Source: Pirellulales bacterium
Lineage (GTDB): Bacteria; Planctomycetota; Planctomycetia; Pirellulales; JADZDJ01
Direction: 5' to 3'
NCBI GenBank assembly: GCA_035499655.1
Contig: DATJYL010000056.1
Location: 1 to 57,739, forward strand
Length of the DNA: 57,739 bases
How positions within the stretch are numbered: the first letter of the stretch is position 1; every line of letters starts with the position of its first letter. Under the pieces are notes generated by a model that did no database searches, was not told where the DNA came from, and was given only the letters and a program-made list of their open reading frames with translations. Positions 1 through 57,739 of this stretch are shown piece after piece. The position numbers and the translations under genes were made by a program.

Positions 1-155
1 AACTCAAAACTTTGAGTGACAAACAAAATGCGTGCGGGTTTTACGGGCATCGTTGGCGAATTTTCGGCCCCCGCCAAATTGCTGTCGGTAGTGAATAAGG
101 CCACCGCCAGCGCTGCGATGACCAGCGCCAAGCGCGGCAAACGAGATAGCAACAT
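1..155 (-). CDS. Probable ThuA-domain secreted protein, 5' part only
   Basis: Only the first 51 codons lie in the window; the gene runs off the left edge. The start ATG (complement of 153-155) is preceded on the minus strand by an AAGGGGAG ribosome-binding site about 7 nt upstream. The product begins with a typical signal peptide: an Arg-containing n-region, then a hydrophobic Leu/Ala/Val core at about residues 8-22, ending near LAGAEN. It then enters PARILFVTQSFE, which resembles the first beta strand of planctomycete ThuA-type domains (class I glutamine-amidotransferase fold, often ILFVTQSKGF). The family call is inferred from this short strand only. The signal peptide and start are directly visible. 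Confidence 0.5.
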   Translation of the reverse strand, partial: MLLSRLPRLALVIAALAVALFTTDSNLAGAENSPTMPVKPARILFVTQSFE

Positions 156-410
156 TTTGCGGACTCCCCTTAATCGATTGTTTCTTTGCTGCCCACTCGG
201 CCCACAACGGCATCGTAGCAGCATGATTCTGTAAGTTCAACTACGCCAGTAAGTTGGGCGGAGTTCAAATGAGGCTGCCGGATAATTAGAGACGCCATTT
301 TGACATATGCTCAGAGCAGCAGACGCGTTATTCTTCGCCTGCGATGTTTGATTGGGCAAGCCCTTTCTCGCGTGAGCTACTGCCACCTTCGTGAAAAATG
401 GTTTTGAGTG

Positions 411-1154
411 ATGAGTGTATCCACGGAAAGCAATCACCCCACCGCCAAGAAGGCTCCAACGCCTTGGCATCGATTGGTTGGTGCAGCACCAAGCCGGACA
501 ACGACCAACCGAGTTGCGATGCGGCGCCTTGCTGCACCTGGATTTTTCACCGTGCTGGGATTTGCGGCGCTGGCAATCGATCTTCCACTGGCACGATGGA
601 TTAGCACGCAACCCCTTCCAGGCTTTTTGGAAAAGACTTGCGGTCTAGCCGAAGTGTTTGGCCACGGTCTGGGGGTGGCCGCAATTTTGGTTACGGTGTG
701 GGTCTTGGGACCTCATCTGCGCAGCCGCTTGCCACGGGTCATTTGTTGTGCGTTTTTGGCAGGACTTATCGCAGACGGCATGAAATTACTGTTGTCACGA
801 AGCCGACCATACAAAACCGATTTTGCTTCGATAACCAGCGTGTGGGAAACTTTCCAGCACTGGTTTCCATTTGTTTCCGCCGGCAGTGGGCAACAAAGCT
901 TTCTCTCGGCGCACACCGCCACAGCCGTTGGATTGGCGCTGGGACTTTCGTGGCTTTTGCCCCGGGGCAAGTGGCTGTTTGCTTTTTTTGCTCTGCTCGT
1001 TGCATTGCAGCGGATAGCAGGGACAGATCACTTTGCCAGCGATACGCTATGGGGCGCAGCCTTAGGCTGGCTGGTGGCCGCTGCATTCTTACCCGGCGGG
1101 TGGCTAGCGGCGCGATTCGATCGGCTGGAACACCCATTGTCTGCTGCTTGGTGA
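411..1154 (+). CDS. PAP2-superfamily membrane phosphatase
   Basis: A 247-residue integral membrane protein of the PAP2 (type 2 phosphatidic acid phosphatase) family. The three family motifs are present. C1 is KLLLSRSRP (K-x6-RP), around residue 125. C2 is FLSAHTA, with Ala where the usual PSGH has Gly. C3 is QRIAGTDHFASD (R-x5-H-x3-D), near residue 205. Hydrophobic segments flank these motifs. The family removes phosphate from lipid phosphates such as undecaprenyl diphosphate or phosphatidic acid; the substrate cannot be told here. A GTG at 408 is in frame one codon earlier; ATG 411 is preferred although the ribosome-binding site is weak (GAG). It stands alone, with no operon partner visible. 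Confidence 0.85.
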   Translation: MSVSTESNHPTAKKAPTPWHRLVGAAPSRTTTNRVAMRRLAAPGFFTVLGFAALAIDLPLARWISTQPLPGFLEKTCGLAEVFGHGLGVAAILVTVWVLGPHLRSRLPRVICCAFLAGLIADGMKLLLSRSRPYKTDFASITSVWETFQHWFPFVSAGSGQQSFLSAHTATAVGLALGLSWLLPRGKWLFAFFALLVALQRIAGTDHFASDTLWGAALGWLVAAAFLPGGWLAARFDRLEHPLSAAW

Positions 1155-1593
1155 ATCCATTGCGAGCCGGGATGTGTCGGATAGCGATGATTGGCGATCG
1201 TCTCGGCTGATTGCCAGTGGTACATTTCCGCGTCGCTCAAGCCAGGCGGCAATCCGCATTTTTCTACGTCGATTTCAAAACGTCGACATCCTCGTGCGTT
1301 GGCCGTTTCTTCTGGCGCGTGTTAAGCTGCACAAAAGGCCTTGGGTTTGCGGATTCCGTTGAGTTTTCTGGCCGCCGTAACTTGCTATCCAGCAATCGCT
1401 TAGCAGCAAAATACTAGTTTAGGAATTGGCGCGGAAAATCCGACAATTCCATTGCCTCCAAACCGATAACCAATGATGAGTGTAGCGGACATGCAGGTGT
1501 TGCCGGTCGACTCCGCCCCGATCCGGTAGCCGCCAGCCACTCTTCACCATCACCTAATTTAAGACGCGCGGTATCTCGAAGGAGTGAGAAAAC
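1155..1593. other. Intergenic region upstream of the MORN-repeat gene
   Basis: There is no convincing gene here; the short open frames lack ribosome-binding sites and recognisable protein features. The only structure noticed is a nested inverted repeat at 1422-1450. The promoter of the downstream gene at 1594 presumably lies here, but no clear -35/-10 pair was identified. Confidence 0.5.
1422..1450. repeat. Nested inverted repeat upstream of the MORN-repeat gene
   Basis: GGAATTG (1422-1428) pairs perfectly with CAATTCC (1444-1450). A second small stem, CGGA (1432-1435) with TCCG (1439-1442), lies inside it. It sits 144 nt before the start codon at 1594. It could be an operator or an RNA hairpin; nothing decides between them. 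Confidence 0.3.
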
Positions 1594-2880
1594 ATGGCAC
1601 GGAAGCCTATCCATTGGATTTTGCGAGCGGCACTGGGCTTGGCTCTGCCGGTCCTCTCGACCGCTATTGCGGACGAAATGCCCTCGATCGCGATCAACCC
1701 GCCCAGCGCCAGCGATTCAGGCGTTCAGCACGCGGTGGCCACGGAGGCTGCCCCACCGGCCGTCAGCAACAGTCCGACCGAGGCCGCGCCCCTGAACGCA
1801 GACGACAAAGCATCAGGAAGTGATACGGAAAACGGCATCGAAGTGATTCGGGAACGCTACCCCGATTCGACGGTCAAAGTTGAGCGGCACGTCACCCAAG
1901 ACTCTGAAGGCAACTACTACAATCACGGTCTGTGGACCGAATGGGACGAAAAAGGCCGTTTAGTCGGCAGCGGTGAATATCGCTACGGAAAACGCCAGGG
2001 GCGCTGGCTCCGCTGGTACGGACAATCGGAAGCGCCGATGTTCGGTGGCCCGCTGTACAAGGATTTTCAACCGCCGTTTGTCGGAGAAGCCACCTTTGAA
2101 GACGGCGTGCTTAACGGCACCTGGAAGATATTCGATTCCAAGAACCGCAAGGTCAGCGAATGGGAATTCGACCACGGCGAACGCACCGGCAAAAGCGTGT
2201 GGTATTATCCCACTGGCCAAAAGCACCGTGAGGTAGATTATCGCCAAGGCGAAATCGACGGCGAAGTGTTGGAATGGGGACCAGATTACAAATTGGCCTC
2301 GCGTGAGAAATATGTCGACGGTCGACGCCTGGCGGAGCAGGACGATTATTATTCGCCGGGGCAAAAACGCGCCGAGGGTTGGATTTTATACGCCAAGGAA
2401 GTCACGAAATCGAACTACGATTTTTGGAATGGCGTAGCTTCGACCCAGGTAGTCGGCACCGAAGGTGCGAATCAGCGCCATGGTTTGTGGACCTGGTGGC
2501 ACAAAAACGGCCAGAAACAAATGGAAGGCCGCTACGAAGCCGACCAGCCCGTGGGTAAATTCACCTGGTGGTATCCCAACGGCCAAAAGCAATTGGAAGG
2601 GGAGTACTTGGCCGGCAAGCAACAAGGCAAATTTACTTGGTGGCACCCCACCGGCCAGAAGCAGTTGGAAGGCTCCTACGTAGCCGGAGTGCTTACCGGC
2701 AAGTGGACCCGTTGGAATGCCGAAGGACATGTGGTCGAGGTCGGCGATTACACCGCCGATGGCAAACAGTTGGCCCAGGAACCTCGCCCGCTGCCCAACG
2801 CCGACGAAAGCTCCGCTACTCCCAACTTGGAGGCCGAGCAACCGTCGAACTTGGAATCATCTTCACGGCTGAAACGCTAG
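1594..2880 (+). CDS. Secreted MORN/YwqK-repeat protein
   Basis: A 428-residue exported protein. The start ATG follows an AAGGAG ribosome-binding site by about 9 nt, and residues 1-27 form a signal peptide ending near AIADEM. Residues 30-75 are a low-complexity Ala/Pro/Ser linker. From about residue 90 the protein is built of repeats of the MORN_2/YwqK type: WYxNGQKxxEGxYxxGxxxGxFTWW. Three nearly identical units lie at about residues 290-365, as in HKNGQKQMEGRYEAD and YPNGQKQLEGEYLAG. Such repeats form a beta hairpin sheet; YwqK-family proteins are sometimes listed as antitoxins, but no toxin gene is adjacent. The function is unknown. It is monocistronic, closed by the strong terminator at 2937-2970. 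Confidence 0.8.
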   Translation: MARKPIHWILRAALGLALPVLSTAIADEMPSIAINPPSASDSGVQHAVATEAAPPAVSNSPTEAAPLNADDKASGSDTENGIEVIRERYPDSTVKVERHVTQDSEGNYYNHGLWTEWDEKGRLVGSGEYRYGKRQGRWLRWYGQSEAPMFGGPLYKDFQPPFVGEATFEDGVLNGTWKIFDSKNRKVSEWEFDHGERTGKSVWYYPTGQKHREVDYRQGEIDGEVLEWGPDYKLASREKYVDGRRLAEQDDYYSPGQKRAEGWILYAKEVTKSNYDFWNGVASTQVVGTEGANQRHGLWTWWHKNGQKQMEGRYEADQPVGKFTWWYPNGQKQLEGEYLAGKQQGKFTWWHPTGQKQLEGSYVAGVLTGKWTRWNAEGHVVEVGDYTADGKQLAQEPRPLPNADESSATPNLEAEQPSNLESSSRLKR

Positions 2881-2936
2881 GCGGGTTGCGTTGGAGCCAT
2901 TGTGCAAACGCCGTCAAAGCAAGTCGTTTTCAAAAC

Positions 2937-2970
2937 AAAAAGCCCAGGGGGTTATCCCCCTGGGCTTTTT
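2937..2970. terminator. Bidirectional rho-independent terminator
   Basis: A perfect 11-bp stem (2941-2951 with 2956-2966, sequence AGCCCAGGGGG and its complement) closes a TTAT loop. It is flanked by an A run on the left and a T run on the right, so it can act on both strands. It lies between two convergent genes, the MORN-repeat gene (+) and the giant surface-protein gene (-), as expected for a shared terminator. Confidence 0.92.
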
Positions 2971-3027
2971 CACTTGCAAAGTTAACTGTTGGAAAAGAAC
3001 TCTTTCATCACGAACACCATAAGTTCG

Positions 3028-6000
3028 TTATGCAGGTTTTCTGCGGCGACGTGAGGCTACCCATACCGCCGGCAGTGCCAAGCCAAACAGAACCAACGAA
3101 CTCGGTTCTGGAACACCCGCAGTGTTGCCGTGGCCACCGTTGAGATAGCCTATGAATGATTGCAGGTCGGCGTAGTTGACTAATCCGTCACCGTTGATAT
3201 CCATGATGTCTTGCACATCTGCAAAATCGTAACCGTTCGTCGATTCATAGCCTGCTAGGTTCGCCAAAGCCTGTTCGAACGGCAGAATCTGGTTGGCATC
3301 GACATGCGGATAACTAGGGTTGACTTCGCCCAAGATGAGGTGGGTCGAGGAGTTAAGCGGTACAATTTCGCCGCTGCTCCCCACGAATTTCGCTCCGGTT
3401 AAGTAGCCGTTAAAGTGGACGTCAGCCAGTTGACCGGCACTCAAGCCGCTGCTGCTTCCAAACAACACTTGGTCCTGGCCACCGCCACCGGCGAGTCCAA
3501 CCCAATCTTTAATCCGTAGAATACTGCTCCAAGCAACTAGATGGCTGTCCGCAAATTGGAGATGATCCGACGCATCTTGGGTAGTACCAAAGTCCAACGC
3601 CGAGTTCGTCCCCTGAACTTGCAGGGTGCTCAGCGATTGGTTGTGTCCACCCGAGGACAGCGTACCACCGTTAAGTACGATTGCCGATTGGTTGGAAATG
3701 GCATTCACAATTCCCATGGCCAGGGTACCCTGGTTGACGGTAGTTGGGCCGTTGTATGTGGAGGAGAGGTCCGGGCCAGGATCGCCCAGCGTAAGAGTTC
3801 CCAGGCCGCTCTTGGTTAAGCCATCGTCCAAGCCGGCACCCAAAGTTGGATCGTGAATCAGCGGTGCGACAATTGTGATCGCAAAACCATTGGTATTAAT
3901 CTTGGCGCCGAGAGCCTGAACGACGGGCCCCTGCTGATTGAAGGAAGCATTCGTACTACCTGTATTGAGGACCGGAATAAAATTGGTTGTAGACTCACCT
4001 GCAACAATAGTTCCACCATTCAAATTGAACGCAGTCCCGCCGGTTGACAAGCTAGTCCCAGGAGTTTGCGTAAAGTCGCCAACATTCAACGTACCGCCGT
4101 TTAATTGAAGCGTGGTTACCGAGGTGCCCCCTTCCCCATTGAGCTCAAAACCACCAGGCGCCCCACTCAACGCAAGAGTTACAGCAGCATTGTCCTGTAC
4201 CGTAAAAATAGATGACGTCGTCGTGGCGCCACCTGCCGCAAGAATAATCGCTGGAACAGTCATCGTCGAATTATTTTTAACCGTGAACGTTGTCGAGTTT
4301 CCAGCGCTTCGACCAACCCACAGCGTCTCGCTTGTGGTAACGTTAAACTGACCAGTACCAGCAACAACAAAATCACCACGTTCCAAATCGAAGAAGCTGA
4401 GCGGCGCGAAATTTGCAATGCCGGTAAAAGTAACCGAAGTAGTTGTATCGCCTGCAACACCGCCGGCAACTAATCTTAATTGCGCACTGGACGTGATGCC
4501 GGTCGTTGTAATATTACCGCTGATTGTTGGATTCGATCCTGCGACAACATCCAACGAGTCATTGATGTTCGAGCCATTTGGGGCAAAATTGACATTCGCA
4601 GCCACATTGATGTTGCCGGACAATTGCAACACACCATTCGTGGTTGGATTCGTGTGGACTTGGATTGTTGTTCCGGCCGCGACGGCGGTGCTGCTGGTCA
4701 GCGTTAAAATGCCGCCATTGATGGTAGTGTTACCGCTATAGGTATTGATTCCTGAGAGCGTAAGATTTCCAGTACCAGCCAAGGTCAGCGCAACGGTCCC
4801 ACCGGAGGGTCCGGCGGTGTTTTGGATATTACCAGAGAATGCGGTAGTTGTAGTCTGGTTGTCCGTTAATACTGAAGCAGTAGTCGAGCTAACATTATCG
4901 ATGGTGCCACTGCCGCTAAGCGAATTGACGGAAGGACTAGCCCCATTCAAATCCAAAATGCCGCTGGTCATAGTCAGATTACCCGTACCAATATTACTGC
5001 CGCTGCCAATCTGAAGGGTTCCTGAATTAATTGTGGTGGACCAAGCGCCGCTGTTTGCGCCGCTTAGCGTGGTCATGCCACCGCCGGATTGAATGAACGT
5101 TCCGCCTCCGGTAATCGAATTCGTAACGTTATAGGCGTTGGGCCGATTTACTGTCAGCGTGCCGTTCAATGCGACGCTTCCAGTTCCCAGCGAGGCAGTT
5201 GTCGATGTGCCGTTGCCAATTTGCAAGGCATTGTTCAAGTCAATGGAAGTATTCGCATAGGAGTTTGCGCTGGTGAAAATAACATTGCCAGCTCCATTAC
5301 TAACGGACACGTTGTAACTGCCGCCGCTGATGCTGCCCGTGCTGCCGCTACTGTTTCCAATGGTGAGCGTATCCGTCGGATTGGTAGCCGTCAGGGTAAC
5401 GTTATCGGCCAAGGTGACGTTCGCAGTGATGGCATGATTGCCATTGGTGACAACAACGGAAGCTCCATGGGTGTTGTTATTGAGCGTTAGCGTACCGGCC
5501 GGACTGCCCGGATCGATCGAAAACTGCGCGGCTGTGTCATTGAAAGTAACCGAACCTGCCGTCCTAGCGCCATTCAGGGCGATGCTGGTGGCTCCCGAGG
5601 CTGCGGAGTTGGTCGAGTTAAATGAAACCGAATCGCCTGGATTACCGGGCGCAGTCCCTTGATCCCAGTTCGTGCCAGTTTGCCAGTTCTCACCGGAACT
5701 GTGAATCCAGTTGTAGATTGGCGTCAATCCACTGATTTGCAAAGTAATGTTAGTGCCACCGCCGCCGTCAGAGGACTCACCCCAGGTGTACATGGCTCCG
5801 CCTGCTGGATTATTGATGACGACATCGGAATTCAATGTTCCAAGCGAGGGCACTGTGCCGCTCTTAATGTCAAACAATGTAAATGTTCCATTAAGCGTAT
5901 ACTGACTCAACGAACCGCCCGCGTACAAATTCAGTTTCGTCCCACTGTTTAGATTCAGCCCATTGGTGGAAATGGTCTTATCGTTGGCGCCGCCCGAAAG

Positions 6001-9000
6001 ATCTTCATTCAGAATAGAACCCGTGGCAAAAGTCAGGCCTCCTACGGTCAAAGTCCCGAAGCCACTAAAGCCATTGGCAGCCGGGATACCTGGAGAAAGT
6101 TGGCCGCCACTTTGAAGAGAAACGGCGCCGGTGATAAATCCTGCCGTGCCTCCGGCATTACCGCCGCCTAATATACCATTGCCCCCGACGGTGACTGCAC
6201 CGGTGCCGGTAGCCGACGAGCCTGAAGCATTGCCGGCATACAAAGCACCATACACAACATTCGTGCCGCCGGTATAGGTATTGGCTCCGCTAAGCTGCAC
6301 ACCACCGCCAGTTAGGACCTGTGCATTGGCAGTGCCTGTTCCAGTTCCAGGAAGTTGGCCGATGACGCTTCCGTTTGCGCTGGAAGACGGCACACCGATG
6401 GTGAGCGGGCCAGACCCACTAACCACACCACTCACGGTCATGTAGTTGTTGGTTGCGGTCGTGGTGGCCGCAATTCCGCCTCCTGAGAGGCCAAGCACAA
6501 CCGGCCGTTTATTGGCGCCTGCGTTATCCAATGTGTATGATCCGCTGGCAACATTTCCCACTAAAGTGCCGCCGTTCAAGTTCAATTGGGCACCGGTGGT
6601 AACAGTTCCCAAGCTTCCGTTAGAAAAGATTTCTGTGTATCCGCCGTTAAGATACGTTTGCCCCGTATAGGAGTTGGCAACAGAAGTCGGCATGACGACC
6701 GTACCCAAACCGGCGACAACATAAGCGCTGCCTGCAGTCTTACCATCGCCCAAGGCCGTATTGAATACCAAATTACCCAGAGTATTATTTTGCCAGAGCA
6801 CCATCGAACCGGCGCTGGAGCTGCGCAAGCCCGGCTGAAGGTCGCCATTGGGTCCCGAGACGGTTACGTTAAATGCTCCGATATTCGGCGTAACTAAAAC
6901 TCCTCCCGTGCTGACAACCCCCGTAAGTGTCCATGTAACGGCAGAAGTATTACCGGGGAGGTTGAAACGCACTGTGTTGGGATTGTCGGTATTGTGACTT
7001 CCCAAAGCTGCCGTGGACGCATCAACATTGCCCGCCAAAGTGGCGTTGCCGGTTTGTGGGTTATAGAAATTAGGAACCTGGCTGCCGCCGATAATGGTAT
7101 ACGGACTGGTTCCCAACGTTCCGTCAGTCAAGCTGGTGCTGGCCCAGTCATACAAACCGACCGTGGCGTAGGCTGCCGCATAGGAAGTGCCCGTGTTGTT
7201 AAAGGAAGTGAGGACGCCATTGCCATTGCCGGCGCCTGTCGCCGCAACTCCTGCAGTCGTCGTCTTAATAATTCCTGTAGCAGCAACGTTGCCGCCACCG
7301 TTAACGGTTGCTGGCCCATTAAACACCACGGTGGAGCCAGTGTTATAAGTTAGCGCGCCCAACGCCAAGATGGGCAAATTTCCCATTGAACCTGTCGTGG
7401 GGGCCACGGAGACAACCGAAGCGCCTGCATTGAGGGTTGTGCTGGCAAACGTTTGCGAGTTTCCTCCGCTAAAATCTTGATTACCATTGACGATCAGCGA
7501 ACCGCCGCCCAAGGCGAGCTTCCCGCTGCTATTAACAATGTTGGAAGTTAGAGAACTGCTCGGGAAATCAAGGATCAACGAACCCCCGTTGGCTGCTACG
7601 GTTCCGCTGAACCCGCTAGCGTTTCTCAATAACAATGAGCCGGTTCCGCCGGTGCTCGCAACAGTGATTGTGCCGGTTCCGCTGAAAGTATTTGGATAAG
7701 TCTGGCTGTCACTGCGGTTGTAAATCAAGTTGGCACTGGGACCGATTGCCACATTGCCGCTCCCTAAAGATCCGCTTGTCCCTCCGTTGCCGATTTGCAA
7801 GCTGCCTCCCGAGACATCGGTAACCCCGGCATACGTATTAGAGCCAATTAGGGTCGCAAGTCCGCCGCCAAGTTTGGTCAGACTGCTGGTTCCGTTGTCA
7901 ACAATCGCCGAACCAATCGTCAAGTTGCCGGCAGTGTTTTGTTGATTCAAAATCAATTCTCCGCCGGACGAGGCCTGCAGGTTGCCTCCGGTAATGACCG
8001 AGGAATTACTGCCTACCGCGCTGCTAACTAAAATGCCGCCGGAGGTGATGGTGTTTGTTCCGCTTAAGGTAACCGTATTGGCCGCAGCGGACCCAAAGCG
8101 CAGGCTGTTGGTGGTCGAGCTGGAAGTCGGACTGGAACTTGTTGTGACCGTCGTGTTATTCCCCGCGGACCACGTATCGTTGGTGTAGCTGCCAAGGACA
8201 GTGATTGCTCCCGCAATCGAGCCGTTACCGGCGCTGACAGCCCAATCGGTTCCGCCGACGGTGGCCCAGCCGCCCAGAATCGAACTGCCGGTATTGGCAT
8301 TAATGGCGGTAATGCTGCCGGATGTCGGCAGGGTGAAATTGACGCCTGCTCCCGTATTCCGAGTAATGGTGTTCAAGGCCAAAACGCCGCTGCCGGCGAC
8401 AGTGGCCGCTGTGCCAATATTGCCGCCGGTCAACGCCGTGAGAATTGTCCCGCCGGTAAAGCTATCGCCCGTTCCGGCAACGAACGTGCCGTTGCCGAGG
8501 TTCAATTGCGTAGCGCTAGTGGCCCCGGTAAGCGTCATGGTGCCGCCGGCAACGTTAAGCGTAGTGGCCGAGGAACTGGTTCCGGTCACAGTGAGCGTGC
8601 CGGCATTGATGGTCATTGTTGTGGCGCTGGAGTTTCCACCAATCGACAGCGAACCACCGTTCACGAGTACCGTAGATGCCGCCGCATTGCCGCTAACCGT
8701 CATCGTGCCGGCGTTAACGGTAATCGAACTTGAGGCCAAATTTCCCGTTACCGACAAAGAACCGGCGTTCACCGTCGTGGAGCCGGTGTAATCCTGATTT
8801 GCGTTCAGGGCTAGCGCGCCGCTGGTATTCTTGATTAAAGAGCCAATGCCACTGATGTCCCCGGTGTAGGTGCCGGTGTTGGTGGTCATGGTAATTGCAA
8901 TGGTGTTGTTGTTGACATCCGCTAAGGAGATATTCCCGGCCCCACCTATTCCGCCGACCGTAAACGACGTGCTCGCCGCCGCGGTAGAATCGAATACCAG

Positions 9001-9636
9001 CCCCCCGTTAGTTGGATTAATAGTAACCGTTGTGGCTGCAACAGCGTTGGTGTTGGCGAGTTTCAGTATATTGGTGGCGCCAATCGTGGTAGCGCCCGTG
9101 TAAGTGTCCGCGGCGTCCAAGGTGAGCGTGCCGGTGCCGGTCAACGTGAGACCGCCGGCGCCGCTGACAACGGCGCCGGTGCCAAAGGTGATGTTGCCGC
9201 CCCCGGCGGTCATGTTGATCGTCTGCGCCGTCGTCGTCGACATGTTGAAGTTAATGGTCTGCAGGTTGGTGCTCAGGTTCGAAATGCCTGTGCCGGTGGG
9301 CGTTGCTTCCAAAACGTAAACATTTGTTGCCGTACCGGCATTGATGGTGTAAGCAACTGCGCCAGCATTGAACGTAATGCCCCCGAAGTTAACGGTGGTG
9401 GCCAAATCATTGGTGAGTAACGCGCCGGTATCGTTCTGGCTGCCGAAGAAAAAGAAATCGTTATTCGCCGGGTTTGTAGCAGGATTCCAACTGCCCGCCG
9501 TGCTCATAGTGGTTCCACCAGTGCCAGTCCAAGTGCGATTGGCTGCCTGCGCTGTGGAAACCAAAAACAATCCTGAAGCAGCAAGTCCAATGACGACCAT
9601 CAGGACAATAGACTTTTTCGCAACCTGCGTATTCAT
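3028..9636 (-). CDS. Giant autotransporter-type beta-strand-repeat protein with dockerin-like loop and PEP-CTERM tail
   Basis: A 2202-residue secreted surface protein. Residues 1-32 are a signal peptide (hydrophobic core VLMVVIGLAASGLFLV, cleavage near AQAAN). The rest is a Gly/Thr/Asn/Ser-rich beta-solenoid-like chain. It contains at least seven autotransporter-associated beta-strand repeats (PATR type, e.g. LTLSGINTYSGNTTINGG, LTKLGGGLATLIGSNTYAG, LTKSGLGTLTLGD). Near residue 2150 is one Ca-binding dockerin/EF-type loop (DINGDGLVNYADL). The C-terminus is a PEP-CTERM sorting signal: VPEPSSLVLFG, a hydrophobic stretch, then RRRRK. PEP-CTERM proteins are processed by an exosortase, none of which is in this window. 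There is no beta-barrel translocator, so it is not a classical autotransporter. The ribosome-binding site is GGAG, 7 nt before the ATG. Confidence 0.9.
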   Translation of the reverse strand: MNTQVAKKSIVLMVVIGLAASGLFLVSTAQAANRTWTGTGGTTMSTAGSWNPATNPANNDFFFFGSQNDTGALLTNDLATTVNFGGITFNAGAVAYTINAGTATNVYVLEATPTGTGISNLSTNLQTINFNMSTTTAQTINMTAGGGNITFGTGAVVSGAGGLTLTGTGTLTLDAADTYTGATTIGATNILKLANTNAVAATTVTINPTNGGLVFDSTAAASTSFTVGGIGGAGNISLADVNNNTIAITMTTNTGTYTGDISGIGSLIKNTSGALALNANQDYTGSTTVNAGSLSVTGNLASSSITVNAGTMTVSGNAAASTVLVNGGSLSIGGNSSATTMTINAGTLTVTGTSSSATTLNVAGGTMTLTGATSATQLNLGNGTFVAGTGDSFTGGTILTALTGGNIGTAATVAGSGVLALNTITRNTGAGVNFTLPTSGSITAINANTGSSILGGWATVGGTDWAVSAGNGSIAGAITVLGSYTNDTWSAGNNTTVTTSSSPTSSSTTNSLRFGSAAANTVTLSGTNTITSGGILVSSAVGSNSSVITGGNLQASSGGELILNQQNTAGNLTIGSAIVDNGTSSLTKLGGGLATLIGSNTYAGVTDVSGGSLQIGNGGTSGSLGSGNVAIGPSANLIYNRSDSQTYPNTFSGTGTITVASTGGTGSLLLRNASGFSGTVAANGGSLILDFPSSSLTSNIVNSSGKLALGGGSLIVNGNQDFSGGNSQTFASTTLNAGASVVSVAPTTGSMGNLPILALGALTYNTGSTVVFNGPATVNGGGNVAATGIIKTTTAGVAATGAGNGNGVLTSFNNTGTSYAAAYATVGLYDWASTSLTDGTLGTSPYTIIGGSQVPNFYNPQTGNATLAGNVDASTAALGSHNTDNPNTVRFNLPGNTSAVTWTLTGVVSTGGVLVTPNIGAFNVTVSGPNGDLQPGLRSSSAGSMVLWQNNTLGNLVFNTALGDGKTAGSAYVVAGLGTVVMPTSVANSYTGQTYLNGGYTEIFSNGSLGTVTTGAQLNLNGGTLVGNVASGSYTLDNAGANKRPVVLGLSGGGIAATTTATNNYMTVSGVVSGSGPLTIGVPSSSANGSVIGQLPGTGTGTANAQVLTGGGVQLSGANTYTGGTNVVYGALYAGNASGSSATGTGAVTVGGNGILGGGNAGGTAGFITGAVSLQSGGQLSPGIPAANGFSGFGTLTVGGLTFATGSILNEDLSGGANDKTISTNGLNLNSGTKLNLYAGGSLSQYTLNGTFTLFDIKSGTVPSLGTLNSDVVINNPAGGAMYTWGESSDGGGGTNITLQISGLTPIYNWIHSSGENWQTGTNWDQGTAPGNPGDSVSFNSTNSAASGATSIALNGARTAGSVTFNDTAAQFSIDPGSPAGTLTLNNNTHGASVVVTNGNHAITANVTLADNVTLTATNPTDTLTIGNSSGSTGSISGGSYNVSVSNGAGNVIFTSANSYANTSIDLNNALQIGNGTSTTASLGTGSVALNGTLTVNRPNAYNVTNSITGGGTFIQSGGGMTTLSGANSGAWSTTINSGTLQIGSGSNIGTGNLTMTSGILDLNGASPSVNSLSGSGTIDNVSSTTASVLTDNQTTTTAFSGNIQNTAGPSGGTVALTLAGTGNLTLSGINTYSGNTTINGGILTLTSSTAVAAGTTIQVHTNPTTNGVLQLSGNINVAANVNFAPNGSNINDSLDVVAGSNPTISGNITTTGITSSAQLRLVAGGVAGDTTTSVTFTGIANFAPLSFFDLERGDFVVAGTGQFNVTTSETLWVGRSAGNSTTFTVKNNSTMTVPAIILAAGGATTTSSIFTVQDNAAVTLALSGAPGGFELNGEGGTSVTTLQLNGGTLNVGDFTQTPGTSLSTGGTAFNLNGGTIVAGESTTNFIPVLNTGSTNASFNQQGPVVQALGAKINTNGFAITIVAPLIHDPTLGAGLDDGLTKSGLGTLTLGDPGPDLSSTYNGPTTVNQGTLAMGIVNAISNQSAIVLNGGTLSSGGHNQSLSTLQVQGTNSALDFGTTQDASDHLQFADSHLVAWSSILRIKDWVGLAGGGGQDQVLFGSSSGLSAGQLADVHFNGYLTGAKFVGSSGEIVPLNSSTHLILGEVNPSYPHVDANQILPFEQALANLAGYESTNGYDFADVQDIMDINGDGLVNYADLQSFIGYLNGGHGNTAGVPEPSSLVLFGLALPAVWVASRRRRKPA

Positions 9637-10310
9637 AGTCGGCTCCAGTTTTTGGCAATCGTCAGTACAGTTAGTAGGAAATATTTCTCACGCTCTATAA
9701 CACCATGCCTGCCGCATTCGTATCACGAATGCGATTTCAGGCGTTCTCGAATGTCATGTCATTCAACCAACGGATTTCTAAACAACTGACAAACTACAAC
9801 CTTAGTTTATCCGCTCTGTGTGCTCTTTCCCCCGAGCGCACGTTAATTACAGATGGCGCTAAAAGACCAAAACCTGTTCCCCGAAACAGATTAAAATACC
9901 CCCCAAACGTGAAGATCAGCGCGCTCAATATAATTAGAAATTACAGACCAGTCAATCAAATATCCGATTTTTGGTAAAAGAACGAAAAAGAATCCACTAA
10001 GAGGCACTACTTCGAGCTCTGAGGTACGGCTCTGCGGTACTGCTTCCCTGGCGGCCGTTACCGCAGCTTTGCGATGAGCGCCTGCGACTTCCTTCGAAAC
10101 CGAGCCTGAGCAGAACCCATCCGTGCCAAGCACAAGAAAACGTGGTCGGCTAATTTGAACTGCACAGGATGTAGCAAACGCCTTTACTCAGGCGTTTTCC
10201 CTGAGAAAAACGCCGAGCAGCTAAGGATCCCGGCGCGCCGGGAGGTCCACAAAACCAAGTTGCCCCCAGCAGTGCAATTCCTCGGAGATTTTCCCCTTTT
10301 TATGCTGGCA
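9637..10310. other. Intergenic region between the two PEP-CTERM genes
   Basis: There is no credible gene in these 674 bases; the small frames have neither ribosome-binding sites nor protein-like composition. It must hold the end of the upstream minus-strand gene's transcript and probably the promoter of the giant gene. The visible structure is the three-armed repeat at 10176-10214. Confidence 0.55.
10176..10214. promoter_or_regulatory. Three-arm element with mutually exclusive hairpins
   Basis: Arm 1 AAACGCC (10176-10182), arm 2 GGCGTTTT (10191-10198) and arm 3 AAAACGCC (10207-10214) are such that arm 2 can pair with either neighbour. A third option pairs CTCAGG (10187-10192) with CCTGAG (10200-10205). 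It lies about 100 bases past the stop of the smaller PEP-CTERM gene and 540 bases before the giant gene, both on the minus strand. It may be a transcript end structure or an attenuator; no long T run follows, so it is not a textbook terminator. Confidence 0.4.
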
Positions 10311-11915
10311 TCAGCCCCGAACTGCGCGGCGGCGGTAGCCACCCAACAGGGTCAATCCGCTGATCGCCAGTAACACCACCGAGGCGGGCTCCGGAACGGG
10401 TTGCACGTTGTAAATCGCCACGTCGTTGCCGCCCGTCAGGCTGCTGCCACCCTGCGTACCGGTCCAGTTGGCCAGATACGTGATTTGGCCGGTGTAACCA
10501 CCGCCAATATTGACCGTGCCCCCTTCGCTTGTGCCGTTGAACAAGGTCGAGAACGCGCCGGAGTCAGCCCGGCTCATAATGTAGTATACATCCGAAGGAC
10601 TGGGCACGAAGCCGTTGATTACTGAAAGGCCAAGAACCGACGAACTGTTGAGTGCAACGCTGCCGGAAGCGTTGGTGAAGTTCAGTTGGTCGTAGTTAGA
10701 CGAGGTATTGCCTGGTGTGTTTCCAGCAATTTCAATCGACAAACCGCCGGTCGATGAAAACGGTGCTGTTAATGAACTCACGTTCAAAACGCCCGGGCTG
10801 TCGCCCGGTGCGATCGTACCATTGACGTTGAAAGCGCCCGTTAACGTTGCGGTACCAGTGCCGCCGAGTATCGCGTTGGCAGCGACCGTGACCGCGGTCG
10901 CGGTCAAAGTGCTGTTCAGTTGCGCCGTACCGACATTGACGTTAAAGTTATTCGTGGTAATCGTGCCACCAAACACTTGTGTACCACTGCCGATTTTGGT
11001 AACGGCGTTACCCGAGCCACCTGACATGCTGATTGTGCCTGTATAGTTTCCATTGGCATTGTTGTCTCCAACGGTTAACGTTTTCGAGTTGCTTGTGGTC
11101 TTCGTAATGGCGCCACCGCCCGACAATCCGTTGATCTGAAGACTCGCGACGTTCAAGTTAAGTGTTCCGCCGCTATTTATGATGACATTTCCTGCGCCTG
11201 CACCATGCGGAAGTAAATTATCTGTATTCAAAACGCGCAGTTGGCCGCCGCTTTGGATAGTCGTATCACCATTGTAGGCCTTCGCAACGGTTTCAAACGT
11301 AACAAGTTCGTTCGACGAGCCACCACCGGTAATATTAACTCCCCATGTTTGCCCGGAAGCGGCGGTCAGAGTGTTATTGACGAGGAAGCTACTAGAAGTG
11401 TTGGTCGTATTGTTGAATGTGGCGGTAAACGATCCGCTAGAACCGTTGCCCAATTGAATGGGCGCGTCAATGACAAGCAGCCCGCTAGTGGCGGTCAAAG
11501 CCACCGTGCTTCCAGACGAGTCGGTAGAGGTTAAAATCAAAGTACCTGCCGGCGACCCAGCCTGAATATCAATTCCCTTGCCACCAGTTCCAGCTGCGAC
11601 ATTCACACCGCCGACCGTTTGACTCGTTGCATCTAGGGTTATTGCGTTGCCAGTGCCGGCCAACGTATTTGTGAATGTAGCCTCGTCGCTTGAGCCAGGT
11701 AAACTTGGATTGCTGCTCCAGTTGGCGCCATTATTCCAACTACCGGTTCCGGTGGGAACCCAATTCACCGTTGTAGCGCCGACCGTAGTTGAAAGCACAA
11801 ACACAGCAGCCACTACGACAAAGTAAAACAAACCACTCGGCCAAGCTTTGGCACAGCGGCTGGCTTTGATATAGGGGGAGAGAAAAAAGACGCGAGGCGA
11901 TGAAGCCGAGTTCAT
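10311..11915 (-). CDS. PEP-CTERM protein with autotransporter-type beta-strand repeats
   Basis: A 534-residue secreted protein, a smaller relative of the giant surface protein downstream. The ATG at 11915 is chosen because GGAG lies 8 nt upstream; the in-frame TTG at 11921 is too close to that site. A long n-region precedes a hydrophobic core (FYFVVVAAVFVLSTTVGA, about residues 29-46). The mature start VNWVPTGTGSWNNGANW resembles the giant protein's N-terminus (WTGTGG...AGSWNPATN). The body is Gly/Thr/Asn/Ser-rich and includes beta-strand repeats such as YNGDTTIQSGGQLRV. The C-terminus is VPEPASVVLLAISGLTLLGG followed by YRRRAVRG, a PEP-CTERM signal. The role is probably extracellular or cell-surface structure. 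Confidence 0.88.
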   Translation of the reverse strand: MNSASSPRVFFLSPYIKASRCAKAWPSGLFYFVVVAAVFVLSTTVGATTVNWVPTGTGSWNNGANWSSNPSLPGSSDEATFTNTLAGTGNAITLDATSQTVGGVNVAAGTGGKGIDIQAGSPAGTLILTSTDSSGSTVALTATSGLLVIDAPIQLGNGSSGSFTATFNNTTNTSSSFLVNNTLTAASGQTWGVNITGGGSSNELVTFETVAKAYNGDTTIQSGGQLRVLNTDNLLPHGAGAGNVIINSGGTLNLNVASLQINGLSGGGAITKTTSNSKTLTVGDNNANGNYTGTISMSGGSGNAVTKIGSGTQVFGGTITTNNFNVNVGTAQLNSTLTATAVTVAANAILGGTGTATLTGAFNVNGTIAPGDSPGVLNVSSLTAPFSSTGGLSIEIAGNTPGNTSSNYDQLNFTNASGSVALNSSSVLGLSVINGFVPSPSDVYYIMSRADSGAFSTLFNGTSEGGTVNIGGGYTGQITYLANWTGTQGGSSLTGGNDVAIYNVQPVPEPASVVLLAISGLTLLGGYRRRAVRG

Positions 11916-12445
11916 TGGCAAATCTCCAAAGACGCAAAGCGCAGACGTTTAAGCCAAATGGCAAGTACGTTTGCTCTTCTCTGCTCTCTGGAATCGCCAC
12001 TCTCTGCACGCTCCTCGCGCAGAATTCAACGCTCTTCCTTGACCGGTACACCGCAGATAGCCTGCCTCAAGGCCGAATGATGCGGTTCCCCAAAAAACCC
12101 CAAACTGGACAAAATATAACCAGCAGCTCCGGCGCAGTCAACAAAATTGGATAAATTAGTATGAAAACATAAGCTCAATTCGGGCTGCTGCATTGGCATT
12201 GCTTTCTAAGTACCTCCTAGCCAGAATTTTATGAATTAATCGGCTGCGGCCGGGAATTGTTGTTTCCGTCGTAACTCTTGCTTAGTGGCGGGGTTAAATG
12301 GGTTGCCCCAGATAGTGTAAGCATGCTGGGTCAGTGGGAATTAACCGATTGTCAATATACTGGGGATAGGGATCCTTAATCTCCGCGAATCACGGCGGGC
12401 TCACCCTGAGCGTTTGCCATAAACCGCTAACAACACGGTGGCGTG
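11916..12445. other. Divergent intergenic region
   Basis: These 530 bases separate the minus-strand PEP-CTERM gene from the plus-strand secretin-module gene and hold no credible gene. Promoters for both should lie here. A TATACT hexamer at 12356-12361 is a possible -10 for the gene at 12446, but no good -35 stands 16-18 bases upstream of it. Confidence 0.4.
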
Positions 12446-15400
12446 ATGCAACGGCATATTGTGTTTTGCACGATGGTGGGGTTGTGCGCTATGCTTTTAG
12501 CGCCCGTACTGCAGGCGGCCGACTCCACATTTGTGGGTGTCTTGTCCTTGGCCACTGAAGACTCGGTCGCCAAGCAATTGGGGCTTTCGGACGACGCCCG
12601 GGCTGCATTGGATCGGCTGATCAAGCAGCGCGAGGACGATGCGCTGGAATTGTCGCAACAGATTAAGGACCTGTCGCCTGATGAACGGGAAACGAAACTC
12701 GCCGCGTTCCGCAGCGAATCGGAGCAGATGGGGCTGAAATTATTGAGCGACGAACAGTGGAATCGCTTACAGCAGGTTCGCTTGGGGCGCGACGGATTGG
12801 CTTCGCTGGCCGACCCAAGCATTGCCAAACAACTCCAGCTTACGGCGGACCAGCAGACAAAAATCGCCGAGATCATGAAGGAGCGCGAAAAACAGTTGGC
12901 CAGGGCCACGCCACAACAACAGAAAAATTTATTGGCGTATTACGAACGGGCACTGGGCGATGTGATCACCCCGGAGCAACACACGAAGTGGGAATTATTG
13001 GCCGGCGGACCAAGCACCGATGCTGATGCCAAGCCGGCCGACAGCGTGGCGCAATCCACCGATGGCGCGGCGAAAACAAGTGACGGCTCGGCAAAGCCGA
13101 CCGATAACGCTTCCAAAACCGCCGCCGATGCTGCGGCCGCACCGTCGAATTCCAGCGCGGCCAATTCGGCTGCGTCGAATGCCCCTGCACCCAATACTGC
13201 GGCGTCAAATCCCGCCAGTGCCGCACCAAATTCCGGCAATTCTGCGTCCAGTAGCGCTGGCAAAAGCTCCGGGAAAACCGCGGCTGCTCCAGCCGGTCTG
13301 AAACGGACCGACAACGGCAAAATCCTGTTCAACTTCCGCTATGCGCCCTGGAAAGACGTCCTGGAATTGTTCGCCGAAAAAGCCGATCTGTCGCTAGTGA
13401 TGGATCAGCCGCCGCCGGGCACATTCAATTATCAGGACGATCGGGCGTACAGCATTGGCGATGCTATCGACGTGCTCAACAGCGTGTTGCTCACACGAGA
13501 TTATACGCTGATTCGCCGCGACCGGATGCTGATGGTGGTGAGCCTGAAAGACGGCATTCCGCCGAATTTGATTCCCATGATTTCGCTCGACGAACTTGCG
13601 GACCGCGGCAAGTATGAGTTGGTTTGCGCGGCATTTCCCATCAACAATATGAGCATCGACGAGGCTACGCAAATCATTAAACCGCTGTTGAGCATGCAAG
13701 GCGCTTTGCAAGGCACCGTGGTGCCGCTGCCGCAGGCGCGCGAACTTTTAGTCACCGACACGGGCGGCAAGCTCCGCACCATCAAACAAATTTTGGATCG
13801 CAGCGAAAACCCGGACTTTGCCAATCGCGACGATTTGCGGCATTTCGAAATGCACTACGCGGCGCCCAATGATGTGCTGACCATCGCCAAACAACTGCTG
13901 AACGTTCCCAGCGACCAAAGCAGCAATTCCGCCGGCACCTTGCGGTTGATGCTGGAACCCGGCGGCAAGCGCATTCTCGCCAGCGGCCGACCGGAAATGA
14001 TCGACCGCTTTGCGGAGATCGTCAAAATGTTGGATGTCGCCGGCAAAGGGGGCGAAGCCTACGCCGACGAGCAGTTGGAATTCGAAGTGTATCCGATCAC
14101 TTCCGTCGATCCCAAGCTGGCCATGGCGGTCATGCAAACGCTGTTGGCCGGTCATCCCGACGTGCGGCTCAGCCAGGTCCCCGAAACCGGCACGCTGTTG
14201 GTGTTAGCGCGGCCCAGCGAGCATGCCACCATTCGGGCCACGCTGAATCAAATGCAAAACGAGGGAGAGAAAATCGATGTCATTCAATTGCGCGAGCTTG
14301 ATCCGGAAAAAGCTGTGGTCGCCATCAACAAGTTGTTTTCCGGCGGCGATGAGAAAGCCGCCAGCAATGCGCCAAAAGTGGAAGCCGAAACCACGTTGCG
14401 ACGCTTGCTGGTGCGCGGCTCCGATGCGCAAGTCGCCCAAATCAAAGCCATGGTCGCCAAGATGGAAGGCCCCGAAACTGATATTACCGGCGCCACGGAT
14501 CGCGGCAATATCCGCATGATACAACTGACGGGTCGACAGGGCAGGGCGGCGCTGGAACAACTCCAGCAATTGTGGCCCGCTACCCATCAAAACTCCATTC
14601 ACGTCATCACGCCCAGCGGCGGCTATCCGGAAATCCGACCCGGCAGCAGTAGCGGATCGGGCCTTTCACCTGGCGGCATCATCGACGAGCGCCGCCCGTC
14701 GCAAGCGCCTGCCGCTCCGGAGGAAACCCCCTCATCTTCGCAGTATGTTCCGAATGCTCCGCGCGGCGTCGCGGCTACTCCCAGTGCCAAATCTGCGCCG
14801 CTGTATCCCAGCTTCATCGCTCCGTCGGACGTCGCCAATAAAAACGCGGAACAGAATGCGGACCAGAACAAAGCCGGCCAGAATCAGCCGAAGCCAAGTA
14901 AAGCGGACGATAAATCGGACGGGCAAAAATTGAATGTCGTGCCACTGGACCGCACCACACATGCCAAAATCGTTCGTTTCCAATTCGTCGATTATCCTGC
15001 GACGGCAACGTCACAGGACGATGCGCAAGCAGGCCCGGCAATTACCGCTTCGAAGAAAACAAATTCAAGCGCGGCCACCCCGTCGATTGCAACTCAGCCG
15101 ACCGCGAATGAATCGCCTGCAACGGCGCCAACAACAAATGCCTCGACGACCAATGTGGCGGCTACCGACTCGACTCCCGCCGGCTCAACGCCTGCCGCAA
15201 CATCAAAAGCGTTGACCAAAGAGGCAACCCCAAAGACGACAACAGAAAAGGATCAAGCCGGCGGCGAGCAAGGCTCCACTTTGAAACTAAAAGACAGCGA
15301 CAAAGCCAGCGTTCCCGGAGCGCCCATCGTGGTGGTCGTCGGCGCCAGCGGCGTGATGATTGCCTCGGAAGATAAAGACGCCCTGAACGATTTTGAAAAA

Positions 15401-16567
15401 CTTCTTTCCGCGCTCGTCAGCAAGCAATTTCAAGGCCAACGCGAATACACCGTTTTCTATTTGAAGCACACGCATGCTTCCGTGGCTGCGGAACTATTGG
15501 GACAAATTTTCGGCGGCGGCACGATTTCCGGCGGAAGCGGCGGAGGAAATTTGGTCGGCGATTTTGCCCAACGAGCCATCGGCGGTTTTGGCGGCGGCTT
15601 GGTCGGAAGCTTGTTGGGCGGCGATGGCGACAATAACAACACGGCGCCTGCGGGCATGGTTTCGGGCGCGCGCGGCACTGGCGGACCGGTGGACATTGTG
15701 CCCGATACTCGATTGAACGCGCTGATCGTCCAAGCCAGCCCGGCCGATATCGACACGATTGATCAACTTCTGCGAGTTCTGGATCAGAACGACAGCCCCG
15801 AAGATGTTTCGCTTGTCACCCGGCCGCGAATGATTCCCGTATATAACACCACGGCAGATTCCGTAGCCGACGTCATCAAACAATTGTACGCCGACCGATT
15901 GAATGGGGCGGCAGGGCAACAGCGACAAATGAATCCGCAAGATTTCATCATGGCCATGCGCGGTGGCCGTGGTGGCCGCGGCAATCAAGGGGACCAACAA
16001 GAAGAATTACCCAAGATGAGCATCGGCGTCGACGAGCGAAACAATGCCCTGGTGGTGGACGCGGCCGATCCCCTCTTTAACGAAGTGAAGGAATTAGTCA
16101 CCCAACTCGATCAACCTTCCACCGAAGAACGCGAAACCACGCGCTTGGTGACGCTGAAAGCCACGAGTCCGGAATCAATGAAAACCATGCTGCTTTCCGT
16201 TCTCGGCGATCAGGCCCACAGCAGCACCACCACCACGACTCCCAACGGCGGCTCTTCAACATCTCGAACCGCGAGCACAGGCAATCAACCTGGCGGATTC
16301 GGGCAAGGTCAGAATGGTTTTGGAGCGCTTCGCCAGCTGGGCGGATTCGGAGGCTTTGGAGGCTTCGGTGGTCCCGGCGGCGCTGGTGGCTTTGGTGGAT
16401 TTGGCGGACCAGGCGGCTTTGGTGCCGGTGGCTTCGGCGGAGGAGGATTTGGCCGTGGAGGCGGCGGTGGGGGTTTTGGCCGCGGCGGTGGTGGAGGGGG
16501 TCCCGGAGGCGGTGGATTCGGCCGAGGGGGTGGCGGAGGCGGCGGTCCGCGGGGCGGCGGAAATTAG
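12446..16567 (+). CDS. Barrel-less protein of repeated secretin N-type modules with LTxxQ-like head and Gly-rich tail
   Basis: A 1373-residue periplasmic or envelope protein. Residues 1-24 are a signal peptide. Residues 30-190 are helical with three LSDDARAAL / LLSDEQWNRL / LQLTADQQTKI units resembling Spy/CpxP (LTxxQ) modules. A long Ala/Ser/Pro linker follows. From about residue 290 there are seven or eight secretin_N/NolW-like modules, recognisable by their ends, e.g. PDTRLNALIVQASPADIDTI and VDERNNALVVDAADPLFNEV, each closing with a ..LDQ helix. A second disordered linker interrupts the series at about residues 740-950. The last ~85 residues are Gly/Phe-rich (GGFGGFGGPGG type). No secretin barrel is present, so it cannot itself form the pore. 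In-frame GTG at 12443 is an alternative start. A role as an accessory ring of the nearby T2SS is inference. Confidence 0.75.
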   Translation: MQRHIVFCTMVGLCAMLLAPVLQAADSTFVGVLSLATEDSVAKQLGLSDDARAALDRLIKQREDDALELSQQIKDLSPDERETKLAAFRSESEQMGLKLLSDEQWNRLQQVRLGRDGLASLADPSIAKQLQLTADQQTKIAEIMKEREKQLARATPQQQKNLLAYYERALGDVITPEQHTKWELLAGGPSTDADAKPADSVAQSTDGAAKTSDGSAKPTDNASKTAADAAAAPSNSSAANSAASNAPAPNTAASNPASAAPNSGNSASSSAGKSSGKTAAAPAGLKRTDNGKILFNFRYAPWKDVLELFAEKADLSLVMDQPPPGTFNYQDDRAYSIGDAIDVLNSVLLTRDYTLIRRDRMLMVVSLKDGIPPNLIPMISLDELADRGKYELVCAAFPINNMSIDEATQIIKPLLSMQGALQGTVVPLPQARELLVTDTGGKLRTIKQILDRSENPDFANRDDLRHFEMHYAAPNDVLTIAKQLLNVPSDQSSNSAGTLRLMLEPGGKRILASGRPEMIDRFAEIVKMLDVAGKGGEAYADEQLEFEVYPITSVDPKLAMAVMQTLLAGHPDVRLSQVPETGTLLVLARPSEHATIRATLNQMQNEGEKIDVIQLRELDPEKAVVAINKLFSGGDEKAASNAPKVEAETTLRRLLVRGSDAQVAQIKAMVAKMEGPETDITGATDRGNIRMIQLTGRQGRAALEQLQQLWPATHQNSIHVITPSGGYPEIRPGSSSGSGLSPGGIIDERRPSQAPAAPEETPSSSQYVPNAPRGVAATPSAKSAPLYPSFIAPSDVANKNAEQNADQNKAGQNQPKPSKADDKSDGQKLNVVPLDRTTHAKIVRFQFVDYPATATSQDDAQAGPAITASKKTNSSAATPSIATQPTANESPATAPTTNASTTNVAATDSTPAGSTPAATSKALTKEATPKTTTEKDQAGGEQGSTLKLKDSDKASVPGAPIVVVVGASGVMIASEDKDALNDFEKLLSALVSKQFQGQREYTVFYLKHTHASVAAELLGQIFGGGTISGGSGGGNLVGDFAQRAIGGFGGGLVGSLLGGDGDNNNTAPAGMVSGARGTGGPVDIVPDTRLNALIVQASPADIDTIDQLLRVLDQNDSPEDVSLVTRPRMIPVYNTTADSVADVIKQLYADRLNGAAGQQRQMNPQDFIMAMRGGRGGRGNQGDQQEELPKMSIGVDERNNALVVDAADPLFNEVKELVTQLDQPSTEERETTRLVTLKATSPESMKTMLLSVLGDQAHSSTTTTTPNGGSSTSRTASTGNQPGGFGQGQNGFGALRQLGGFGGFGGFGGPGGAGGFGGFGGPGGFGAGGFGGGGFGRGGGGGGFGRGGGGGGPGGGGFGRGGGGGGGPRGGGN

Positions 16568-16965
16568 CTAATTCGCTGAAATCAACAAGTCAGCAATCTG
16601 TCGATTTTTCTCTCAAATTATTCCCTCAACGAATCATCGGCTGAACCATCTTCCATTCGCGGTGTGTTCACAAGCCTTTGGCTCACGCGAAAATACCACA
16701 ACGGTCATCCGCAACTTCTCTGTCGGTCGATGCCAGAACGTGGCTCATTTAGATGGATCTCGCAGCCGGCCGATACGCTACAGGTATGCAAGACGCACTC
16801 TAAATTTCAAATTGCCTTGGCCAAAACAGAGCAAATCTCAGATAATGGCCGCGCGATCTCAATGGCAACCTCGACACGCAGCCCAATACACCTCGGCTGC
16901 CAAAAGTTTGAAATGACGTCGTGCTCGCCTGTCAGTTATTCCGGCCAAAGAGTTGAAATCGAGCC
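16568..16965. other. Intergenic region before the GT4 gene
   Basis: There is no supported gene in these 398 bases. The open frames starting near 16662 lack ribosome-binding sites and have random-looking composition. No terminator hairpin stands out after the stop at 16567. Confidence 0.45.
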
Positions 16966-18108
16966 GTGTCCTCGAATCTGAAAACAACACGCATTTCCAT
17001 CGTTCAACCATTGTTGAATGAAAGTTCCGAAACTTTTTTGCGGGCCCACGCCGAGCGACTGCCGGCCGACGTGCAAGTGATCCATTACACGGGCGGCGTG
17101 CCGCAGGTGGAAAATCAACCGCTCCAATCGCAAGCCAGGGTTAGCCAAATTTGGCGCAAAACCTGCCGCACGGTGATGCTGCGACCACGAACATGGAAAC
17201 TGACCCCTGGCATTCTCCAAGGGATCCGTCGCCATCGTTCGCAAGCCGTTCTGGCCGAATATGGTCCGGCAGGAGTCGCGGCGTTAGACGCCTGTCGCAT
17301 CGCCGGCATACCGTTGATAGTGCATTTTCACGGCTATGACACCTCGATCAAGAAAATTTTGCGCAAGTATGCCGCCAAGTACCGGCGATTATTCAGGCAA
17401 GCAGCGGCGGTGATCGCCGTCTCTCGACCCATGCGCGAGCGGTTGGTCGGCATGGGAGCCGATCCGGCAAAAACACATCTGATCGTGTACGGCGTCGATT
17501 GCAGAATGTTTGCCGGTGCGTCGCCCGCCCAAAGCGATCCACGTTTTGTCGCCGTGGGTCGATTTGTCGAGAAAAAAAGTCCCCATTCCACCCTGTTAGC
17601 CTTTGCCGAAGTCCGGCGAAAAATTCCGGCCGCTCGATTGCGGATGATCGGCGAGGGACCGCTGCTGGAATCTTGCAAAATGTTAGCCGGCGAGTTGGAA
17701 CTGGCTGGCTGTGTCGATTTCCTCGGAGCTCGATCCCAAGAGGTCGTAAGTCGCGAAATGCAACAGGCACGCGCTTTCGTGCAGCATTCTGTCGAAGCTC
17801 CCGACGGCGATTGCGAAGGGACGCCTGTCTCGATCATCGAAGCAGGGGCCGCCGGATTGCCCGTCGTGGCGACACGTCATGGGGGAATTCCCGACGTCGT
17901 CGAAGATGGTCGCACAGGCTTTCTGGTCGACGAACTTGATGTCGCCGGAATGGCCCAGCGAATGATCCAATTAGCGGAAAATCAAGAACTTGCCGGCCGA
18001 ATGGGACAGGCCGCCCGGCAGCGCATCGCCGCAAATTTTTCCATGGAGCAAAGCATCGGCTGCCTGTGGTCGATGATTCTATCCACGCTGCCTCATCGAC
18101 ATACCTGA
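16966..18108 (+). CDS. Glycosyltransferase family 4
   Basis: A 380-residue cytoplasmic GT-B-fold glycosyltransferase. The C-terminal donor-binding half (about residues 190-350) is typical of GT4. It has FVAVGRFVEKKSPH, a RMIGEGPLLES segment, and the E-x7-E motif (E284 and E292) in EGTPVSIIEAGAAGLPVVAT, followed by HGGIPDVVEDGRTGFLV. The N-terminal acceptor half carries LIVHFHGYDT. The family transfers a sugar from a nucleotide donor, usually in polysaccharide, LPS or glycan building; donor and acceptor cannot be named here. The start is a GTG without a strong ribosome-binding site, so the exact N-terminus is uncertain. It sits between envelope-protein genes rather than in a polysaccharide cluster. 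Confidence 0.88.
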   Translation: MSSNLKTTRISIVQPLLNESSETFLRAHAERLPADVQVIHYTGGVPQVENQPLQSQARVSQIWRKTCRTVMLRPRTWKLTPGILQGIRRHRSQAVLAEYGPAGVAALDACRIAGIPLIVHFHGYDTSIKKILRKYAAKYRRLFRQAAAVIAVSRPMRERLVGMGADPAKTHLIVYGVDCRMFAGASPAQSDPRFVAVGRFVEKKSPHSTLLAFAEVRRKIPAARLRMIGEGPLLESCKMLAGELELAGCVDFLGARSQEVVSREMQQARAFVQHSVEAPDGDCEGTPVSIIEAGAAGLPVVATRHGGIPDVVEDGRTGFLVDELDVAGMAQRMIQLAENQELAGRMGQAARQRIAANFSMEQSIGCLWSMILSTLPHRHT

Positions 18109-18203
18109 AAACAACCGCCATCTCAAAACCACGGCCATCGCTGCAGCCAGCGGAAGAATCATCGCTACCTTGCAGCCACCGCGCAACCGCACGTCCCATC
18201 AAC

Positions 18204-19772
18204 TTACTTCTTGGGCGGTGAAACTTTGAGGACTTCGTCCGGCGTGATAAAACCGTCGCCGTTGAGGTCATATTTGGCAAACTCGGCGAGCTTGCTTTCG
18301 GTCCAGGTCGAAGCAAATTCGTGCATGCTCACTTGCCCGTCGCCATCGGCATCGTCCTGGGCAAACCAATCGGGCAAGCCCTCCGGCAGCCGTTCCTTGG
18401 GCGTAAGATAGTGTTTTCCCGTGGCTGTGGAACCGCTGGAAGGCCCGGGGCCGTTATCTCGCCGGCCACCCAATCCGCGACTGCCGCCCGGATTGCCCCC
18501 TGCCGCATCGGCGGTCGCCGTAGAGCCGGAAGATGAAGTCCGACTGGCGCCTGCCCCGGACGAACCGGAACTATCGGATCGTGAAGCCATAGAAGCGCTA
18601 TCATCATGGTTCCAATTCTTCAAGGTTTCAACAATTTCGTCCAGAGTGACTTTGCCGTCGTGATTGCGGTCATACCGCTCGCCATTGCTCATTTGCGACC
18701 ATTCTTCTTTTTCCAACACGCCATCGCCATTTTTGTCGTATTGCTTCATCATGCTGGCGGCGTAGCCGCGAATTTTTGCGTCGTCCGTTGCTCCGCTGGA
18801 ACTAGAAGCGCTCGACGAACTGCCGCCAGCAGGGGCACTTGTGGAACTGCTGGATGCGCCGCCTGAGGAAGCAGTGGCGACTTGACTGTCGCCGGTGAAA
18901 GATGCGGTCGCCAAGACCAAATCTTCACCGAAGCCGGGCACGGAAGGAGCATCCACCGATTCGCCAAAGGGGGGAACCAGCGGCGGCGTATTATCTTCCT
19001 CTTTGTTCTCGCGCGAGGCATCGCCCGAATTTGCGACATTTCCCGGACTTCCTTCGCCGCCCCGGTTGAAGCGTCCACCGCCTCCACCTTGGTTGCGCAT
19101 TTGATCAAAGGCGGCCGTGGCCTTCTCGATGGAAATGGGTCCATCCGTGTTCAGACCGGCGCGTTGCAGCATGAATCGGGCGCGATCGTTGAGTTCGCTC
19201 GGTTCGAGCATGCCGTTTCCGTTGGTGTCCAAGCGCCGCAGCATGTCGCCGACATTTGCGCCACCGCCGCCGAATCCACCTCCTCCAAAGCCGCCACCAC
19301 CGAACCCGCCGCCAGGACCGCCGAATCCACCGCCGCCAAAGCCGCCACCCCCAAATCCGCCTCCACCAAAGCCACCCCCAGGACCACCAAATCCGCCACC
19401 GCCAAAGCCACCCCCAGGGCCACCGAAACCGCCACCGCCAAAGCCACCACCGCCTCTGCGGCCAAAACCACCGCCGCCCATACCGCCCATACCATCGCCG
19501 AATCCACCCCCGCCAAAGCCTCCGCCACCAAATCCTCCACCCCCTGGACCGCCGAAGCCGCCCCCACCGAACCCGCCTCCGCCACGACCCCCTCGACGTC
19601 CAAAGCCACCTTGCCCTTGTCCATCGCCGCCTCCGTCGTCCCGTTGTGCGAAACGACCACCCCGAGCCGCTCCACCGGAAGAGTCGCCGGAATCCTGGGC
19701 TAGGACGTATTTTGCCGTCCCGGCCGAGGCGGTAACTACCAGCACGATGAAAATGCGGTTAAAGCTGAGCAT
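18204..19772 (-). CDS. Secreted EF-hand protein with long glycine-rich tract
   Basis: A 522-residue exported protein. ATG 19772 is chosen because it directly opens a good signal peptide (LSFNRIFIVLVVTASAG, cleavage near VLAQD); the open frame extends 15 codons further to 19817. Residues ~35-180 are Gly/Phe repeats of the FGGGGFGGPGGG type. Five EF-hand loops are readable: DTNGNGMLEPSE (~180), DKNGDGVLEKEE (~343), DRNHDGKVTLDE (~366), DADGDGQVSMHE (~475) and DLNGDGFITPDE (~500). They are joined by Ser/Gly/Ala-rich linkers. Ca binding is expected from the loops. The role is unknown; planctomycetes have many such EF-hand envelope proteins. The gene is antisense to its neighbours and stands alone between the GT4 gene and the LTxxQ-type gene. 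Confidence 0.82.
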   Translation of the reverse strand: MLSFNRIFIVLVVTASAGTAKYVLAQDSGDSSGGAARGGRFAQRDDGGGDGQGQGGFGRRGGRGGGGFGGGGFGGPGGGGFGGGGFGGGGFGDGMGGMGGGGFGRRGGGGFGGGGFGGPGGGFGGGGFGGPGGGFGGGGFGGGGFGGGGFGGPGGGFGGGGFGGGGFGGGGANVGDMLRRLDTNGNGMLEPSELNDRARFMLQRAGLNTDGPISIEKATAAFDQMRNQGGGGGRFNRGGEGSPGNVANSGDASRENKEEDNTPPLVPPFGESVDAPSVPGFGEDLVLATASFTGDSQVATASSGGASSSSTSAPAGGSSSSASSSSGATDDAKIRGYAASMMKQYDKNGDGVLEKEEWSQMSNGERYDRNHDGKVTLDEIVETLKNWNHDDSASMASRSDSSGSSGAGASRTSSSGSTATADAAGGNPGGSRGLGGRRDNGPGPSSGSTATGKHYLTPKERLPEGLPDWFAQDDADGDGQVSMHEFASTWTESKLAEFAKYDLNGDGFITPDEVLKVSPPKK

Positions 19773-20054
19773 CGTAGTTCGATTGTAACCCCAAAGTATA
19801 AAACCACCTAACGGCATTTTTTGTTCCGCGAGATTGCACCAAATCGGGTGAAATTCGTATGCTGAAAGCCAGAACCTAGCCGGGCTCGACGGGGTTTAAG
19901 TGATTGCTCGCTAGTGTGGGTGGGCGGCTGGAGTTACGTGCGGCGAAGGAGCTTGATTTTTCGCGCTGTGCAACAAGGACCTAAAGTCTGCAATCCAGCC
20001 AATTTGAAAGGTCGTGGGAGGTTTCTCAAAAATACCCAGTGGAGGAGTTTCGTC

Positions 20055-20801
20055 ATGAGAATTTGTTTAAGTTGTCTGAAGGTTTGTGTGGCAGTGGCGG
20101 CGTTAGCGATTGCTGCGGACGCGCTAGCACAAGCAGGCGGAGGAGGTGGTGGTCGTAGAGGCGGATTCGGTGGACGTGGCGGTGGTTTTAGCCCCCTGAT
20201 GCTGTTGCAGGCCGAACCGGTTCAGAAAGAATTGGAATTATCGGACGATCAGAAAACGCAAGTGACTAAGTTGGCCGATGATGCACGGCAAGCATTCGCG
20301 GGCGGCGGCGGGCCCCCGACAGCGGAAGAAATGCAACAGCGCCGAGACGATCAGCAAAAGAAAATCGACGCCATTTTGCTGCCGAATCAGCAGGAACGGC
20401 TGCAGGAAATTCTGCTTCAATTGCAAGGCGCCCAAGCCCTTTCGGATCCCAAAGTGGCCGAGAAGCTGCAGTTGACCGATGATCAGAAAACCCAGCTCCA
20501 ACAGTTGGCCGACGATTACCGCCAAAAAAATCGGGATTTGCGCCAAGGTGGTGGGCGGCCAGACCCAGATGCCGTAGCCAAGTTGCGAACTGAACAAACC
20601 GACAAAGCCATGGCGATTTTAACCGCCGATCAAAAAGATCAGTTCACCAAGATGGAAGGAGCAAAAATTGACATTGATCCCGCTACCATCATGCGCGGCG
20701 CCTTCGGTGGCCGTGGCGGCCGTAACCGCGGCAACGGCGGAAATGGCAATGGTGGGGGTAATGGCAATGGCGGAAAAGGCACCGGCCAGCCGGATGCTTA
20801 A
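20055..20801 (+). CDS. Small periplasmic LTxxQ-like protein with glycine-rich ends
   Basis: A 248-residue exported protein. ATG 20055 follows GGAGGAG by 8 nt and begins a signal peptide (cleavage near LAQAGG), which settles the start against a longer open frame from 19914. After a short Gly/Arg/Phe stretch come two related helical units, LELSDDQKTQVTKLADDARQ and LQLTDDQKTQLQQLADDYRQ, plus a weaker ILTADQKDQFTKM. These resemble the Spy/CpxP LTxxQ motif. The C-terminus is Gly/Asn-rich. The middle unit, with the preceding SDPKVAEKLQLT, closely parallels ADPSIAKQLQLT in the secretin-module protein at 12446. The function is unknown; an envelope stress or chaperone role would be by analogy only. 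Confidence 0.78.
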   Translation: MRICLSCLKVCVAVAALAIAADALAQAGGGGGGRRGGFGGRGGGFSPLMLLQAEPVQKELELSDDQKTQVTKLADDARQAFAGGGGPPTAEEMQQRRDDQQKKIDAILLPNQQERLQEILLQLQGAQALSDPKVAEKLQLTDDQKTQLQQLADDYRQKNRDLRQGGGRPDPDAVAKLRTEQTDKAMAILTADQKDQFTKMEGAKIDIDPATIMRGAFGGRGGRNRGNGGNGNGGGNGNGGKGTGQPDA

Positions 20802-20897
20802 CTTCGCCAAAATTGGGCAATCGTTCGGCTGAATTCGTATCCGAAATAGCCCAATGCAACAACGAGGTAAGATAGGACTTTCACCGCGCCGCCCAAG

Positions 20898-20934
20898 ATG
20901 CGAAAATGGTCACATGAGTTGGCTATTTTCGCAT
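20898..20934. repeat. Inverted repeat upstream of gspE
   Basis: ATGCGAAAAT (20898-20907) is perfectly complementary to ATTTTCGCAT (20925-20934) across a 17-base spacer. It lies about 100 bases before the likely -10 box of the gsp operon. This could be a protein-binding operator or the end hairpin of the preceding gene's transcript. Confidence 0.45.
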
Positions 20935-21004
20935 TGGGGTTGGCGCTTGGTTTGCCTGTTTAGCATTCGTTGCCGAAAATGCCATTCTTTGGCTTTCGAT
21001 GGTG

Positions 21005-21037
21005 TTGAAACAGGACCCGAGGCCGGCTGGGTATAAT
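21005..21037 (+). promoter_or_regulatory. Possible promoter of the gsp operon
   Basis: A consensus TATAAT sits at 21032-21037, with TTGAAA at 21005-21010. The spacing of 21 bases is longer than the usual 16-18, so the -35 assignment is doubtful. Transcription from here would give a leader of about 75 nt before the gspE start at 21118. Confidence 0.4.
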
Positions 21038-21117
21038 GTAGGTTTGTGGCCTTCAGCCTTGGCTGCGTGACGGTTCCCTCCGCATTCCGCCCTCCTTTTC
21101 CTTTCGCGTGTAAATTC

Positions 21118-22830
21118 ATGGATGCTGCAGATATTCTTGTTCGGCGCGGATTGTTGACGGAACGTCAATTGGCGGAAGTGCGCGCCGCCCAGAACAACGG
21201 CACTCAACTGGAACAACTTGCCGTGCAAATGGGTTATTGCACGGAAGAGGCGGTCCTTAAAGCGCTGGGTGCGGAAGTCGGGCTCGATTACATCGATTTG
21301 GCGGAAACCCCCGTCGACTTGTCGCTCTTGAAAGATTTTCCTCCCAAGTTGCTCCATCGCCAGGCGCTGTTTCCGGTGCGCCGCGAAAACGGCAGCCTGG
21401 TGGTTGCCACAGCCGATCCGTTCGATTTGTACCCGCTGGACGAACTCAGCGCTTCGACCGGTTTAACCGTCGTGCCCGTCCTGGCCAGCCGCGCGGAAAT
21501 TTCCAAGCTCATCAAAACCCATTTGGGCGTGGGCAGTGAAACCGTCAGCAGCTTGGTGTCGCAAAGCGACGACAACGTAGAACTGCTGGGCGAAATTGAA
21601 ACCGACGGCTCCGAGCTGTCCGAAATGGCGCAGGAGGCCAGCGTCATTCGGCTGGTCAACGAAATTTTGCTGGAAGCCATCGAAACCAGGGCCAGCGACG
21701 TGCACATCGAGCCGCAAGCCCATGGGCTGTGGATTCGTTACCGCATCGACGGCCTGTTGCATCCGCAGCCGGTGCCGCCGGAAATCACGCGCTTTCAAGC
21801 GGCCATTCTTAGCCGGTTGAAGATTATGGCGCGGTTAAACATCGCTGAAAAACGGCTACCGCAAGATGGCCGCATCAAGCTGCGCGTCCGAGGACGGGAA
21901 ATTGACGTGCGCGTGTCCGTGATCCCCATGATTCACGGCGAAGGCATCGTCATGCGCATCCTCGACAAAGGCGCTATGGAGTTCAAACTCCAAAAGCTGG
22001 GCATGGAGGACGATTTATACAAAACCTTCCACGAACTCATCACGTTGCCGCACGGCATTGTTTTGGTGACTGGCCCAACCGGCTCGGGAAAAACCACCAC
22101 GCTGTATAGCGCGCTGCTGGAAATCCGCAGCGATGACACCAAAATCATCACCACCGAAGACCCGGTCGAATATCAGCTCGACGGCATCAACCAGATTCAA
22201 GTGCATACCAAAATCGGTTTGACCTTCGGGGCCTCGCTGCGGAGCATTTTGCGTCACGATCCGGATATTGTTCTGGTCGGCGAAATTCGAGACCAGGAAA
22301 CGGCGGAGAATGCCATTCAAGCGTCTCTGACAGGTCACTTGGTCTTTAGCACGCTGCACACCAATGACGCGGCCGGCGCTTACACCCGCATGATCGACAT
22401 GGGCGTGGAGCCATTTCTCGTGGCCAGCACAGTGGAAGGCGTCATGGCCCAACGGCTGGTCCGCCGTTTGTGCCCGCAGTGCAAGGAAGCCTTCGTCCCC
22501 ATCGAAACCGATTTGCCTTCCGATTTCCCCCGAGACAAACTAAAGGAGATCGGCGGAAAGTTGTATCGCGCGCGCGGATGTCGTGCCTGCCGCAACTTCG
22601 GCTATTCCGGCCGAATGGGTATTTACGAGCTGTTAATCACCACCAATAAAATCCGCCAATTAGCTCACGACCGAGCCAGCACCTGGGCCATTACCGAGGC
22701 CGCCGTGGCCGACGGAATGACAACGTTGCGGCAAGACGGTTGGCGAAAAGTCCTTTCCGGCCGCACCACGATTGACGAAGTGGCCCAGGCCACTAAGGGC
22801 GATATTTCCACGTTCAAACTCAAACATTGA
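21118..22830 (+). CDS. gspE: Type II secretion ATPase GspE
   Basis: A 570-residue cytoplasmic hexameric ATPase that powers pseudopilus assembly. The N-terminal T2SSE_N/MshEN domain is at about residues 1-150. The core has Walker [11 protein letters not shown] (residues 319-328) and Walker [13 protein letters not shown] starting at D381. The His box is [14 protein letters not shown] tetracysteine zinc module, CPQC (452-455) and CRAC (488-491), is typical of GspE rather than PilT. ATG 21118 is chosen over an upstream in-frame start at 21046 because family proteins begin near [14 protein letters not shown]. It is first in a plus-strand run gspE-F-G-H-I-J-K-L-M. Confidence 0.95.
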
Positions 22831-22840
22831 AAATGCCCTT

Positions 22841-22890
22841 CGTCCGTTGTCAGTTGCCCGTTGCAAATCGTTGATCTGACCACTGATAAA
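22841..22890 (-). repeat. Word-like intergenic repeat, copy 1 (gspE/gspF junction)
   Basis: This stretch fills the gspE-gspF gap. Read on the minus strand it contains ATCAGTGGTCAG (22876-22887), which is identical to a stretch at 25504-25515, and CAACGGAC-like words shared with 24804-24813 and 25530-25553. It ends one base before the gspF start codon and replaces any recognisable ribosome-binding site there. Confidence 0.6.
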
Positions 22891-22891
22891 T

Positions 22892-24103
22892 ATGCCCGAT
22901 TTTGCCTACATCGCCCGTGACCATACTGGCCGCAAGGTTAGCGGCACACTTTCGGCGTCCAGCCGCCGCGACGTCGTGGCATCTTTGGGCAAGCAATCGC
23001 TATTTCCTTTGGAAGTCAAAGATGCGGTCGCCGACAACGTGGTGCATGTCAAGCGCGGACGCAAAGTGAAGCCGCAGGTGATGGCCACGGTGTATGCGCA
23101 GTTGGCCGATTTGCTCCGCAGCGGCGTGCCGTTGTTGCGCGCGCTGGAAGTGCTAAAAAATCAAAGCTCGCAGCCGGCGTTGAAGGAAGTAATGGGCGAA
23201 GTTTACACCGCGGTGGAAGACGGCACCAGCATCGCCGACGCCATGCAAACCAATCCGCGCGCCTTCAGCGAAATGGCCATCAGCATGGTGCGCGCCGGCG
23301 CCGAAGGCGGCTTTCTGGAAGATGCCCTGGCCCGGGTGGCCCAATTCACGGAGCAGCAGCAAGACCTTAAAAATCGAACGACAGGCGCACTCGCCTATCC
23401 CGCTTTTTTGGCCGTTGTAGGTGTGACGGTTGTCACGGTTCTGATTGTTTTCTTTGTTCCAAAATTTGAAGATTTGTTTGCCCGGCTGCGCGACCGCGGC
23501 GAATTGCCCGCCCTGACCGATGCGCTGCTGGCCGTCAGCCACACGCTGGGCTCCTGGGTCGGTTTGGTTATTCTTGGCGCGATGGTGATGGGTTTTCTTT
23601 TCGCGCGAAAAAAATTGTCGACCGAGGCGGGACGGGTTTGGAGCGATCGCATGAAACTAAAATTGCCCGCGATTGGCGGCATCTTTCAAAGTTTAGCCGT
23701 TGCCCGGTTTTGCCGCGTGCTGGGCACGTTGTTGCACAACGGCGTGCCGATTTTGCGTTCGTTGGAAATCTCCAGTGCCGCCGCCGGAAACAGGATTTTG
23801 GGCGCCGCGATTTCCGAAGCGGCCGAAAACATTTCAGCCGGGCAATCGCTCGCCAAACCGTTAGGCGCCAGCGGTTATTTCCCGCCGGAAGTGGTCGAAA
23901 TGATCGCCGTGGCGGAAGAATCCAACACCCTGGAAAGCGTTCTGACGACCATTTCCGACGCACTGGAGCGAAGAACATTTCGCCGCTTAGATTTAATGGT
24001 GCGCTTGCTGGAACCCATGATGCTGTTGCTGCTGGCCGGGATGGTATTAATTGTCGTTATTGCCCTGTTAATGCCCGTGATGCAAATGAGCCAAGCTGTG
24101 TAA
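22892..24103 (+). CDS. gspF: Type II secretion inner-membrane platform protein GspF
   Basis: A 403-residue polytopic protein with two T2SSF domains. The first follows FAYIARDHTGRKVSGTL and contains LADLLRSGVPLLRALEVL; the second contains FCRVLGTLLHNGVPILRSLEI. Three membrane segments are visible, at about residues 170-192, 217-240 and 370-395. The length matches GspF/PilC. It couples the GspE ATPase to pseudopilin assembly. The start ATG has no Shine-Dalgarno sequence because a repeat occupies the 50 bases upstream, so translation may depend on coupling or unusual initiation. It is the second gene of the gsp operon. Confidence 0.95.
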   Translation: MPDFAYIARDHTGRKVSGTLSASSRRDVVASLGKQSLFPLEVKDAVADNVVHVKRGRKVKPQVMATVYAQLADLLRSGVPLLRALEVLKNQSSQPALKEVMGEVYTAVEDGTSIADAMQTNPRAFSEMAISMVRAGAEGGFLEDALARVAQFTEQQQDLKNRTTGALAYPAFLAVVGVTVVTVLIVFFVPKFEDLFARLRDRGELPALTDALLAVSHTLGSWVGLVILGAMVMGFLFARKKLSTEAGRVWSDRMKLKLPAIGGIFQSLAVARFCRVLGTLLHNGVPILRSLEISSAAAGNRILGAAISEAAENISAGQSLAKPLGASGYFPPEVVEMIAVAEESNTLESVLTTISDALERRTFRRLDLMVRLLEPMMLLLLAGMVLIVVIALLMPVMQMSQAV

Positions 24104-24287
24104 AATAGAATGCGGCGGAAAAACTTGTTTCTGAACGATCATCGGTTCGTTTTGAGGGCCAAAAATGGCAGAAAAGCGTGGCAAATTCGCCACCTGGGCT
24201 GTTTTAGCGGGGTTTAATAAGTAGCCTGCGGAAACCTTCATCGAAAAACTTCTCAATACATATATCTTTCTTGTGGAGGTCTGAATT
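24104..24287 (+). promoter_or_regulatory. gspF-gspG spacer with hairpins
   Basis: This is the largest gap within the gsp operon (184 bases). It holds a bulged hairpin around 24133-24150 (GAACGAT with ATCGGTTC) followed by GTTTT. A second stem is GTGGC (24178-24182) with GCCAC (24189-24193). It could be a partial terminator or RNA-processing site that lets the major pseudopilin be expressed at a different level; a separate promoter is possible but not clear. Confidence 0.35.
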
Positions 24288-24710
24288 ATGTCCGGCATTC
24301 ACGCACGTCGCCCATCGCGCGCGGCCTTTACGTTGATGGAAGTGTTGCTGGTGTTGGTCATCCTGGTGGTACTGGGGTCTTTGGCGGTCGGTATGTTCAC
24401 TGGTGCTCAGAAACGGGCAAATCTGAATGCAGCACAGGTGCAAGTCGAAGCCATTTCCGACCAATGTGAGCGTTATAACCTCGACATGAACGCCTATCCA
24501 ACAACTTTAGATCAGTTGTTTACAAACCCCGGTGGCCCCAAAGCGGATGCTTGGACCGGGCCGTATCTAACCAAAGAAGTGCCGTTGGATCCTTGGGGAA
24601 ATCCATACCAGATTCAATCGCCCGGTGCGCGGCATCCCGATAAAGTCGATGTCTGGTCGTATGGGCCCGACGGCCAAAACGGCACGCAAGACGACATTTA
24701 CAACCATTGA
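24288..24710 (+). CDS. gspG: Major pseudopilin GspG
   Basis: A 140-residue pseudopilin, the main subunit of the T2SS pseudopilus. A strong GGAGG precedes the ATG. The 13-residue leader ends RAA, and the mature protein starts FTLMEVLLVL with the conserved Glu5 (E18 of the precursor). The usual Gly at -1 is Ala here. The long hydrophobic helix is followed by the GspG fold: AYPTTLDQL, VPLDPWGNPYQI, and the Ca-binding C-terminal loop YGPDGQNGTQDD. It needs a prepilin peptidase, which is not encoded in the window. Confidence 0.95.
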   Translation: MSGIHARRPSRAAFTLMEVLLVLVILVVLGSLAVGMFTGAQKRANLNAAQVQVEAISDQCERYNLDMNAYPTTLDQLFTNPGGPKADAWTGPYLTKEVPLDPWGNPYQIQSPGARHPDKVDVWSYGPDGQNGTQDDIYNH

Positions 24711-24753
24711 TTCCCTGGAATCGGCGAGCGGCATTTTCTGCCGTGCCGTGAAA

Positions 24754-24830
24754 GGTCAGTGGATCAGCAGTCAAAAAGCCAGCAGTTAGTTGCCACCCAC
24801 CGGCAACGGACAAAAGAGAATGGACAATGC
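24754..24830 (+). repeat. Word-like intergenic repeat, copy 2 (gspG/gspH junction)
   Basis: This stretch contains GGTCAGTGG and CAACGGACAA (24804-24813), words shared with the copies at 22841 and 25504. It covers the gap before gspH and runs into its first codons. Confidence 0.5.
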
Positions 24831-25491
24831 AAACAAGCAACTGCCGATTGCTAAGCGCTACCTTCGCTCCGGCTTCACGCTTGTCGAGCTGATGTTGGTG
24901 TTGGCGGTGCTGGCAGTGTTTGCCGCCATGGCTTGGCCGTCCATTCATCGAGCGTACGAAAGCGTCCTCCTAAAAGACGCCGCCCAGCAAGTTCAAGCCG
25001 CTTTTGGCCATGCGCGGGTGCAGGCCATGACGAGCGGCGTGTCGCAAGTGTTCCACTTTGAGCAGGGAACGAGCCAGTACACTATCAGTGCTCTACAAGA
25101 CGACACCGCAGCAACGGAAAGCGACAGCACGTCGGATTCCACCGCTGTGTCGACCATGACTCTCGGGGGCAATTCCCCAGCGGCCTCGGCGGGAACGTCG
25201 AACGCATCCGGCGATGCTTCGGCAGGATGTGCCTACCAATTACCCGACGGGTTTACGTTTACCAGCGGAAATCGCGTATTGGACGCCCGCGCTGCCGCCG
25301 CGGAAAGCGAAGCCTCGGGAAACAGTTCGTCCGACAATGCGCCGCCTGTGCTGTTTTATCCCGACGGAACGGCGTCGGAAGCAGTGGTGACCATTAGCAA
25401 TCAGTATGGCCGGAATATATCGATCTCGTTGCGCGGTTTGACCGGCGTGGCCCGCATGAGCGACATCTTCAGCGGAGAGGCCCCGCAATGA
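24820..25491 (+). CDS. gspH: Minor pseudopilin GspH
   Basis: A 223-residue pseudopilin-like protein. The prepilin site is SG^FTLVELMLVLAVLAV (Gly18/Phe19, Glu23), followed by the usual hydrophobic helix and LLKDAAQQVQAAFGHARVQA, which fits GspH. An Ala/Ser/Thr-rich insert at about residues 95-150 interrupts the globular domain and makes it longer than typical GspH (about 170). ATG 24820 is preferred over an in-frame TTG at 24790, although the ribosome-binding site is weak. Its stop overlaps the gspI start (ATGA). Confidence 0.85.
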   Translation: MDNANKQLPIAKRYLRSGFTLVELMLVLAVLAVFAAMAWPSIHRAYESVLLKDAAQQVQAAFGHARVQAMTSGVSQVFHFEQGTSQYTISALQDDTAATESDSTSDSTAVSTMTLGGNSPAASAGTSNASGDASAGCAYQLPDGFTFTSGNRVLDARAAAAESEASGNSSSDNAPPVLFYPDGTASEAVVTISNQYGRNISISLRGLTGVARMSDIFSGEAPQ

Positions 25492-26015
25492 AACGCAGCA
25501 AACATCAGTGGTCAGTTGCAAACCACGGACAACGGACAACAAACAACGGACAACACCGTGCAAACGCCGAGTTCCAAAACGGATTCACTTTGCTGGAAGT
25601 GACTTTGGCCCTGGCGATTTTAGCCGGCGCTGTCGCCACTCTGGGCGAACTCGTGCGCAGCGGATTGGCAAACGCCCAAACGGCCCGCGACCTGACCCGG
25701 GCGGAAATGCTGTGCGAAGGCATTGAAGAGCAAGTGGTGGCCGGGGCCATTGCCCCTAGCTCCGCTTCCAGCGTGCCTTGCGATGATGATCCACGCTGGT
25801 TGTATTCGATTTCCAGCGAATCCGACCAAACCGGATTGTTGACCCTGCAAATCACCGTCACGAAAGATGTGCCCGCCGGTCAGCATCCGGTGCAATTCTC
25901 GCTGTGGCGCTGGATGATCGATCCTGGCGTCGCGCCGGAATCGAACGACAATTCGCAATCCACTTCGTCCTCGTCCAGTGGAACAACAAGTGGTTCCAGC
26001 ACGGGAGGCCAATGA
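25488..26015 (+). CDS. gspI: Minor pseudopilin GspI
   Basis: A 175-residue pseudopilin. The cleavage site is NG^FTLLEVTLALAILAG (Gly32/Phe33, Glu37). The 32-residue leader is unusually long, and its coding sequence (about 25504-25554) is the same repeat found at two other gsp junctions. The body, with AQTARDLTRAEMLCEGIEEQV, fits GspI. The C-terminal ~25 residues are Ser/Thr-rich. The start overlaps the gspH stop (ATGA), indicating coupled translation, and the stop overlaps the gspJ start. Confidence 0.85.
   Translation: MKRSKHQWSVANHGQRTTNNGQHRANAEFQNGFTLLEVTLALAILAGAVATLGELVRSGLANAQTARDLTRAEMLCEGIEEQVVAGAIAPSSASSVPCDDDPRWLYSISSESDQTGLLTLQITVTKDVPAGQHPVQFSLWRWMIDPGVAPESNDNSQSTSSSSSGTTSGSSTGGQ
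25504..25554 (+). repeat. Word-like repeat, copy 3, inside the gspI leader
   Basis: ATCAGTGGTCAG (25504-25515) is an exact inverted match to 22876-22887. CAACGGACAA occurs twice (25530-25539 and 25544-25553) and once at 24804-24813. Here the repeat is translated as part of the GspI prepilin leader. Confidence 0.65.
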
Positions 26016-27178
26016 TGGGACGCACTCACAACCTTCCGCGGTTCTTTTTCGAAATCTCCACTTGCCGTGCAGAGCAGAGGCAAAAGCTCGGCTTCACGCT
26101 GTTGGAAGTGATTCTGGCCTTGGGGCTTACGGTCTTGCTGATTGCTTTAATTTCAGCATCGGTCAGCGGCACGCTGCGATTGGTCGACACGGGCCAAACC
26201 AAAACCCAGCGCGATCAACTGGCGCGGGCCGTTATGGCAAAAATCGTCGCTGACGTGCGCGCCACCATCCGCTACGAGCCGTTCGATTCCAGCGGAATGA
26301 TGTCGTATCCGAAGACCGCCTTGAACGATTCCACCGGCGCCCAATCGGGAAGCAGCACGAGCAGCTCGACTGGGAGCACCGGAAGCACCAGTGGCACAAC
26401 AGGAAGCAAAACTGGAACCAGTGGCAGCAAGGGAGGCGGTAGCACGGGCTCGAGCAGTGGTTCAGGCTCGAGCAGCGGCAGCGGTTCATCTTCCAGTTCC
26501 GGAAGCAGTTCTAATTCCAGCAACAGCAGCGACTCCACGACTACCGAAACAATAGCCGGCGTGGTTGGCGATACCTACGGGCTGATTATCGATGTCGGTC
26601 GACTGCCGCGAATCGACGAATACACTGGCAACAGTGACAATTCATCTACCGTGCCACCAAGCGACGTGCGAACCATCACGTATTTCCTCGCCGGCCCCAC
26701 GGCGCCACCTTCGCAAGTGATTTCTACTAGCAACGTGGTCGACGGAACGGGGCTGGTCCGCTGCGAAATGGATCACGCCATGTGGGAATACGCCTCAGAA
26801 AATGGACAATCCACGACCGATGGTGCCGTGATTCTCGCGCCGGAAGTTCTGGGCTTGGAGTTTGCATACTTCGATGGATCCGAGTGGGATACCTCGTGGG
26901 ACACCACTCAAAACAGCGGCCTGCCGCAAGCCATTAAAATTTCGATGATTTTGGCCGACCCCGCGCATGCCGGGCAGGCCAACTACACGCCACCCCAGTA
27001 TGCGTCGGTCGCCGATGCAGCGGCCCAGGACCCCGACAGCGTCTACAGCACGGTCATCCGTTTGCCGGCCAGCGATCCGATTCAGTTGCCAGCCAGCAGC
27101 TCACAGTCGTCGGGCTCCAGCGGCAGCAGTTCAAGTTCTGGTGCTTCTAATTCGGGAAGCAACACCCAAGCCCAGTAA
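26012..27178 (+). CDS. gspJ: Minor pseudopilin GspJ
   Basis: A 388-residue pseudopilin-like protein. ATG 26012 overlaps the gspI stop and follows GGGAGG. The prepilin site is LG^FTLLEVILALGLTVLL (Gly27/Phe28). LVDTGQTKTQRDQLARAVMAKIVADVRATI then fits GspJ. A Ser/Gly/Thr tract of roughly 65 residues (about 110-175) and a Ser-rich C-terminal tail make it about twice the usual GspJ length. The globular part between the tracts contains ALKISMI-type features (QAIKISMILADP). Confidence 0.85.
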   Translation: MMGRTHNLPRFFFEISTCRAEQRQKLGFTLLEVILALGLTVLLIALISASVSGTLRLVDTGQTKTQRDQLARAVMAKIVADVRATIRYEPFDSSGMMSYPKTALNDSTGAQSGSSTSSSTGSTGSTSGTTGSKTGTSGSKGGGSTGSSSGSGSSSGSGSSSSSGSSSNSSNSSDSTTTETIAGVVGDTYGLIIDVGRLPRIDEYTGNSDNSSTVPPSDVRTITYFLAGPTAPPSQVISTSNVVDGTGLVRCEMDHAMWEYASENGQSTTDGAVILAPEVLGLEFAYFDGSEWDTSWDTTQNSGLPQAIKISMILADPAHAGQANYTPPQYASVADAAAQDPDSVYSTVIRLPASDPIQLPASSSQSSGSSGSSSSSGASNSGSNTQAQ

Positions 27179-27191
27179 CGGAGACCTACTG

Positions 27192-29549
27192 ATGAAAGAC
27201 TGCAGCCGCGGTTTCAACCTTCAGCGAAAGGGTGTTCGCCGCGTTCGTCGGGCAAATGCGCGGTCGACCGTCGAATTTCATCCCGAACGCAGCGCCCTGG
27301 TGCTGGTAATCGTGCTGGTCGTGATCGCCGTGATGACTTTGGCCGCGTACAGTTTCACGGAACTGATGCTAACGGAACATCAGGCCGCTCGCGTAGTCGG
27401 GCGGCAAGCCCAAGCGCGGGCTTTGGTGGAATCGGCAGCCGATTTTTTGCGCACGTATCTGTCTCAGACGCCGGACGCCATCACTCAAGCCGGCGGTTGT
27501 TACGATAATGCGGCTCAATTTCAAAGCCAACTGGTCATGGACGATGGCACACCGCGCGGGCGTGGGCGGTTCAGCATCGTGGCGCCGAAAATCGAAAACG
27601 GCACCGTCACCGGAGTGCGCTACGGTTTGGAAAACGAATCGGCCAAGTTGAACCTTAACGCCTTGGTCCAAATGGATAAGGAAAACCCCGGCGTGGGTGA
27701 ACAGTTGCTAATGACCTTGCCCGGCATGGATGTCAACATTGCCGACGCCATTTTGGACTGGCTCGATCCCGACGACGATCCGCGCGAAAACGGTGCGGAA
27801 AGCGATTATTACGCCGCGCTGAATCCGCCTTACGCTCCCAAAAATGGTCCGCTCGACACCATCGAAGAGCTGTTATTGGTTCGCGGCGTCACGCCCCAAT
27901 TGCTCTTCGGCGCAGACGCCAATCGCAATGGCATCATTGATGCCGGCGAGCAGGGAAACGCCTCTCTGGCTCAAAGTTATGGAGCCGATCCGGAAATGGA
28001 CCGCGGCTGGGCGGCGTATCTCACGCTGTGCGGCAAAGAGGCCAACGTGCAACCCGATGGCACACCCAAAATCAATCTCAACGACAAAAATCTCCAGGAA
28101 TTGCACGACAACTTGTCTGCGGTGTTCGACGACGACTGGGTGAATTTCATCCTGGCATATCGAATTTACGGGGGTACCCAACCCAGTTCCGGCTCGTCGA
28201 CCAATGGTTCGTCTGGGACGTCAAACGGCGGAAATGGTGGAAACGGCGGAAATGGCGGGCCGACTGGAGGACAAGGAACTCCAACCGGTCTGGTCCTGCG
28301 GCACTCTCCATTTCAATTCGTGTTTTTCCAAGCGCCAGGAGGTGGAGGTGCGGCGGCAGGCGGAGGACGCGGTGGCGCGGGCGGCGGGGGTGCTGCCGGT
28401 GGTGGCGGTGGTGCGGCGGGCGGCGGCAGTGGTGCAGGACGCGGAGGCCCAGGTGGTCAAGGAACGGGTGGCAATGGCGGGCCCGGTGGCGGCGGACGTG
28501 GAGGAAAAGGTGGCGGCGGCAAAGGTGGACCAGGAGGGGGTGGTCCCGGTGGCGGCGGACGGGGCGGACGCGGTGGTTTTGGCGGCGGGGGCGGCCCGGG
28601 TGGCGGTGGGGCATTCGGCGGCGGAAGAGGAGGTAGAGGCGGCGGAGCTGCGGGCCGTGCTGGCGGTGGAACAGGCGGCGGAAGCGGAAATGAAGTTTCT
28701 CCCGGCGACATCGATCTGGGCGACCTCTCCAAAGTTCAGCCCAAGGCCAACATTAACAGTGTGCTGGACTTGATCGGCGCACGAGTCCAGGTTCCCAAGA
28801 ACGCATCGACCACTGGAGGAACTACCGGAGGAGGCGGAGGTGGAAACTCGGCGACGGCAACTGTTACGCTGAGTTGCCCATTTCCAGCCGAGGCCTCGCA
28901 GGCTGAACAATACCTGCCCGAATTGACCGATTACGTGACGACCAGTTCGGCACAGTCCTTCCCGGGCCGGATCAACATCAACCAGGCGTCACGGACGTTG
29001 TTGTTGGGCATTCCTGGCTTGACCAGCGACATGGTCGATCAAATCCTCTCGCAGCGCGAGCCAGAATATACCGGTCAACACCCCGAGATGCGGTCGGAAA
29101 CTTGGCTGTACGTTGACGGCATCGTTACGCTGGACGAAATGAAAACGTTGATGCCCTACATCACTGCCGGAGGCAGCGTTTATAGCGCCCAAATTGTCGG
29201 CTATTTTGACGACGGGGGAACAGCCAGCCGCGCCCAAGTAATTATCGACGCCACCGCCAACTCCAGCCAGGCCACAGGCGGCAGCACTACGGGATCGACC
29301 AGCGGTAGCTCTTCTTCGTCGGGAAGCGGCAGTACCGGCTCCCAGGCTTCAACCAGCAGTTCGCAGGGCTCAAGTAGTGGCTCCAGTGGGAGTTCCGCGA
29401 ACAGCAGCGCGAGCAATTCCAGCAGTTCTGCAACGGCTGGTAGCGGCGAAACTACAACTAGCCTTCCCCGCATAGTATTCTGGAGAGATATGACCCACTT
29501 GGGCCGCGGCTTCCCGTTGGAGACCTTGGGCGTCGGAACTACTCAATAA
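27192..29549 (+). CDS. gspK: GspK-type minor pseudopilin with long Gly-rich insert
   Basis: A 785-residue protein; typical GspK is about 320. ATG 27192 has GGAGA 8 nt upstream. The N-terminus RSALVLVIVLVVIAVMTL is a GspK-like transmembrane helix with Ser at -1. The segment AKLNLNAL, then LLMTLPGMDVNIADAILDWLDPDD, is the GspK signature region, and a second helix-hairpin-helix-like region (INQASRTLLLGIPGLTSDMV) lies near residue 600. In between, about residues 340-500 are Gly-rich (GGAGGGG type), and the last ~60 residues before the end are Ser-rich. In the T2SS, GspK caps the pseudopilus tip with GspI and GspJ. Confidence 0.85.
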   Translation: MKDCSRGFNLQRKGVRRVRRANARSTVEFHPERSALVLVIVLVVIAVMTLAAYSFTELMLTEHQAARVVGRQAQARALVESAADFLRTYLSQTPDAITQAGGCYDNAAQFQSQLVMDDGTPRGRGRFSIVAPKIENGTVTGVRYGLENESAKLNLNALVQMDKENPGVGEQLLMTLPGMDVNIADAILDWLDPDDDPRENGAESDYYAALNPPYAPKNGPLDTIEELLLVRGVTPQLLFGADANRNGIIDAGEQGNASLAQSYGADPEMDRGWAAYLTLCGKEANVQPDGTPKINLNDKNLQELHDNLSAVFDDDWVNFILAYRIYGGTQPSSGSSTNGSSGTSNGGNGGNGGNGGPTGGQGTPTGLVLRHSPFQFVFFQAPGGGGAAAGGGRGGAGGGGAAGGGGGAAGGGSGAGRGGPGGQGTGGNGGPGGGGRGGKGGGGKGGPGGGGPGGGGRGGRGGFGGGGGPGGGGAFGGGRGGRGGGAAGRAGGGTGGGSGNEVSPGDIDLGDLSKVQPKANINSVLDLIGARVQVPKNASTTGGTTGGGGGGNSATATVTLSCPFPAEASQAEQYLPELTDYVTTSSAQSFPGRININQASRTLLLGIPGLTSDMVDQILSQREPEYTGQHPEMRSETWLYVDGIVTLDEMKTLMPYITAGGSVYSAQIVGYFDDGGTASRAQVIIDATANSSQATGGSTTGSTSGSSSSSGSGSTGSQASTSSSQGSSSGSSGSSANSSASNSSSSATAGSGETTTSLPRIVFWRDMTHLGRGFPLETLGVGTTQ

Positions 29550-29628
29550 TTCTCACTCAACCGCAGCATTATTTCGGCGCGCCCCAAACATCTCATTCTG
29601 AAACCAAGAAACTACACATCTCCACGCC

Positions 29629-31257
29629 ATGGCTCAACTTCTTGCACTTGAATGGGACGATGCTGAAGCCCGAGTGGCCGTGGCCGACCTACGCCGCGGC
29701 AGCGTGGTGTTGGAGCAAGCGTTTGCGGTTTCGCTGCCGGGCATTTACCGCCCGCTCGGAACCCCGCTCTCCGAAACGGCCGGTCCATTGTCGTTGAGCG
29801 GCGAGCATGACCTGGGCGCGATCGGACGGCGAATCAGCGAGGCACTGGCCGCCCGCGGAATCCACCATGGAAAAACTTTGGTGGCAGTCGGGCGCGCAAA
29901 CATCGAATTGAAAAATCTCACGTTGCCTCCCGCTCCGCCGGAAGAACTGCCGGAGTTAGTGCGCTTCCAGGCGGAACGCGAATTTAACACGCTGACCGAC
30001 GACTGGCCCTTGGATTTCATTCCCTTGCCGAGCGAATCGGGCGAAGCCCTCACCGTGTTGGCGGCTGCCATTTCGCCGGAACTGGTGGGCGAAATCCAAA
30101 TCACCTGCCAGGCCGCCGACTTAAAGCCGGCACGCTTGATTTTGCGTCCCTGTGCAGCGGCTTCGCTGCTGTCGCGCGCCCGTCCCGGCAGTGAAGGAAA
30201 ATTGCGGCTGTTGGTCGATTTGCTCGCCCAAGAAGCCGACCTAACGGTTCTGGCGGGCGATTCGGTCGTATTCATGCGCACGGCGCGGCTGCCGTTGGAG
30301 GCCTTCCAAACCGACCCGGTTCGCACCATGTTGCCGGAAATCCGGCGGACCATTGCCGCCGTTCATGCGCGCCTGCATGGACAACACATCGAAGAAGTAT
30401 TTTTGTGCGGCGAGGGTTCGGCCCAGGGAGTATTGGCGCGGGAAATCGGTCGGGAATTGGAACTTCCTGCCGAAGTCTTCAACCCCTTAACCTGCTGCAC
30501 GCTGGGGGGCGATTTGCGGCGGAACATGCCGGAACATCCCAGCCGATTCGCTCCGCTGGTCGGCATGCTGCTGGACGAGGATGCCCCGGGCATCGCCACC
30601 ATCGACTTTCTCAACCCGCGCCGCAGGCCCGAAGCGCCAAACCGACGGCGAGAGTGGACCATTGCGGGCGTTGCGGCGGGAGCATTGGTGGCCATCGGCG
30701 TGTTGTTGATTTGGCTGAAACTAAACAGCATGAACGGGGAGATTACAGCGCTTGCCGAGCAGGCGAAACAGATGAATCCGGACCTAAAGCATGCTGACGA
30801 AATCATCAAAAAAACCGCGGAAGTGGAAAAATGGATCGGCGGCAACGTCAATTGGCTGGACGAAATTGCTCGTTTGGCTTCCAAAGCGCCACCGGCCCAG
30901 GAATTCATGCTCACGTCGATAACCACGCCCAATGACAACTTAAAAAACATCAGCAACATCCACTTAGAAGGACGCGCCCGCGATACCAGCGTCGTCGAGC
31001 ATTTGCCGCAATCTCTGCGCGACGAGCAGCACGAAGTTACGCCCAAAAGCGCTGAGGAAGACGATCGTCAACGGAAAGATTATCCCTGGACGGTGAAAGC
31101 CGATATCCGCATCAATCCGGTTTCAACCGCCGTGCCCGCCAAATCGCCCGCTTCGGCCGCGGCATCGAAGACGACGGTCCCAGAGAAAACAGCACCGGAA
31201 GCGCCGCAGGCCGCCGCGCCACTGCCTCCCAAAACCACGGAGGCCGGCTCGCCATGA
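29629..31257 (+). CDS. gspL: GspL-like assembly protein (PilM-PilN arrangement)
   Basis: A 542-residue inner-membrane protein. Residues 1-330 resemble the actin-like cytoplasmic domain of GspL/PilM (start LLALEWDDAEARVAV, later LRLLVDLLAQEADLTVL). A single membrane helix lies at about 344-364 (WTIAGVAAGALVAIGVLLIW). The periplasmic part (365-480) resembles PilN/GspL, and the tail is an Ala/Pro/Thr/Lys-rich linker. The order cytoplasmic domain, TM, periplasmic domain is that of GspL, which recruits GspE. The symbol is by position and architecture, not close sequence identity. Its stop overlaps the next start (ATGA). Confidence 0.72.
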   Translation: MAQLLALEWDDAEARVAVADLRRGSVVLEQAFAVSLPGIYRPLGTPLSETAGPLSLSGEHDLGAIGRRISEALAARGIHHGKTLVAVGRANIELKNLTLPPAPPEELPELVRFQAEREFNTLTDDWPLDFIPLPSESGEALTVLAAAISPELVGEIQITCQAADLKPARLILRPCAAASLLSRARPGSEGKLRLLVDLLAQEADLTVLAGDSVVFMRTARLPLEAFQTDPVRTMLPEIRRTIAAVHARLHGQHIEEVFLCGEGSAQGVLAREIGRELELPAEVFNPLTCCTLGGDLRRNMPEHPSRFAPLVGMLLDEDAPGIATIDFLNPRRRPEAPNRRREWTIAGVAAGALVAIGVLLIWLKLNSMNGEITALAEQAKQMNPDLKHADEIIKKTAEVEKWIGGNVNWLDEIARLASKAPPAQEFMLTSITTPNDNLKNISNIHLEGRARDTSVVEHLPQSLRDEQHEVTPKSAEEDDRQRKDYPWTVKADIRINPVSTAVPAKSPASAAASKTTVPEKTAPEAPQAAAPLPPKTTEAGSP

Positions 31258-32213
31258 ATCCTCGCGAAAAAAAATTGGCCGTTGGTTTGGCAGCCGTGGT
31301 GGGCTTGCTGGCAGTGTACTACCTGTATGAGACCGTCGCCGGCAAGTTTAGCGACCGTGAAAAGCAAATCGACAGGTGGAATCAGACCATTGCTGATAAC
31401 CAAGCCAAAATCGACGCCGGCAACCGCGCACAAAAGAAAATGAAAAACTGGGAAAGCATCTCGCTTCCCAGCGATACGAAGATAGCGCCGTCATTATATC
31501 AAAGTTGGTTGATGAAACTCGTCGACGATGCGCAGCTTGAATCGGCCACCGTGCAACTGCAGACGACAGTCGGTCACACCGCCACCTTTGAGAAGTACGA
31601 CTTTCAAATCAAAGCCGATGCGGACATCTCGATGAAGCAAGTCGTGGATTTCCTGTACCGATTTTACTCTTCGAATCAACTTCACAAAATTCGCCAGTTG
31701 ATGATTAAGCCCCATGCCGATGGCAAAGCGCTGGACGTCACGATCGACATCGAAGCGCTGCTGCTGCCCGGCGCTGACCGGAAAGACAAGCTCAGCAACG
31801 AGAAGCTGAACCAACTAGCGCTGGGCGACGTCAAAACCTACGAAAAAGCCATTGATGATCGAAATTTGTTTTCCGAGTACGTGCCCCCGCGTCAACGCGC
31901 GGAGCCAACACGTCCAAGGAGTTCGCCGCCTATCGACGTGGCCAAGTTCGCCACGGTCACAGGCATCGTCGAGCAGGACGATCAACCGCAAGTTTGGGTG
32001 TTGGTGAAAACGACGGGCGAGCTGCTCAAACTGCACGAGGGAGAAGAATTCACCGTGGGCAACGTGAAGTGCAAAGTGCTAAAAATTGGCGTCCGTGACG
32101 CCGTGATCACCACCGAGGGAAAACTCGTGCAGGTTTTCATCGGCGATAATCTACGGGAGGGAACCGCCGTGCCGGCAGAGGATGCCGCGCCGCTGGATAA
32201 TGCTTCGCAGTGA
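31254..32213 (+). CDS. GspM/PilO-like protein with GspC/PilP-like C-terminal domain
   Basis: A 319-residue bitopic protein. A membrane helix lies at about residues 8-25 (LAVGLAAVVGLLAVYYLY). A short coiled coil follows, then a ferredoxin-like region at ~90-175 (KYDFQIKADADISMKQVVDFLYRFY) as in PilO/GspM. From about residue 205 (DRNLFSEYVPP) a second domain reads VTGIVEQDDQPQVWV, EGEEFTVGNVKCKVLKIGVRDAVI, which resembles the homology region of GspC/PilP that contacts the secretin. The fusion would explain why no separate gspC is present. It is the last gene of the operon and overlaps the preceding gene by 4 bases. Confidence 0.7.
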   Translation: MNPREKKLAVGLAAVVGLLAVYYLYETVAGKFSDREKQIDRWNQTIADNQAKIDAGNRAQKKMKNWESISLPSDTKIAPSLYQSWLMKLVDDAQLESATVQLQTTVGHTATFEKYDFQIKADADISMKQVVDFLYRFYSSNQLHKIRQLMIKPHADGKALDVTIDIEALLLPGADRKDKLSNEKLNQLALGDVKTYEKAIDDRNLFSEYVPPRQRAEPTRPRSSPPIDVAKFATVTGIVEQDDQPQVWVLVKTTGELLKLHEGEEFTVGNVKCKVLKIGVRDAVITTEGKLVQVFIGDNLREGTAVPAEDAAPLDNASQ

Positions 32214-32422
32214 ATGGCGCCGGCAGCGATTGCCGCAGGCAGGAAATGTCTCTAACCGACCGCTGACCGGCTTCCAAACATTCGAGATTGCCGAATAAGA
32301 CGATTTTGTCGCGCTACTTGTCCTAGCGCCTGTTGTTTTATTTATGTTGACAAACTCACCCGACAGATACAGCGCAAAGGAGGTTTTAGACCTCCGGAAA
32401 CACCCCTTAAATAGCTTCAGCA

Positions 32423-32450
32423 TTGCGGCCGGTCATTGGAACGCTATAAT
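32423..32450 (+). promoter_or_regulatory. Possible promoter giving a leaderless transcript
   Basis: A perfect TATAAT lies at 32445-32450, with TTGCGG (half-matching -35) at 32423-32428 and a 16-base spacer. Transcription 7-8 bases past the -10 box would start at the ATG at 32458, giving an mRNA with little or no leader. No Shine-Dalgarno sequence precedes that ATG. Confidence 0.4.
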
Positions 32451-32457
32451 TTCTGTC

Positions 32458-33318
32458 ATGAGTAAAGCTTCTTTATCTTTGATTTTTCTCGTCGGGGCTG
32501 GCTGCTTGCTAAGCAGTAGAATTGCCTGCGCCCAATATGGGGGCGGCATGGGAACGGGATATGGCGGAACGGGCGGCTCCAGCTTTGGCAGCATGGGGGG
32601 TGGCGGAGTCACCGGCAGCATGACTTCCAGCGGCGGCGCCTTCGGACAGCGAACCATTGGCGCCGGCGCCGGATTAATGGGCGGTTCGAATGGTTTTGGC
32701 TCGATGAACGGCTCAACTTCCGCCTTCGGCACCGGGCGCGGCATTGGATTTAACAATCTCACTTCCGTCGGAACCCAAGGCGGCAATTTCCAAGCTCAGG
32801 AGTTTGTCGGCGCCAACAGCGGCAGTTTCGTCGGCCAAATCCCCGGTTTAACCACCGGTCAAAACGGCATGAACGGAGGACTGGGCGGCGCCCTTGGCGG
32901 AATCGGCCAATTCGGCATGCAAAACAACCGCAATCGCATGAACCAGAATTTCGGCGGGCAAGGCGGCAACAATCGCGGCAGCATCGGCGCCACAATGCCC
33001 ACCAATTACACCGTCGCTTTCAGCTATCCCGCGCCGGCGAATTCGCAATTAGGCCAGAAGTTGTCAACCGAACTTTCCAAATCGCGCGGCATCACTGCGC
33101 TGGGGCCAATTGCGGTGCAGATGCAAGGGTCGACGGCTGTTCTCCGCGGGTCAGTGGCCACTGAGCACGATCGGGATCTAGCCGCGCAATTGGCGCTCCT
33201 AGAACCCGGGGTTTATCAAATCCGGAACGAACTGCGTTTGCAGTCTGATAATCTGCCGACCCCGGAAAACCATTCGACGCCGTCGAGTTCATCACTCCCG
33301 ACATTGCCGGCGCCGTAG
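32458..33318 (+). CDS. Glycine-rich secreted protein with C-terminal BON domain
   Basis: A 286-residue exported protein. ATG 32458 opens a signal peptide (LSLIFLVGAGCLLSSRIACAQ), which decides against the longer frame from 32344. Residues 25-170 are Gly/Met/Asn/Phe-rich and low complexity. Residues ~190-265 form a BON-like domain: LGQKLSTELSKSRGI, VQMQGSTAVLRGSVATEHDRDLAAQLALLEPGVYQIRNEL. BON domains bind membranes or mediate contacts in envelope proteins, including secretin-associated ones. It follows the gsp operon by 244 bases. Codons 212-286 overlap the lipoprotein gene on the other strand. Confidence 0.82.
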   Translation: MSKASLSLIFLVGAGCLLSSRIACAQYGGGMGTGYGGTGGSSFGSMGGGGVTGSMTSSGGAFGQRTIGAGAGLMGGSNGFGSMNGSTSAFGTGRGIGFNNLTSVGTQGGNFQAQEFVGANSGSFVGQIPGLTTGQNGMNGGLGGALGGIGQFGMQNNRNRMNQNFGGQGGNNRGSIGATMPTNYTVAFSYPAPANSQLGQKLSTELSKSRGITALGPIAVQMQGSTAVLRGSVATEHDRDLAAQLALLEPGVYQIRNELRLQSDNLPTPENHSTPSSSSLPTLPAP

Positions 33319-34462
33319 GGTTGATGTTTCCATTTTGTCCCGGAAAGCCCTGGTAAGCCGAAGGCATCTGACCAGGCACAATCATCTGACCCTGATTGTT
33401 GGCCGGCCCCTGCATGGGCATTTGCACCTGCACCGGCATTTGGTTCTGCACAGGCATTTGGCTCTGCCCGGACATTTGATTTTGCATCGGCAGGGCAACA
33501 GGAGCCGCTTGCTGAACCACGCCAGGAGTGAAAGCGGTGGCGCCAAATGGGGCAGCCGCCATGCCGCCTGCCGTTGGAACAGCAAATCGCGGCCGTGGCA
33601 CTTGCGGTATGCTGATGGTCGTCGTTTTCATGCGGCCATCGGGCGCCGTGGAAACATCGATCACCCCGTTTTGGTCTTCGGCGCCCGCCACAGCGGTACG
33701 AGCAACTCCGGAGGTATTGGAGGTCTGCATCACGCTGAACATTTGCGACTGCCCCGGAACCGCAGCCACTTGTTGGTAACCGACCCCTTGCACCGCTGCC
33801 GAAACAGGCCCTGCAACCCCCAGCGGCAGTTGTGGCACCGTCGGCAAGACAACCGGCTGGCCACTCAGCGTGACAGCCGCGGTTTGCGCAGCGGCATTCT
33901 GTTCAGCCGGCAGGGCTGGCTTTTCGGGCGTGATTCCAGGCAACAATTGATGCCCCTCGTCGCTGGTAATCATTTCACCTTTTTCACCCGTGAACCGCAC
34001 CACCAGACTAATTTGCTTCTGGAGCCCGCCGACTTCGTCCCACGGCAGCCAAATGCTGTACGAATCGCCCAATGAGCTTTTACTGTATTTCTTTTGAAAC
34101 TGGTCGGGGGTGAAAATGTATTTCTTGTCGGGAATGACATTTTTGGGATCACGATTGGTTTCGTCGAAGGCGTAGATCACCAGCGTGCCCTTAACTCTGA
34201 CCGGCTTGTTCGGGTCTTTGCCGTAAAAATACAGCCGACCGCCAAAGCCGCGAATGCCCTTGGGTTTGTCGGGTTGGGTTTGAACCGCATCAGACCAGAA
34301 GGCAACTACCTGCATGGGCGTATCAAACTTGCCGTCTTTGCCAATCTCCCAGGGAATGCCCTTGCTGAGATCAAACTCTGTGGCGCAGCCAGACAACATG
34401 GCCACGGCTAACGGGAGCGCCAACAGGGCCATGTTCGCGAGCAAGTGGTGATGGCTTTTCAT
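33092..34462 (-). CDS. Lipoprotein downstream of gspD
   Basis: A 456-residue lipoprotein. The signal peptide ends in the lipobox LSGC (Cys26), with Ala at +2, compatible with outer-membrane sorting. GAGG lies 6 nt before the ATG. Residues 30-180 form a globular domain unknown to me (PMQVVAFWSDAVQTQPD, GGRLYFYGKDPNKPVRVKG), seen in planctomycete lipoproteins. The remainder is low complexity, Pro/Gln/Met-rich (MPVQNQMPVQVQMPMQ). It starts 88 bases after gspD on the same strand and is probably co-transcribed. A pilotin-like role is inference from position. Its last 75 codons overlap the BON gene antisense. Confidence 0.7.
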   Translation of the reverse strand: MKSHHHLLANMALLALPLAVAMLSGCATEFDLSKGIPWEIGKDGKFDTPMQVVAFWSDAVQTQPDKPKGIRGFGGRLYFYGKDPNKPVRVKGTLVIYAFDETNRDPKNVIPDKKYIFTPDQFQKKYSKSSLGDSYSIWLPWDEVGGLQKQISLVVRFTGEKGEMITSDEGHQLLPGITPEKPALPAEQNAAAQTAAVTLSGQPVVLPTVPQLPLGVAGPVSAAVQGVGYQQVAAVPGQSQMFSVMQTSNTSGVARTAVAGAEDQNGVIDVSTAPDGRMKTTTISIPQVPRPRFAVPTAGGMAAAPFGATAFTPGVVQQAAPVALPMQNQMSGQSQMPVQNQMPVQVQMPMQGPANNQGQMIVPGQMPSAYQGFPGQNGNINPTAPAMSGVMNSTASNGFPGSADYQTANAVRSGFDKPRVLGAPIARLDPDRAQWPLTRGEQPSTLASAPQLAPAQ

Positions 34463-34550
34463 AATGTACCTCGATCTTTGACTTCACACATCAACCGACT
34501 TTTTCTCAAAAAACTTTTGTTGCCGCGGGATAATCACCCGGTGGACCGCA

Positions 34551-37500
34551 CTATTCAGACTTCGCTGGCGTCGGCTGCTGCGGCGGAGTCTTAGGCTTGG
34601 ACGGCAGGACCGAAGGAGCCGGCAGTTCCTCGTTCCCGGTCTTGGGCAAATCAGGTCCCATCGGACTGCCGTCCGGGTGCAACTCGGGATAAACCACCGT
34701 GGTTTCGCTGTCGCTGAAATCATCCTTCCGGGTTCGTAAGCCGGAGGGGCCGTTTAACTTGATAACGTCGCCCAGGCACCAACTCATGCGGGCCGCTTCC
34801 GCCTGCTTGATGCGGTCGGCGTCGTCCTCGTTGCGCACCACGTGCGGCGTCAGCACAATCAACAATTCGGTGCGCTGTTGATTGACCAAATCGTAGCGGA
34901 ATAAATTACCTAATAGCGGAATGTTGGAAAGATACGGCACTCGCCGGTGATCTTGGTCTTTTTCACTGGTGATCAACCCGGCCAGAACAATGGTTTGTCC
35001 TTCCACCGCCTGCACAGTTGTTTGCGCCAATGTCGTGTTGTAAAACGGCGAGCGAATCACTTGCCCGTTGGTGTTAATCGAAATGGGGATGCCCTGATCT
35101 TCCGGACCCAACGACGATTTTTCCGCGTCGATCGACATCACGATTAAGTTGTCCGGGCTCACGCGCGGCTGAACTTCCAAAATGATGCCCACGTTGTCAA
35201 GCGTCACGGTATTGATGGTGCCGGTGGCCGTGACCGAGGAGCTAGTTACTCGCGGCACTTGCTGACCAACTTGCAAGAACGCAGGCTGATTATCCAGCGT
35301 CATAATTTGCGGGCGGCTCAGGATGTCGGTCCGGCGGCATTCCGACAGGGCTCGCAACAAAGCACTCACGCTGTCGCTGCTGGCCGAAAGCACCAAACCA
35401 CCGTAACCCAATTGGCTGTTGGCCCGGCCCAAACCCAAATTTGTGAGTCCCTGCGCACCCACTGCACCTGGATTGGCTAACGCGGCATCGCTGGCGCTAT
35501 TTCCCAAGGCATTGGTGTTGTTGAAATTGAAGCCAGGATTGTTATCCGCGCCCACAATCGTGTCGCTCGTCACTTGCGTTCCCGCCACGGTCGTGGTGGT
35601 TACGCTGCGCGTAATGAAATTCGTGGCGCCCACCAGGCTGCGATCGAATAACACAGAATCTTGCAAACCCAACTCCACGCCGAATTCGTCGGTGTTGTTG
35701 AGCGTGACTTCCGCAATCAGCACTTGAATCATGACCATCGGCGGGCGTTTATCGATTTGCTCGACGACCTTCATAATTTCGTCGTAATAGCGCGGCGTGG
35801 CGCTGATAATCAGGCTGTTGCTGGTCGGTTCGGCCACCACAATCACTTCCTGGTCGATTTCCGAAAATGGATTGGTGGCCCCTTGCTGTTGGAATTCTTG
35901 GTTCAACGTCCGCTGCTGCGTTAAAAACGTGGTGATGGAGTTAGCCACGTTCACTGCCGCCACGTTTTTCAAACGGTAAATTGTCGTTTTCCGCAAGCGC
36001 ACATCGCTTTCGTCCAGCCGCAGCAAAATGGCTTCGACCACCGCCAAATCGCTGGCGGAGCCCGACGCAATAATGCTGTTCGTGCGCTCGTCGGCGGAAA
36101 ACCGCACCGGGACCAAAATGTTTTCGACTTCAATCGCTCCGCCTTGATTTATGCCGCCGGCGCCGCCCCCGCCGGTCGTGGTGGTGGTCCGCACCGTTTG
36201 GCCAAACAGCGTTTCCAACATTTGAATTAAATTGACGGCGTCGCCGTTTCTGATTTCGAACACTTTAATCTGCGATTCCGACGAAGGCATTTGATCTAAC
36301 TGTCGAATCAACGCCGCAATCAATTCCATGCTGTCCGACGGTGCGGAAACCAACAGCGTATTGGCTCGCGAATCGGCCGTGATATGCACATCGCTTAAAA
36401 TCCCGGAGCTGAAGGCTTGTTTGGTTGCCCCGTCGATCATTTCAAAGTGCAACACGGACGAGCGCTGTTGATTTTGCTGCTGATTTTGCTGCTGATTCGC
36501 AGCGCCCGCCGCGCCGCCAAATCCACCCCCTGCAGCTCCCGCGCCGCCAGCAGCGCCCGGGAATCCGCCGCCGCCAAACCCGCCGCCTGGTGCTCCCGCG
36601 CCGCCAAATCCATTGGCCCCTCCGGCGCCGAATCCGCCGGCGCCGCCAAAGTTGTTCGCGCCGCCGGCCGTTCCGGGAAATCCTTGCTGGCCATTTTGTT
36701 GCCCTCGCGCGCCCGCGCCCTGTGCCTGCGGATTAATCGCCGTTTCCAGCACTTGGGCCAATTCTTCCGCCACCGAATTTTTCAACGGGAAAATCCGCAG
36801 CTCGTTGACCGCTGGGCTGCTGTTCGTGTCGAGTTTTTTCAACAGCGCTTCGACTTCCTGCAGATCGCGCGGACTGGCTTGAACAATCAGCGAATTGCTG
36901 CGGAAATCCGCCACGACCGATGCCGTGCCCCCCAGACCGCCCCGGGCCACAAAAAATTGGTTTACGGTCTGCTGAGCGGCTGTGGCCGAAGCGTGCTTCA
37001 GTGGAAACACCTGAAACAGCGCCGACGGATTCACCGGCTGATCCAGCCGCTTAATCAAGTCGATGACGCTTTGCACCGCTTCGTCGCGACCAATCAGCAA
37101 CAGGCTGTTCGGCTTAACCAGCGGCGTAATGCTAACGGGGCCTTGTCTTACTGCCAGGGTTTGGCTGTAAATCGATTGGATCAGATTGTACAGCGTTTGG
37201 CCGTTGACAAACTTCAACGGATAAATTTCGATCCGTGGTTGCGTGACCGTGCTCAACTGCTCGATTTGATTGATGATTTGCATCACGCGCTCCACGTCGC
37301 GCGGATTGCCACGAACCACAATCGCATCCAGCCCTTCCAGGAATTCAATCTGCACTGGGCCAATCAATTCTCCGCCCGGTTCCGGGGAAGCCGGCGGCGC
37401 TTGATTTTGATCCTGTGGATTTTGATTTTCGTTTGGATTTTGCGCTAGCGGCGGTGTTGGCGCCTGAGCAACCTGCTGCGAAGGCGCATTGGCTTGCGCC

Positions 37501-38381
37501 GAAGAAGAGCCCGCATCGGCCTGATTTCCCTCTTGCTTCGGCTGAAAAATCATGTTGATAAACCGACCAGCGGCAGCGCTATCGCCATTTTGCAGGGGTT
37601 GGCTTGCTGTGCCGGCGGCCCGGGGCTCACTGCTGGCCGTGGAGTTGTTCTCTCGCAATACGGAAAGCGCCTTGATCACGTCGGACGTTTTGGCCGCGTT
37701 TAACGTCACCACCCGAGTATCGTCGTTGGCCTGCTGCGGATGATTGTCGAGCGACTGCACGATTCGCGCCCAGGCGTCGGCCAACTTCACGGGACCTTCC
37801 AACGCCACCTGCCCGGCTTTTCGATCCACGATCAGGTCGACACGGCCACCACGGGTTTCTAACACGTAGCGCGCCCAATCGCCACCGTGTTCCAGGGTTA
37901 CCGGCAGCGGCTTGCCAAAGATGCCGTTTAACGATGCTTCAAATTCGCGCCAGCCAAGATGGCTGAGTGGCACGACTTTCGGCCCGCGTGTTGTAGCATT
38001 CGGTGCGGTCTGTTCTGTCTTGGGTGCGGCGTCCGTTGCCGGGGGATCCCCTTGCAGCAACGCGCCAACTTGCTCCTGAATTGCCGCCGGGGCAACCACA
38101 AGAATTTGAGAAGTGCGTTCATCCGGCGAGATGCGCACTCCCGTCGAAGCCGGAAATCGTTTCGTCAACTGCTGGCACACCTGCTCTAATGTGGCGGGTG
38201 GAACTACCGTATACGCCCGAACCACCTCGTCCTGATCGCTTCGGCCGGGATTGGTTGCCCCCGACGTTTGCAGAGGCGGCGCAGGCGCTTGCCCATGGGA
38301 CCTGCGACCGCATAGCAGGATCGCCAGGAAGGCCAAGCTCCAAATCAATACAAAGCGGTTGGTGAATTGTGGGCTGTTCAT
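34551..38381 (-). CDS. gspD: Type II secretion secretin GspD, enlarged
   Basis: A 1276-residue outer-membrane secretin; common GspD is 650-750. A signal peptide spans residues 1-31. Several N-type ring modules follow, marked by NSLLLIGRDEAVQSVIDLI, NSLIVQASPRDLQEVEALL, NTLLVSAPSDSMELIAALI, NSIIASGSASDLAVVEAIL and NSLIISATPRYYDEIMKVV. A Gly-rich insert (GGFGAGG type) sits at about residues 590-650. The barrel domain starts near PPMVMIQVLIAEVTL and contains SRPQIMTLDNQPAFLQVGQQVP, VGIILEVQPRV, VEGQTIVLAGLI and VPYLSNIPLLGNLF. It ends LLIVLTPHVV, followed by a Pro-rich tail. It forms the exit pore. Encoded opposite the gsp operon. Confidence 0.95.
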   Translation of the reverse strand: MNSPQFTNRFVLIWSLAFLAILLCGRRSHGQAPAPPLQTSGATNPGRSDQDEVVRAYTVVPPATLEQVCQQLTKRFPASTGVRISPDERTSQILVVAPAAIQEQVGALLQGDPPATDAAPKTEQTAPNATTRGPKVVPLSHLGWREFEASLNGIFGKPLPVTLEHGGDWARYVLETRGGRVDLIVDRKAGQVALEGPVKLADAWARIVQSLDNHPQQANDDTRVVTLNAAKTSDVIKALSVLRENNSTASSEPRAAGTASQPLQNGDSAAAGRFINMIFQPKQEGNQADAGSSSAQANAPSQQVAQAPTPPLAQNPNENQNPQDQNQAPPASPEPGGELIGPVQIEFLEGLDAIVVRGNPRDVERVMQIINQIEQLSTVTQPRIEIYPLKFVNGQTLYNLIQSIYSQTLAVRQGPVSITPLVKPNSLLLIGRDEAVQSVIDLIKRLDQPVNPSALFQVFPLKHASATAAQQTVNQFFVARGGLGGTASVVADFRSNSLIVQASPRDLQEVEALLKKLDTNSSPAVNELRIFPLKNSVAEELAQVLETAINPQAQGAGARGQQNGQQGFPGTAGGANNFGGAGGFGAGGANGFGGAGAPGGGFGGGGFPGAAGGAGAAGGGFGGAAGAANQQQNQQQNQQRSSVLHFEMIDGATKQAFSSGILSDVHITADSRANTLLVSAPSDSMELIAALIRQLDQMPSSESQIKVFEIRNGDAVNLIQMLETLFGQTVRTTTTTGGGGAGGINQGGAIEVENILVPVRFSADERTNSIIASGSASDLAVVEAILLRLDESDVRLRKTTIYRLKNVAAVNVANSITTFLTQQRTLNQEFQQQGATNPFSEIDQEVIVVAEPTSNSLIISATPRYYDEIMKVVEQIDKRPPMVMIQVLIAEVTLNNTDEFGVELGLQDSVLFDRSLVGATNFITRSVTTTTVAGTQVTSDTIVGADNNPGFNFNNTNALGNSASDAALANPGAVGAQGLTNLGLGRANSQLGYGGLVLSASSDSVSALLRALSECRRTDILSRPQIMTLDNQPAFLQVGQQVPRVTSSSVTATGTINTVTLDNVGIILEVQPRVSPDNLIVMSIDAEKSSLGPEDQGIPISINTNGQVIRSPFYNTTLAQTTVQAVEGQTIVLAGLITSEKDQDHRRVPYLSNIPLLGNLFRYDLVNQQRTELLIVLTPHVVRNEDDADRIKQAEAARMSWCLGDVIKLNGPSGLRTRKDDFSDSETTVVYPELHPDGSPMGPDLPKTGNEELPAPSVLPSKPKTPPQQPTPAKSE

Positions 38382-38845
38382 GCTTGGGGGGGATAAAACT
38401 TTGCCTTGGGTCGAAGTCCGTAAGGATCAATGCACCGCAGGAAAGCAGGGAACGCAGCCCGGTAGCGCCCGCAAACTCTGCGCAATGCGAATAATCGGAA
38501 TAACCTTCCCAAATCTCCAAGAAATCGTTCGGAAAACCGCTACAGTTTGAAATCAGTGTTGAAATGGGTATTTTAATAAGAATGCGAAAAAAAATTTCCG
38601 TAGAAAGTCGGCAAATATCGCAATTCTTGCGTGCGACATGCGAACTGCTGTCAGCGCGTTACTCCGACTGAAACATCGGCCAGTTAAGTCAGGTACAATG
38701 CTGGGTTACATTGGTTCAAAAACCAGACCTTATTCTGCTACCGATGCCGCTCTGACCGAGCATCATCGATGCATTTGCCATGCGTCTTTCCTTCCTTATT
38801 CAACCCTACACATTCAACAAAGAACGCCCGACAAAGGATCGAAAA
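38382..38845. other. Divergent intergenic region between gspD and the 38846 gene
   Basis: There is no supported gene in 464 bases. A promoter-like pair TTGAAA (38547-38552) and TATTTT (38569-38574), with a 16-base spacer, faces the gene at 38846. A TACAAT at 38694-38699 is a second weak -10 candidate. No clear gspD promoter was recognised. Confidence 0.4.
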
Positions 38846-40723
38846 ATGGGGCCAGATAAAATCGAATGCCTTCCGGCGACCCTGGTGAACGCCAAATCCG
38901 ACTGTCACCAGCGTCACTTTTCCAGCGTGTTGTGGTGGATGTTTGTCCTGCTGCTGTCAGCGTTGGGCGTGTCTTCCGCCCAGGCCCAGCATGTGTCAGC
39001 AGAAAAGCTGTTGCCAAAGAACACGCTGGCCTACGTGCATGTGGCCAGCGTTCCTGAGTTAGTCGAGGCATTCCAGCAAACCAACTTGGGGCGAATGATT
39101 GCCGACCCTCAAATTCAGCCCTTTGTCACCAAGCTGTACGAAGCCGCCAACAATGCCCTGACCCAAGTGAAGGAGAGCACCGGGCTATCCCTGGACGAAA
39201 TTGCACACATTCCTCAGGGAGAAATTACGCTGGCCATGTTGCCTACCGGAAAACCTATTTCCGAGGGCCCATCGAAACCTTTCGGATTCGCTGCCTTGGT
39301 CGATTGCGGCAACAGTATTGAATCGGCCCGCAAATTCACCGATACCATTCACACCGCACTGGAACACAACGGCTACGTAGGAAGGCAGGAAAGTGTCGAT
39401 GGATTTGTCATCTCGATTTACGAACACGGCGGCGACTCTCCGTCGCTGGTATCGGTGGAGCGTGACAACACCCTGGTGTTTTGCACGAATTTAGATGTCG
39501 CCAAACAGTTGCTGTCGCGCTGGACCACCAACAATGAAGATTGCTTGGCGGAAAACCCACGGTTCGCAGAAGTCATGAACCATTGTCGGGGCACCAAAGA
39601 CGAAGAGCCACACCTCACGTTTTTTGCGGACCCCATTGCTATTTTCTCGGAAATTGCCAAAACCGATGCCGCGGCACAATTGGCTTTGTCCATTCTACCA
39701 ACCATTGGATTGGATGGAATCAAAGGCGTGGGAGGAAGCTTCGTTCTGGCCACGGAAGATTTCGACGGCATCTCGCAATTCTATCTGGCCCTGGGCTATC
39801 CTCGTTCCGGCGTGCTGGAGCTCCTTGCGCTTGATTCTGGCGACGATACGCCGCCGACTTGGGTGCCCGGCGACACTGCCAGCTTTTCATCCCTCCATTG
39901 GAACTTGCAACAGACTTTCGACAAGGGGACCAAGCTGGCCGATACCTTTAACGGACCCGGCGCAACGGCGAAAAAAATCAACGACCGCGTGCAGCGTCGG
40001 ACGGGAATTGACTTTGAACACGAATTGCTGCCCGCTCTCACCGGCCGATTTTTGCACTCTACATGGTTCGAACAGCCTGCCAAGCCCGGCATTGGTGCGC
40101 ATAACTTATTCGCCTTGCAGCTGCGCGATCCCAAGGCCTTCAACGATATCTATCAAAAACTTATCACCAATTTAGGACCGCGATTAGACAAGAAAGCTTT
40201 CGCCGGCATCGACTATTACGAAACCAACGGTCCAACTTATTTCGATCTACTATTCCTTGCCTTTGATGGTCCCCGGCGCCGCGAAGACGAAACCCGCCCC
40301 GTCCCCTGCATGGCGATTCTGGACGATTGGCTGCTGATCAGCGATCGGGCTGGCATTTTAGAACACATTTTTTCGCACCGCGATGAGGTCGAAAACGATC
40401 TGGCTTCTTCGCTCGACTTCAAACTTATCGCCTCCAAAGTCTCTCGGCAGCCGGGCGGCGACAAGCCGGGCATGCTCAGTTTTAACCAATCTGGATCCGG
40501 CCTGAAGTATTTGTACGATCTGGCCGCTTCTGACGATGCCCGCCAGACTCTTCAAAAACGGGCAGGAAACAGCCTGTTTTTCAGTGTGCTCAACCAGGGG
40601 TTAGATCAAAACCCGCTGCCGCCGTGGGACGTGATTTCGCGCTATTTGGCCCCCGAAGGCGCCATGGTCACCGATGACGAGTCCGGCATTCATTACATGT
40701 CGTTCGCTTTGCGGCGAAAATAA
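38846..40723 (+). CDS. Large secreted or membrane-anchored protein, DUF3352-like
   Basis: A 625-residue protein. ATG 38846 follows AGGA by 7 nt. A hydrophobic segment at about residues 30-46 (VLWWMFVLLLSALGVSS, then AQAQ) acts as signal peptide or anchor. Mature start LLPKNTLAYVHVASVPELVEAF, and later segments such as GRMIADPQIQPFV and GLSLDEIAHIPQGEITLAML, resemble planctomycete proteins with DUF3352-like folds. No enzymatic motif is visible and the function is unknown. It is divergent from gspD and tail-to-tail with the GT39 gene, 62 bases apart. Confidence 0.7.
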   Translation: MGPDKIECLPATLVNAKSDCHQRHFSSVLWWMFVLLLSALGVSSAQAQHVSAEKLLPKNTLAYVHVASVPELVEAFQQTNLGRMIADPQIQPFVTKLYEAANNALTQVKESTGLSLDEIAHIPQGEITLAMLPTGKPISEGPSKPFGFAALVDCGNSIESARKFTDTIHTALEHNGYVGRQESVDGFVISIYEHGGDSPSLVSVERDNTLVFCTNLDVAKQLLSRWTTNNEDCLAENPRFAEVMNHCRGTKDEEPHLTFFADPIAIFSEIAKTDAAAQLALSILPTIGLDGIKGVGGSFVLATEDFDGISQFYLALGYPRSGVLELLALDSGDDTPPTWVPGDTASFSSLHWNLQQTFDKGTKLADTFNGPGATAKKINDRVQRRTGIDFEHELLPALTGRFLHSTWFEQPAKPGIGAHNLFALQLRDPKAFNDIYQKLITNLGPRLDKKAFAGIDYYETNGPTYFDLLFLAFDGPRRREDETRPVPCMAILDDWLLISDRAGILEHIFSHRDEVENDLASSLDFKLIASKVSRQPGGDKPGMLSFNQSGSGLKYLYDLAASDDARQTLQKRAGNSLFFSVLNQGLDQNPLPPWDVISRYLAPEGAMVTDDESGIHYMSFALRRK

Positions 40724-40785
40724 CACATGCGCAGGATCAAGCTCAGTCGTTCGTTCCGTTCGTAATCCAAAACTACCTTGCGCTG

Positions 40786-42960
40786 CTAATTCATGGTTCG
40801 TATTGGCAAACTTGCTTTCGCTTCCGGTTCGCAATCGGGCAATAATTCGACGGGCGCCCCTTCTAGCGCTTTTTGAATTTCGGCATCACTGAGGCGATAG
40901 ATCAGAATCGAGTGACCCACATTATCGTCGGGTTCCCGTTGCCGCAAAAACGCGCACAGCCGTGCCATCTGCAATTGCTCATACAGCTGGCAAACCTGAT
41001 CCATGCTTGGCGCACCAATGCTCGACGTAATCTGCTGAATCGCATCCGCATTCCCGCCTGCTTGCCGATAGGCGAGTACTGCCTTACTAAGCTGTTGATA
41101 CAAATCTTCGTATCGTGCATTCCATTTTCCGGGAAACTTAAAATAAACGCCTTCAAGCATGGTGGCGCTAATGCAATAGGCGCCGCCAGCCAGCGGTTTG
41201 GGAACGCCGGGCGCTGGTACGTCGATGAACCCAGGCAGCCTGATCGCATCAATCCCGTAATACGTGGAAGAAGCCTCTCCGAAATACGACAGGTAAACGC
41301 GTCGGGGATCATGGGTATCATCCGGATGCGCATCCAGCCAACGCTTTAGCTCTTTCAAATCTTGACCCCAATCGAGCGAACTGTCGACCAAATGCTTGTA
41401 GCCTTGCGCCGGCCCGCCGGCCAACACGTTGAAATACGCCAAATAGTCCGGCCACATCCACAGGCCCTCGAGCATGGCCAGCACTAAGGAACCAGCCAGC
41501 AAGACTCGGGCCCCCCACAGCACTTGATGAGAGAAGCTCGGCGACGACGGCGCAACATCAACGGCTTTACGGCCTGTCTCCCTGGGCTGGTTTGCCAAGG
41601 ACTTAGGCCACGCCCGAAACCAGCATGCCGCGGCCCCGGCCAAAATAAACATCGGCGGATAGGTGGGCAACAAATGCCGCTGTCCAATGTTCAAATGACT
41701 GGTCAGCGAAAACATCCAGTACACCGCCAGCAACACCCACAGCGGCGTCAACGAATACAGATGGCCGCTTCCAGGATTTGTAGAAGACAGCCTACCGTCG
41801 CGGCCGCTCGTTCCCCGCCAGAACCAGGCTCCCGCCGCCCCCAACAGCAATATCACAAACACTTCCAAACGCGTTTTCACGGCCAGACAATACGGAAAGA
41901 AGCCGAGCCAGCCGTGAGTCCCAAATTCACCGTTCAAAAACGCGCGCCGGGCTTCGGTGGTCGAAAGCGTATAGGAAAAGCCGTACAAAAAAGGCTCCGG
42001 CAGCCAGTGGCGCTCGCCGATGAATTCGACGACCGGCCGAACCATGCCCAAATGGTCTGCAAAATACTCCCAGGCCGTGGTAAAGGGAACTTCTTGCCTA
42101 GCACTAGGGTTCAACGTGGCATATCGAAAGCCGTAGGAGGCCCAAATCAAAAGATCGACCACCAACAGTTGGAGTAGCATCGCGCCGGCTAGCACCGCCA
42201 GTTGCTTCAGCCGGCCGCGAATTGCATACCGCCCCCCCAAGGCCACAACCAGGGGCTTCGAGTTGCACAGCCGCACGCCCAACAGCAGCAAGCCCATCGG
42301 CACGATCAGCACGCCGGAAAACTTCGACAACACTAGCCCGGCCAGCGTGAAGCTGCTGATCGCCACAGTAAAGGGAGAAACACGCTGCAAGAAGGTCCAC
42401 AAAGACCAGCTGGCAGCCGTAAAAAACAAGGCTCCCGCCAAATCCGACGTCACCAACCAGCCGTTGCCCAGCATCGTCGGCGAGAAAGCGTACAGCGACA
42501 GGCTGATCAAACCGCCGATTACGCCAAACAACTGTCGCGACCAAAAATACACCACCGCTCCCAGTGCGGCGCTCAACAAGCCAATCATCACCCTGCCTTG
42601 AAAAATCAGGCTGTCGGCGTCGTTGCCGGAAGCGTACAAAAATTCGTTGGAAAAATCGTACCGCATGCCGTTTATCCAAGCGGAATCGTCAGCCGGCGGA
42701 AATCGATTCCCCTCTAACCAAACCGGCACGGCGGCCCAACGCTGCGGCCAGTTGCCGCTTTCAGCATTTAAACGGTAATCGTTGGCCACCCAATAACTTT
42801 CTCCAGCCGCTAAATGCAAGCCTTCGTCAAAGGTGAGCGTTTTGCGATGGGCAGCGCTCAACCCCAACCACAGATGGCAACCCAAAAGCAGAGCCACCGG
42901 CCACAGACTGTGCAATAAAGCATGAACCCAACGTGGCGACGATTGTGGGTCGTTGTTCAT
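40786..42960 (-). CDS. GT39-type polyprenyl-phosphate-dependent membrane glycosyltransferase
   Basis: A 724-residue polytopic membrane protein of the ArnT/PMT (GT39) type. The first membrane helix is at about residues 12-32. The catalytic acidic motif FDEG (in KTLTFDEGLHLAAGESYW) lies in the first external loop. There are roughly ten further hydrophobic segments to about residue 480. The C-terminal soluble part has LVDSSLDWGQDLKELKRWL and ends in a long helical tail. Such enzymes move a sugar from a lipid phosphate donor onto protein or lipid on the outer face of the membrane. The divergent GT2 gene at 43162 could make the donor. The start codon lacks a strong ribosome-binding site. Confidence 0.85.
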   Translation of the reverse strand: MNNDPQSSPRWVHALLHSLWPVALLLGCHLWLGLSAAHRKTLTFDEGLHLAAGESYWVANDYRLNAESGNWPQRWAAVPVWLEGNRFPPADDSAWINGMRYDFSNEFLYASGNDADSLIFQGRVMIGLLSAALGAVVYFWSRQLFGVIGGLISLSLYAFSPTMLGNGWLVTSDLAGALFFTAASWSLWTFLQRVSPFTVAISSFTLAGLVLSKFSGVLIVPMGLLLLGVRLCNSKPLVVALGGRYAIRGRLKQLAVLAGAMLLQLLVVDLLIWASYGFRYATLNPSARQEVPFTTAWEYFADHLGMVRPVVEFIGERHWLPEPFLYGFSYTLSTTEARRAFLNGEFGTHGWLGFFPYCLAVKTRLEVFVILLLGAAGAWFWRGTSGRDGRLSSTNPGSGHLYSLTPLWVLLAVYWMFSLTSHLNIGQRHLLPTYPPMFILAGAAACWFRAWPKSLANQPRETGRKAVDVAPSSPSFSHQVLWGARVLLAGSLVLAMLEGLWMWPDYLAYFNVLAGGPAQGYKHLVDSSLDWGQDLKELKRWLDAHPDDTHDPRRVYLSYFGEASSTYYGIDAIRLPGFIDVPAPGVPKPLAGGAYCISATMLEGVYFKFPGKWNARYEDLYQQLSKAVLAYRQAGGNADAIQQITSSIGAPSMDQVCQLYEQLQMARLCAFLRQREPDDNVGHSILIYRLSDAEIQKALEGAPVELLPDCEPEAKASLPIRTMN

Positions 42961-43161
42961 GGAAACAGACGCTCGGCATAAACCATGGCCTTAAACATTC
43001 ATCCTGTCTTGCATCACCGCCGATTGTCAATAAAGCTAGAGAGACTGCTTGAACATGGCTCGACGGTGTCGATCGGGAAAATCACTGTCCGAAATTCGAT
43101 CTTCCCACTCCCGGAGGCGTCAGGTTAATTCGCCGCCACATTCTTAACCAGCCCTTCGCTC

Positions 43162-43896
43162 ATGCCACAGACAAATCCCGCGATTTTCTTGTCCGTCGTT
43201 ATCCCGGCGTTTAACGAGGAAGCGCGTTTGGCTGAAACCTTGGCAGCGGTCGGAAATTTTCTCAATCGCCAAGCGTACTCCTGGGAAGTAGTCGTCGTGG
43301 ACGATGGCTCCACTGATCAAACCGCGCGGGTCGTGACCGATGTCCGCGCATTGGATGCCCGGTTCCAATTGCTGCAATACCAGCAAAATCGGGGCAAGGG
43401 ATATGCAGTCCGTTATGGCATGCTGCACACCAGCGGAAAGTACCGTCTGTTTATGGATGCCGACAACTCCACAGCCATTGATCACATCGCCCAGTTTCTC
43501 ACGCTACTGGAAACGGGAACCGACATGGTCATCGGCTCGCGCGCCGTCTCAGGCGCCAATGTTCTCGTTCACCAACCGCGCGGGAAGGAATGGTTGGGAA
43601 AGCTCGGGAATCGATGGATCCGGTTTTGGGCGGTCCCGGGCATTAAGGACACGCAGGCAGGTTTCAAAGCGTTCCGTGCTGAAGCGGCAGAAAACCTTTT
43701 CTCCTTGCTGACGATCGACCGTTGGGGCTTCGACGTGGAACTTTTGGCCATCGCACAACACCGAGGCTACAAAATTGCCGAGTGCCCTATCCGTTGGACC
43801 AACGATCCGCATTCCAAGGTAACGCCCCGAGCCTACCTTGAAGTGCTGAAGGAAGTGCTGAAAGTGCGGCTTAATCTCTGGAGAGGCCTTTATTGA
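43162..43896 (+). CDS. GT2 dolichyl/polyprenyl-phosphate hexose synthase
   Basis: A 244-residue GT-A enzyme. Motifs are VVIPAFNEEARLAETL, VVVVDDGSTDQTARVV, the metal-binding MDADNST, GSRAV, and GIKDTQAGFKAFRAEAAENLF. The C-terminal WGFDVELLAIAQHRGYKIAE and NDPHSKV match the dolichyl-phosphate glucose/mannose synthase group. It lacks extra C-terminal membrane segments, so it is the soluble type. It probably loads a sugar from a nucleotide donor onto a polyprenyl phosphate at the inner face of the membrane, for use by a GT-C enzyme such as the divergent GT39 protein. Confidence 0.88.
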   Translation: MPQTNPAIFLSVVIPAFNEEARLAETLAAVGNFLNRQAYSWEVVVVDDGSTDQTARVVTDVRALDARFQLLQYQQNRGKGYAVRYGMLHTSGKYRLFMDADNSTAIDHIAQFLTLLETGTDMVIGSRAVSGANVLVHQPRGKEWLGKLGNRWIRFWAVPGIKDTQAGFKAFRAEAAENLFSLLTIDRWGFDVELLAIAQHRGYKIAECPIRWTNDPHSKVTPRAYLEVLKEVLKVRLNLWRGLY

Positions 43897-44038
43897 GCCA
43901 ATCACTTTCCGCCGCGCATAGCATCGTCTCTAATCGATCAAACCAGCGGCCGCCGCTGGCACTCAGCGCATGCTAGACTTTCCATAGTACCGAACGCCGT
44001 TCGGACCGTGTTGCCTATCTGTTTAAGGGAACTGCTCC

Positions 44039-44485
44039 ATGCAGCGATTACAAATCATAACGTCGTTGGTGGTTTTGGCGGCGGCAGCATTACTCATCAA
44101 CCGGGCTGCCGCTGATGAATTGGAAAACGATTTTCTAAAATTGCAGGGCACGTGGACGCTGTACTACGCCGAATGGGAAGGCTCCAGTTTCCTCCCCGGC
44201 GCAAGCGTTCGACTGGAAATGAATAACGATCGTTACCTTTTGGCGCCTAATACGCCTTCCGCCACTTTAGGCGGTTTCGCCCTGTTCCAAATGACCTGGC
44301 CCAGACAAATCAATTACGTCCCGCTCACCGGTCCCAACGCGGGACAAATGTGCTTGGGAATTTATAGCGTGACTGGGAACATCCAAATGGTTTGCTTTGC
44401 CCCGCCGGGTCAGCCTCGGCCAACGGATTTCACGACCTTTCCAGGAAGCGGTCGCATGTTGAACGTCTGGCTCAAACAACAGTGA
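44039..44485 (+). CDS. Small secreted TIGR03067-like protein
   Basis: A 148-residue exported protein. AAGGGA precedes the ATG. The signal peptide core is IITSLVVLAAAALLI, with cleavage near RAAADE. LQGTWTLYYAEWEGSSF, MCLGIYSVTGNIQMVCFAPPG and RPTDFTTFPGSGRMLNVWLKQ are the layout of the planctomycete TIGR03067 domain (LQGTW...DGD.L..C....RP..F.S..GSG..L). The function of that domain is unknown. A hairpin terminator follows. Confidence 0.8.
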   Translation: MQRLQIITSLVVLAAAALLINRAAADELENDFLKLQGTWTLYYAEWEGSSFLPGASVRLEMNNDRYLLAPNTPSATLGGFALFQMTWPRQINYVPLTGPNAGQMCLGIYSVTGNIQMVCFAPPGQPRPTDFTTFPGSGRMLNVWLKQQ

Positions 44486-44497
44486 CCCTCGGTCAAA

Positions 44498-44530
44498 GAC
44501 GAGCCTGAATATCCGCTCGTCCTTATTTCT
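44498..44530 (+). terminator. Probable rho-independent terminator and repeat copy
   Basis: GACGAGC (44498-44504) pairs with GCTCGTC (44515-44521) around a 10-base loop, followed by the T-rich CTTATTTCT. Its right arm, 44512-44526, matches 51279-51293 in 14 of 15 positions, so the hairpin belongs to a repeated family placed after stop codons. Confidence 0.55.
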
Positions 44531-44614
44531 GGAAACTAATGCGGCTCAGCCTGTACGAATGAGATCGTTGATCCAAGGCAAAACGGGCTCGCCATCTACC
44601 TAATCTTTCCTAAA

Positions 44615-44635
44615 CCGCCAAAAACCAATTGGCGG
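44615..44635. repeat. 7-bp inverted repeat
   Basis: CCGCCAA (44615-44621) pairs perfectly with TTGGCGG (44629-44635) around a 7-base loop. No strong T run follows; it may be a second transcript-end hairpin. Confidence 0.4.
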
Positions 44636-44801
44636 CTTGCATTTCCAGCCACGGCGCGATAGGCATATCGTATCGCTAAATTCATTTCTGCCCGTTCTCC
44701 CTCCCCAACATGTTGCGGCTCTGGATCCACGCCGCTAGGGCGGGGTGTAAACTTTGGCTCACTTGCCTCTGGCGAAAGCCATCTGCTTCAAGGACCTTTC
44801 C

Positions 44802-45293
44802 ATGACGGAAGCCGGCAAAACAAAAACCGCTCAGCCTAAAGCCCCCTCGCAAAAATCGGCCGCCAAACATCAACCGGATGGACCGCAACGAGTCGCCCCA
44901 CAAACAGCCGCTACAGCCAAAGTCGCCTCATCAACCAAGCGAATTTTACTGGTCGACGACGATCAGGAAATTGTGGAATCGATGCGAATGGCATTGGAAG
45001 CCCACGGCTACCAGGTAATGGTTGCTCGTGATGGCAATCAAGGCTTAGTCCTGTGCGAACGGGAGGATCCCGATTTGGTGATTCTCGACATGATGATGCC
45101 CAAACGCAGCGGATTTTTGGTCCTCGAAAAACTCCGCCGCACCCGGCCCGTGCCGCTGCGGATCATTATGATTACCGCCAACGAAGGCAGCCGCCACAAG
45201 GCCTATGCGGAGATGCTGGGCGTCGACGATTACATCCGCAAGCCGTTCGCCATGGACCGGCTCATGGAAAGCGTCGAACGCTTGTTGACCTAG
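44802..45293 (+). CDS. Receiver-only response regulator with disordered N-terminus
   Basis: A 163-residue protein. ATG 44802 has AAGGA 8 nt upstream, favoured over an in-frame TTG at 44754. Residues 1-45 are Lys/Ala/Pro/Gln-rich and probably disordered. The CheY-like receiver follows: acidic triad D52-D54 in LLVDDDQ, phospho-acceptor D96 in LVILDMMMP, a MITAN segment for the switch Thr, and K147 in YIRKPF. There is no output domain, so it acts by protein contact or phosphotransfer. No histidine kinase is adjacent. Confidence 0.88.
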   Translation: MTEAGKTKTAQPKAPSQKSAAKHQPDGPQRVAPQTAATAKVASSTKRILLVDDDQEIVESMRMALEAHGYQVMVARDGNQGLVLCEREDPDLVILDMMMPKRSGFLVLEKLRRTRPVPLRIIMITANEGSRHKAYAEMLGVDDYIRKPFAMDRLMESVERLLT

Positions 45294-45722
45294 CGCATCG
45301 GGCTGGTCCAGCCTCCATTCCGCTTTTGCTGCTGCCATTTTTTCGCTTTGCCGCCATTTGGCCCAAAAACTGCTATTGATTCAATCGGGGTTTGTGGAAA
45401 TACTTAGGATAGTGGGCACAGAGCATGCCAGCCGCCCAACTATTTGCTGGTCTGCCACGAACGAGAAGTAGGCTCCCGCCAGTCCACCGCCTCGACACCA
45501 CTCATCCTGCTCTTTTGCAACCCTCTCTTACGCTTGCAGAGGCTCTGCGAGTTCCTAGGCGTTTCGTTGGTAGCCGTACTTAGCTTACATGCTGCGCGAA
45601 ACACCACCACTGGAGTTCCGGGCTTTTGCCTGCGCGTAGGGCCATATGACCTGTAGATATTCCCTTTGACCATAGCGCCCATGAATCCCTGACTCCCGAA
45701 CTCCCGACGCGGAGGACTTGCC
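45294..45722. other. Intergenic region upstream of prkA
   Basis: There is no supported gene in 429 bases. Near its end, 45683-45706 is a phrase built from repeated 'CTCCCGA' words of the type scattered between genes in planctomycetes. A promoter for the prkA cluster should lie here but was not recognised. Confidence 0.4.
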
Positions 45723-47768
45723 ATGACCGGCGGCCGCGAACTTGTTTCTCTGATTGGACAACGACAAGACCTGGACCAATTTCGTAAAAAAAACTGGGAA
45801 GGGACTTTCGACCAATATCTTGATGTCGTTTCTCAGGATGGCCGTGTTACACGCAATGCCTTCCAACGCGTGTACGACATGATCCTTTCCTACGGCACCG
45901 AAACCTATGAGGTCGCCCGCGAAAAACGCCTCCACTACAAGTTTTTCGGCGACCCCGATTTCGGCGGCCGCGACGCCGTGTTCGGGCTAGATCAAGCCCT
46001 CACGCAATTGGTCAATGCCTTCAAAAGTGCGGCCCAAGGCTACGGTATCGAAAAGCGGGTCCTCTTGTTACACGGCCCCGTCGGAAGCAGCAAAAGCACC
46101 ATCGCTCGGTTGTTGAAAAAAGGCCTGGAGCGTTACTCGCAGGGGGACGATGGCGCCCTCTACACGCTGGGCTGGGTCGATCTGGAAGATCCCGATCAGG
46201 TGCATTGGTGCCCGATGCACGAGGAGCCACTGCACCTAATTCCGTCACGCTTCCGCGACGAAATTCAAACACGCCTGAATGCCAAGCGCGCCCCGCACGA
46301 TTTCCAAGTCCGCATCCAGGGCGAGCTGTGCCCCTTCTGCCGCTATGTTTATGGCGAACGCCTCAAACGCTACGACGGCGATTGGACCCGCGTCATTGCC
46401 GACGTCCGCGTCAAGCGGCTCATCCTGAGCGAGCAAGATCGGTTGGGCATCGGCACGTTCCAACCCAAGGACGAAAAAAATCAAGATAGCACCGAGCTCA
46501 CCGGCGACGTCAATTATCGCAAAATCGCACAGTACGGCAGCGACAGCGACCCACGCGCCTTCAATTTCGATGGCGAATTCAACATCGCCAATCGCGGCAT
46601 CATCGAATTTGTCGAAGTACTCAAGCTAGACGTGGCGTTCCTCTACGACCTGCTGGGCGCCAGCCAGGAACACAAAGTCAAGCCCAAGAAATTCGCGCAA
46701 ACCGACATCGACGAAGTCATCGTCGGCCACACCAACGAGCCGGAATATCGCCGTTTGCAAAATAACGAGTTCATGGAGGCGCTCCGCGACCGCACCGTGA
46801 AAATCGACGTTCCCTACGTCACCACGCTGACCGACGAAATCAAAATTTACGAGAAAGATTACAACAAGCAAAAAGTGCTGGGCAAGCACATCTCTCCCCA
46901 CACCATCGAAATCGCCGCCATGTGGGCCATTCTCACGCGGCTGGAAGAACCCAAAAATGCGAACCTTTCTCTGTTGCAAAAGCTCAAACTTTACAACGGG
47001 AAAACGCTCCCCGGCTTCACCGAAGACAACGTGAAAGAACTGCGCGAACAAGCCGCCAGCGAAGGCATGCTCGGCATTTCGCCCCGTTATGTCCAAGACA
47101 AAATTTCCAACGCCTTGGTCTCCCACCCCGAGGCCACCAGCGTTAACCCATTCATGGTGCTCAACGAGTTGGAATCGGGCCTGAAACACCACAGCCTCAT
47201 CACCAACGAGGAAACGCGCAATCACTACCGCGAACTCATTGGCGTGGTCAAGCAGGAATACACCAACATCGTGAAGAACGAAGTGCAACGGGCCATCGCC
47301 GCCGACGAAGATGCCCTCAAGCGCCTCTGCTCCAACTACATCGACAATGTCAAAGCCTACACGCAGCGCGAAAAAGTCCGCAACAAGTTTACCGGCCAAT
47401 ACGAGGAACCCGACGAACGGCTGATGCGTTCCATCGAAGATAAAATTGACATCCCCGACAGCCGTAAGGATGATTTCCGCCGCGAAATCATGAACTACAT
47501 CGGCGCGCTGCTCATCGACGGCCGCACTTTCGATTACAAAAGCAACGAACGTCTCCACCGCGCGCTGGAACTGAAGCTATTCGAAGATCAAAAGGACACC
47601 ATCAAGCTCACCAGCCTGGTTTCCAACGTCGTCGATGCCGACACCCAAGCCAAAATCGACGTGGTCAAAAGCCGCTTAATCCGCGATTTTGGCTACGACC
47701 AGGAAAGCGCCACCGACGTCTTAAACTACGTCGCCAGCATTTTCGCCCGCGGCGATGCAAAACAGTAA
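45723..47768 (+). CDS. prkA: PrkA-family serine protein kinase / AAA protein
   Basis: A 681-residue cytoplasmic protein. GGAGG precedes the ATG. The N-terminal PrkA AAA domain has [20 protein letters not shown], with Walker A starting at G118. Conserved PrkA segments include [53 protein letters not shown] and a C-terminal kinase-like domain ending in [12 protein letters not shown]. The length fits the family (about 640-690). PrkA, YeaH and SpoVR/YcgB are linked in many bacteria and respond to nutrient or general stress; here all three are consecutive in that order, which supports the assignment. Confidence 0.95.
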
Positions 47769-47790
47769 ACAGAATATGGAAGATCCATCT

Positions 47791-47821
47791 GCGGGGCACG
47801 CCCCCGCGCTTGCGGTTTAGC
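47791..47821 (+). repeat. prkA-yeaH spacer hairpin and repeat word
   Basis: GCGGGG (47791-47796) pairs with CCCCGC (47802-47807). The adjoining CGCTTGCGGTTTAGC (47807-47821) matches CGCTTGCGGCTTAGC at 50586-50600 with one difference. It fills the 57-base gap before the yeaH start and may act as an intercistronic stability element. Confidence 0.5.
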
Positions 47822-47825
47822 TGTT

Positions 47826-48941
47826 ATGGTTCTTAACATCGATCACGATCATCGTCGCTTTCGCCACATTGTGCGGGGCAAAATTCGCGAAAATCTGCGG
47901 AAGTACATCACACATGGCGAGATGATCGGCCGCAAAGGGGGCGACTTGGTCAGCATCCCGCTGCCGCAACTCGACGTGCCACACTTTCGCTATGGAAAAA
48001 ACGGCTCCGGCGGAGCAGGGCAGGGCGATGGCGAAGTAGGCCAGCCCATTGCCGGCGGGGGCGGCGGAGATAAAGGCGATGGCAAAGGCCACGCCGGTAG
48101 CGAGCCCGGCCAGCACATCCTGGAAGTCGATGTGCCGCTGGAAGAATTGGCGGCCATCCTGGGGGACGAACTGGAACTGCCCCACATCGAGCCCAAAGGC
48201 GCCGCCACCATCAGCCAGGAAAAATCAAAGTACGACAGCATCCGCCGCACGGGCCCGGAATCGCTGCGCCATCGCAAGCGAACGTATTTCCAGGCCTTGC
48301 GACGGCAAATCACGACCGGCACCTACGATCCGCACAAGCCCCTGATCGTCCCCATTCCTGATGACAAACGTTACCGCTCGTGGAGCACGATTCAACAGCC
48401 CCAGGCCAATGCTCTCATCATTTACATGATGGATGTCTCCGGCTCCATGACCGACGACCAAAAGGAAATTGTCCGCACCGAGGCCTTCTGGATCGACACC
48501 TGGCTCAACAGTCAATACGACGGCGTCGAAGTCCGTTATATCATTCACGACGCCGTGGCCCGCCTGGTCGATGAAGACACGTTTTATCACACCCGCGAAA
48601 GCGGCGGCACGCGCATCAGCTCGGCCTACAAAGTCGCCGGCGACCTCATCCGCCGCGAGTTCGATCCCGCCGCCTGGAACATCTACGGCTTCCAGTTCTC
48701 CGACGGCGATAATTGGGGGGAAGACAACGACCAAAGCCTCCGCTTGTTGGCCGAAGATTTATTGCCCACTGTCAATTTGTTCTGCTACGGCCAGGTGGAA
48801 AGCCCCTACGGCAGCGGCGAATACATCCGCGCCCTCCGCAACCGCTTCGGTGAAAAGCACGACAAGCTGGTGCTCTCGGAAATCGAAGACAAAGAAGGCA
48901 TTTACAAATCGATCAAAGCATTTCTCGGTAAAGGAAAGTGA
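47826..48941 (+). CDS. yeaH: YeaH/YhbH family protein (DUF444)
   Basis: A 371-residue protein. The start [26 protein letters not shown] is typical of DUF444. A Gly-rich linker at about residues 55-95 ([15 protein letters not shown]) is a normal family feature. A VWA-like domain carries the MIDAS motif [11 protein letters not shown] near residue 202, then [10 protein letters not shown]. The C-terminus has YFAYGQVE-like [17 protein letters not shown]. It works with PrkA and SpoVR, whose genes flank it. The molecular role of YeaH remains poorly defined. Confidence 0.93.
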
Positions 48942-48945
48942 TATC

Positions 48946-48967
48946 AAGCCGCGACCGTTGGTCGCGC
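48946..48967. repeat. Palindromic repeat, copy 1, directly after yeaH
   Basis: Identical over 22 bases to 50540-50561. CGCGACC (48950-48956) and GGTCGCG (48960-48966) form a 7-bp stem with a GTT loop. It starts 4 bases after the yeaH stop codon. Confidence 0.85.
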
Positions 48968-48972
48968 CGCCG

Positions 48973-49018
48973 ACCGATCACCGCTTATCGCTAGTTGCTA
49001 ACCGCTAATCGCTTGATC
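48973..49018. repeat. Low-diversity repeat tract abutting the spoVR start
   Basis: The tract is made of reiterated CGCTTATCGCT / GTTGCTAACCGCT / AATCGCT words and runs up to the ATG at 49019. It leaves no recognisable Shine-Dalgarno sequence in front of spoVR. Confidence 0.5.
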
Positions 49019-50533
49019 ATGGCCACCGTCACCCATTTCGATCCGTTGCCCGGTTACCTGGCCGACATCCAGCGGCAAATGGAAGAATACGCGCGCGGCT
49101 ATGGGCTGGATTTTTATCCCACCATTTTCGAAGTCGTCGATTACGACCAGCTCAACGAAATCGCGGCCTACGGCGGTTTCCCCACGCGCTATCCGCACTG
49201 GCGGTTCGGCATGGAGTACGAACAGTTGGCCAAAGGCTACGAATACGGCCTGCAAAAAATTTACGAGCTCGTCATCAACAACGATCCCTGCTACGCCTAC
49301 TTGATGCGGTCCAACCACACGACCGATCAAAAACTGGTCATGGCCCACGTCTACGGCCACTGCGATTTCTTCAAAAACAACAATTGGTTCAGTCAAACCA
49401 ATCGCAAAATGATGGACGAAATGGCCAATCATGGCAATCGTGTGCGGCGCTACATGGATCGGTTCGGCGTGGAGGAGGTGGAAAACTTTATTGACGGCTG
49501 CCTGAGCATCGAAGATTTAATCGACGTTCATGCGCCGTTTATCAAACGCACTGCGGACAAGCCCAAGTACGAATTCAAACGTGCCGACGAGGAAGAACTA
49601 TCGCCGGTGGCCGGTCGCTTTGCCGCCAAGCATTATCTCGAATCATTCGTCAATCCGCCCGATGTCTTGCTGGCCGAATCGGAGCGGATGCGGAAAGAAA
49701 AAGAACTCGAAGAACGTCGCCCCAGTGGCCCAGCCCGCGATGTGATGAAATTCATTCTCGACCATGCCCCGCTCAAGCCCTGGCAGTCCGACGTGCTGTC
49801 GATCATCCGCGAAGAAGCCTATTATTTCGCCCCCCAAGGCCAAACCAAAATTATGAATGAAGGTTGGGCCAGCTACTGGCACAGCACCATTATGACCCGC
49901 CAAGGGCTGGAGCCGGCCGATGTCGTCAATTACGCCGATCATCACAGCGGCACTATGGCCAGCAGCCCCACGCGGCTCAATCCGTACAAGTTGGGCATCG
50001 AATTGCTGCGCGACATCGAAGACCGCTGGAACCGCGGCCGCTTCGGTAAGGATTTCGACGAGTGCGACGACATGGGCCAGCGCCGTGCCTGGGATACGCA
50101 CGCCGGCCTGGGCCGCCAAAAAATCTTCGAGGTTCGACGCATTTACAACGACCTGATGTTCATCGACGAGTTCCTCACGCTTGACTTTTGCCGCCAGCAC
50201 AAACTATTCTCGTTCAACTACCACGACGACACCGACACCTACAACATCGAAAGCCGCGAGTTCCCCAAAATCAAGGAACGGCTGCTGTACAACCTTACCA
50301 ACATGGGCCGTCCCATCATCCAGGTGCGCGAGGGCAACTACAAAAATCGCGGCGAGCTATTCCTGGAACACCTACACAATGGCGTCGATTTGCAAATCAG
50401 TTACGCCCATGACACGCTAGCCAATCTGCACCGCCTGTGGACGCGCCCCGTGCATATCGAAACCCTGGTCGAAGGCAAAAAAACTACGTTTTCGTTCGAC
50501 GGCAGCGAGCACAAGACCGAAACCGCCAAATAA
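49019..50533 (+). CDS. spoVR: SpoVR/YcgB family protein
   Basis: A 504-residue protein matching SpoVR/YcgB along its length. Segments include GLDFYPTIFEVVDYDQLNEI, YGGFPTRYPHWRFGMEYEQL, AHVYGHCDFFKNN, INEGWASYWHS-like MNEGWASYWHS, and YKLGIELLRDIEDRWNRGRF. ATG 49019 is preferred over an in-frame TTG at 48995 because family proteins begin shortly before the GLDFYP region. Together with prkA and yeaH it forms a stress-linked triad. SpoVR is not a sporulation marker here, since planctomycetes do not sporulate. Confidence 0.94.
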   Translation: MATVTHFDPLPGYLADIQRQMEEYARGYGLDFYPTIFEVVDYDQLNEIAAYGGFPTRYPHWRFGMEYEQLAKGYEYGLQKIYELVINNDPCYAYLMRSNHTTDQKLVMAHVYGHCDFFKNNNWFSQTNRKMMDEMANHGNRVRRYMDRFGVEEVENFIDGCLSIEDLIDVHAPFIKRTADKPKYEFKRADEEELSPVAGRFAAKHYLESFVNPPDVLLAESERMRKEKELEERRPSGPARDVMKFILDHAPLKPWQSDVLSIIREEAYYFAPQGQTKIMNEGWASYWHSTIMTRQGLEPADVVNYADHHSGTMASSPTRLNPYKLGIELLRDIEDRWNRGRFGKDFDECDDMGQRRAWDTHAGLGRQKIFEVRRIYNDLMFIDEFLTLDFCRQHKLFSFNYHDDTDTYNIESREFPKIKERLLYNLTNMGRPIIQVREGNYKNRGELFLEHLHNGVDLQISYAHDTLANLHRLWTRPVHIETLVEGKKTTFSFDGSEHKTETAK

Positions 50534-50539
50534 CTTACA

Positions 50540-50561
50540 AAGCCGCGACCGTTGGTCGCGC
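50540..50561. repeat. Palindromic repeat, copy 2, directly after spoVR
   Basis: Identical over 22 bases to 48946-48967, again beginning 6 bases after a stop codon. The stem is CGCGACC (50544-50550) with GGTCGCG (50554-50560). The word CGCTTGCGGCTTAGC (50586-50600) follows it. Confidence 0.85.
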
Positions 50562-50639
50562 GAAGTGCGATCCGACCGAACAATCCGCTTGCGGCTTAGC
50601 AGGAACCGATAACCGGTGACGACCTTCAACCATCCTGGC

Positions 50640-50684
50640 AACTAAACTTTTAGACTCTTCGACGATTAGACTTTTAGACCGTGT
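50640..50684. repeat. Tract of repeated 'TTAGACTTTTAGAC' words
   Basis: ACTTTTAGAC occurs twice, separated by TCTTCGACGAT-like sequence, in the spoVR-to-50783 gap. It looks like another member of the degenerate intergenic repeat families of this genome. Confidence 0.5.
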
Positions 50685-50782
50685 GACCCCCCTGGCCCAT
50701 AATTTGCAATAACCTCTCCCGCTTCTCGACGATAACACCATTAGCAAAACACCTTTGATTCCTCTGTTTTGTGAGATTCGCC

Positions 50783-51262
50783 ATGACTCTTAAATCTCAA
50801 GCCCAAACCGCTCTAACCAATCTGAATGCGTCGAATCAAACGTCACAAACACTTGCCATTGCCGATGGCGGCCAGCGTTTGACCGCCCACCTCGTCGCTC
50901 TCGATGCCTTGGCACTGGCGTTCGAGCACTTGACCCTGGTCAGCGACGCGCTTGCCACGGCCCCCATCGACCAGCTCAAAAAAGTAGCCGATTCACTTTC
51001 CAAGCGGCTCACCTATTTGTTGGAACCGATCAGCCCGATCGAAGTCGATGCCGATCAGTGCGTCGTTCAGCTCCGCTCCAATCCGCCGCAGCGCGACGAC
51101 AATGGTACCCAGTACTACGAACTGCTGGTCCGCCGAGGCGGCGAACTCAGCCTGCGTCGCTATCAAAAACAGTCCGGCGGTATTCGCCAACCGATTCCCG
51201 CCCAAGTCACCCGCGAAGTCTTCTTGCGGCTGGTTGACGATTTTGCCGACACCTCGCGGTAA
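50783..51262 (+). CDS. Small protein of unknown function in the prkA-yeaH-spoVR cluster
   Basis: A 159-residue soluble protein with no signal peptide or membrane segment. ATG 50783 is preferred over an in-frame GTG at 50771. Residues 1-80 are predicted helical (LTAHLVALDALALAFEHLTLVSDALA, shown in part). Residues 85-150 look like an alpha/beta domain: DADQCVVQLRSNPPQRDDNG, YYELLVRRGGELSLRRYQK, and a C-terminal FLRLVDDFADT. I do not recognise the family. Its place after spoVR, on the same strand, suggests a link with that cluster, but the 249-base gap means co-transcription is not certain. Confidence 0.7.
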   Translation: MTLKSQAQTALTNLNASNQTSQTLAIADGGQRLTAHLVALDALALAFEHLTLVSDALATAPIDQLKKVADSLSKRLTYLLEPISPIEVDADQCVVQLRSNPPQRDDNGTQYYELLVRRGGELSLRRYQKQSGGIRQPIPAQVTREVFLRLVDDFADTSR

Positions 51263-51278
51263 ATGAGCGTTCGTTTCG

Positions 51279-51293
51279 TCCGCTCGTCTTTAT
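51279..51293. repeat. Repeat word matching the 44512 hairpin arm
   Basis: TCCGCTCGTCTTTAT differs by one base from 44512-44526. It follows GAGCG (51264-51268), allowing a short GAGCG/CGCTC stem just after the stop at 51262, as at the other copy. Confidence 0.5.
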
Positions 51294-51357
51294 CGCCTTT
51301 CTCTGGGGCCAAGTCCCGTGGCTCCCGGCCGCCAGCCCAACTAGCGGCTTGCTCTTC

Positions 51358-51387
51358 CTCTGCGCCCTCTGGCGTCCTCTGCGGTGT
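51358..51387. repeat. CTCTGCG-word repeat tract
   Basis: The tract CCTCTGCGCCCTCTGGCGTC and the following CTCTGCGG reiterate CCTCTGCG/CCTCTGGCG in the gap before the sigma-factor gene. It resembles degenerate intergenic repeats seen elsewhere in planctomycete genomes. Confidence 0.45.
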
Positions 51388-51460
51388 TATATAATGCGGC
51401 AGTCATAATTGTCCTTTGTCTGCCTTCTGCTTTTTTATTTCTGTAAGATTTCCCACCCCC

Positions 51461-52123
51461 ATGCGTCTAATGCTGTTAACCATGAGCGACAGCCCGGCCA
51501 GCGCATCCGCCGCGTCCAGCGGGATTCGTCGGACGGCTCCGGCCGAGGACGAAACGGCGCTGCTTGCGCAGGCCAAAGTCGGCAGCTCATCGGCCTTCGA
51601 TCAAATCATCACCATTCATCAGGAGAAAATTGCCCGGCTGGTGCAGCGATTATTGGGCTGGCAGTCCGACGTCGACGACATCGTCCAAGATGTGTTCGTC
51701 GATGCCTTGAAAAACTTGCCTCGGTTCGATGGCCGCAGCAGTGTACTCACCTGGCTTACTCGCCTGGCCATTAACCGCTGCCGCAGCCACCAACGCCGGC
51801 AATGGCTCCGCCGCCATCTCCCGTTCGCTCCGTTTAGCCGCGACGCGCAGGCCGCCGGAGCGGAGCGCGCGAGTGCCATTACGGGCTCGTCCAGCAATGC
51901 AGAACACGAAATTATTACCGCAGAAACAATCGCTCAAGTTCACGCCGCCATCAAAAAACTGAACCAGCGCGACCGGGAAATTATCGTTTTGCGATACTTG
52001 GAAGAATTACCGATCGAACAAATCGCTCAAACATTAAAACGAACCCGCGGCGCGGTTGACGTGCGACTCAACCGTGCCAGGCGGCGACTCGAAGAGCTGC
52101 TGAAACCCTATATCGAGCAATGA
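51461..52123 (+). CDS. ECF-type RNA polymerase sigma factor
   Basis: A 220-residue sigma-70 family protein with regions 2 and 4 only. Region 2: AFDQIITIHQEKIARLVQRLL and DVDDIVQDVFVDALKNLPRF, then VLTWLTRLAINRCRSHQRR. Region 4: LNQRDREIIVLRYLEELPIE, QIAQTLKRTRGAVDVRLNRA. The region 2-4 linker is longer than usual and Ala/Ser-rich. The start is uncertain: ATGs at 51461, 51470 and 51482 are all in frame and none has a good ribosome-binding site. Its stop overlaps the next start (ATGA), typical of a sigma factor coupled to its regulator. Confidence 0.92.
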   Translation: MRLMLLTMSDSPASASAASSGIRRTAPAEDETALLAQAKVGSSSAFDQIITIHQEKIARLVQRLLGWQSDVDDIVQDVFVDALKNLPRFDGRSSVLTWLTRLAINRCRSHQRRQWLRRHLPFAPFSRDAQAAGAERASAITGSSSNAEHEIITAETIAQVHAAIKKLNQRDREIIVLRYLEELPIEQIAQTLKRTRGAVDVRLNRARRRLEELLKPYIEQ

Positions 52124-52680
52124 TTCAGAACGATCCACTCCTCCGTGCCTTACAAACTGCCGACGCTGCAGTGGGTAATCCTGCGCCCCCGGCCGATTTG
52201 CCGAAACGAGTTCGGCGACGGCATGCGCAACAAATGCGAAGCGTCAAACGGTTGAAAGTTGGCATGGTCGTTACTACCGGTGTCTTTGTCATCGCATCTG
52301 TGATTTTGCTCCACCAACGTTTGGTGCATTCCAACGCTTTAAGTGTCGGAAAAATTATCCAATTGCAATCCCAAGCCGACGCCTTGGGCGTCGAAGCTGA
52401 CGCCTTGGAAAAACAATTAAATCTCGCCCAGCAAGAACAAACCCGCCAAGACCTGCGCGACGAATATCGCCGGCAACTGGCCATCGATTCACACAACGCC
52501 ACCGAAGAATCGCCCATCGACCGCGCCGCCGCCATCGCCTTGTGCGAGGGGGACTATTACTGGGAACAACAAGCCCGACAACCGGCCCAAGCGGCTTACC
52601 AAAGCGTGCTCGACAACTTCCCCCACAGCCACTGGGCCGACGTGGCCAAAGAACGGTTAAGTCAATTTCAAATGAATTAA
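52120..52680 (+). CDS. Membrane protein coupled to the sigma factor
   Basis: A 186-residue protein with a basic N-terminal segment (PKRVRRRHAQQMRSVKRLK) and one membrane helix at about residues 48-66 (GMVVTTGVFVIASVILL). A coiled coil spans ~78-115 (QLQSQADALGVEADALEKQL). The C-terminal TPR-like unit reads ALCEGDYYWEQQARQPAQAA and YQSVLDNFPHSHWADVAKERL. It overlaps the sigma gene by 4 bases, so it is probably its regulator. It has no zinc-binding anti-sigma motif (H-x3-C-x2-C), so an anti-sigma role is inference from coupling alone. Confidence 0.75.
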   Translation: MIQNDPLLRALQTADAAVGNPAPPADLPKRVRRRHAQQMRSVKRLKVGMVVTTGVFVIASVILLHQRLVHSNALSVGKIIQLQSQADALGVEADALEKQLNLAQQEQTRQDLRDEYRRQLAIDSHNATEESPIDRAAAIALCEGDYYWEQQARQPAQAAYQSVLDNFPHSHWADVAKERLSQFQMN

Positions 52681-52694
52681 AGCTGAGGACAATT

Positions 52695-54029
52695 ATGAAA
52701 TGCAAGAACTTGGTGCATTGCATCGTCGTTTTGGCCATTTGCGCCAGTTGCATAGCTGAAATCGGTGTCGCTCAAGAAAATACCCCTGTGCAAAGATCAA
52801 ACCCAGCAACCATTCCGCGACGGCCCCAGCCACAACTTAACAGAATACTGTTTAGGCTCGTCCTTAAAGGCGAGTCCGCATTGAGTGGACCATATACCGT
52901 CGACGCGCTGAAAGCGCTGTTTATCCAACGGCCTGAACTGATTGTGGACACCATCAAGGAATTCTTTCCGGACCTTGGTAAACAAATAGAGGTCCGAGCA
53001 TTATCTGGTTTTGGATCCGACCAATGGGACGACGAAACCAGCGTGATTGTCTATGTTTCTCTCGCAAGCATAATATCAACTGACCGTCAGTATGCTGGTT
53101 ATGACTTGCAGGTTCGTGGCATCCCATTACCACACGACATTACTCCGCCAGAGGGCAGGCAGCTGAGAGAGAAAATCTCGCGCCGAATTATAGAAAAAGT
53201 AGCTGCGGCACTCCCGGATTTCAGCCGCGATTACATAGCCAAGCGATTAAGCGATAGTCAACAACAACTCGAACAACAGCTGACAAAGATAAGAGACCAA
53301 GAGAGCCGCGCCCAAAACGACGTAATCCGCAGTAGCGGCATGCCGTCTGAAAAATACAGCGAACAGTTAGCCGAAATCAGCCGCCAGCAAATTGCGGCCA
53401 AGCTTTCGCTGGTTGGCATGGATGCGCGGCAAAAAGCAATCGATAACGAAATGGCCAAAACACAAATCAAAATGCACGATTCGGCGGATTCGGACGACAC
53501 TCTCAAAAGTTTGGAACGGCTGCTGGAATTGCGAACCGAGCGGCTTGAAACCTTAAAAAAAATGCGCGATTCGGGCGTCGCGCCGACAGCCGACATGCAA
53601 GCGGCGGAAGCGGACGTTTTGAGCAGCAAAATCGAACTCGATAAAACCCGCTCCGCATTAAAACGGGCCAACGGCGGCGAGCAACTGGATGCCTGGAACA
53701 ACGAACTTAGCCGCTTGGCAATCGACCGGGCGGAAACCGAAGCCCGTTTGAAGTTTTTGGGGGATGTAAGCGCCGAAACTGAGCAGCAATTGCGTGCCCG
53801 CCGTGATGCCGAAAAACAGGCGGAAGAGGCTCAACCCAAATTGGCAGAGGCCGAGAAGCGAATCGAAGAACTCTCAAAGCAACTGGAGGAAGTCAAAAAA
53901 TCCCAAGAAAGCATCGAGCCGCTCCGCGTTTTGCTACCAGACGATACAGATGATACCGCAAAGTCGGCGACGGCCACCGAGGCCGATTCCGAGAAAACAG
54001 ATTCTAACGCTGCTAAAAATGCAAAATGA
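52695..54029 (+). CDS. Secreted coiled-coil protein of unknown function
   Basis: A 444-residue exported protein. ATG 52695 follows GAGGA, 14 bases after the previous stop. A signal peptide spans ~1-26 (LVHCIVVLAICASCIAEIGVAQ, shown without its first residues). Residues 45-155 form an unrecognised globular domain. From about 185 to 415 the protein is heptad-rich coiled coil (SDSQQQLEQQLTKIRDQES, TLKSLERLLELRTERLETLK, AEAEKRIEELSKQLEEVKKS). The C-terminus is acidic and Ala/Thr-rich. It appears co-transcribed with the sigma factor and its membrane partner. The internal Met-to-Gln-rich coil suggests a periplasmic scaffold, but the function is unknown. Confidence 0.75.
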   Translation: MKCKNLVHCIVVLAICASCIAEIGVAQENTPVQRSNPATIPRRPQPQLNRILFRLVLKGESALSGPYTVDALKALFIQRPELIVDTIKEFFPDLGKQIEVRALSGFGSDQWDDETSVIVYVSLASIISTDRQYAGYDLQVRGIPLPHDITPPEGRQLREKISRRIIEKVAAALPDFSRDYIAKRLSDSQQQLEQQLTKIRDQESRAQNDVIRSSGMPSEKYSEQLAEISRQQIAAKLSLVGMDARQKAIDNEMAKTQIKMHDSADSDDTLKSLERLLELRTERLETLKKMRDSGVAPTADMQAAEADVLSSKIELDKTRSALKRANGGEQLDAWNNELSRLAIDRAETEARLKFLGDVSAETEQQLRARRDAEKQAEEAQPKLAEAEKRIEELSKQLEEVKKSQESIEPLRVLLPDDTDDTAKSATATEADSEKTDSNAAKNAK

Positions 54030-54103
54030 CAACTCCCACTCTTCGTAGTTGGGCGTTAGAATAAGGCGGATTCAAAAGCTATCACACACGCCAGCACTCC
54101 GCC

Positions 54104-55045
54104 ATGAATCGATTTTCTATCTGCCGATCGCTCAGTTGCCGTTGGCAAATAGCCGCCGCAATTTTGTTATCGTTCGTCTTGTGTCATGCCCTTTCTGCAA
54201 ATGGCTTAGCCGATTTATCCGACGGCAAAACCAGAATTTGCATCATGAACGCCGACGGCAGCAACTTGCAATCGCTCGCACGGGTCGAACCATACACCCG
54301 TCACGAGCAGCCACGTTTCTCGCCCGATGGCAAACAAGTGGTATTCGGCGTGAGCTGGAAGACCGATGGAACTTACGACCCACGAGTTTTCAAAGTCGCC
54401 ACCGATGGCTCGGAACCGATCGACATGGGACCGGGCAAAACGCCATCCTGGTCGCCTGACGGCAAGCAAATTCTGTTTCGCATTCCACCCGATGCCGGTT
54501 TGGACATGACCGACGGCGTGTGGGTAATGAACGCCGACGGACAGGGCCGACAACACTTAATTCTCGGCTTTCAACCTTGTTTCTCCCCGGATGGCGGCCG
54601 GATAGTCTGCACCAGCAGCCACGAAGGCCAGGACAACATTTACATTTACGACGTGCTGGAAGCGACCAGCCGAAAGATTGATCCATTGCACCCCAAGATA
54701 ACCGGCTACCCAACCTGGTCGCCCGATGGCACAAAAATCTGCTTCATCGGGAAAAAAGATTCCGGTGAATTTGATTTAGTCGTTGCCGATGCCAGTGGTT
54801 CGCAACCCCTCAAAGTGCGCTTGACCAGTGCGGATCTTTCGCAATCTCCGTCATGGGGACCGGACGGAAAAATCCTTATCGGCATGCGCGTCTCCGATGG
54901 GCTGCATCGGCCATTCACGCTTGATCCGAAAACTCAGGACGATCCACAGGTATTGGAAAAATTGGACGATGATCAAGAATTTCGCGATGCCAGTTGGTCG
55001 GCCGACGGTAAAAAAATTGTCGTAGTCACCGGTCGTGAAAGATGA
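54104..55045 (+). CDS. Secreted TolB-like beta-propeller (PD40 repeats)
   Basis: A 313-residue exported protein. A signal peptide spans ~1-33 (core IAAAILLSFVLCHALSA). About six WD40-like PD40 blades are readable from the repeated [F/W]SPDG motif: PRFSPDGKQVVFG, PSWSPDGKQILFR, PCFSPDGGRIVCT, PTWSPDGTKICFI, PSWGPDGKILIG and ASWSADGKKIVVV. It resembles the propeller of TolB without the TolB N-terminal domain. It is likely periplasmic, binding other proteins. It is probably last in the operon started by the sigma factor, 74 bases after the coiled-coil gene. Confidence 0.85.
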   Translation: MNRFSICRSLSCRWQIAAAILLSFVLCHALSANGLADLSDGKTRICIMNADGSNLQSLARVEPYTRHEQPRFSPDGKQVVFGVSWKTDGTYDPRVFKVATDGSEPIDMGPGKTPSWSPDGKQILFRIPPDAGLDMTDGVWVMNADGQGRQHLILGFQPCFSPDGGRIVCTSSHEGQDNIYIYDVLEATSRKIDPLHPKITGYPTWSPDGTKICFIGKKDSGEFDLVVADASGSQPLKVRLTSADLSQSPSWGPDGKILIGMRVSDGLHRPFTLDPKTQDDPQVLEKLDDDQEFRDASWSADGKKIVVVTGRER

Positions 55046-55076
55046 ATAATTTAACAATGGAATACCTCGAAGAATC

Positions 55077-55913
55077 ATGGCCGAAACAACGCCGCAAGAC
55101 ATTTCCTTGGAACCGCTCGAGGGCTGGCATTGCAGCCATCTGTTTTACCGGTTCGACCGCGCACGGCTTGCGACCATGAGCCCGGCGCAAATTGCCAGCG
55201 GATGCGAGCAGGTCGCGGAACTGCTGAATCCGGCCGCTGCAAATGCTCCCGCCCGGTTGCAAACCAGCGTGGTCAGCGGACACAAGGCCGATTTCGGCCT
55301 GATGCTGCTCGACGCCGACCCGCTCAAAATCGGCGCCATTCATCATCGTCTGATGGCCAATCCGCTGGGTTCGGCAATTGTGCCTACCTATTCGTTCACC
55401 TCCATCACCGAAGTTTCCGAATACGTGCCCACGCTGGAACAGTATGGCCAGCGGCTGGTGGAAGAAGGGGAGCAGCTCGACAGTCCCAGCTACAAAGCCA
55501 AGCTCAAGGCGTACGAAAACCGCGAAGGCATGATGCGGAAGCAACGGTTAATGCCCGAGCTACCAGCGTGGCCCTCGACTTGCTTCTATCCGATGAACAA
55601 AAAACGGAAAGTCGGCGAAAATTGGTTTCTCCTTCCCTTCGCCGAACGTAGCCGGTTAATGGCCGAGCACGGCCGCACCGGCATGACCTTTGGCGGCAAA
55701 GTAACGCAGCTCATCACCACTTCGACCGGTTTCGACGATTGGGAGTGGGGCGTTACGCTCTGGGCCCGCAACCCACAATTTCTGAAAGAAATTGTCTACA
55801 CCATGCGCTTCGACGAAGCCAGCGCCCGCTACGCCGAGTTCGGGCCGTTCTACGTCAGCTACGTTATGACGCCGGCACAAATGTTGGAACATTGCCGGAT
55901 TGCGCAGAAATAG
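55077..55913 (+). CDS. hemQ: Coproheme decarboxylase HemQ (chlorite dismutase family)
   Basis: A 278-residue cytoplasmic enzyme that oxidatively decarboxylates iron-coproporphyrin III to heme b. The C-terminal half matches HemQ closely. YPMNKK carries the catalytic Tyr171 and Lys175, and LMAEHGRTG carries the proximal heme ligand His198. KVTQLITTSTGFDDWEWGVTL, IVYTMRFDEASARYAEFG follow. The position that is Ser in Listeria HemQ (EFGSF) is Pro257 here. The N-terminal ferredoxin-like half is more diverged. It identifies a coproporphyrin-dependent heme pathway. Its stop lies one base from the end of the convergent YdjY-like gene. Confidence 0.9.
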   Translation: MAETTPQDISLEPLEGWHCSHLFYRFDRARLATMSPAQIASGCEQVAELLNPAAANAPARLQTSVVSGHKADFGLMLLDADPLKIGAIHHRLMANPLGSAIVPTYSFTSITEVSEYVPTLEQYGQRLVEEGEQLDSPSYKAKLKAYENREGMMRKQRLMPELPAWPSTCFYPMNKKRKVGENWFLLPFAERSRLMAEHGRTGMTFGGKVTQLITTSTGFDDWEWGVTLWARNPQFLKEIVYTMRFDEASARYAEFGPFYVSYVMTPAQMLEHCRIAQK

Positions 55914-55914
55914 T

Positions 55915-56715
55915 TTATTTACTGGGAGCGTTATCCGCTCCATGGGCGGCACCAGCGCCGTTGAGAACCTTGTCAGCCCCGTCTGATTTTTTGTCCGCTC
56001 CCTTGTTTTCGATCCGCGGCATTAACACCAACAGCACTTTGGTTCCTTTCGGCGGAATGTTTTCGGTAAAGGCCTCGAACAGCAAATCGTCGTTGTCCGA
56101 AGTGCTTTCGATGGGCACGTCCAGCATGGCGTCTGGAAAGTTCGAAACGCAAATAAAATCGCCCGCCTCAGCCATGTAATACTGTTTTTTGGTAGCCTCA
56201 TCGGTATAAAAACCGCTGCCGGCAAACACCCATCCTTGCTCCATTGCTTTTTTGGTTTTCACGTCGCGCACCCAATCCTGGGCGCGATCCTTGTGTTGGT
56301 CTCCCTTATCGTCCGTCCAGTACGCCCAAATGTCGACGGGGGTTCCCGCCGGGGGCGCAAACTTGGGTTCGTACTTCACCGTCGTGCCAGGCACGGCCCC
56401 AACTTCCAACAGCGCCGCATGGACAACAAATGCTTTGGTGTTGACCGCCACGACCGATTCATGCTCCTTCGTCCCTTTGGTCACCGCGAACATTTCCAAC
56501 GGACCGCGCGTCAGGCAAATCTCGCCTTGCATGACAACCTGTCTGTTTTTGAAATCGATCCACACGTCGTAATTCGGCATCAGCCGCTTGAGCGTGGCGG
56601 TGGGATCAGCCGGATTTTTAGGTTCCTCCGCCCACAACTGGCTGGCAAATAAAATGATCGCGCCACAAACGCTCAGGACCCACGTGGCAACATTTCCAAG
56701 TTTACGAACCTGCAT
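55915..56715 (-). CDS. Secreted YdjY-domain-like protein
   Basis: A 266-residue exported protein. ATG 56715 has a strong AGGAGG upstream, which decides against the longer open frame. The signal peptide core is VATWVLSVCGAIILFA, with cleavage near LWAEE. VWIDFKNRQVVMQGEICLTRG, LEMFAVTKGTKEHESVVAVN and AFVVHAALLEVGA form the YdjY-like signature common in planctomycetes; the biochemical role is unknown. The C-terminal ~25 residues are Ala/Gly/Lys/Asp-rich. Confidence 0.85.
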   Translation of the reverse strand: MQVRKLGNVATWVLSVCGAIILFASQLWAEEPKNPADPTATLKRLMPNYDVWIDFKNRQVVMQGEICLTRGPLEMFAVTKGTKEHESVVAVNTKAFVVHAALLEVGAVPGTTVKYEPKFAPPAGTPVDIWAYWTDDKGDQHKDRAQDWVRDVKTKKAMEQGWVFAGSGFYTDEATKKQYYMAEAGDFICVSNFPDAMLDVPIESTSDNDDLLFEAFTENIPPKGTKVLLVLMPRIENKGADKKSDGADKVLNGAGAAHGADNAPSK

Positions 56716-56848
56716 GCTGGTCCTCCTATGCCGCATTGGTATCTTGCATTCGATGCGTGCCGACGGGCCGACAAACAATTTGCACGCTCCGATTACTTGC
56801 TAAGATAACGCCATCACACACAAGCAATCAATACGGCGAACGATCAAT

Positions 56849-57601
56849 ATGACGACGCAGCGGAAGTTAATCGAAAATCTTGCGGCGGTTCGCGGCCAAA
56901 TTGCCGAGGCGGCGCACCGCAGCGGCAGAACCCCGGACGAAATCACGCTGGTGGCCGTCACCAAATACGTGACCGCCGACATCGTGCAGCAGCTTGTGGC
57001 CGCAGGCTGCCACGATTTGGGCGAAAGCCGTCCGCAGGAACTGTGGGCCAAGGCCGAGGCAATTCAAAAATCTGCCGCCCTGCAACCGACGACCAACAAA
57101 CCCAATGCCGGTACGCAACCCATCCGCTGGCACTTGGTTGGGCACTTGCAACGCAATAAAGTTTCGCGCACCTTGCCGCTGGTATCGCTGATTCACTCGG
57201 CCGATAGCCTGCGGCTGCTCAATGCGATCAATCAAGCGGCCGCCGGTTCGAACCGCCGCATCCCCGTGCTGATCGAGATAAACATTTCCGGCGACGCCGC
57301 CAAACATGGTTTCCAACCCGACGAAATGGAACCGGCTCTGCCGAACATGACAGTCTTTTCGTCGCTGGAAATCCGTGGACTGATGGGCATCGCCAGCCGC
57401 GCAGGCGATCTTGCCCAAGCCCGCCGCGAGTTCGCCCGGCTGCGAGAGCTGCGCGATCAACTCCGGCGCGTCGCGCCCCCCAATCTCCAATTTCACGAGC
57501 TCTCGATGGGCATGAGCGGCGACTTCGAAGCAGCCATCGAGCAGGGCGCCACGTTGGTGCGGATTGGCGCGGCGCTGTTTCAGGGCGTCATTGAACAGTA
57601 A
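56849..57601 (+). CDS. YggS/PLPBP family pyridoxal-phosphate homeostasis protein
   Basis: A 250-residue cytoplasmic protein with the alanine-racemase-type TIM-barrel of the YggS family. The PLP lysine is K39 in LVAVTKYV. Other family marks are DLGESRPQELWAKAEAI, IRWHLVGHLQRNKV, SLIHSADSLRLLNAI, VLIEINISGDAAKHGF, and ELSMGMSGDFEAAIEQGATLVRIG. These proteins carry PLP and control B6 and amino-acid balance without a known catalytic activity. It lies 133 bases from the divergent YdjY-like gene. Confidence 0.94.
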   Translation: MTTQRKLIENLAAVRGQIAEAAHRSGRTPDEITLVAVTKYVTADIVQQLVAAGCHDLGESRPQELWAKAEAIQKSAALQPTTNKPNAGTQPIRWHLVGHLQRNKVSRTLPLVSLIHSADSLRLLNAINQAAAGSNRRIPVLIEINISGDAAKHGFQPDEMEPALPNMTVFSSLEIRGLMGIASRAGDLAQARREFARLRELRDQLRRVAPPNLQFHELSMGMSGDFEAAIEQGATLVRIGAALFQGVIEQ

Positions 57602-57703
57602 GAGCCACCGGACAAAACTAATCTTGCGTTGGTTGTTGAGTAGGGATCAATATGATGTCCTTTTGTGTTTCGGATCAAGTCGAATCACGGAGGGATGAAG
57701 GCC

Positions 57704-57739
57704 ATGGCAGGTAAATTATTACCAGACGAGTTGTGGGAC
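57704..57739 (+). CDS. Probable IS5-type transposase, first codons only
   Basis: The frame reads MAGKLLPDELWD before the window ends. This resembles the N-terminus of IS5-family transposases (..LPDELWxxIEPLLP). GGAGGG at 57689-57694 lies 9 bases upstream of the ATG. An earlier in-frame ATG at 57695 is too close to that site. The matching terminal inverted repeats cannot be tested because only one side is in view. Confidence 0.45.
   Translation, partial: MAGKLLPDELWD

Follow-up and report, generated by a model that had tools for sequence, protein, structure and literature searches.

Secretins of the type II secretion system (T2SS), namely GspD, PulD and XcpQ, consist of domains N0 to N3 followed by a barrel. 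Secretins that are split over more than one protein are already known. Specifically, the type III secretion system (T3SS) secretin is split over two genes in rhizobia (RhcC1/RhcC2) and in P. syringae (HrcIIC1/HrcIIC2) (PMC3574062, PMC3973906), and the mitochondrial T2SS of some protists combines GspD with GspDN1-3, where a contact between GspD and GspDN1 is reported from yeast two-hybrid (PMC8134430). Lengthened secretins have also been described, as in Thermus thermophilus where the pilus/DNA-uptake secretin PilQ has six periplasmic rings (PMC5745081).

Here we analyze a large protein encoded in a 57,739 nt stretch of DNA from a Pirellulales bacterium (forward strand of contig DATJYL010000056.1, assembly GCA_035499655.1), hereafter called the window. 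This protein resembles GspD, PulD and XcpQ in having N0 and N-type modules, and T2SS secretins are its best PDB matches both by profile and by fold. However, it has no barrel, it has many more N modules and it misses the cut-off of the GspD model TIGR02517 (120.8 versus 351.35 bits). The rhizobial and P. syringae pairs are comparable as bacterial systems with the N-terminal and C-terminal secretin parts in separate genes, although they are type III rather than type II and the cited portions of these papers do not mention module expansion (PMC3574062, PMC3973906). The mitochondrial system likewise has a T2SS secretin split into several proteins, half N domains included, but it is eukaryotic with single or half N domains and, in the cited portion of that work, no N0 was found, whereas the window encodes one large N0-bearing bacterial protein (PMC8134430). 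In T. thermophilus PilQ added N rings also lengthen a secretin across a wide periplasm, but as described in the cited portion this secretin is one chain that includes a barrel and has six rings, as compared to 8 to ~35 modules here (PMC5745081). A search of the open-licence PMC literature turned up no description of planctomycete T2SS secretins that are split or lack the barrel. What is unusual in the present case is the presence of stacks of up to ~35 modules.

Results

The open reading frame starts at GTG 12443 or ATG 12446, with residues counted from the ATG. It encodes a single N0 domain followed by the seven N modules N1-N7, a conserved half-module at the C-terminus and a tail rich in Gly and Arg. 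There is no secretin barrel, and AlphaFold and PDB comparisons concur with these assignments, which are as follows:

12446..16567, + strand: gene for the barrel-less N0-N7 protein, 1373 aa (ORF list, Pfam, AlphaFold)
12446..12520, + strand: signal-peptide-like start (judged by eye)
12521..13015, + strand: helical head, LTxxQ-like at a sub-significant score
13322..13552, + strand: N0 domain (PF21305 in orthologue segments, structural overlay)
13613..13813, + strand: N1 module (for N1-N4 and N7: Pfam fragment score, profile search, AlphaFold)
13835..14041, + strand: N2 module
14075..14263, + strand: N3 module
14270..14470, + strand: N4 module
14507..15433, + strand: N5 module with a long disordered insert of low pLDDT, halves at ~14507-14620 and ~15326-15433 (AlphaFold elements)
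15440..15793, + strand: N6 module carrying a Gly-rich, hydrophobic loop that is conserved (Pfam, orthologue alignment, AlphaFold)
15821..16117, + strand: N7 module
16136..16210, + strand: terminal half-module, beta1-alpha1 (orthologue matches after N7; pLDDT ~42-66)
16211..16564, + strand: Gly/Arg-rich tail (sequence, orthologue alignment)

The Pfam Secretin_N model PF03958 matches the protein with E=1.1e-52 and 176.6 bits (cut-off 28.2), with six stretches passing alone. When scored as separate fragments the modules gave 24.3 (N1), 33.5 (N2), 24.4 (N3), 31.0 (N4), 49.0 (N6) and 44.7 (N7) bits, so that N1 and N3 alone lie below the cut-off; the terminal half-module gave 12.4 bits, and the N5 fragment with its insert removed had no Pfam match. 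An AlphaFold model built on 58 sequences, with a pTM of only 0.35, has predicted beta-alpha-beta-beta-alpha elements for N1-N7. Neither a Pfam search with the barrel model PF00263 at E up to 1 nor the AlphaFold model revealed a barrel, which agrees with a preliminary description of this sequence that had noted the lack of barrel motifs and also the Gly-rich tail, which is present. The same description had counted seven or eight Secretin_N-like modules. Seven N modules and a half-module are indeed found, but the first module is N0 and not Secretin_N, because the N0 model PF21305, which scores just 13.6-13.8 bits against a cut-off of 27 with the window protein alone, has matches at E up to 1 in 25 of the 33 segments taken from orthologues, the best at 2.6e-6, and because the predicted domain overlays the crystal structure of the ETEC GspD N0 (4jtm) with Z 11.9 and an rmsd of 1.6 over 75 residues. 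A proposed LTxxQ identity of the head is not supported statistically, with PF07813 reaching 9.7 bits versus a cut-off of 24.3. Of 17 orthologue rows, 15 align with the first part of this head, which L067 and L070 lack.

The window also codes for a T2SS gene cluster and for a GspD on the opposite strand:

21046..32213, + strand: T2SS genes gspE-F-G-H-I-J-K-L-M (Pfam/TIGR family matches and gene position; gspI, gspJ, gspL and gspM named from matches below curated cut-offs or from position)
34551..38381, - strand: GspD with modules D1-D8 and barrel, N0 unmatched by sequence (PF00263 E=1.8e-42; TIGR02517 379.6 bits, cut-off 351.35; module models)

By eye, the C-terminal part of GspM, a possible partner for N0, resembles the GspC HR domain. 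This resemblance serves as a lead only, and no HR family (Pfam) or HR structure (PDB sequences) was among the matches; note that the low E-values of the PDB-sequence search with GspM come from adding up the repeats of designed Pizza proteins.

The main evidence for a relationship between the barrel-less protein and GspD comes from 19 genomes of three related families that have a single frame of 1,893-3,269 residues, in which modules of the window protein's type form the N-terminal half and the C-terminal half matches the window GspD. Eighteen of these genomes were recognized by identical frame lengths for both queries and one (G331) by its fetched sequence. Across 12 fetched single chains, modules before versus after the most Gly-rich segment number 65:13 for the type of the window protein and 6:67 for the GspD type; this segment was picked automatically, and it lies late in the chain in L209 and is weak in L215 (11/80 Gly), both of which were kept in the counts. 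At the level of sequence, these comparisons show that the two proteins correspond to the N-terminal and C-terminal parts of a chain that is continuous in related families. At L216 the two frames are consecutive and 171 bp apart, and in G285 and the second system of G288 the GspDs start at beta2-beta3-alpha2 while their partner proteins end in beta1-alpha1, which places the protein break inside one predicted N module. The half-module profile has 25 columns and is too short for significance alone in most single-chain proteins, where its putative correspondence rests on its position directly after N7 and on its pattern. In the window GspD, D3 is complete and two further modules are present, so the half-module is not needed there. 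In a gspE tree, 10 single-chain rows are parted from 27 two-chain rows by one change, and since the root is not fixed (outgroup branches of 4.72 and 7.49) fission and fusion are both compatible with it. Two of the 12 single-chain loci lie outside this tree, L209 as an input for which no gspE was obtained and L221 as a locus not entered.

The reading that we favor, with a probability of about 0.68, is that the window protein is the N0-bearing half of a T2SS secretin made in two pieces, the half that lies closer to the inner membrane. The preliminary description had proposed that a pore-less stack of N modules could form a multi-ring sleeve or adaptor of the T2SS that extends or gates GspD and suits the wide planctomycete periplasm. 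The T2SS link, the N modules and, most likely, a periplasmic extension of GspD are retained from that proposal, but the single-chain relatives suggest a separated N-terminal secretin half with N0 and not an additional sleeve or adaptor. Alternatively, the protein could derive from a duplicated long secretin and act as a ring or scaffold associated with the T2SS that no longer sits on GspD, for example as a platform-bound collar gating or recruiting cargo, with GspD reaching the platform alone. Consistent with this, an own N0 is retained in 5 of 30 separate GspDs, all from family f21 of a class where the barrel-less protein also occurs, and paralogues that lack a barrel and have their modules in a similar order are found away from T2SS genes, such as C140 in the same genome. 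Furthermore, D1-D3 are present in the window GspD itself, and its D2 may represent a diverged N0 because in a shallow model it overlays the N0 part of XcpQ (5mp2) with an rmsd of 5.4 over 174 (residues 31-455 modeled on three sequences, mean pLDDT 62.3, used for topology only). We nevertheless consider this alternative unlikely, given that both parts form one chain in 19 genomes, that one module is common to both parts in two systems and that no N0 was matched by sequence in 25 of the 30 separate GspDs, including 19/19 examined from Pirellulales.

The distribution of the gene tracks that of T2SS gspE. Among 148 genomes of the class, matches occur in 100 of 102 genomes with a T2SS-type gspE and in none of the 46 without, in which the best gspE match is pilus-like only. 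The two exceptions are fragmented assemblies, in which gspD too is matched only weakly; in addition, G024 (assembly 88% complete) has gspM and no match to the barrel-less protein. Downstream sequence of 4 kb or more is available for 52 named loci; a T2SS gspE lies ≤4 kb downstream on the same strand in 22 of them and is absent downstream, within the fetched stretch, in 30. The protein is thus tied to T2SS genes. The preliminary description had named three outcomes that would speak against it, namely a hidden barrel, a lack of N-type folds and a distribution unrelated to T2SS genes, and none of the three was observed. A phylum-wide search matched 51 of 246 genomes, 16 in the class and 35 outside. 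One out-of-class match is strong (G223, E=2.5e-40, a 2,117-residue frame) with the others at 9e-17 or weaker. Five examined loci (L189, L195, L196, L197 and L200) have ORFs of 704-792 residues that were also matched by the GspD barrel part. All 35 out-of-class genomes were left out of the relative count. A role with another secretin machine (type IV pilus or Tad), with T2SS proximity due to chance, might be suggested by four other PF00263 places in the genome and by the occurrence of N modules in several secretin types, but it is very improbable given the 0/46 matches where gspE is only pilus-like, the GspD-type modules and barrel of the single-chain relatives and the T2SS secretins as best fold matches.

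A whole-protein search with the window protein alone found no relative, and an alignment-based search gave 132, from which the 80 best were taken forward. Within these best 80 of 132 all labels are planctomycete, bar L125 which is labeled Candidatus Nealsonbacteria and is taken to be a mislabelled bin. The planctomycetes with an orthologue include Blastopirellula marina DSM 3645 (locus L109). The N0 plus N7 architecture is kept in 72 named-locus ORFs, with 0/72 matching the barrel model. A positive-scoring half-module directly follows N7 in 61 of these 72 and was not found there in 11. The half-module and Gly-rich tail do resemble the stump of a longer chain, but a decaying secretin that lost its barrel and has no function of its own is scarcely credible with an open frame, an architecture conserved in 72 ORFs and 29-74% identity between the window protein and its orthologues (17 alignment rows).

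Discussion

As the N0-bearing half of a two-piece secretin, the protein would reach the periplasm by export, and its N modules would oligomerize there into stacked rings as in GspD. At the bottom, the N0 ring would bind the assembly platform, comprising GspL/GspM and whatever stands in for GspC, and at the top the stack would contact the N-terminal rings of the separate, barrel-bearing GspD by coaxial stacking. This would create a single channel that begins at the platform and ends at the outer membrane, with a height set by the number of modules. We infer both ring formation and physical pairing with GspD.

A broader proposal, which we regard as possible rather than probable, is that the planctomycete T2SS has a modular two-storey secretin. 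A separate N0-bearing lower tube of 8 to ~35 N modules, adjustable in height, would connect to an upper tube made of GspD. In some lineages the joint would be one N module completed from two chains (beta1-alpha1 plus beta2-beta3-alpha2), and the number of modules would serve as a molecular ruler of the intermembrane distance.

If our favored reading is correct, then it suggests how T2SSs span the planctomycete periplasm, it adds a bacterial T2SS to the known cases of split secretins in rhizobial T3SS and in mitochondria, and it means that the N0 docking unit is separable from the pore. Tools that assume N0 and barrel in the same gene could misread such systems. Single-chain, two-chain and broken-module forms in one class, with 8 to ~35 modules, constitute a natural experiment on secretin ring stacking. 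Overall, it appears that in many planctomycetes a very long secretin is made as two proteins.

Domain architecture and predicted fold

The open reading frame at 12446-16567 on the forward strand encodes 1373 residues in which Secretin_N is the sole Pfam match (E=1.1e-52, six stretches), and TIGR02517 gives 120.8 bits, below its cut-off of 351.35. From the N- to the C-terminus this focal protein has a signal-peptide-like start, a helical head, a linker, the secretin modules N0, N1-N4, N5 (split by a disordered insert), N6 and N7, a half-module and a Gly/Arg-rich tail. The head had initially been described as LTxxQ-like, a match that proved non-significant (9.7 bits versus a cut-off of 24.3). 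The terminal half-module is retained in the window's taxonomic order, by 61 of the 72 focal ORFs from named loci. PF21305 (GspD N0) matches 25 of 33 orthologous N0 segments at E values up to 1 (best 2.6e-6), with the window's own segment, taken alone, below the cut-off, and a family profile run against PDB sequences found GspD N1-N2 (best E=1.5e-12).

An AlphaFold run covering N0 through the half-module, with 58 sequences, gave a mean pLDDT of 71.7 and a pTM of 0.35, which is so low that the relative placement of the modules is not predicted. The model of this stretch contains no barrel; N0 is a beta-alpha-beta-beta-alpha-beta-beta unit, N1-N7 follow a beta-alpha-beta-beta-alpha pattern, and the inserts are of low confidence. 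The best Foldseek matches in the PDB are T2SS secretins (6hcg, XcpQ N0-N2 and ETEC GspD). Over 75 residues in each case, the predicted N0 superposes on 4jtm at an rmsd of 1.6 (Z 11.9) and on the GspD chain of 3oss, a GspC-GspD complex, at an rmsd of 1.7 (Z 10.7). The N0 of known T2SS is described as binding the HR domain of GspC (PMC3169554). The half-module alone modelled poorly (pLDDT about 42-66), as would be expected if a partner completes it, low confidence by itself proving nothing.

Genomic context and distribution

The neighbors of the focal gene in the window are as follows.

3028-9636, reverse: 2202-aa protein that carries PATR repeats of the passenger type and weakly matches PEP-CTERM, encoded upstream of the focal gene
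18204-19817, reverse: EF-hand gene, lying in the interval from the focal gene to gspE, as it also does in relatives
19914-20801, forward: LTXXQ gene, lying in that interval too, as in some relatives
21046-32213, forward: T2SS genes gspE-F-G-H-I-J-K-L-M, several matched below curated cut-offs
31254-32213, forward: the GspM homologue; its extra C-terminal domain is conserved and HR-like by eye, a likeness unsupported by Pfam and PDB sequence searches
33095-34462, reverse: gene immediately downstream of gspD whose product is lipoprotein-like by eye, present in 25 of 40 relatives, every one focal-positive; the product is a candidate for a pilotin or for an outer-membrane partner of GspD
34551-38381, reverse (the other strand from gspE-M): GspD, with seven Secretin_N stretches and the barrel PF00263, passing TIGR02517 (379.6 versus 351.35 bits)

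When T2SS gspE was counted at an identity of at least 50%, 25 of 80 named loci had it on the focal gene's strand, 385 to 3,580 bp downstream. Among the 52 loci with at least 4 kb downstream, gspE lies within 4 kb in 22 and was not found in the fetched stretch of the other 30. At L060, L063, L100 and L130 gspD is near the focal gene instead of gspE.

Matches to the N0-N4 region turned up in 27 of 40 relatives and, across the phylum, in 51 of 246 genomes, of which 16 are in the class. We surveyed 148 class genomes (completeness set at 90% or more), calling gspE T2SS-type at an E exponent below -180 (next value -151). A focal match was present in 100 genomes and T2SS-type gspE in 102, with both in 100, gspE without a focal match in two, the reverse in none and neither in 46 (Fisher p about 2e-36, relatedness ignored), counts that take in paralogues and single-chain forms. 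The two gspE-only genomes are in 640 and 1430 contigs, and gspD is matched in them only weakly (1e-11 and 3e-15). GspM splits the order nearly alike, its 28 of 40 genomes being the 27 focal-positive ones plus G024 (88% complete).

Elsewhere in the phylum, frames of about 4,200 to 5,070 residues (L190, L191, L193, L194 and L192, of genomes G209, G041, G134, G073 and G150) match N0-N4 weakly (E about 1e-13 to 1e-15) and could be giant N-module proteins. Three further loci lie in the window's own genome. A second barrel-less paralogue (L024, contig C140, 6193-9648, reverse) has a module order similar to the focal protein's, with N0-N1-N2-N3-N4-N5a, a D7-like module and N7; no T2SS gene was seen near it, and its neighbor is, by eye, ketosynthase-like. 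A 459-aa protein (L025, contig C116, 6200-7579, forward) combines a single strong Secretin_N module with sequence that is coiled-coil-like by eye, and its gene immediately follows a kinase-like gene. A 1630-residue frame (L093, contig C194, 4537-9426, forward) is a secretin with a C-terminal barrel behind a long low-complexity N-terminal part.

Single-chain relatives and the broken module

Families f106, f109 and f107 have a single frame that both the focal and the gspD query hit. Both queries gave equal frame lengths in 18 genomes (1,937 to 3,269 residues), and the single frame of G331 (1,893 residues) was confirmed by fetching; by family these are 16 genomes of f106, two of f109 and one of f107. 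Module assignments rest on profile models made for each focal module (F_N0-N7 and the half-module) and each GspD module (D1-D8 and the barrel), based on 16 focal sequences and 6 of GspD. All 12 distinct fetched chains run N0, N1, more focal-type modules, N7, half-module, linker, D3-D8 and barrel, with some middle modules in several chains under threshold or best matched by another N model. The linker is Gly-rich in 11 of 12, the f107 chain having little Gly. When chains were cut at the most Gly-rich window, the best-matching modules were 65 focal-type and 13 GspD-type before the cut, and 6 and 67 after it, indicating that the focal protein's Gly-rich tail occupies the place of the single-chain linker. 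By sequence pattern this linker sits inside one N module, with beta1-alpha1 before it and beta2-beta3-alpha2 after.

The same break occurs between separate genes. The GspDs of G285 (L212, 929 residues) and of the second G288 system (L216, 1,085) have a signal-peptide-like stretch and a linker followed by D3 as beta2-beta3-alpha2 only, and their partners (L213, 997 residues; L216, 962) terminate in beta1-alpha1. The two frames of L216 follow each other on one strand with a gap of 171 bp; those of G285 are at separate places on the contig. In the window's order D3 of GspD is complete and preceded by D1-D2. Since the focal protein also keeps its half-module, the window form looks less like a clean cut than like overlap after duplication, or later elaboration. 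An N0 match is absent from 25 of 30 separate GspDs (19 Pirellulales, 4 f21, one f107, one f108) and present in five, all f21; going by one structural overlay, D2 of GspD may be a diverged N0.

Module number

Frames of the focal ORFs at the named loci (n=72) range from 954 to 1,692 residues with a median of 1,235, and a short and a long version occur together in G010 and G322. In longer forms profile hits, which only approximate module count as one module may be matched twice, number 18 to 20 (L072-L075, L077 and L279), 26 (L277), 27 (L220) and 35 (L280, with a frame of 3,265 residues). In L220, L277, L279 and L280 most of the hits are N3-like modules lying between N1 and N4. In a poorly rootable gspE tree the L072, L074, L075, L077, L279, L280 and L281 systems form one group (SH-aLRT 99).

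Discussion

The focal protein and GspD together correspond in sequence to the single chain of relatives. The focal protein is most likely the N0-bearing lower storey of a secretin, above which GspD would form the upper storey and pore; we infer that the focal protein is exported, oligomerises, stacks and docks. Split secretins have precedents in rhcC1/rhcC2, described for type III systems of rhizobia and some P. syringae (PMC3574062, PMC3973906), and in the GspD and GspDN1-3 described, half N domains included, from mitochondria of some protists (PMC8134430), and extra N rings have one in Thermus PilQ, as described in PMC5745081. A search of open-licence papers found no split bacterial T2SS secretin, no expansion to dozens of modules and no single-chain, two-chain and broken-module forms inside one class.
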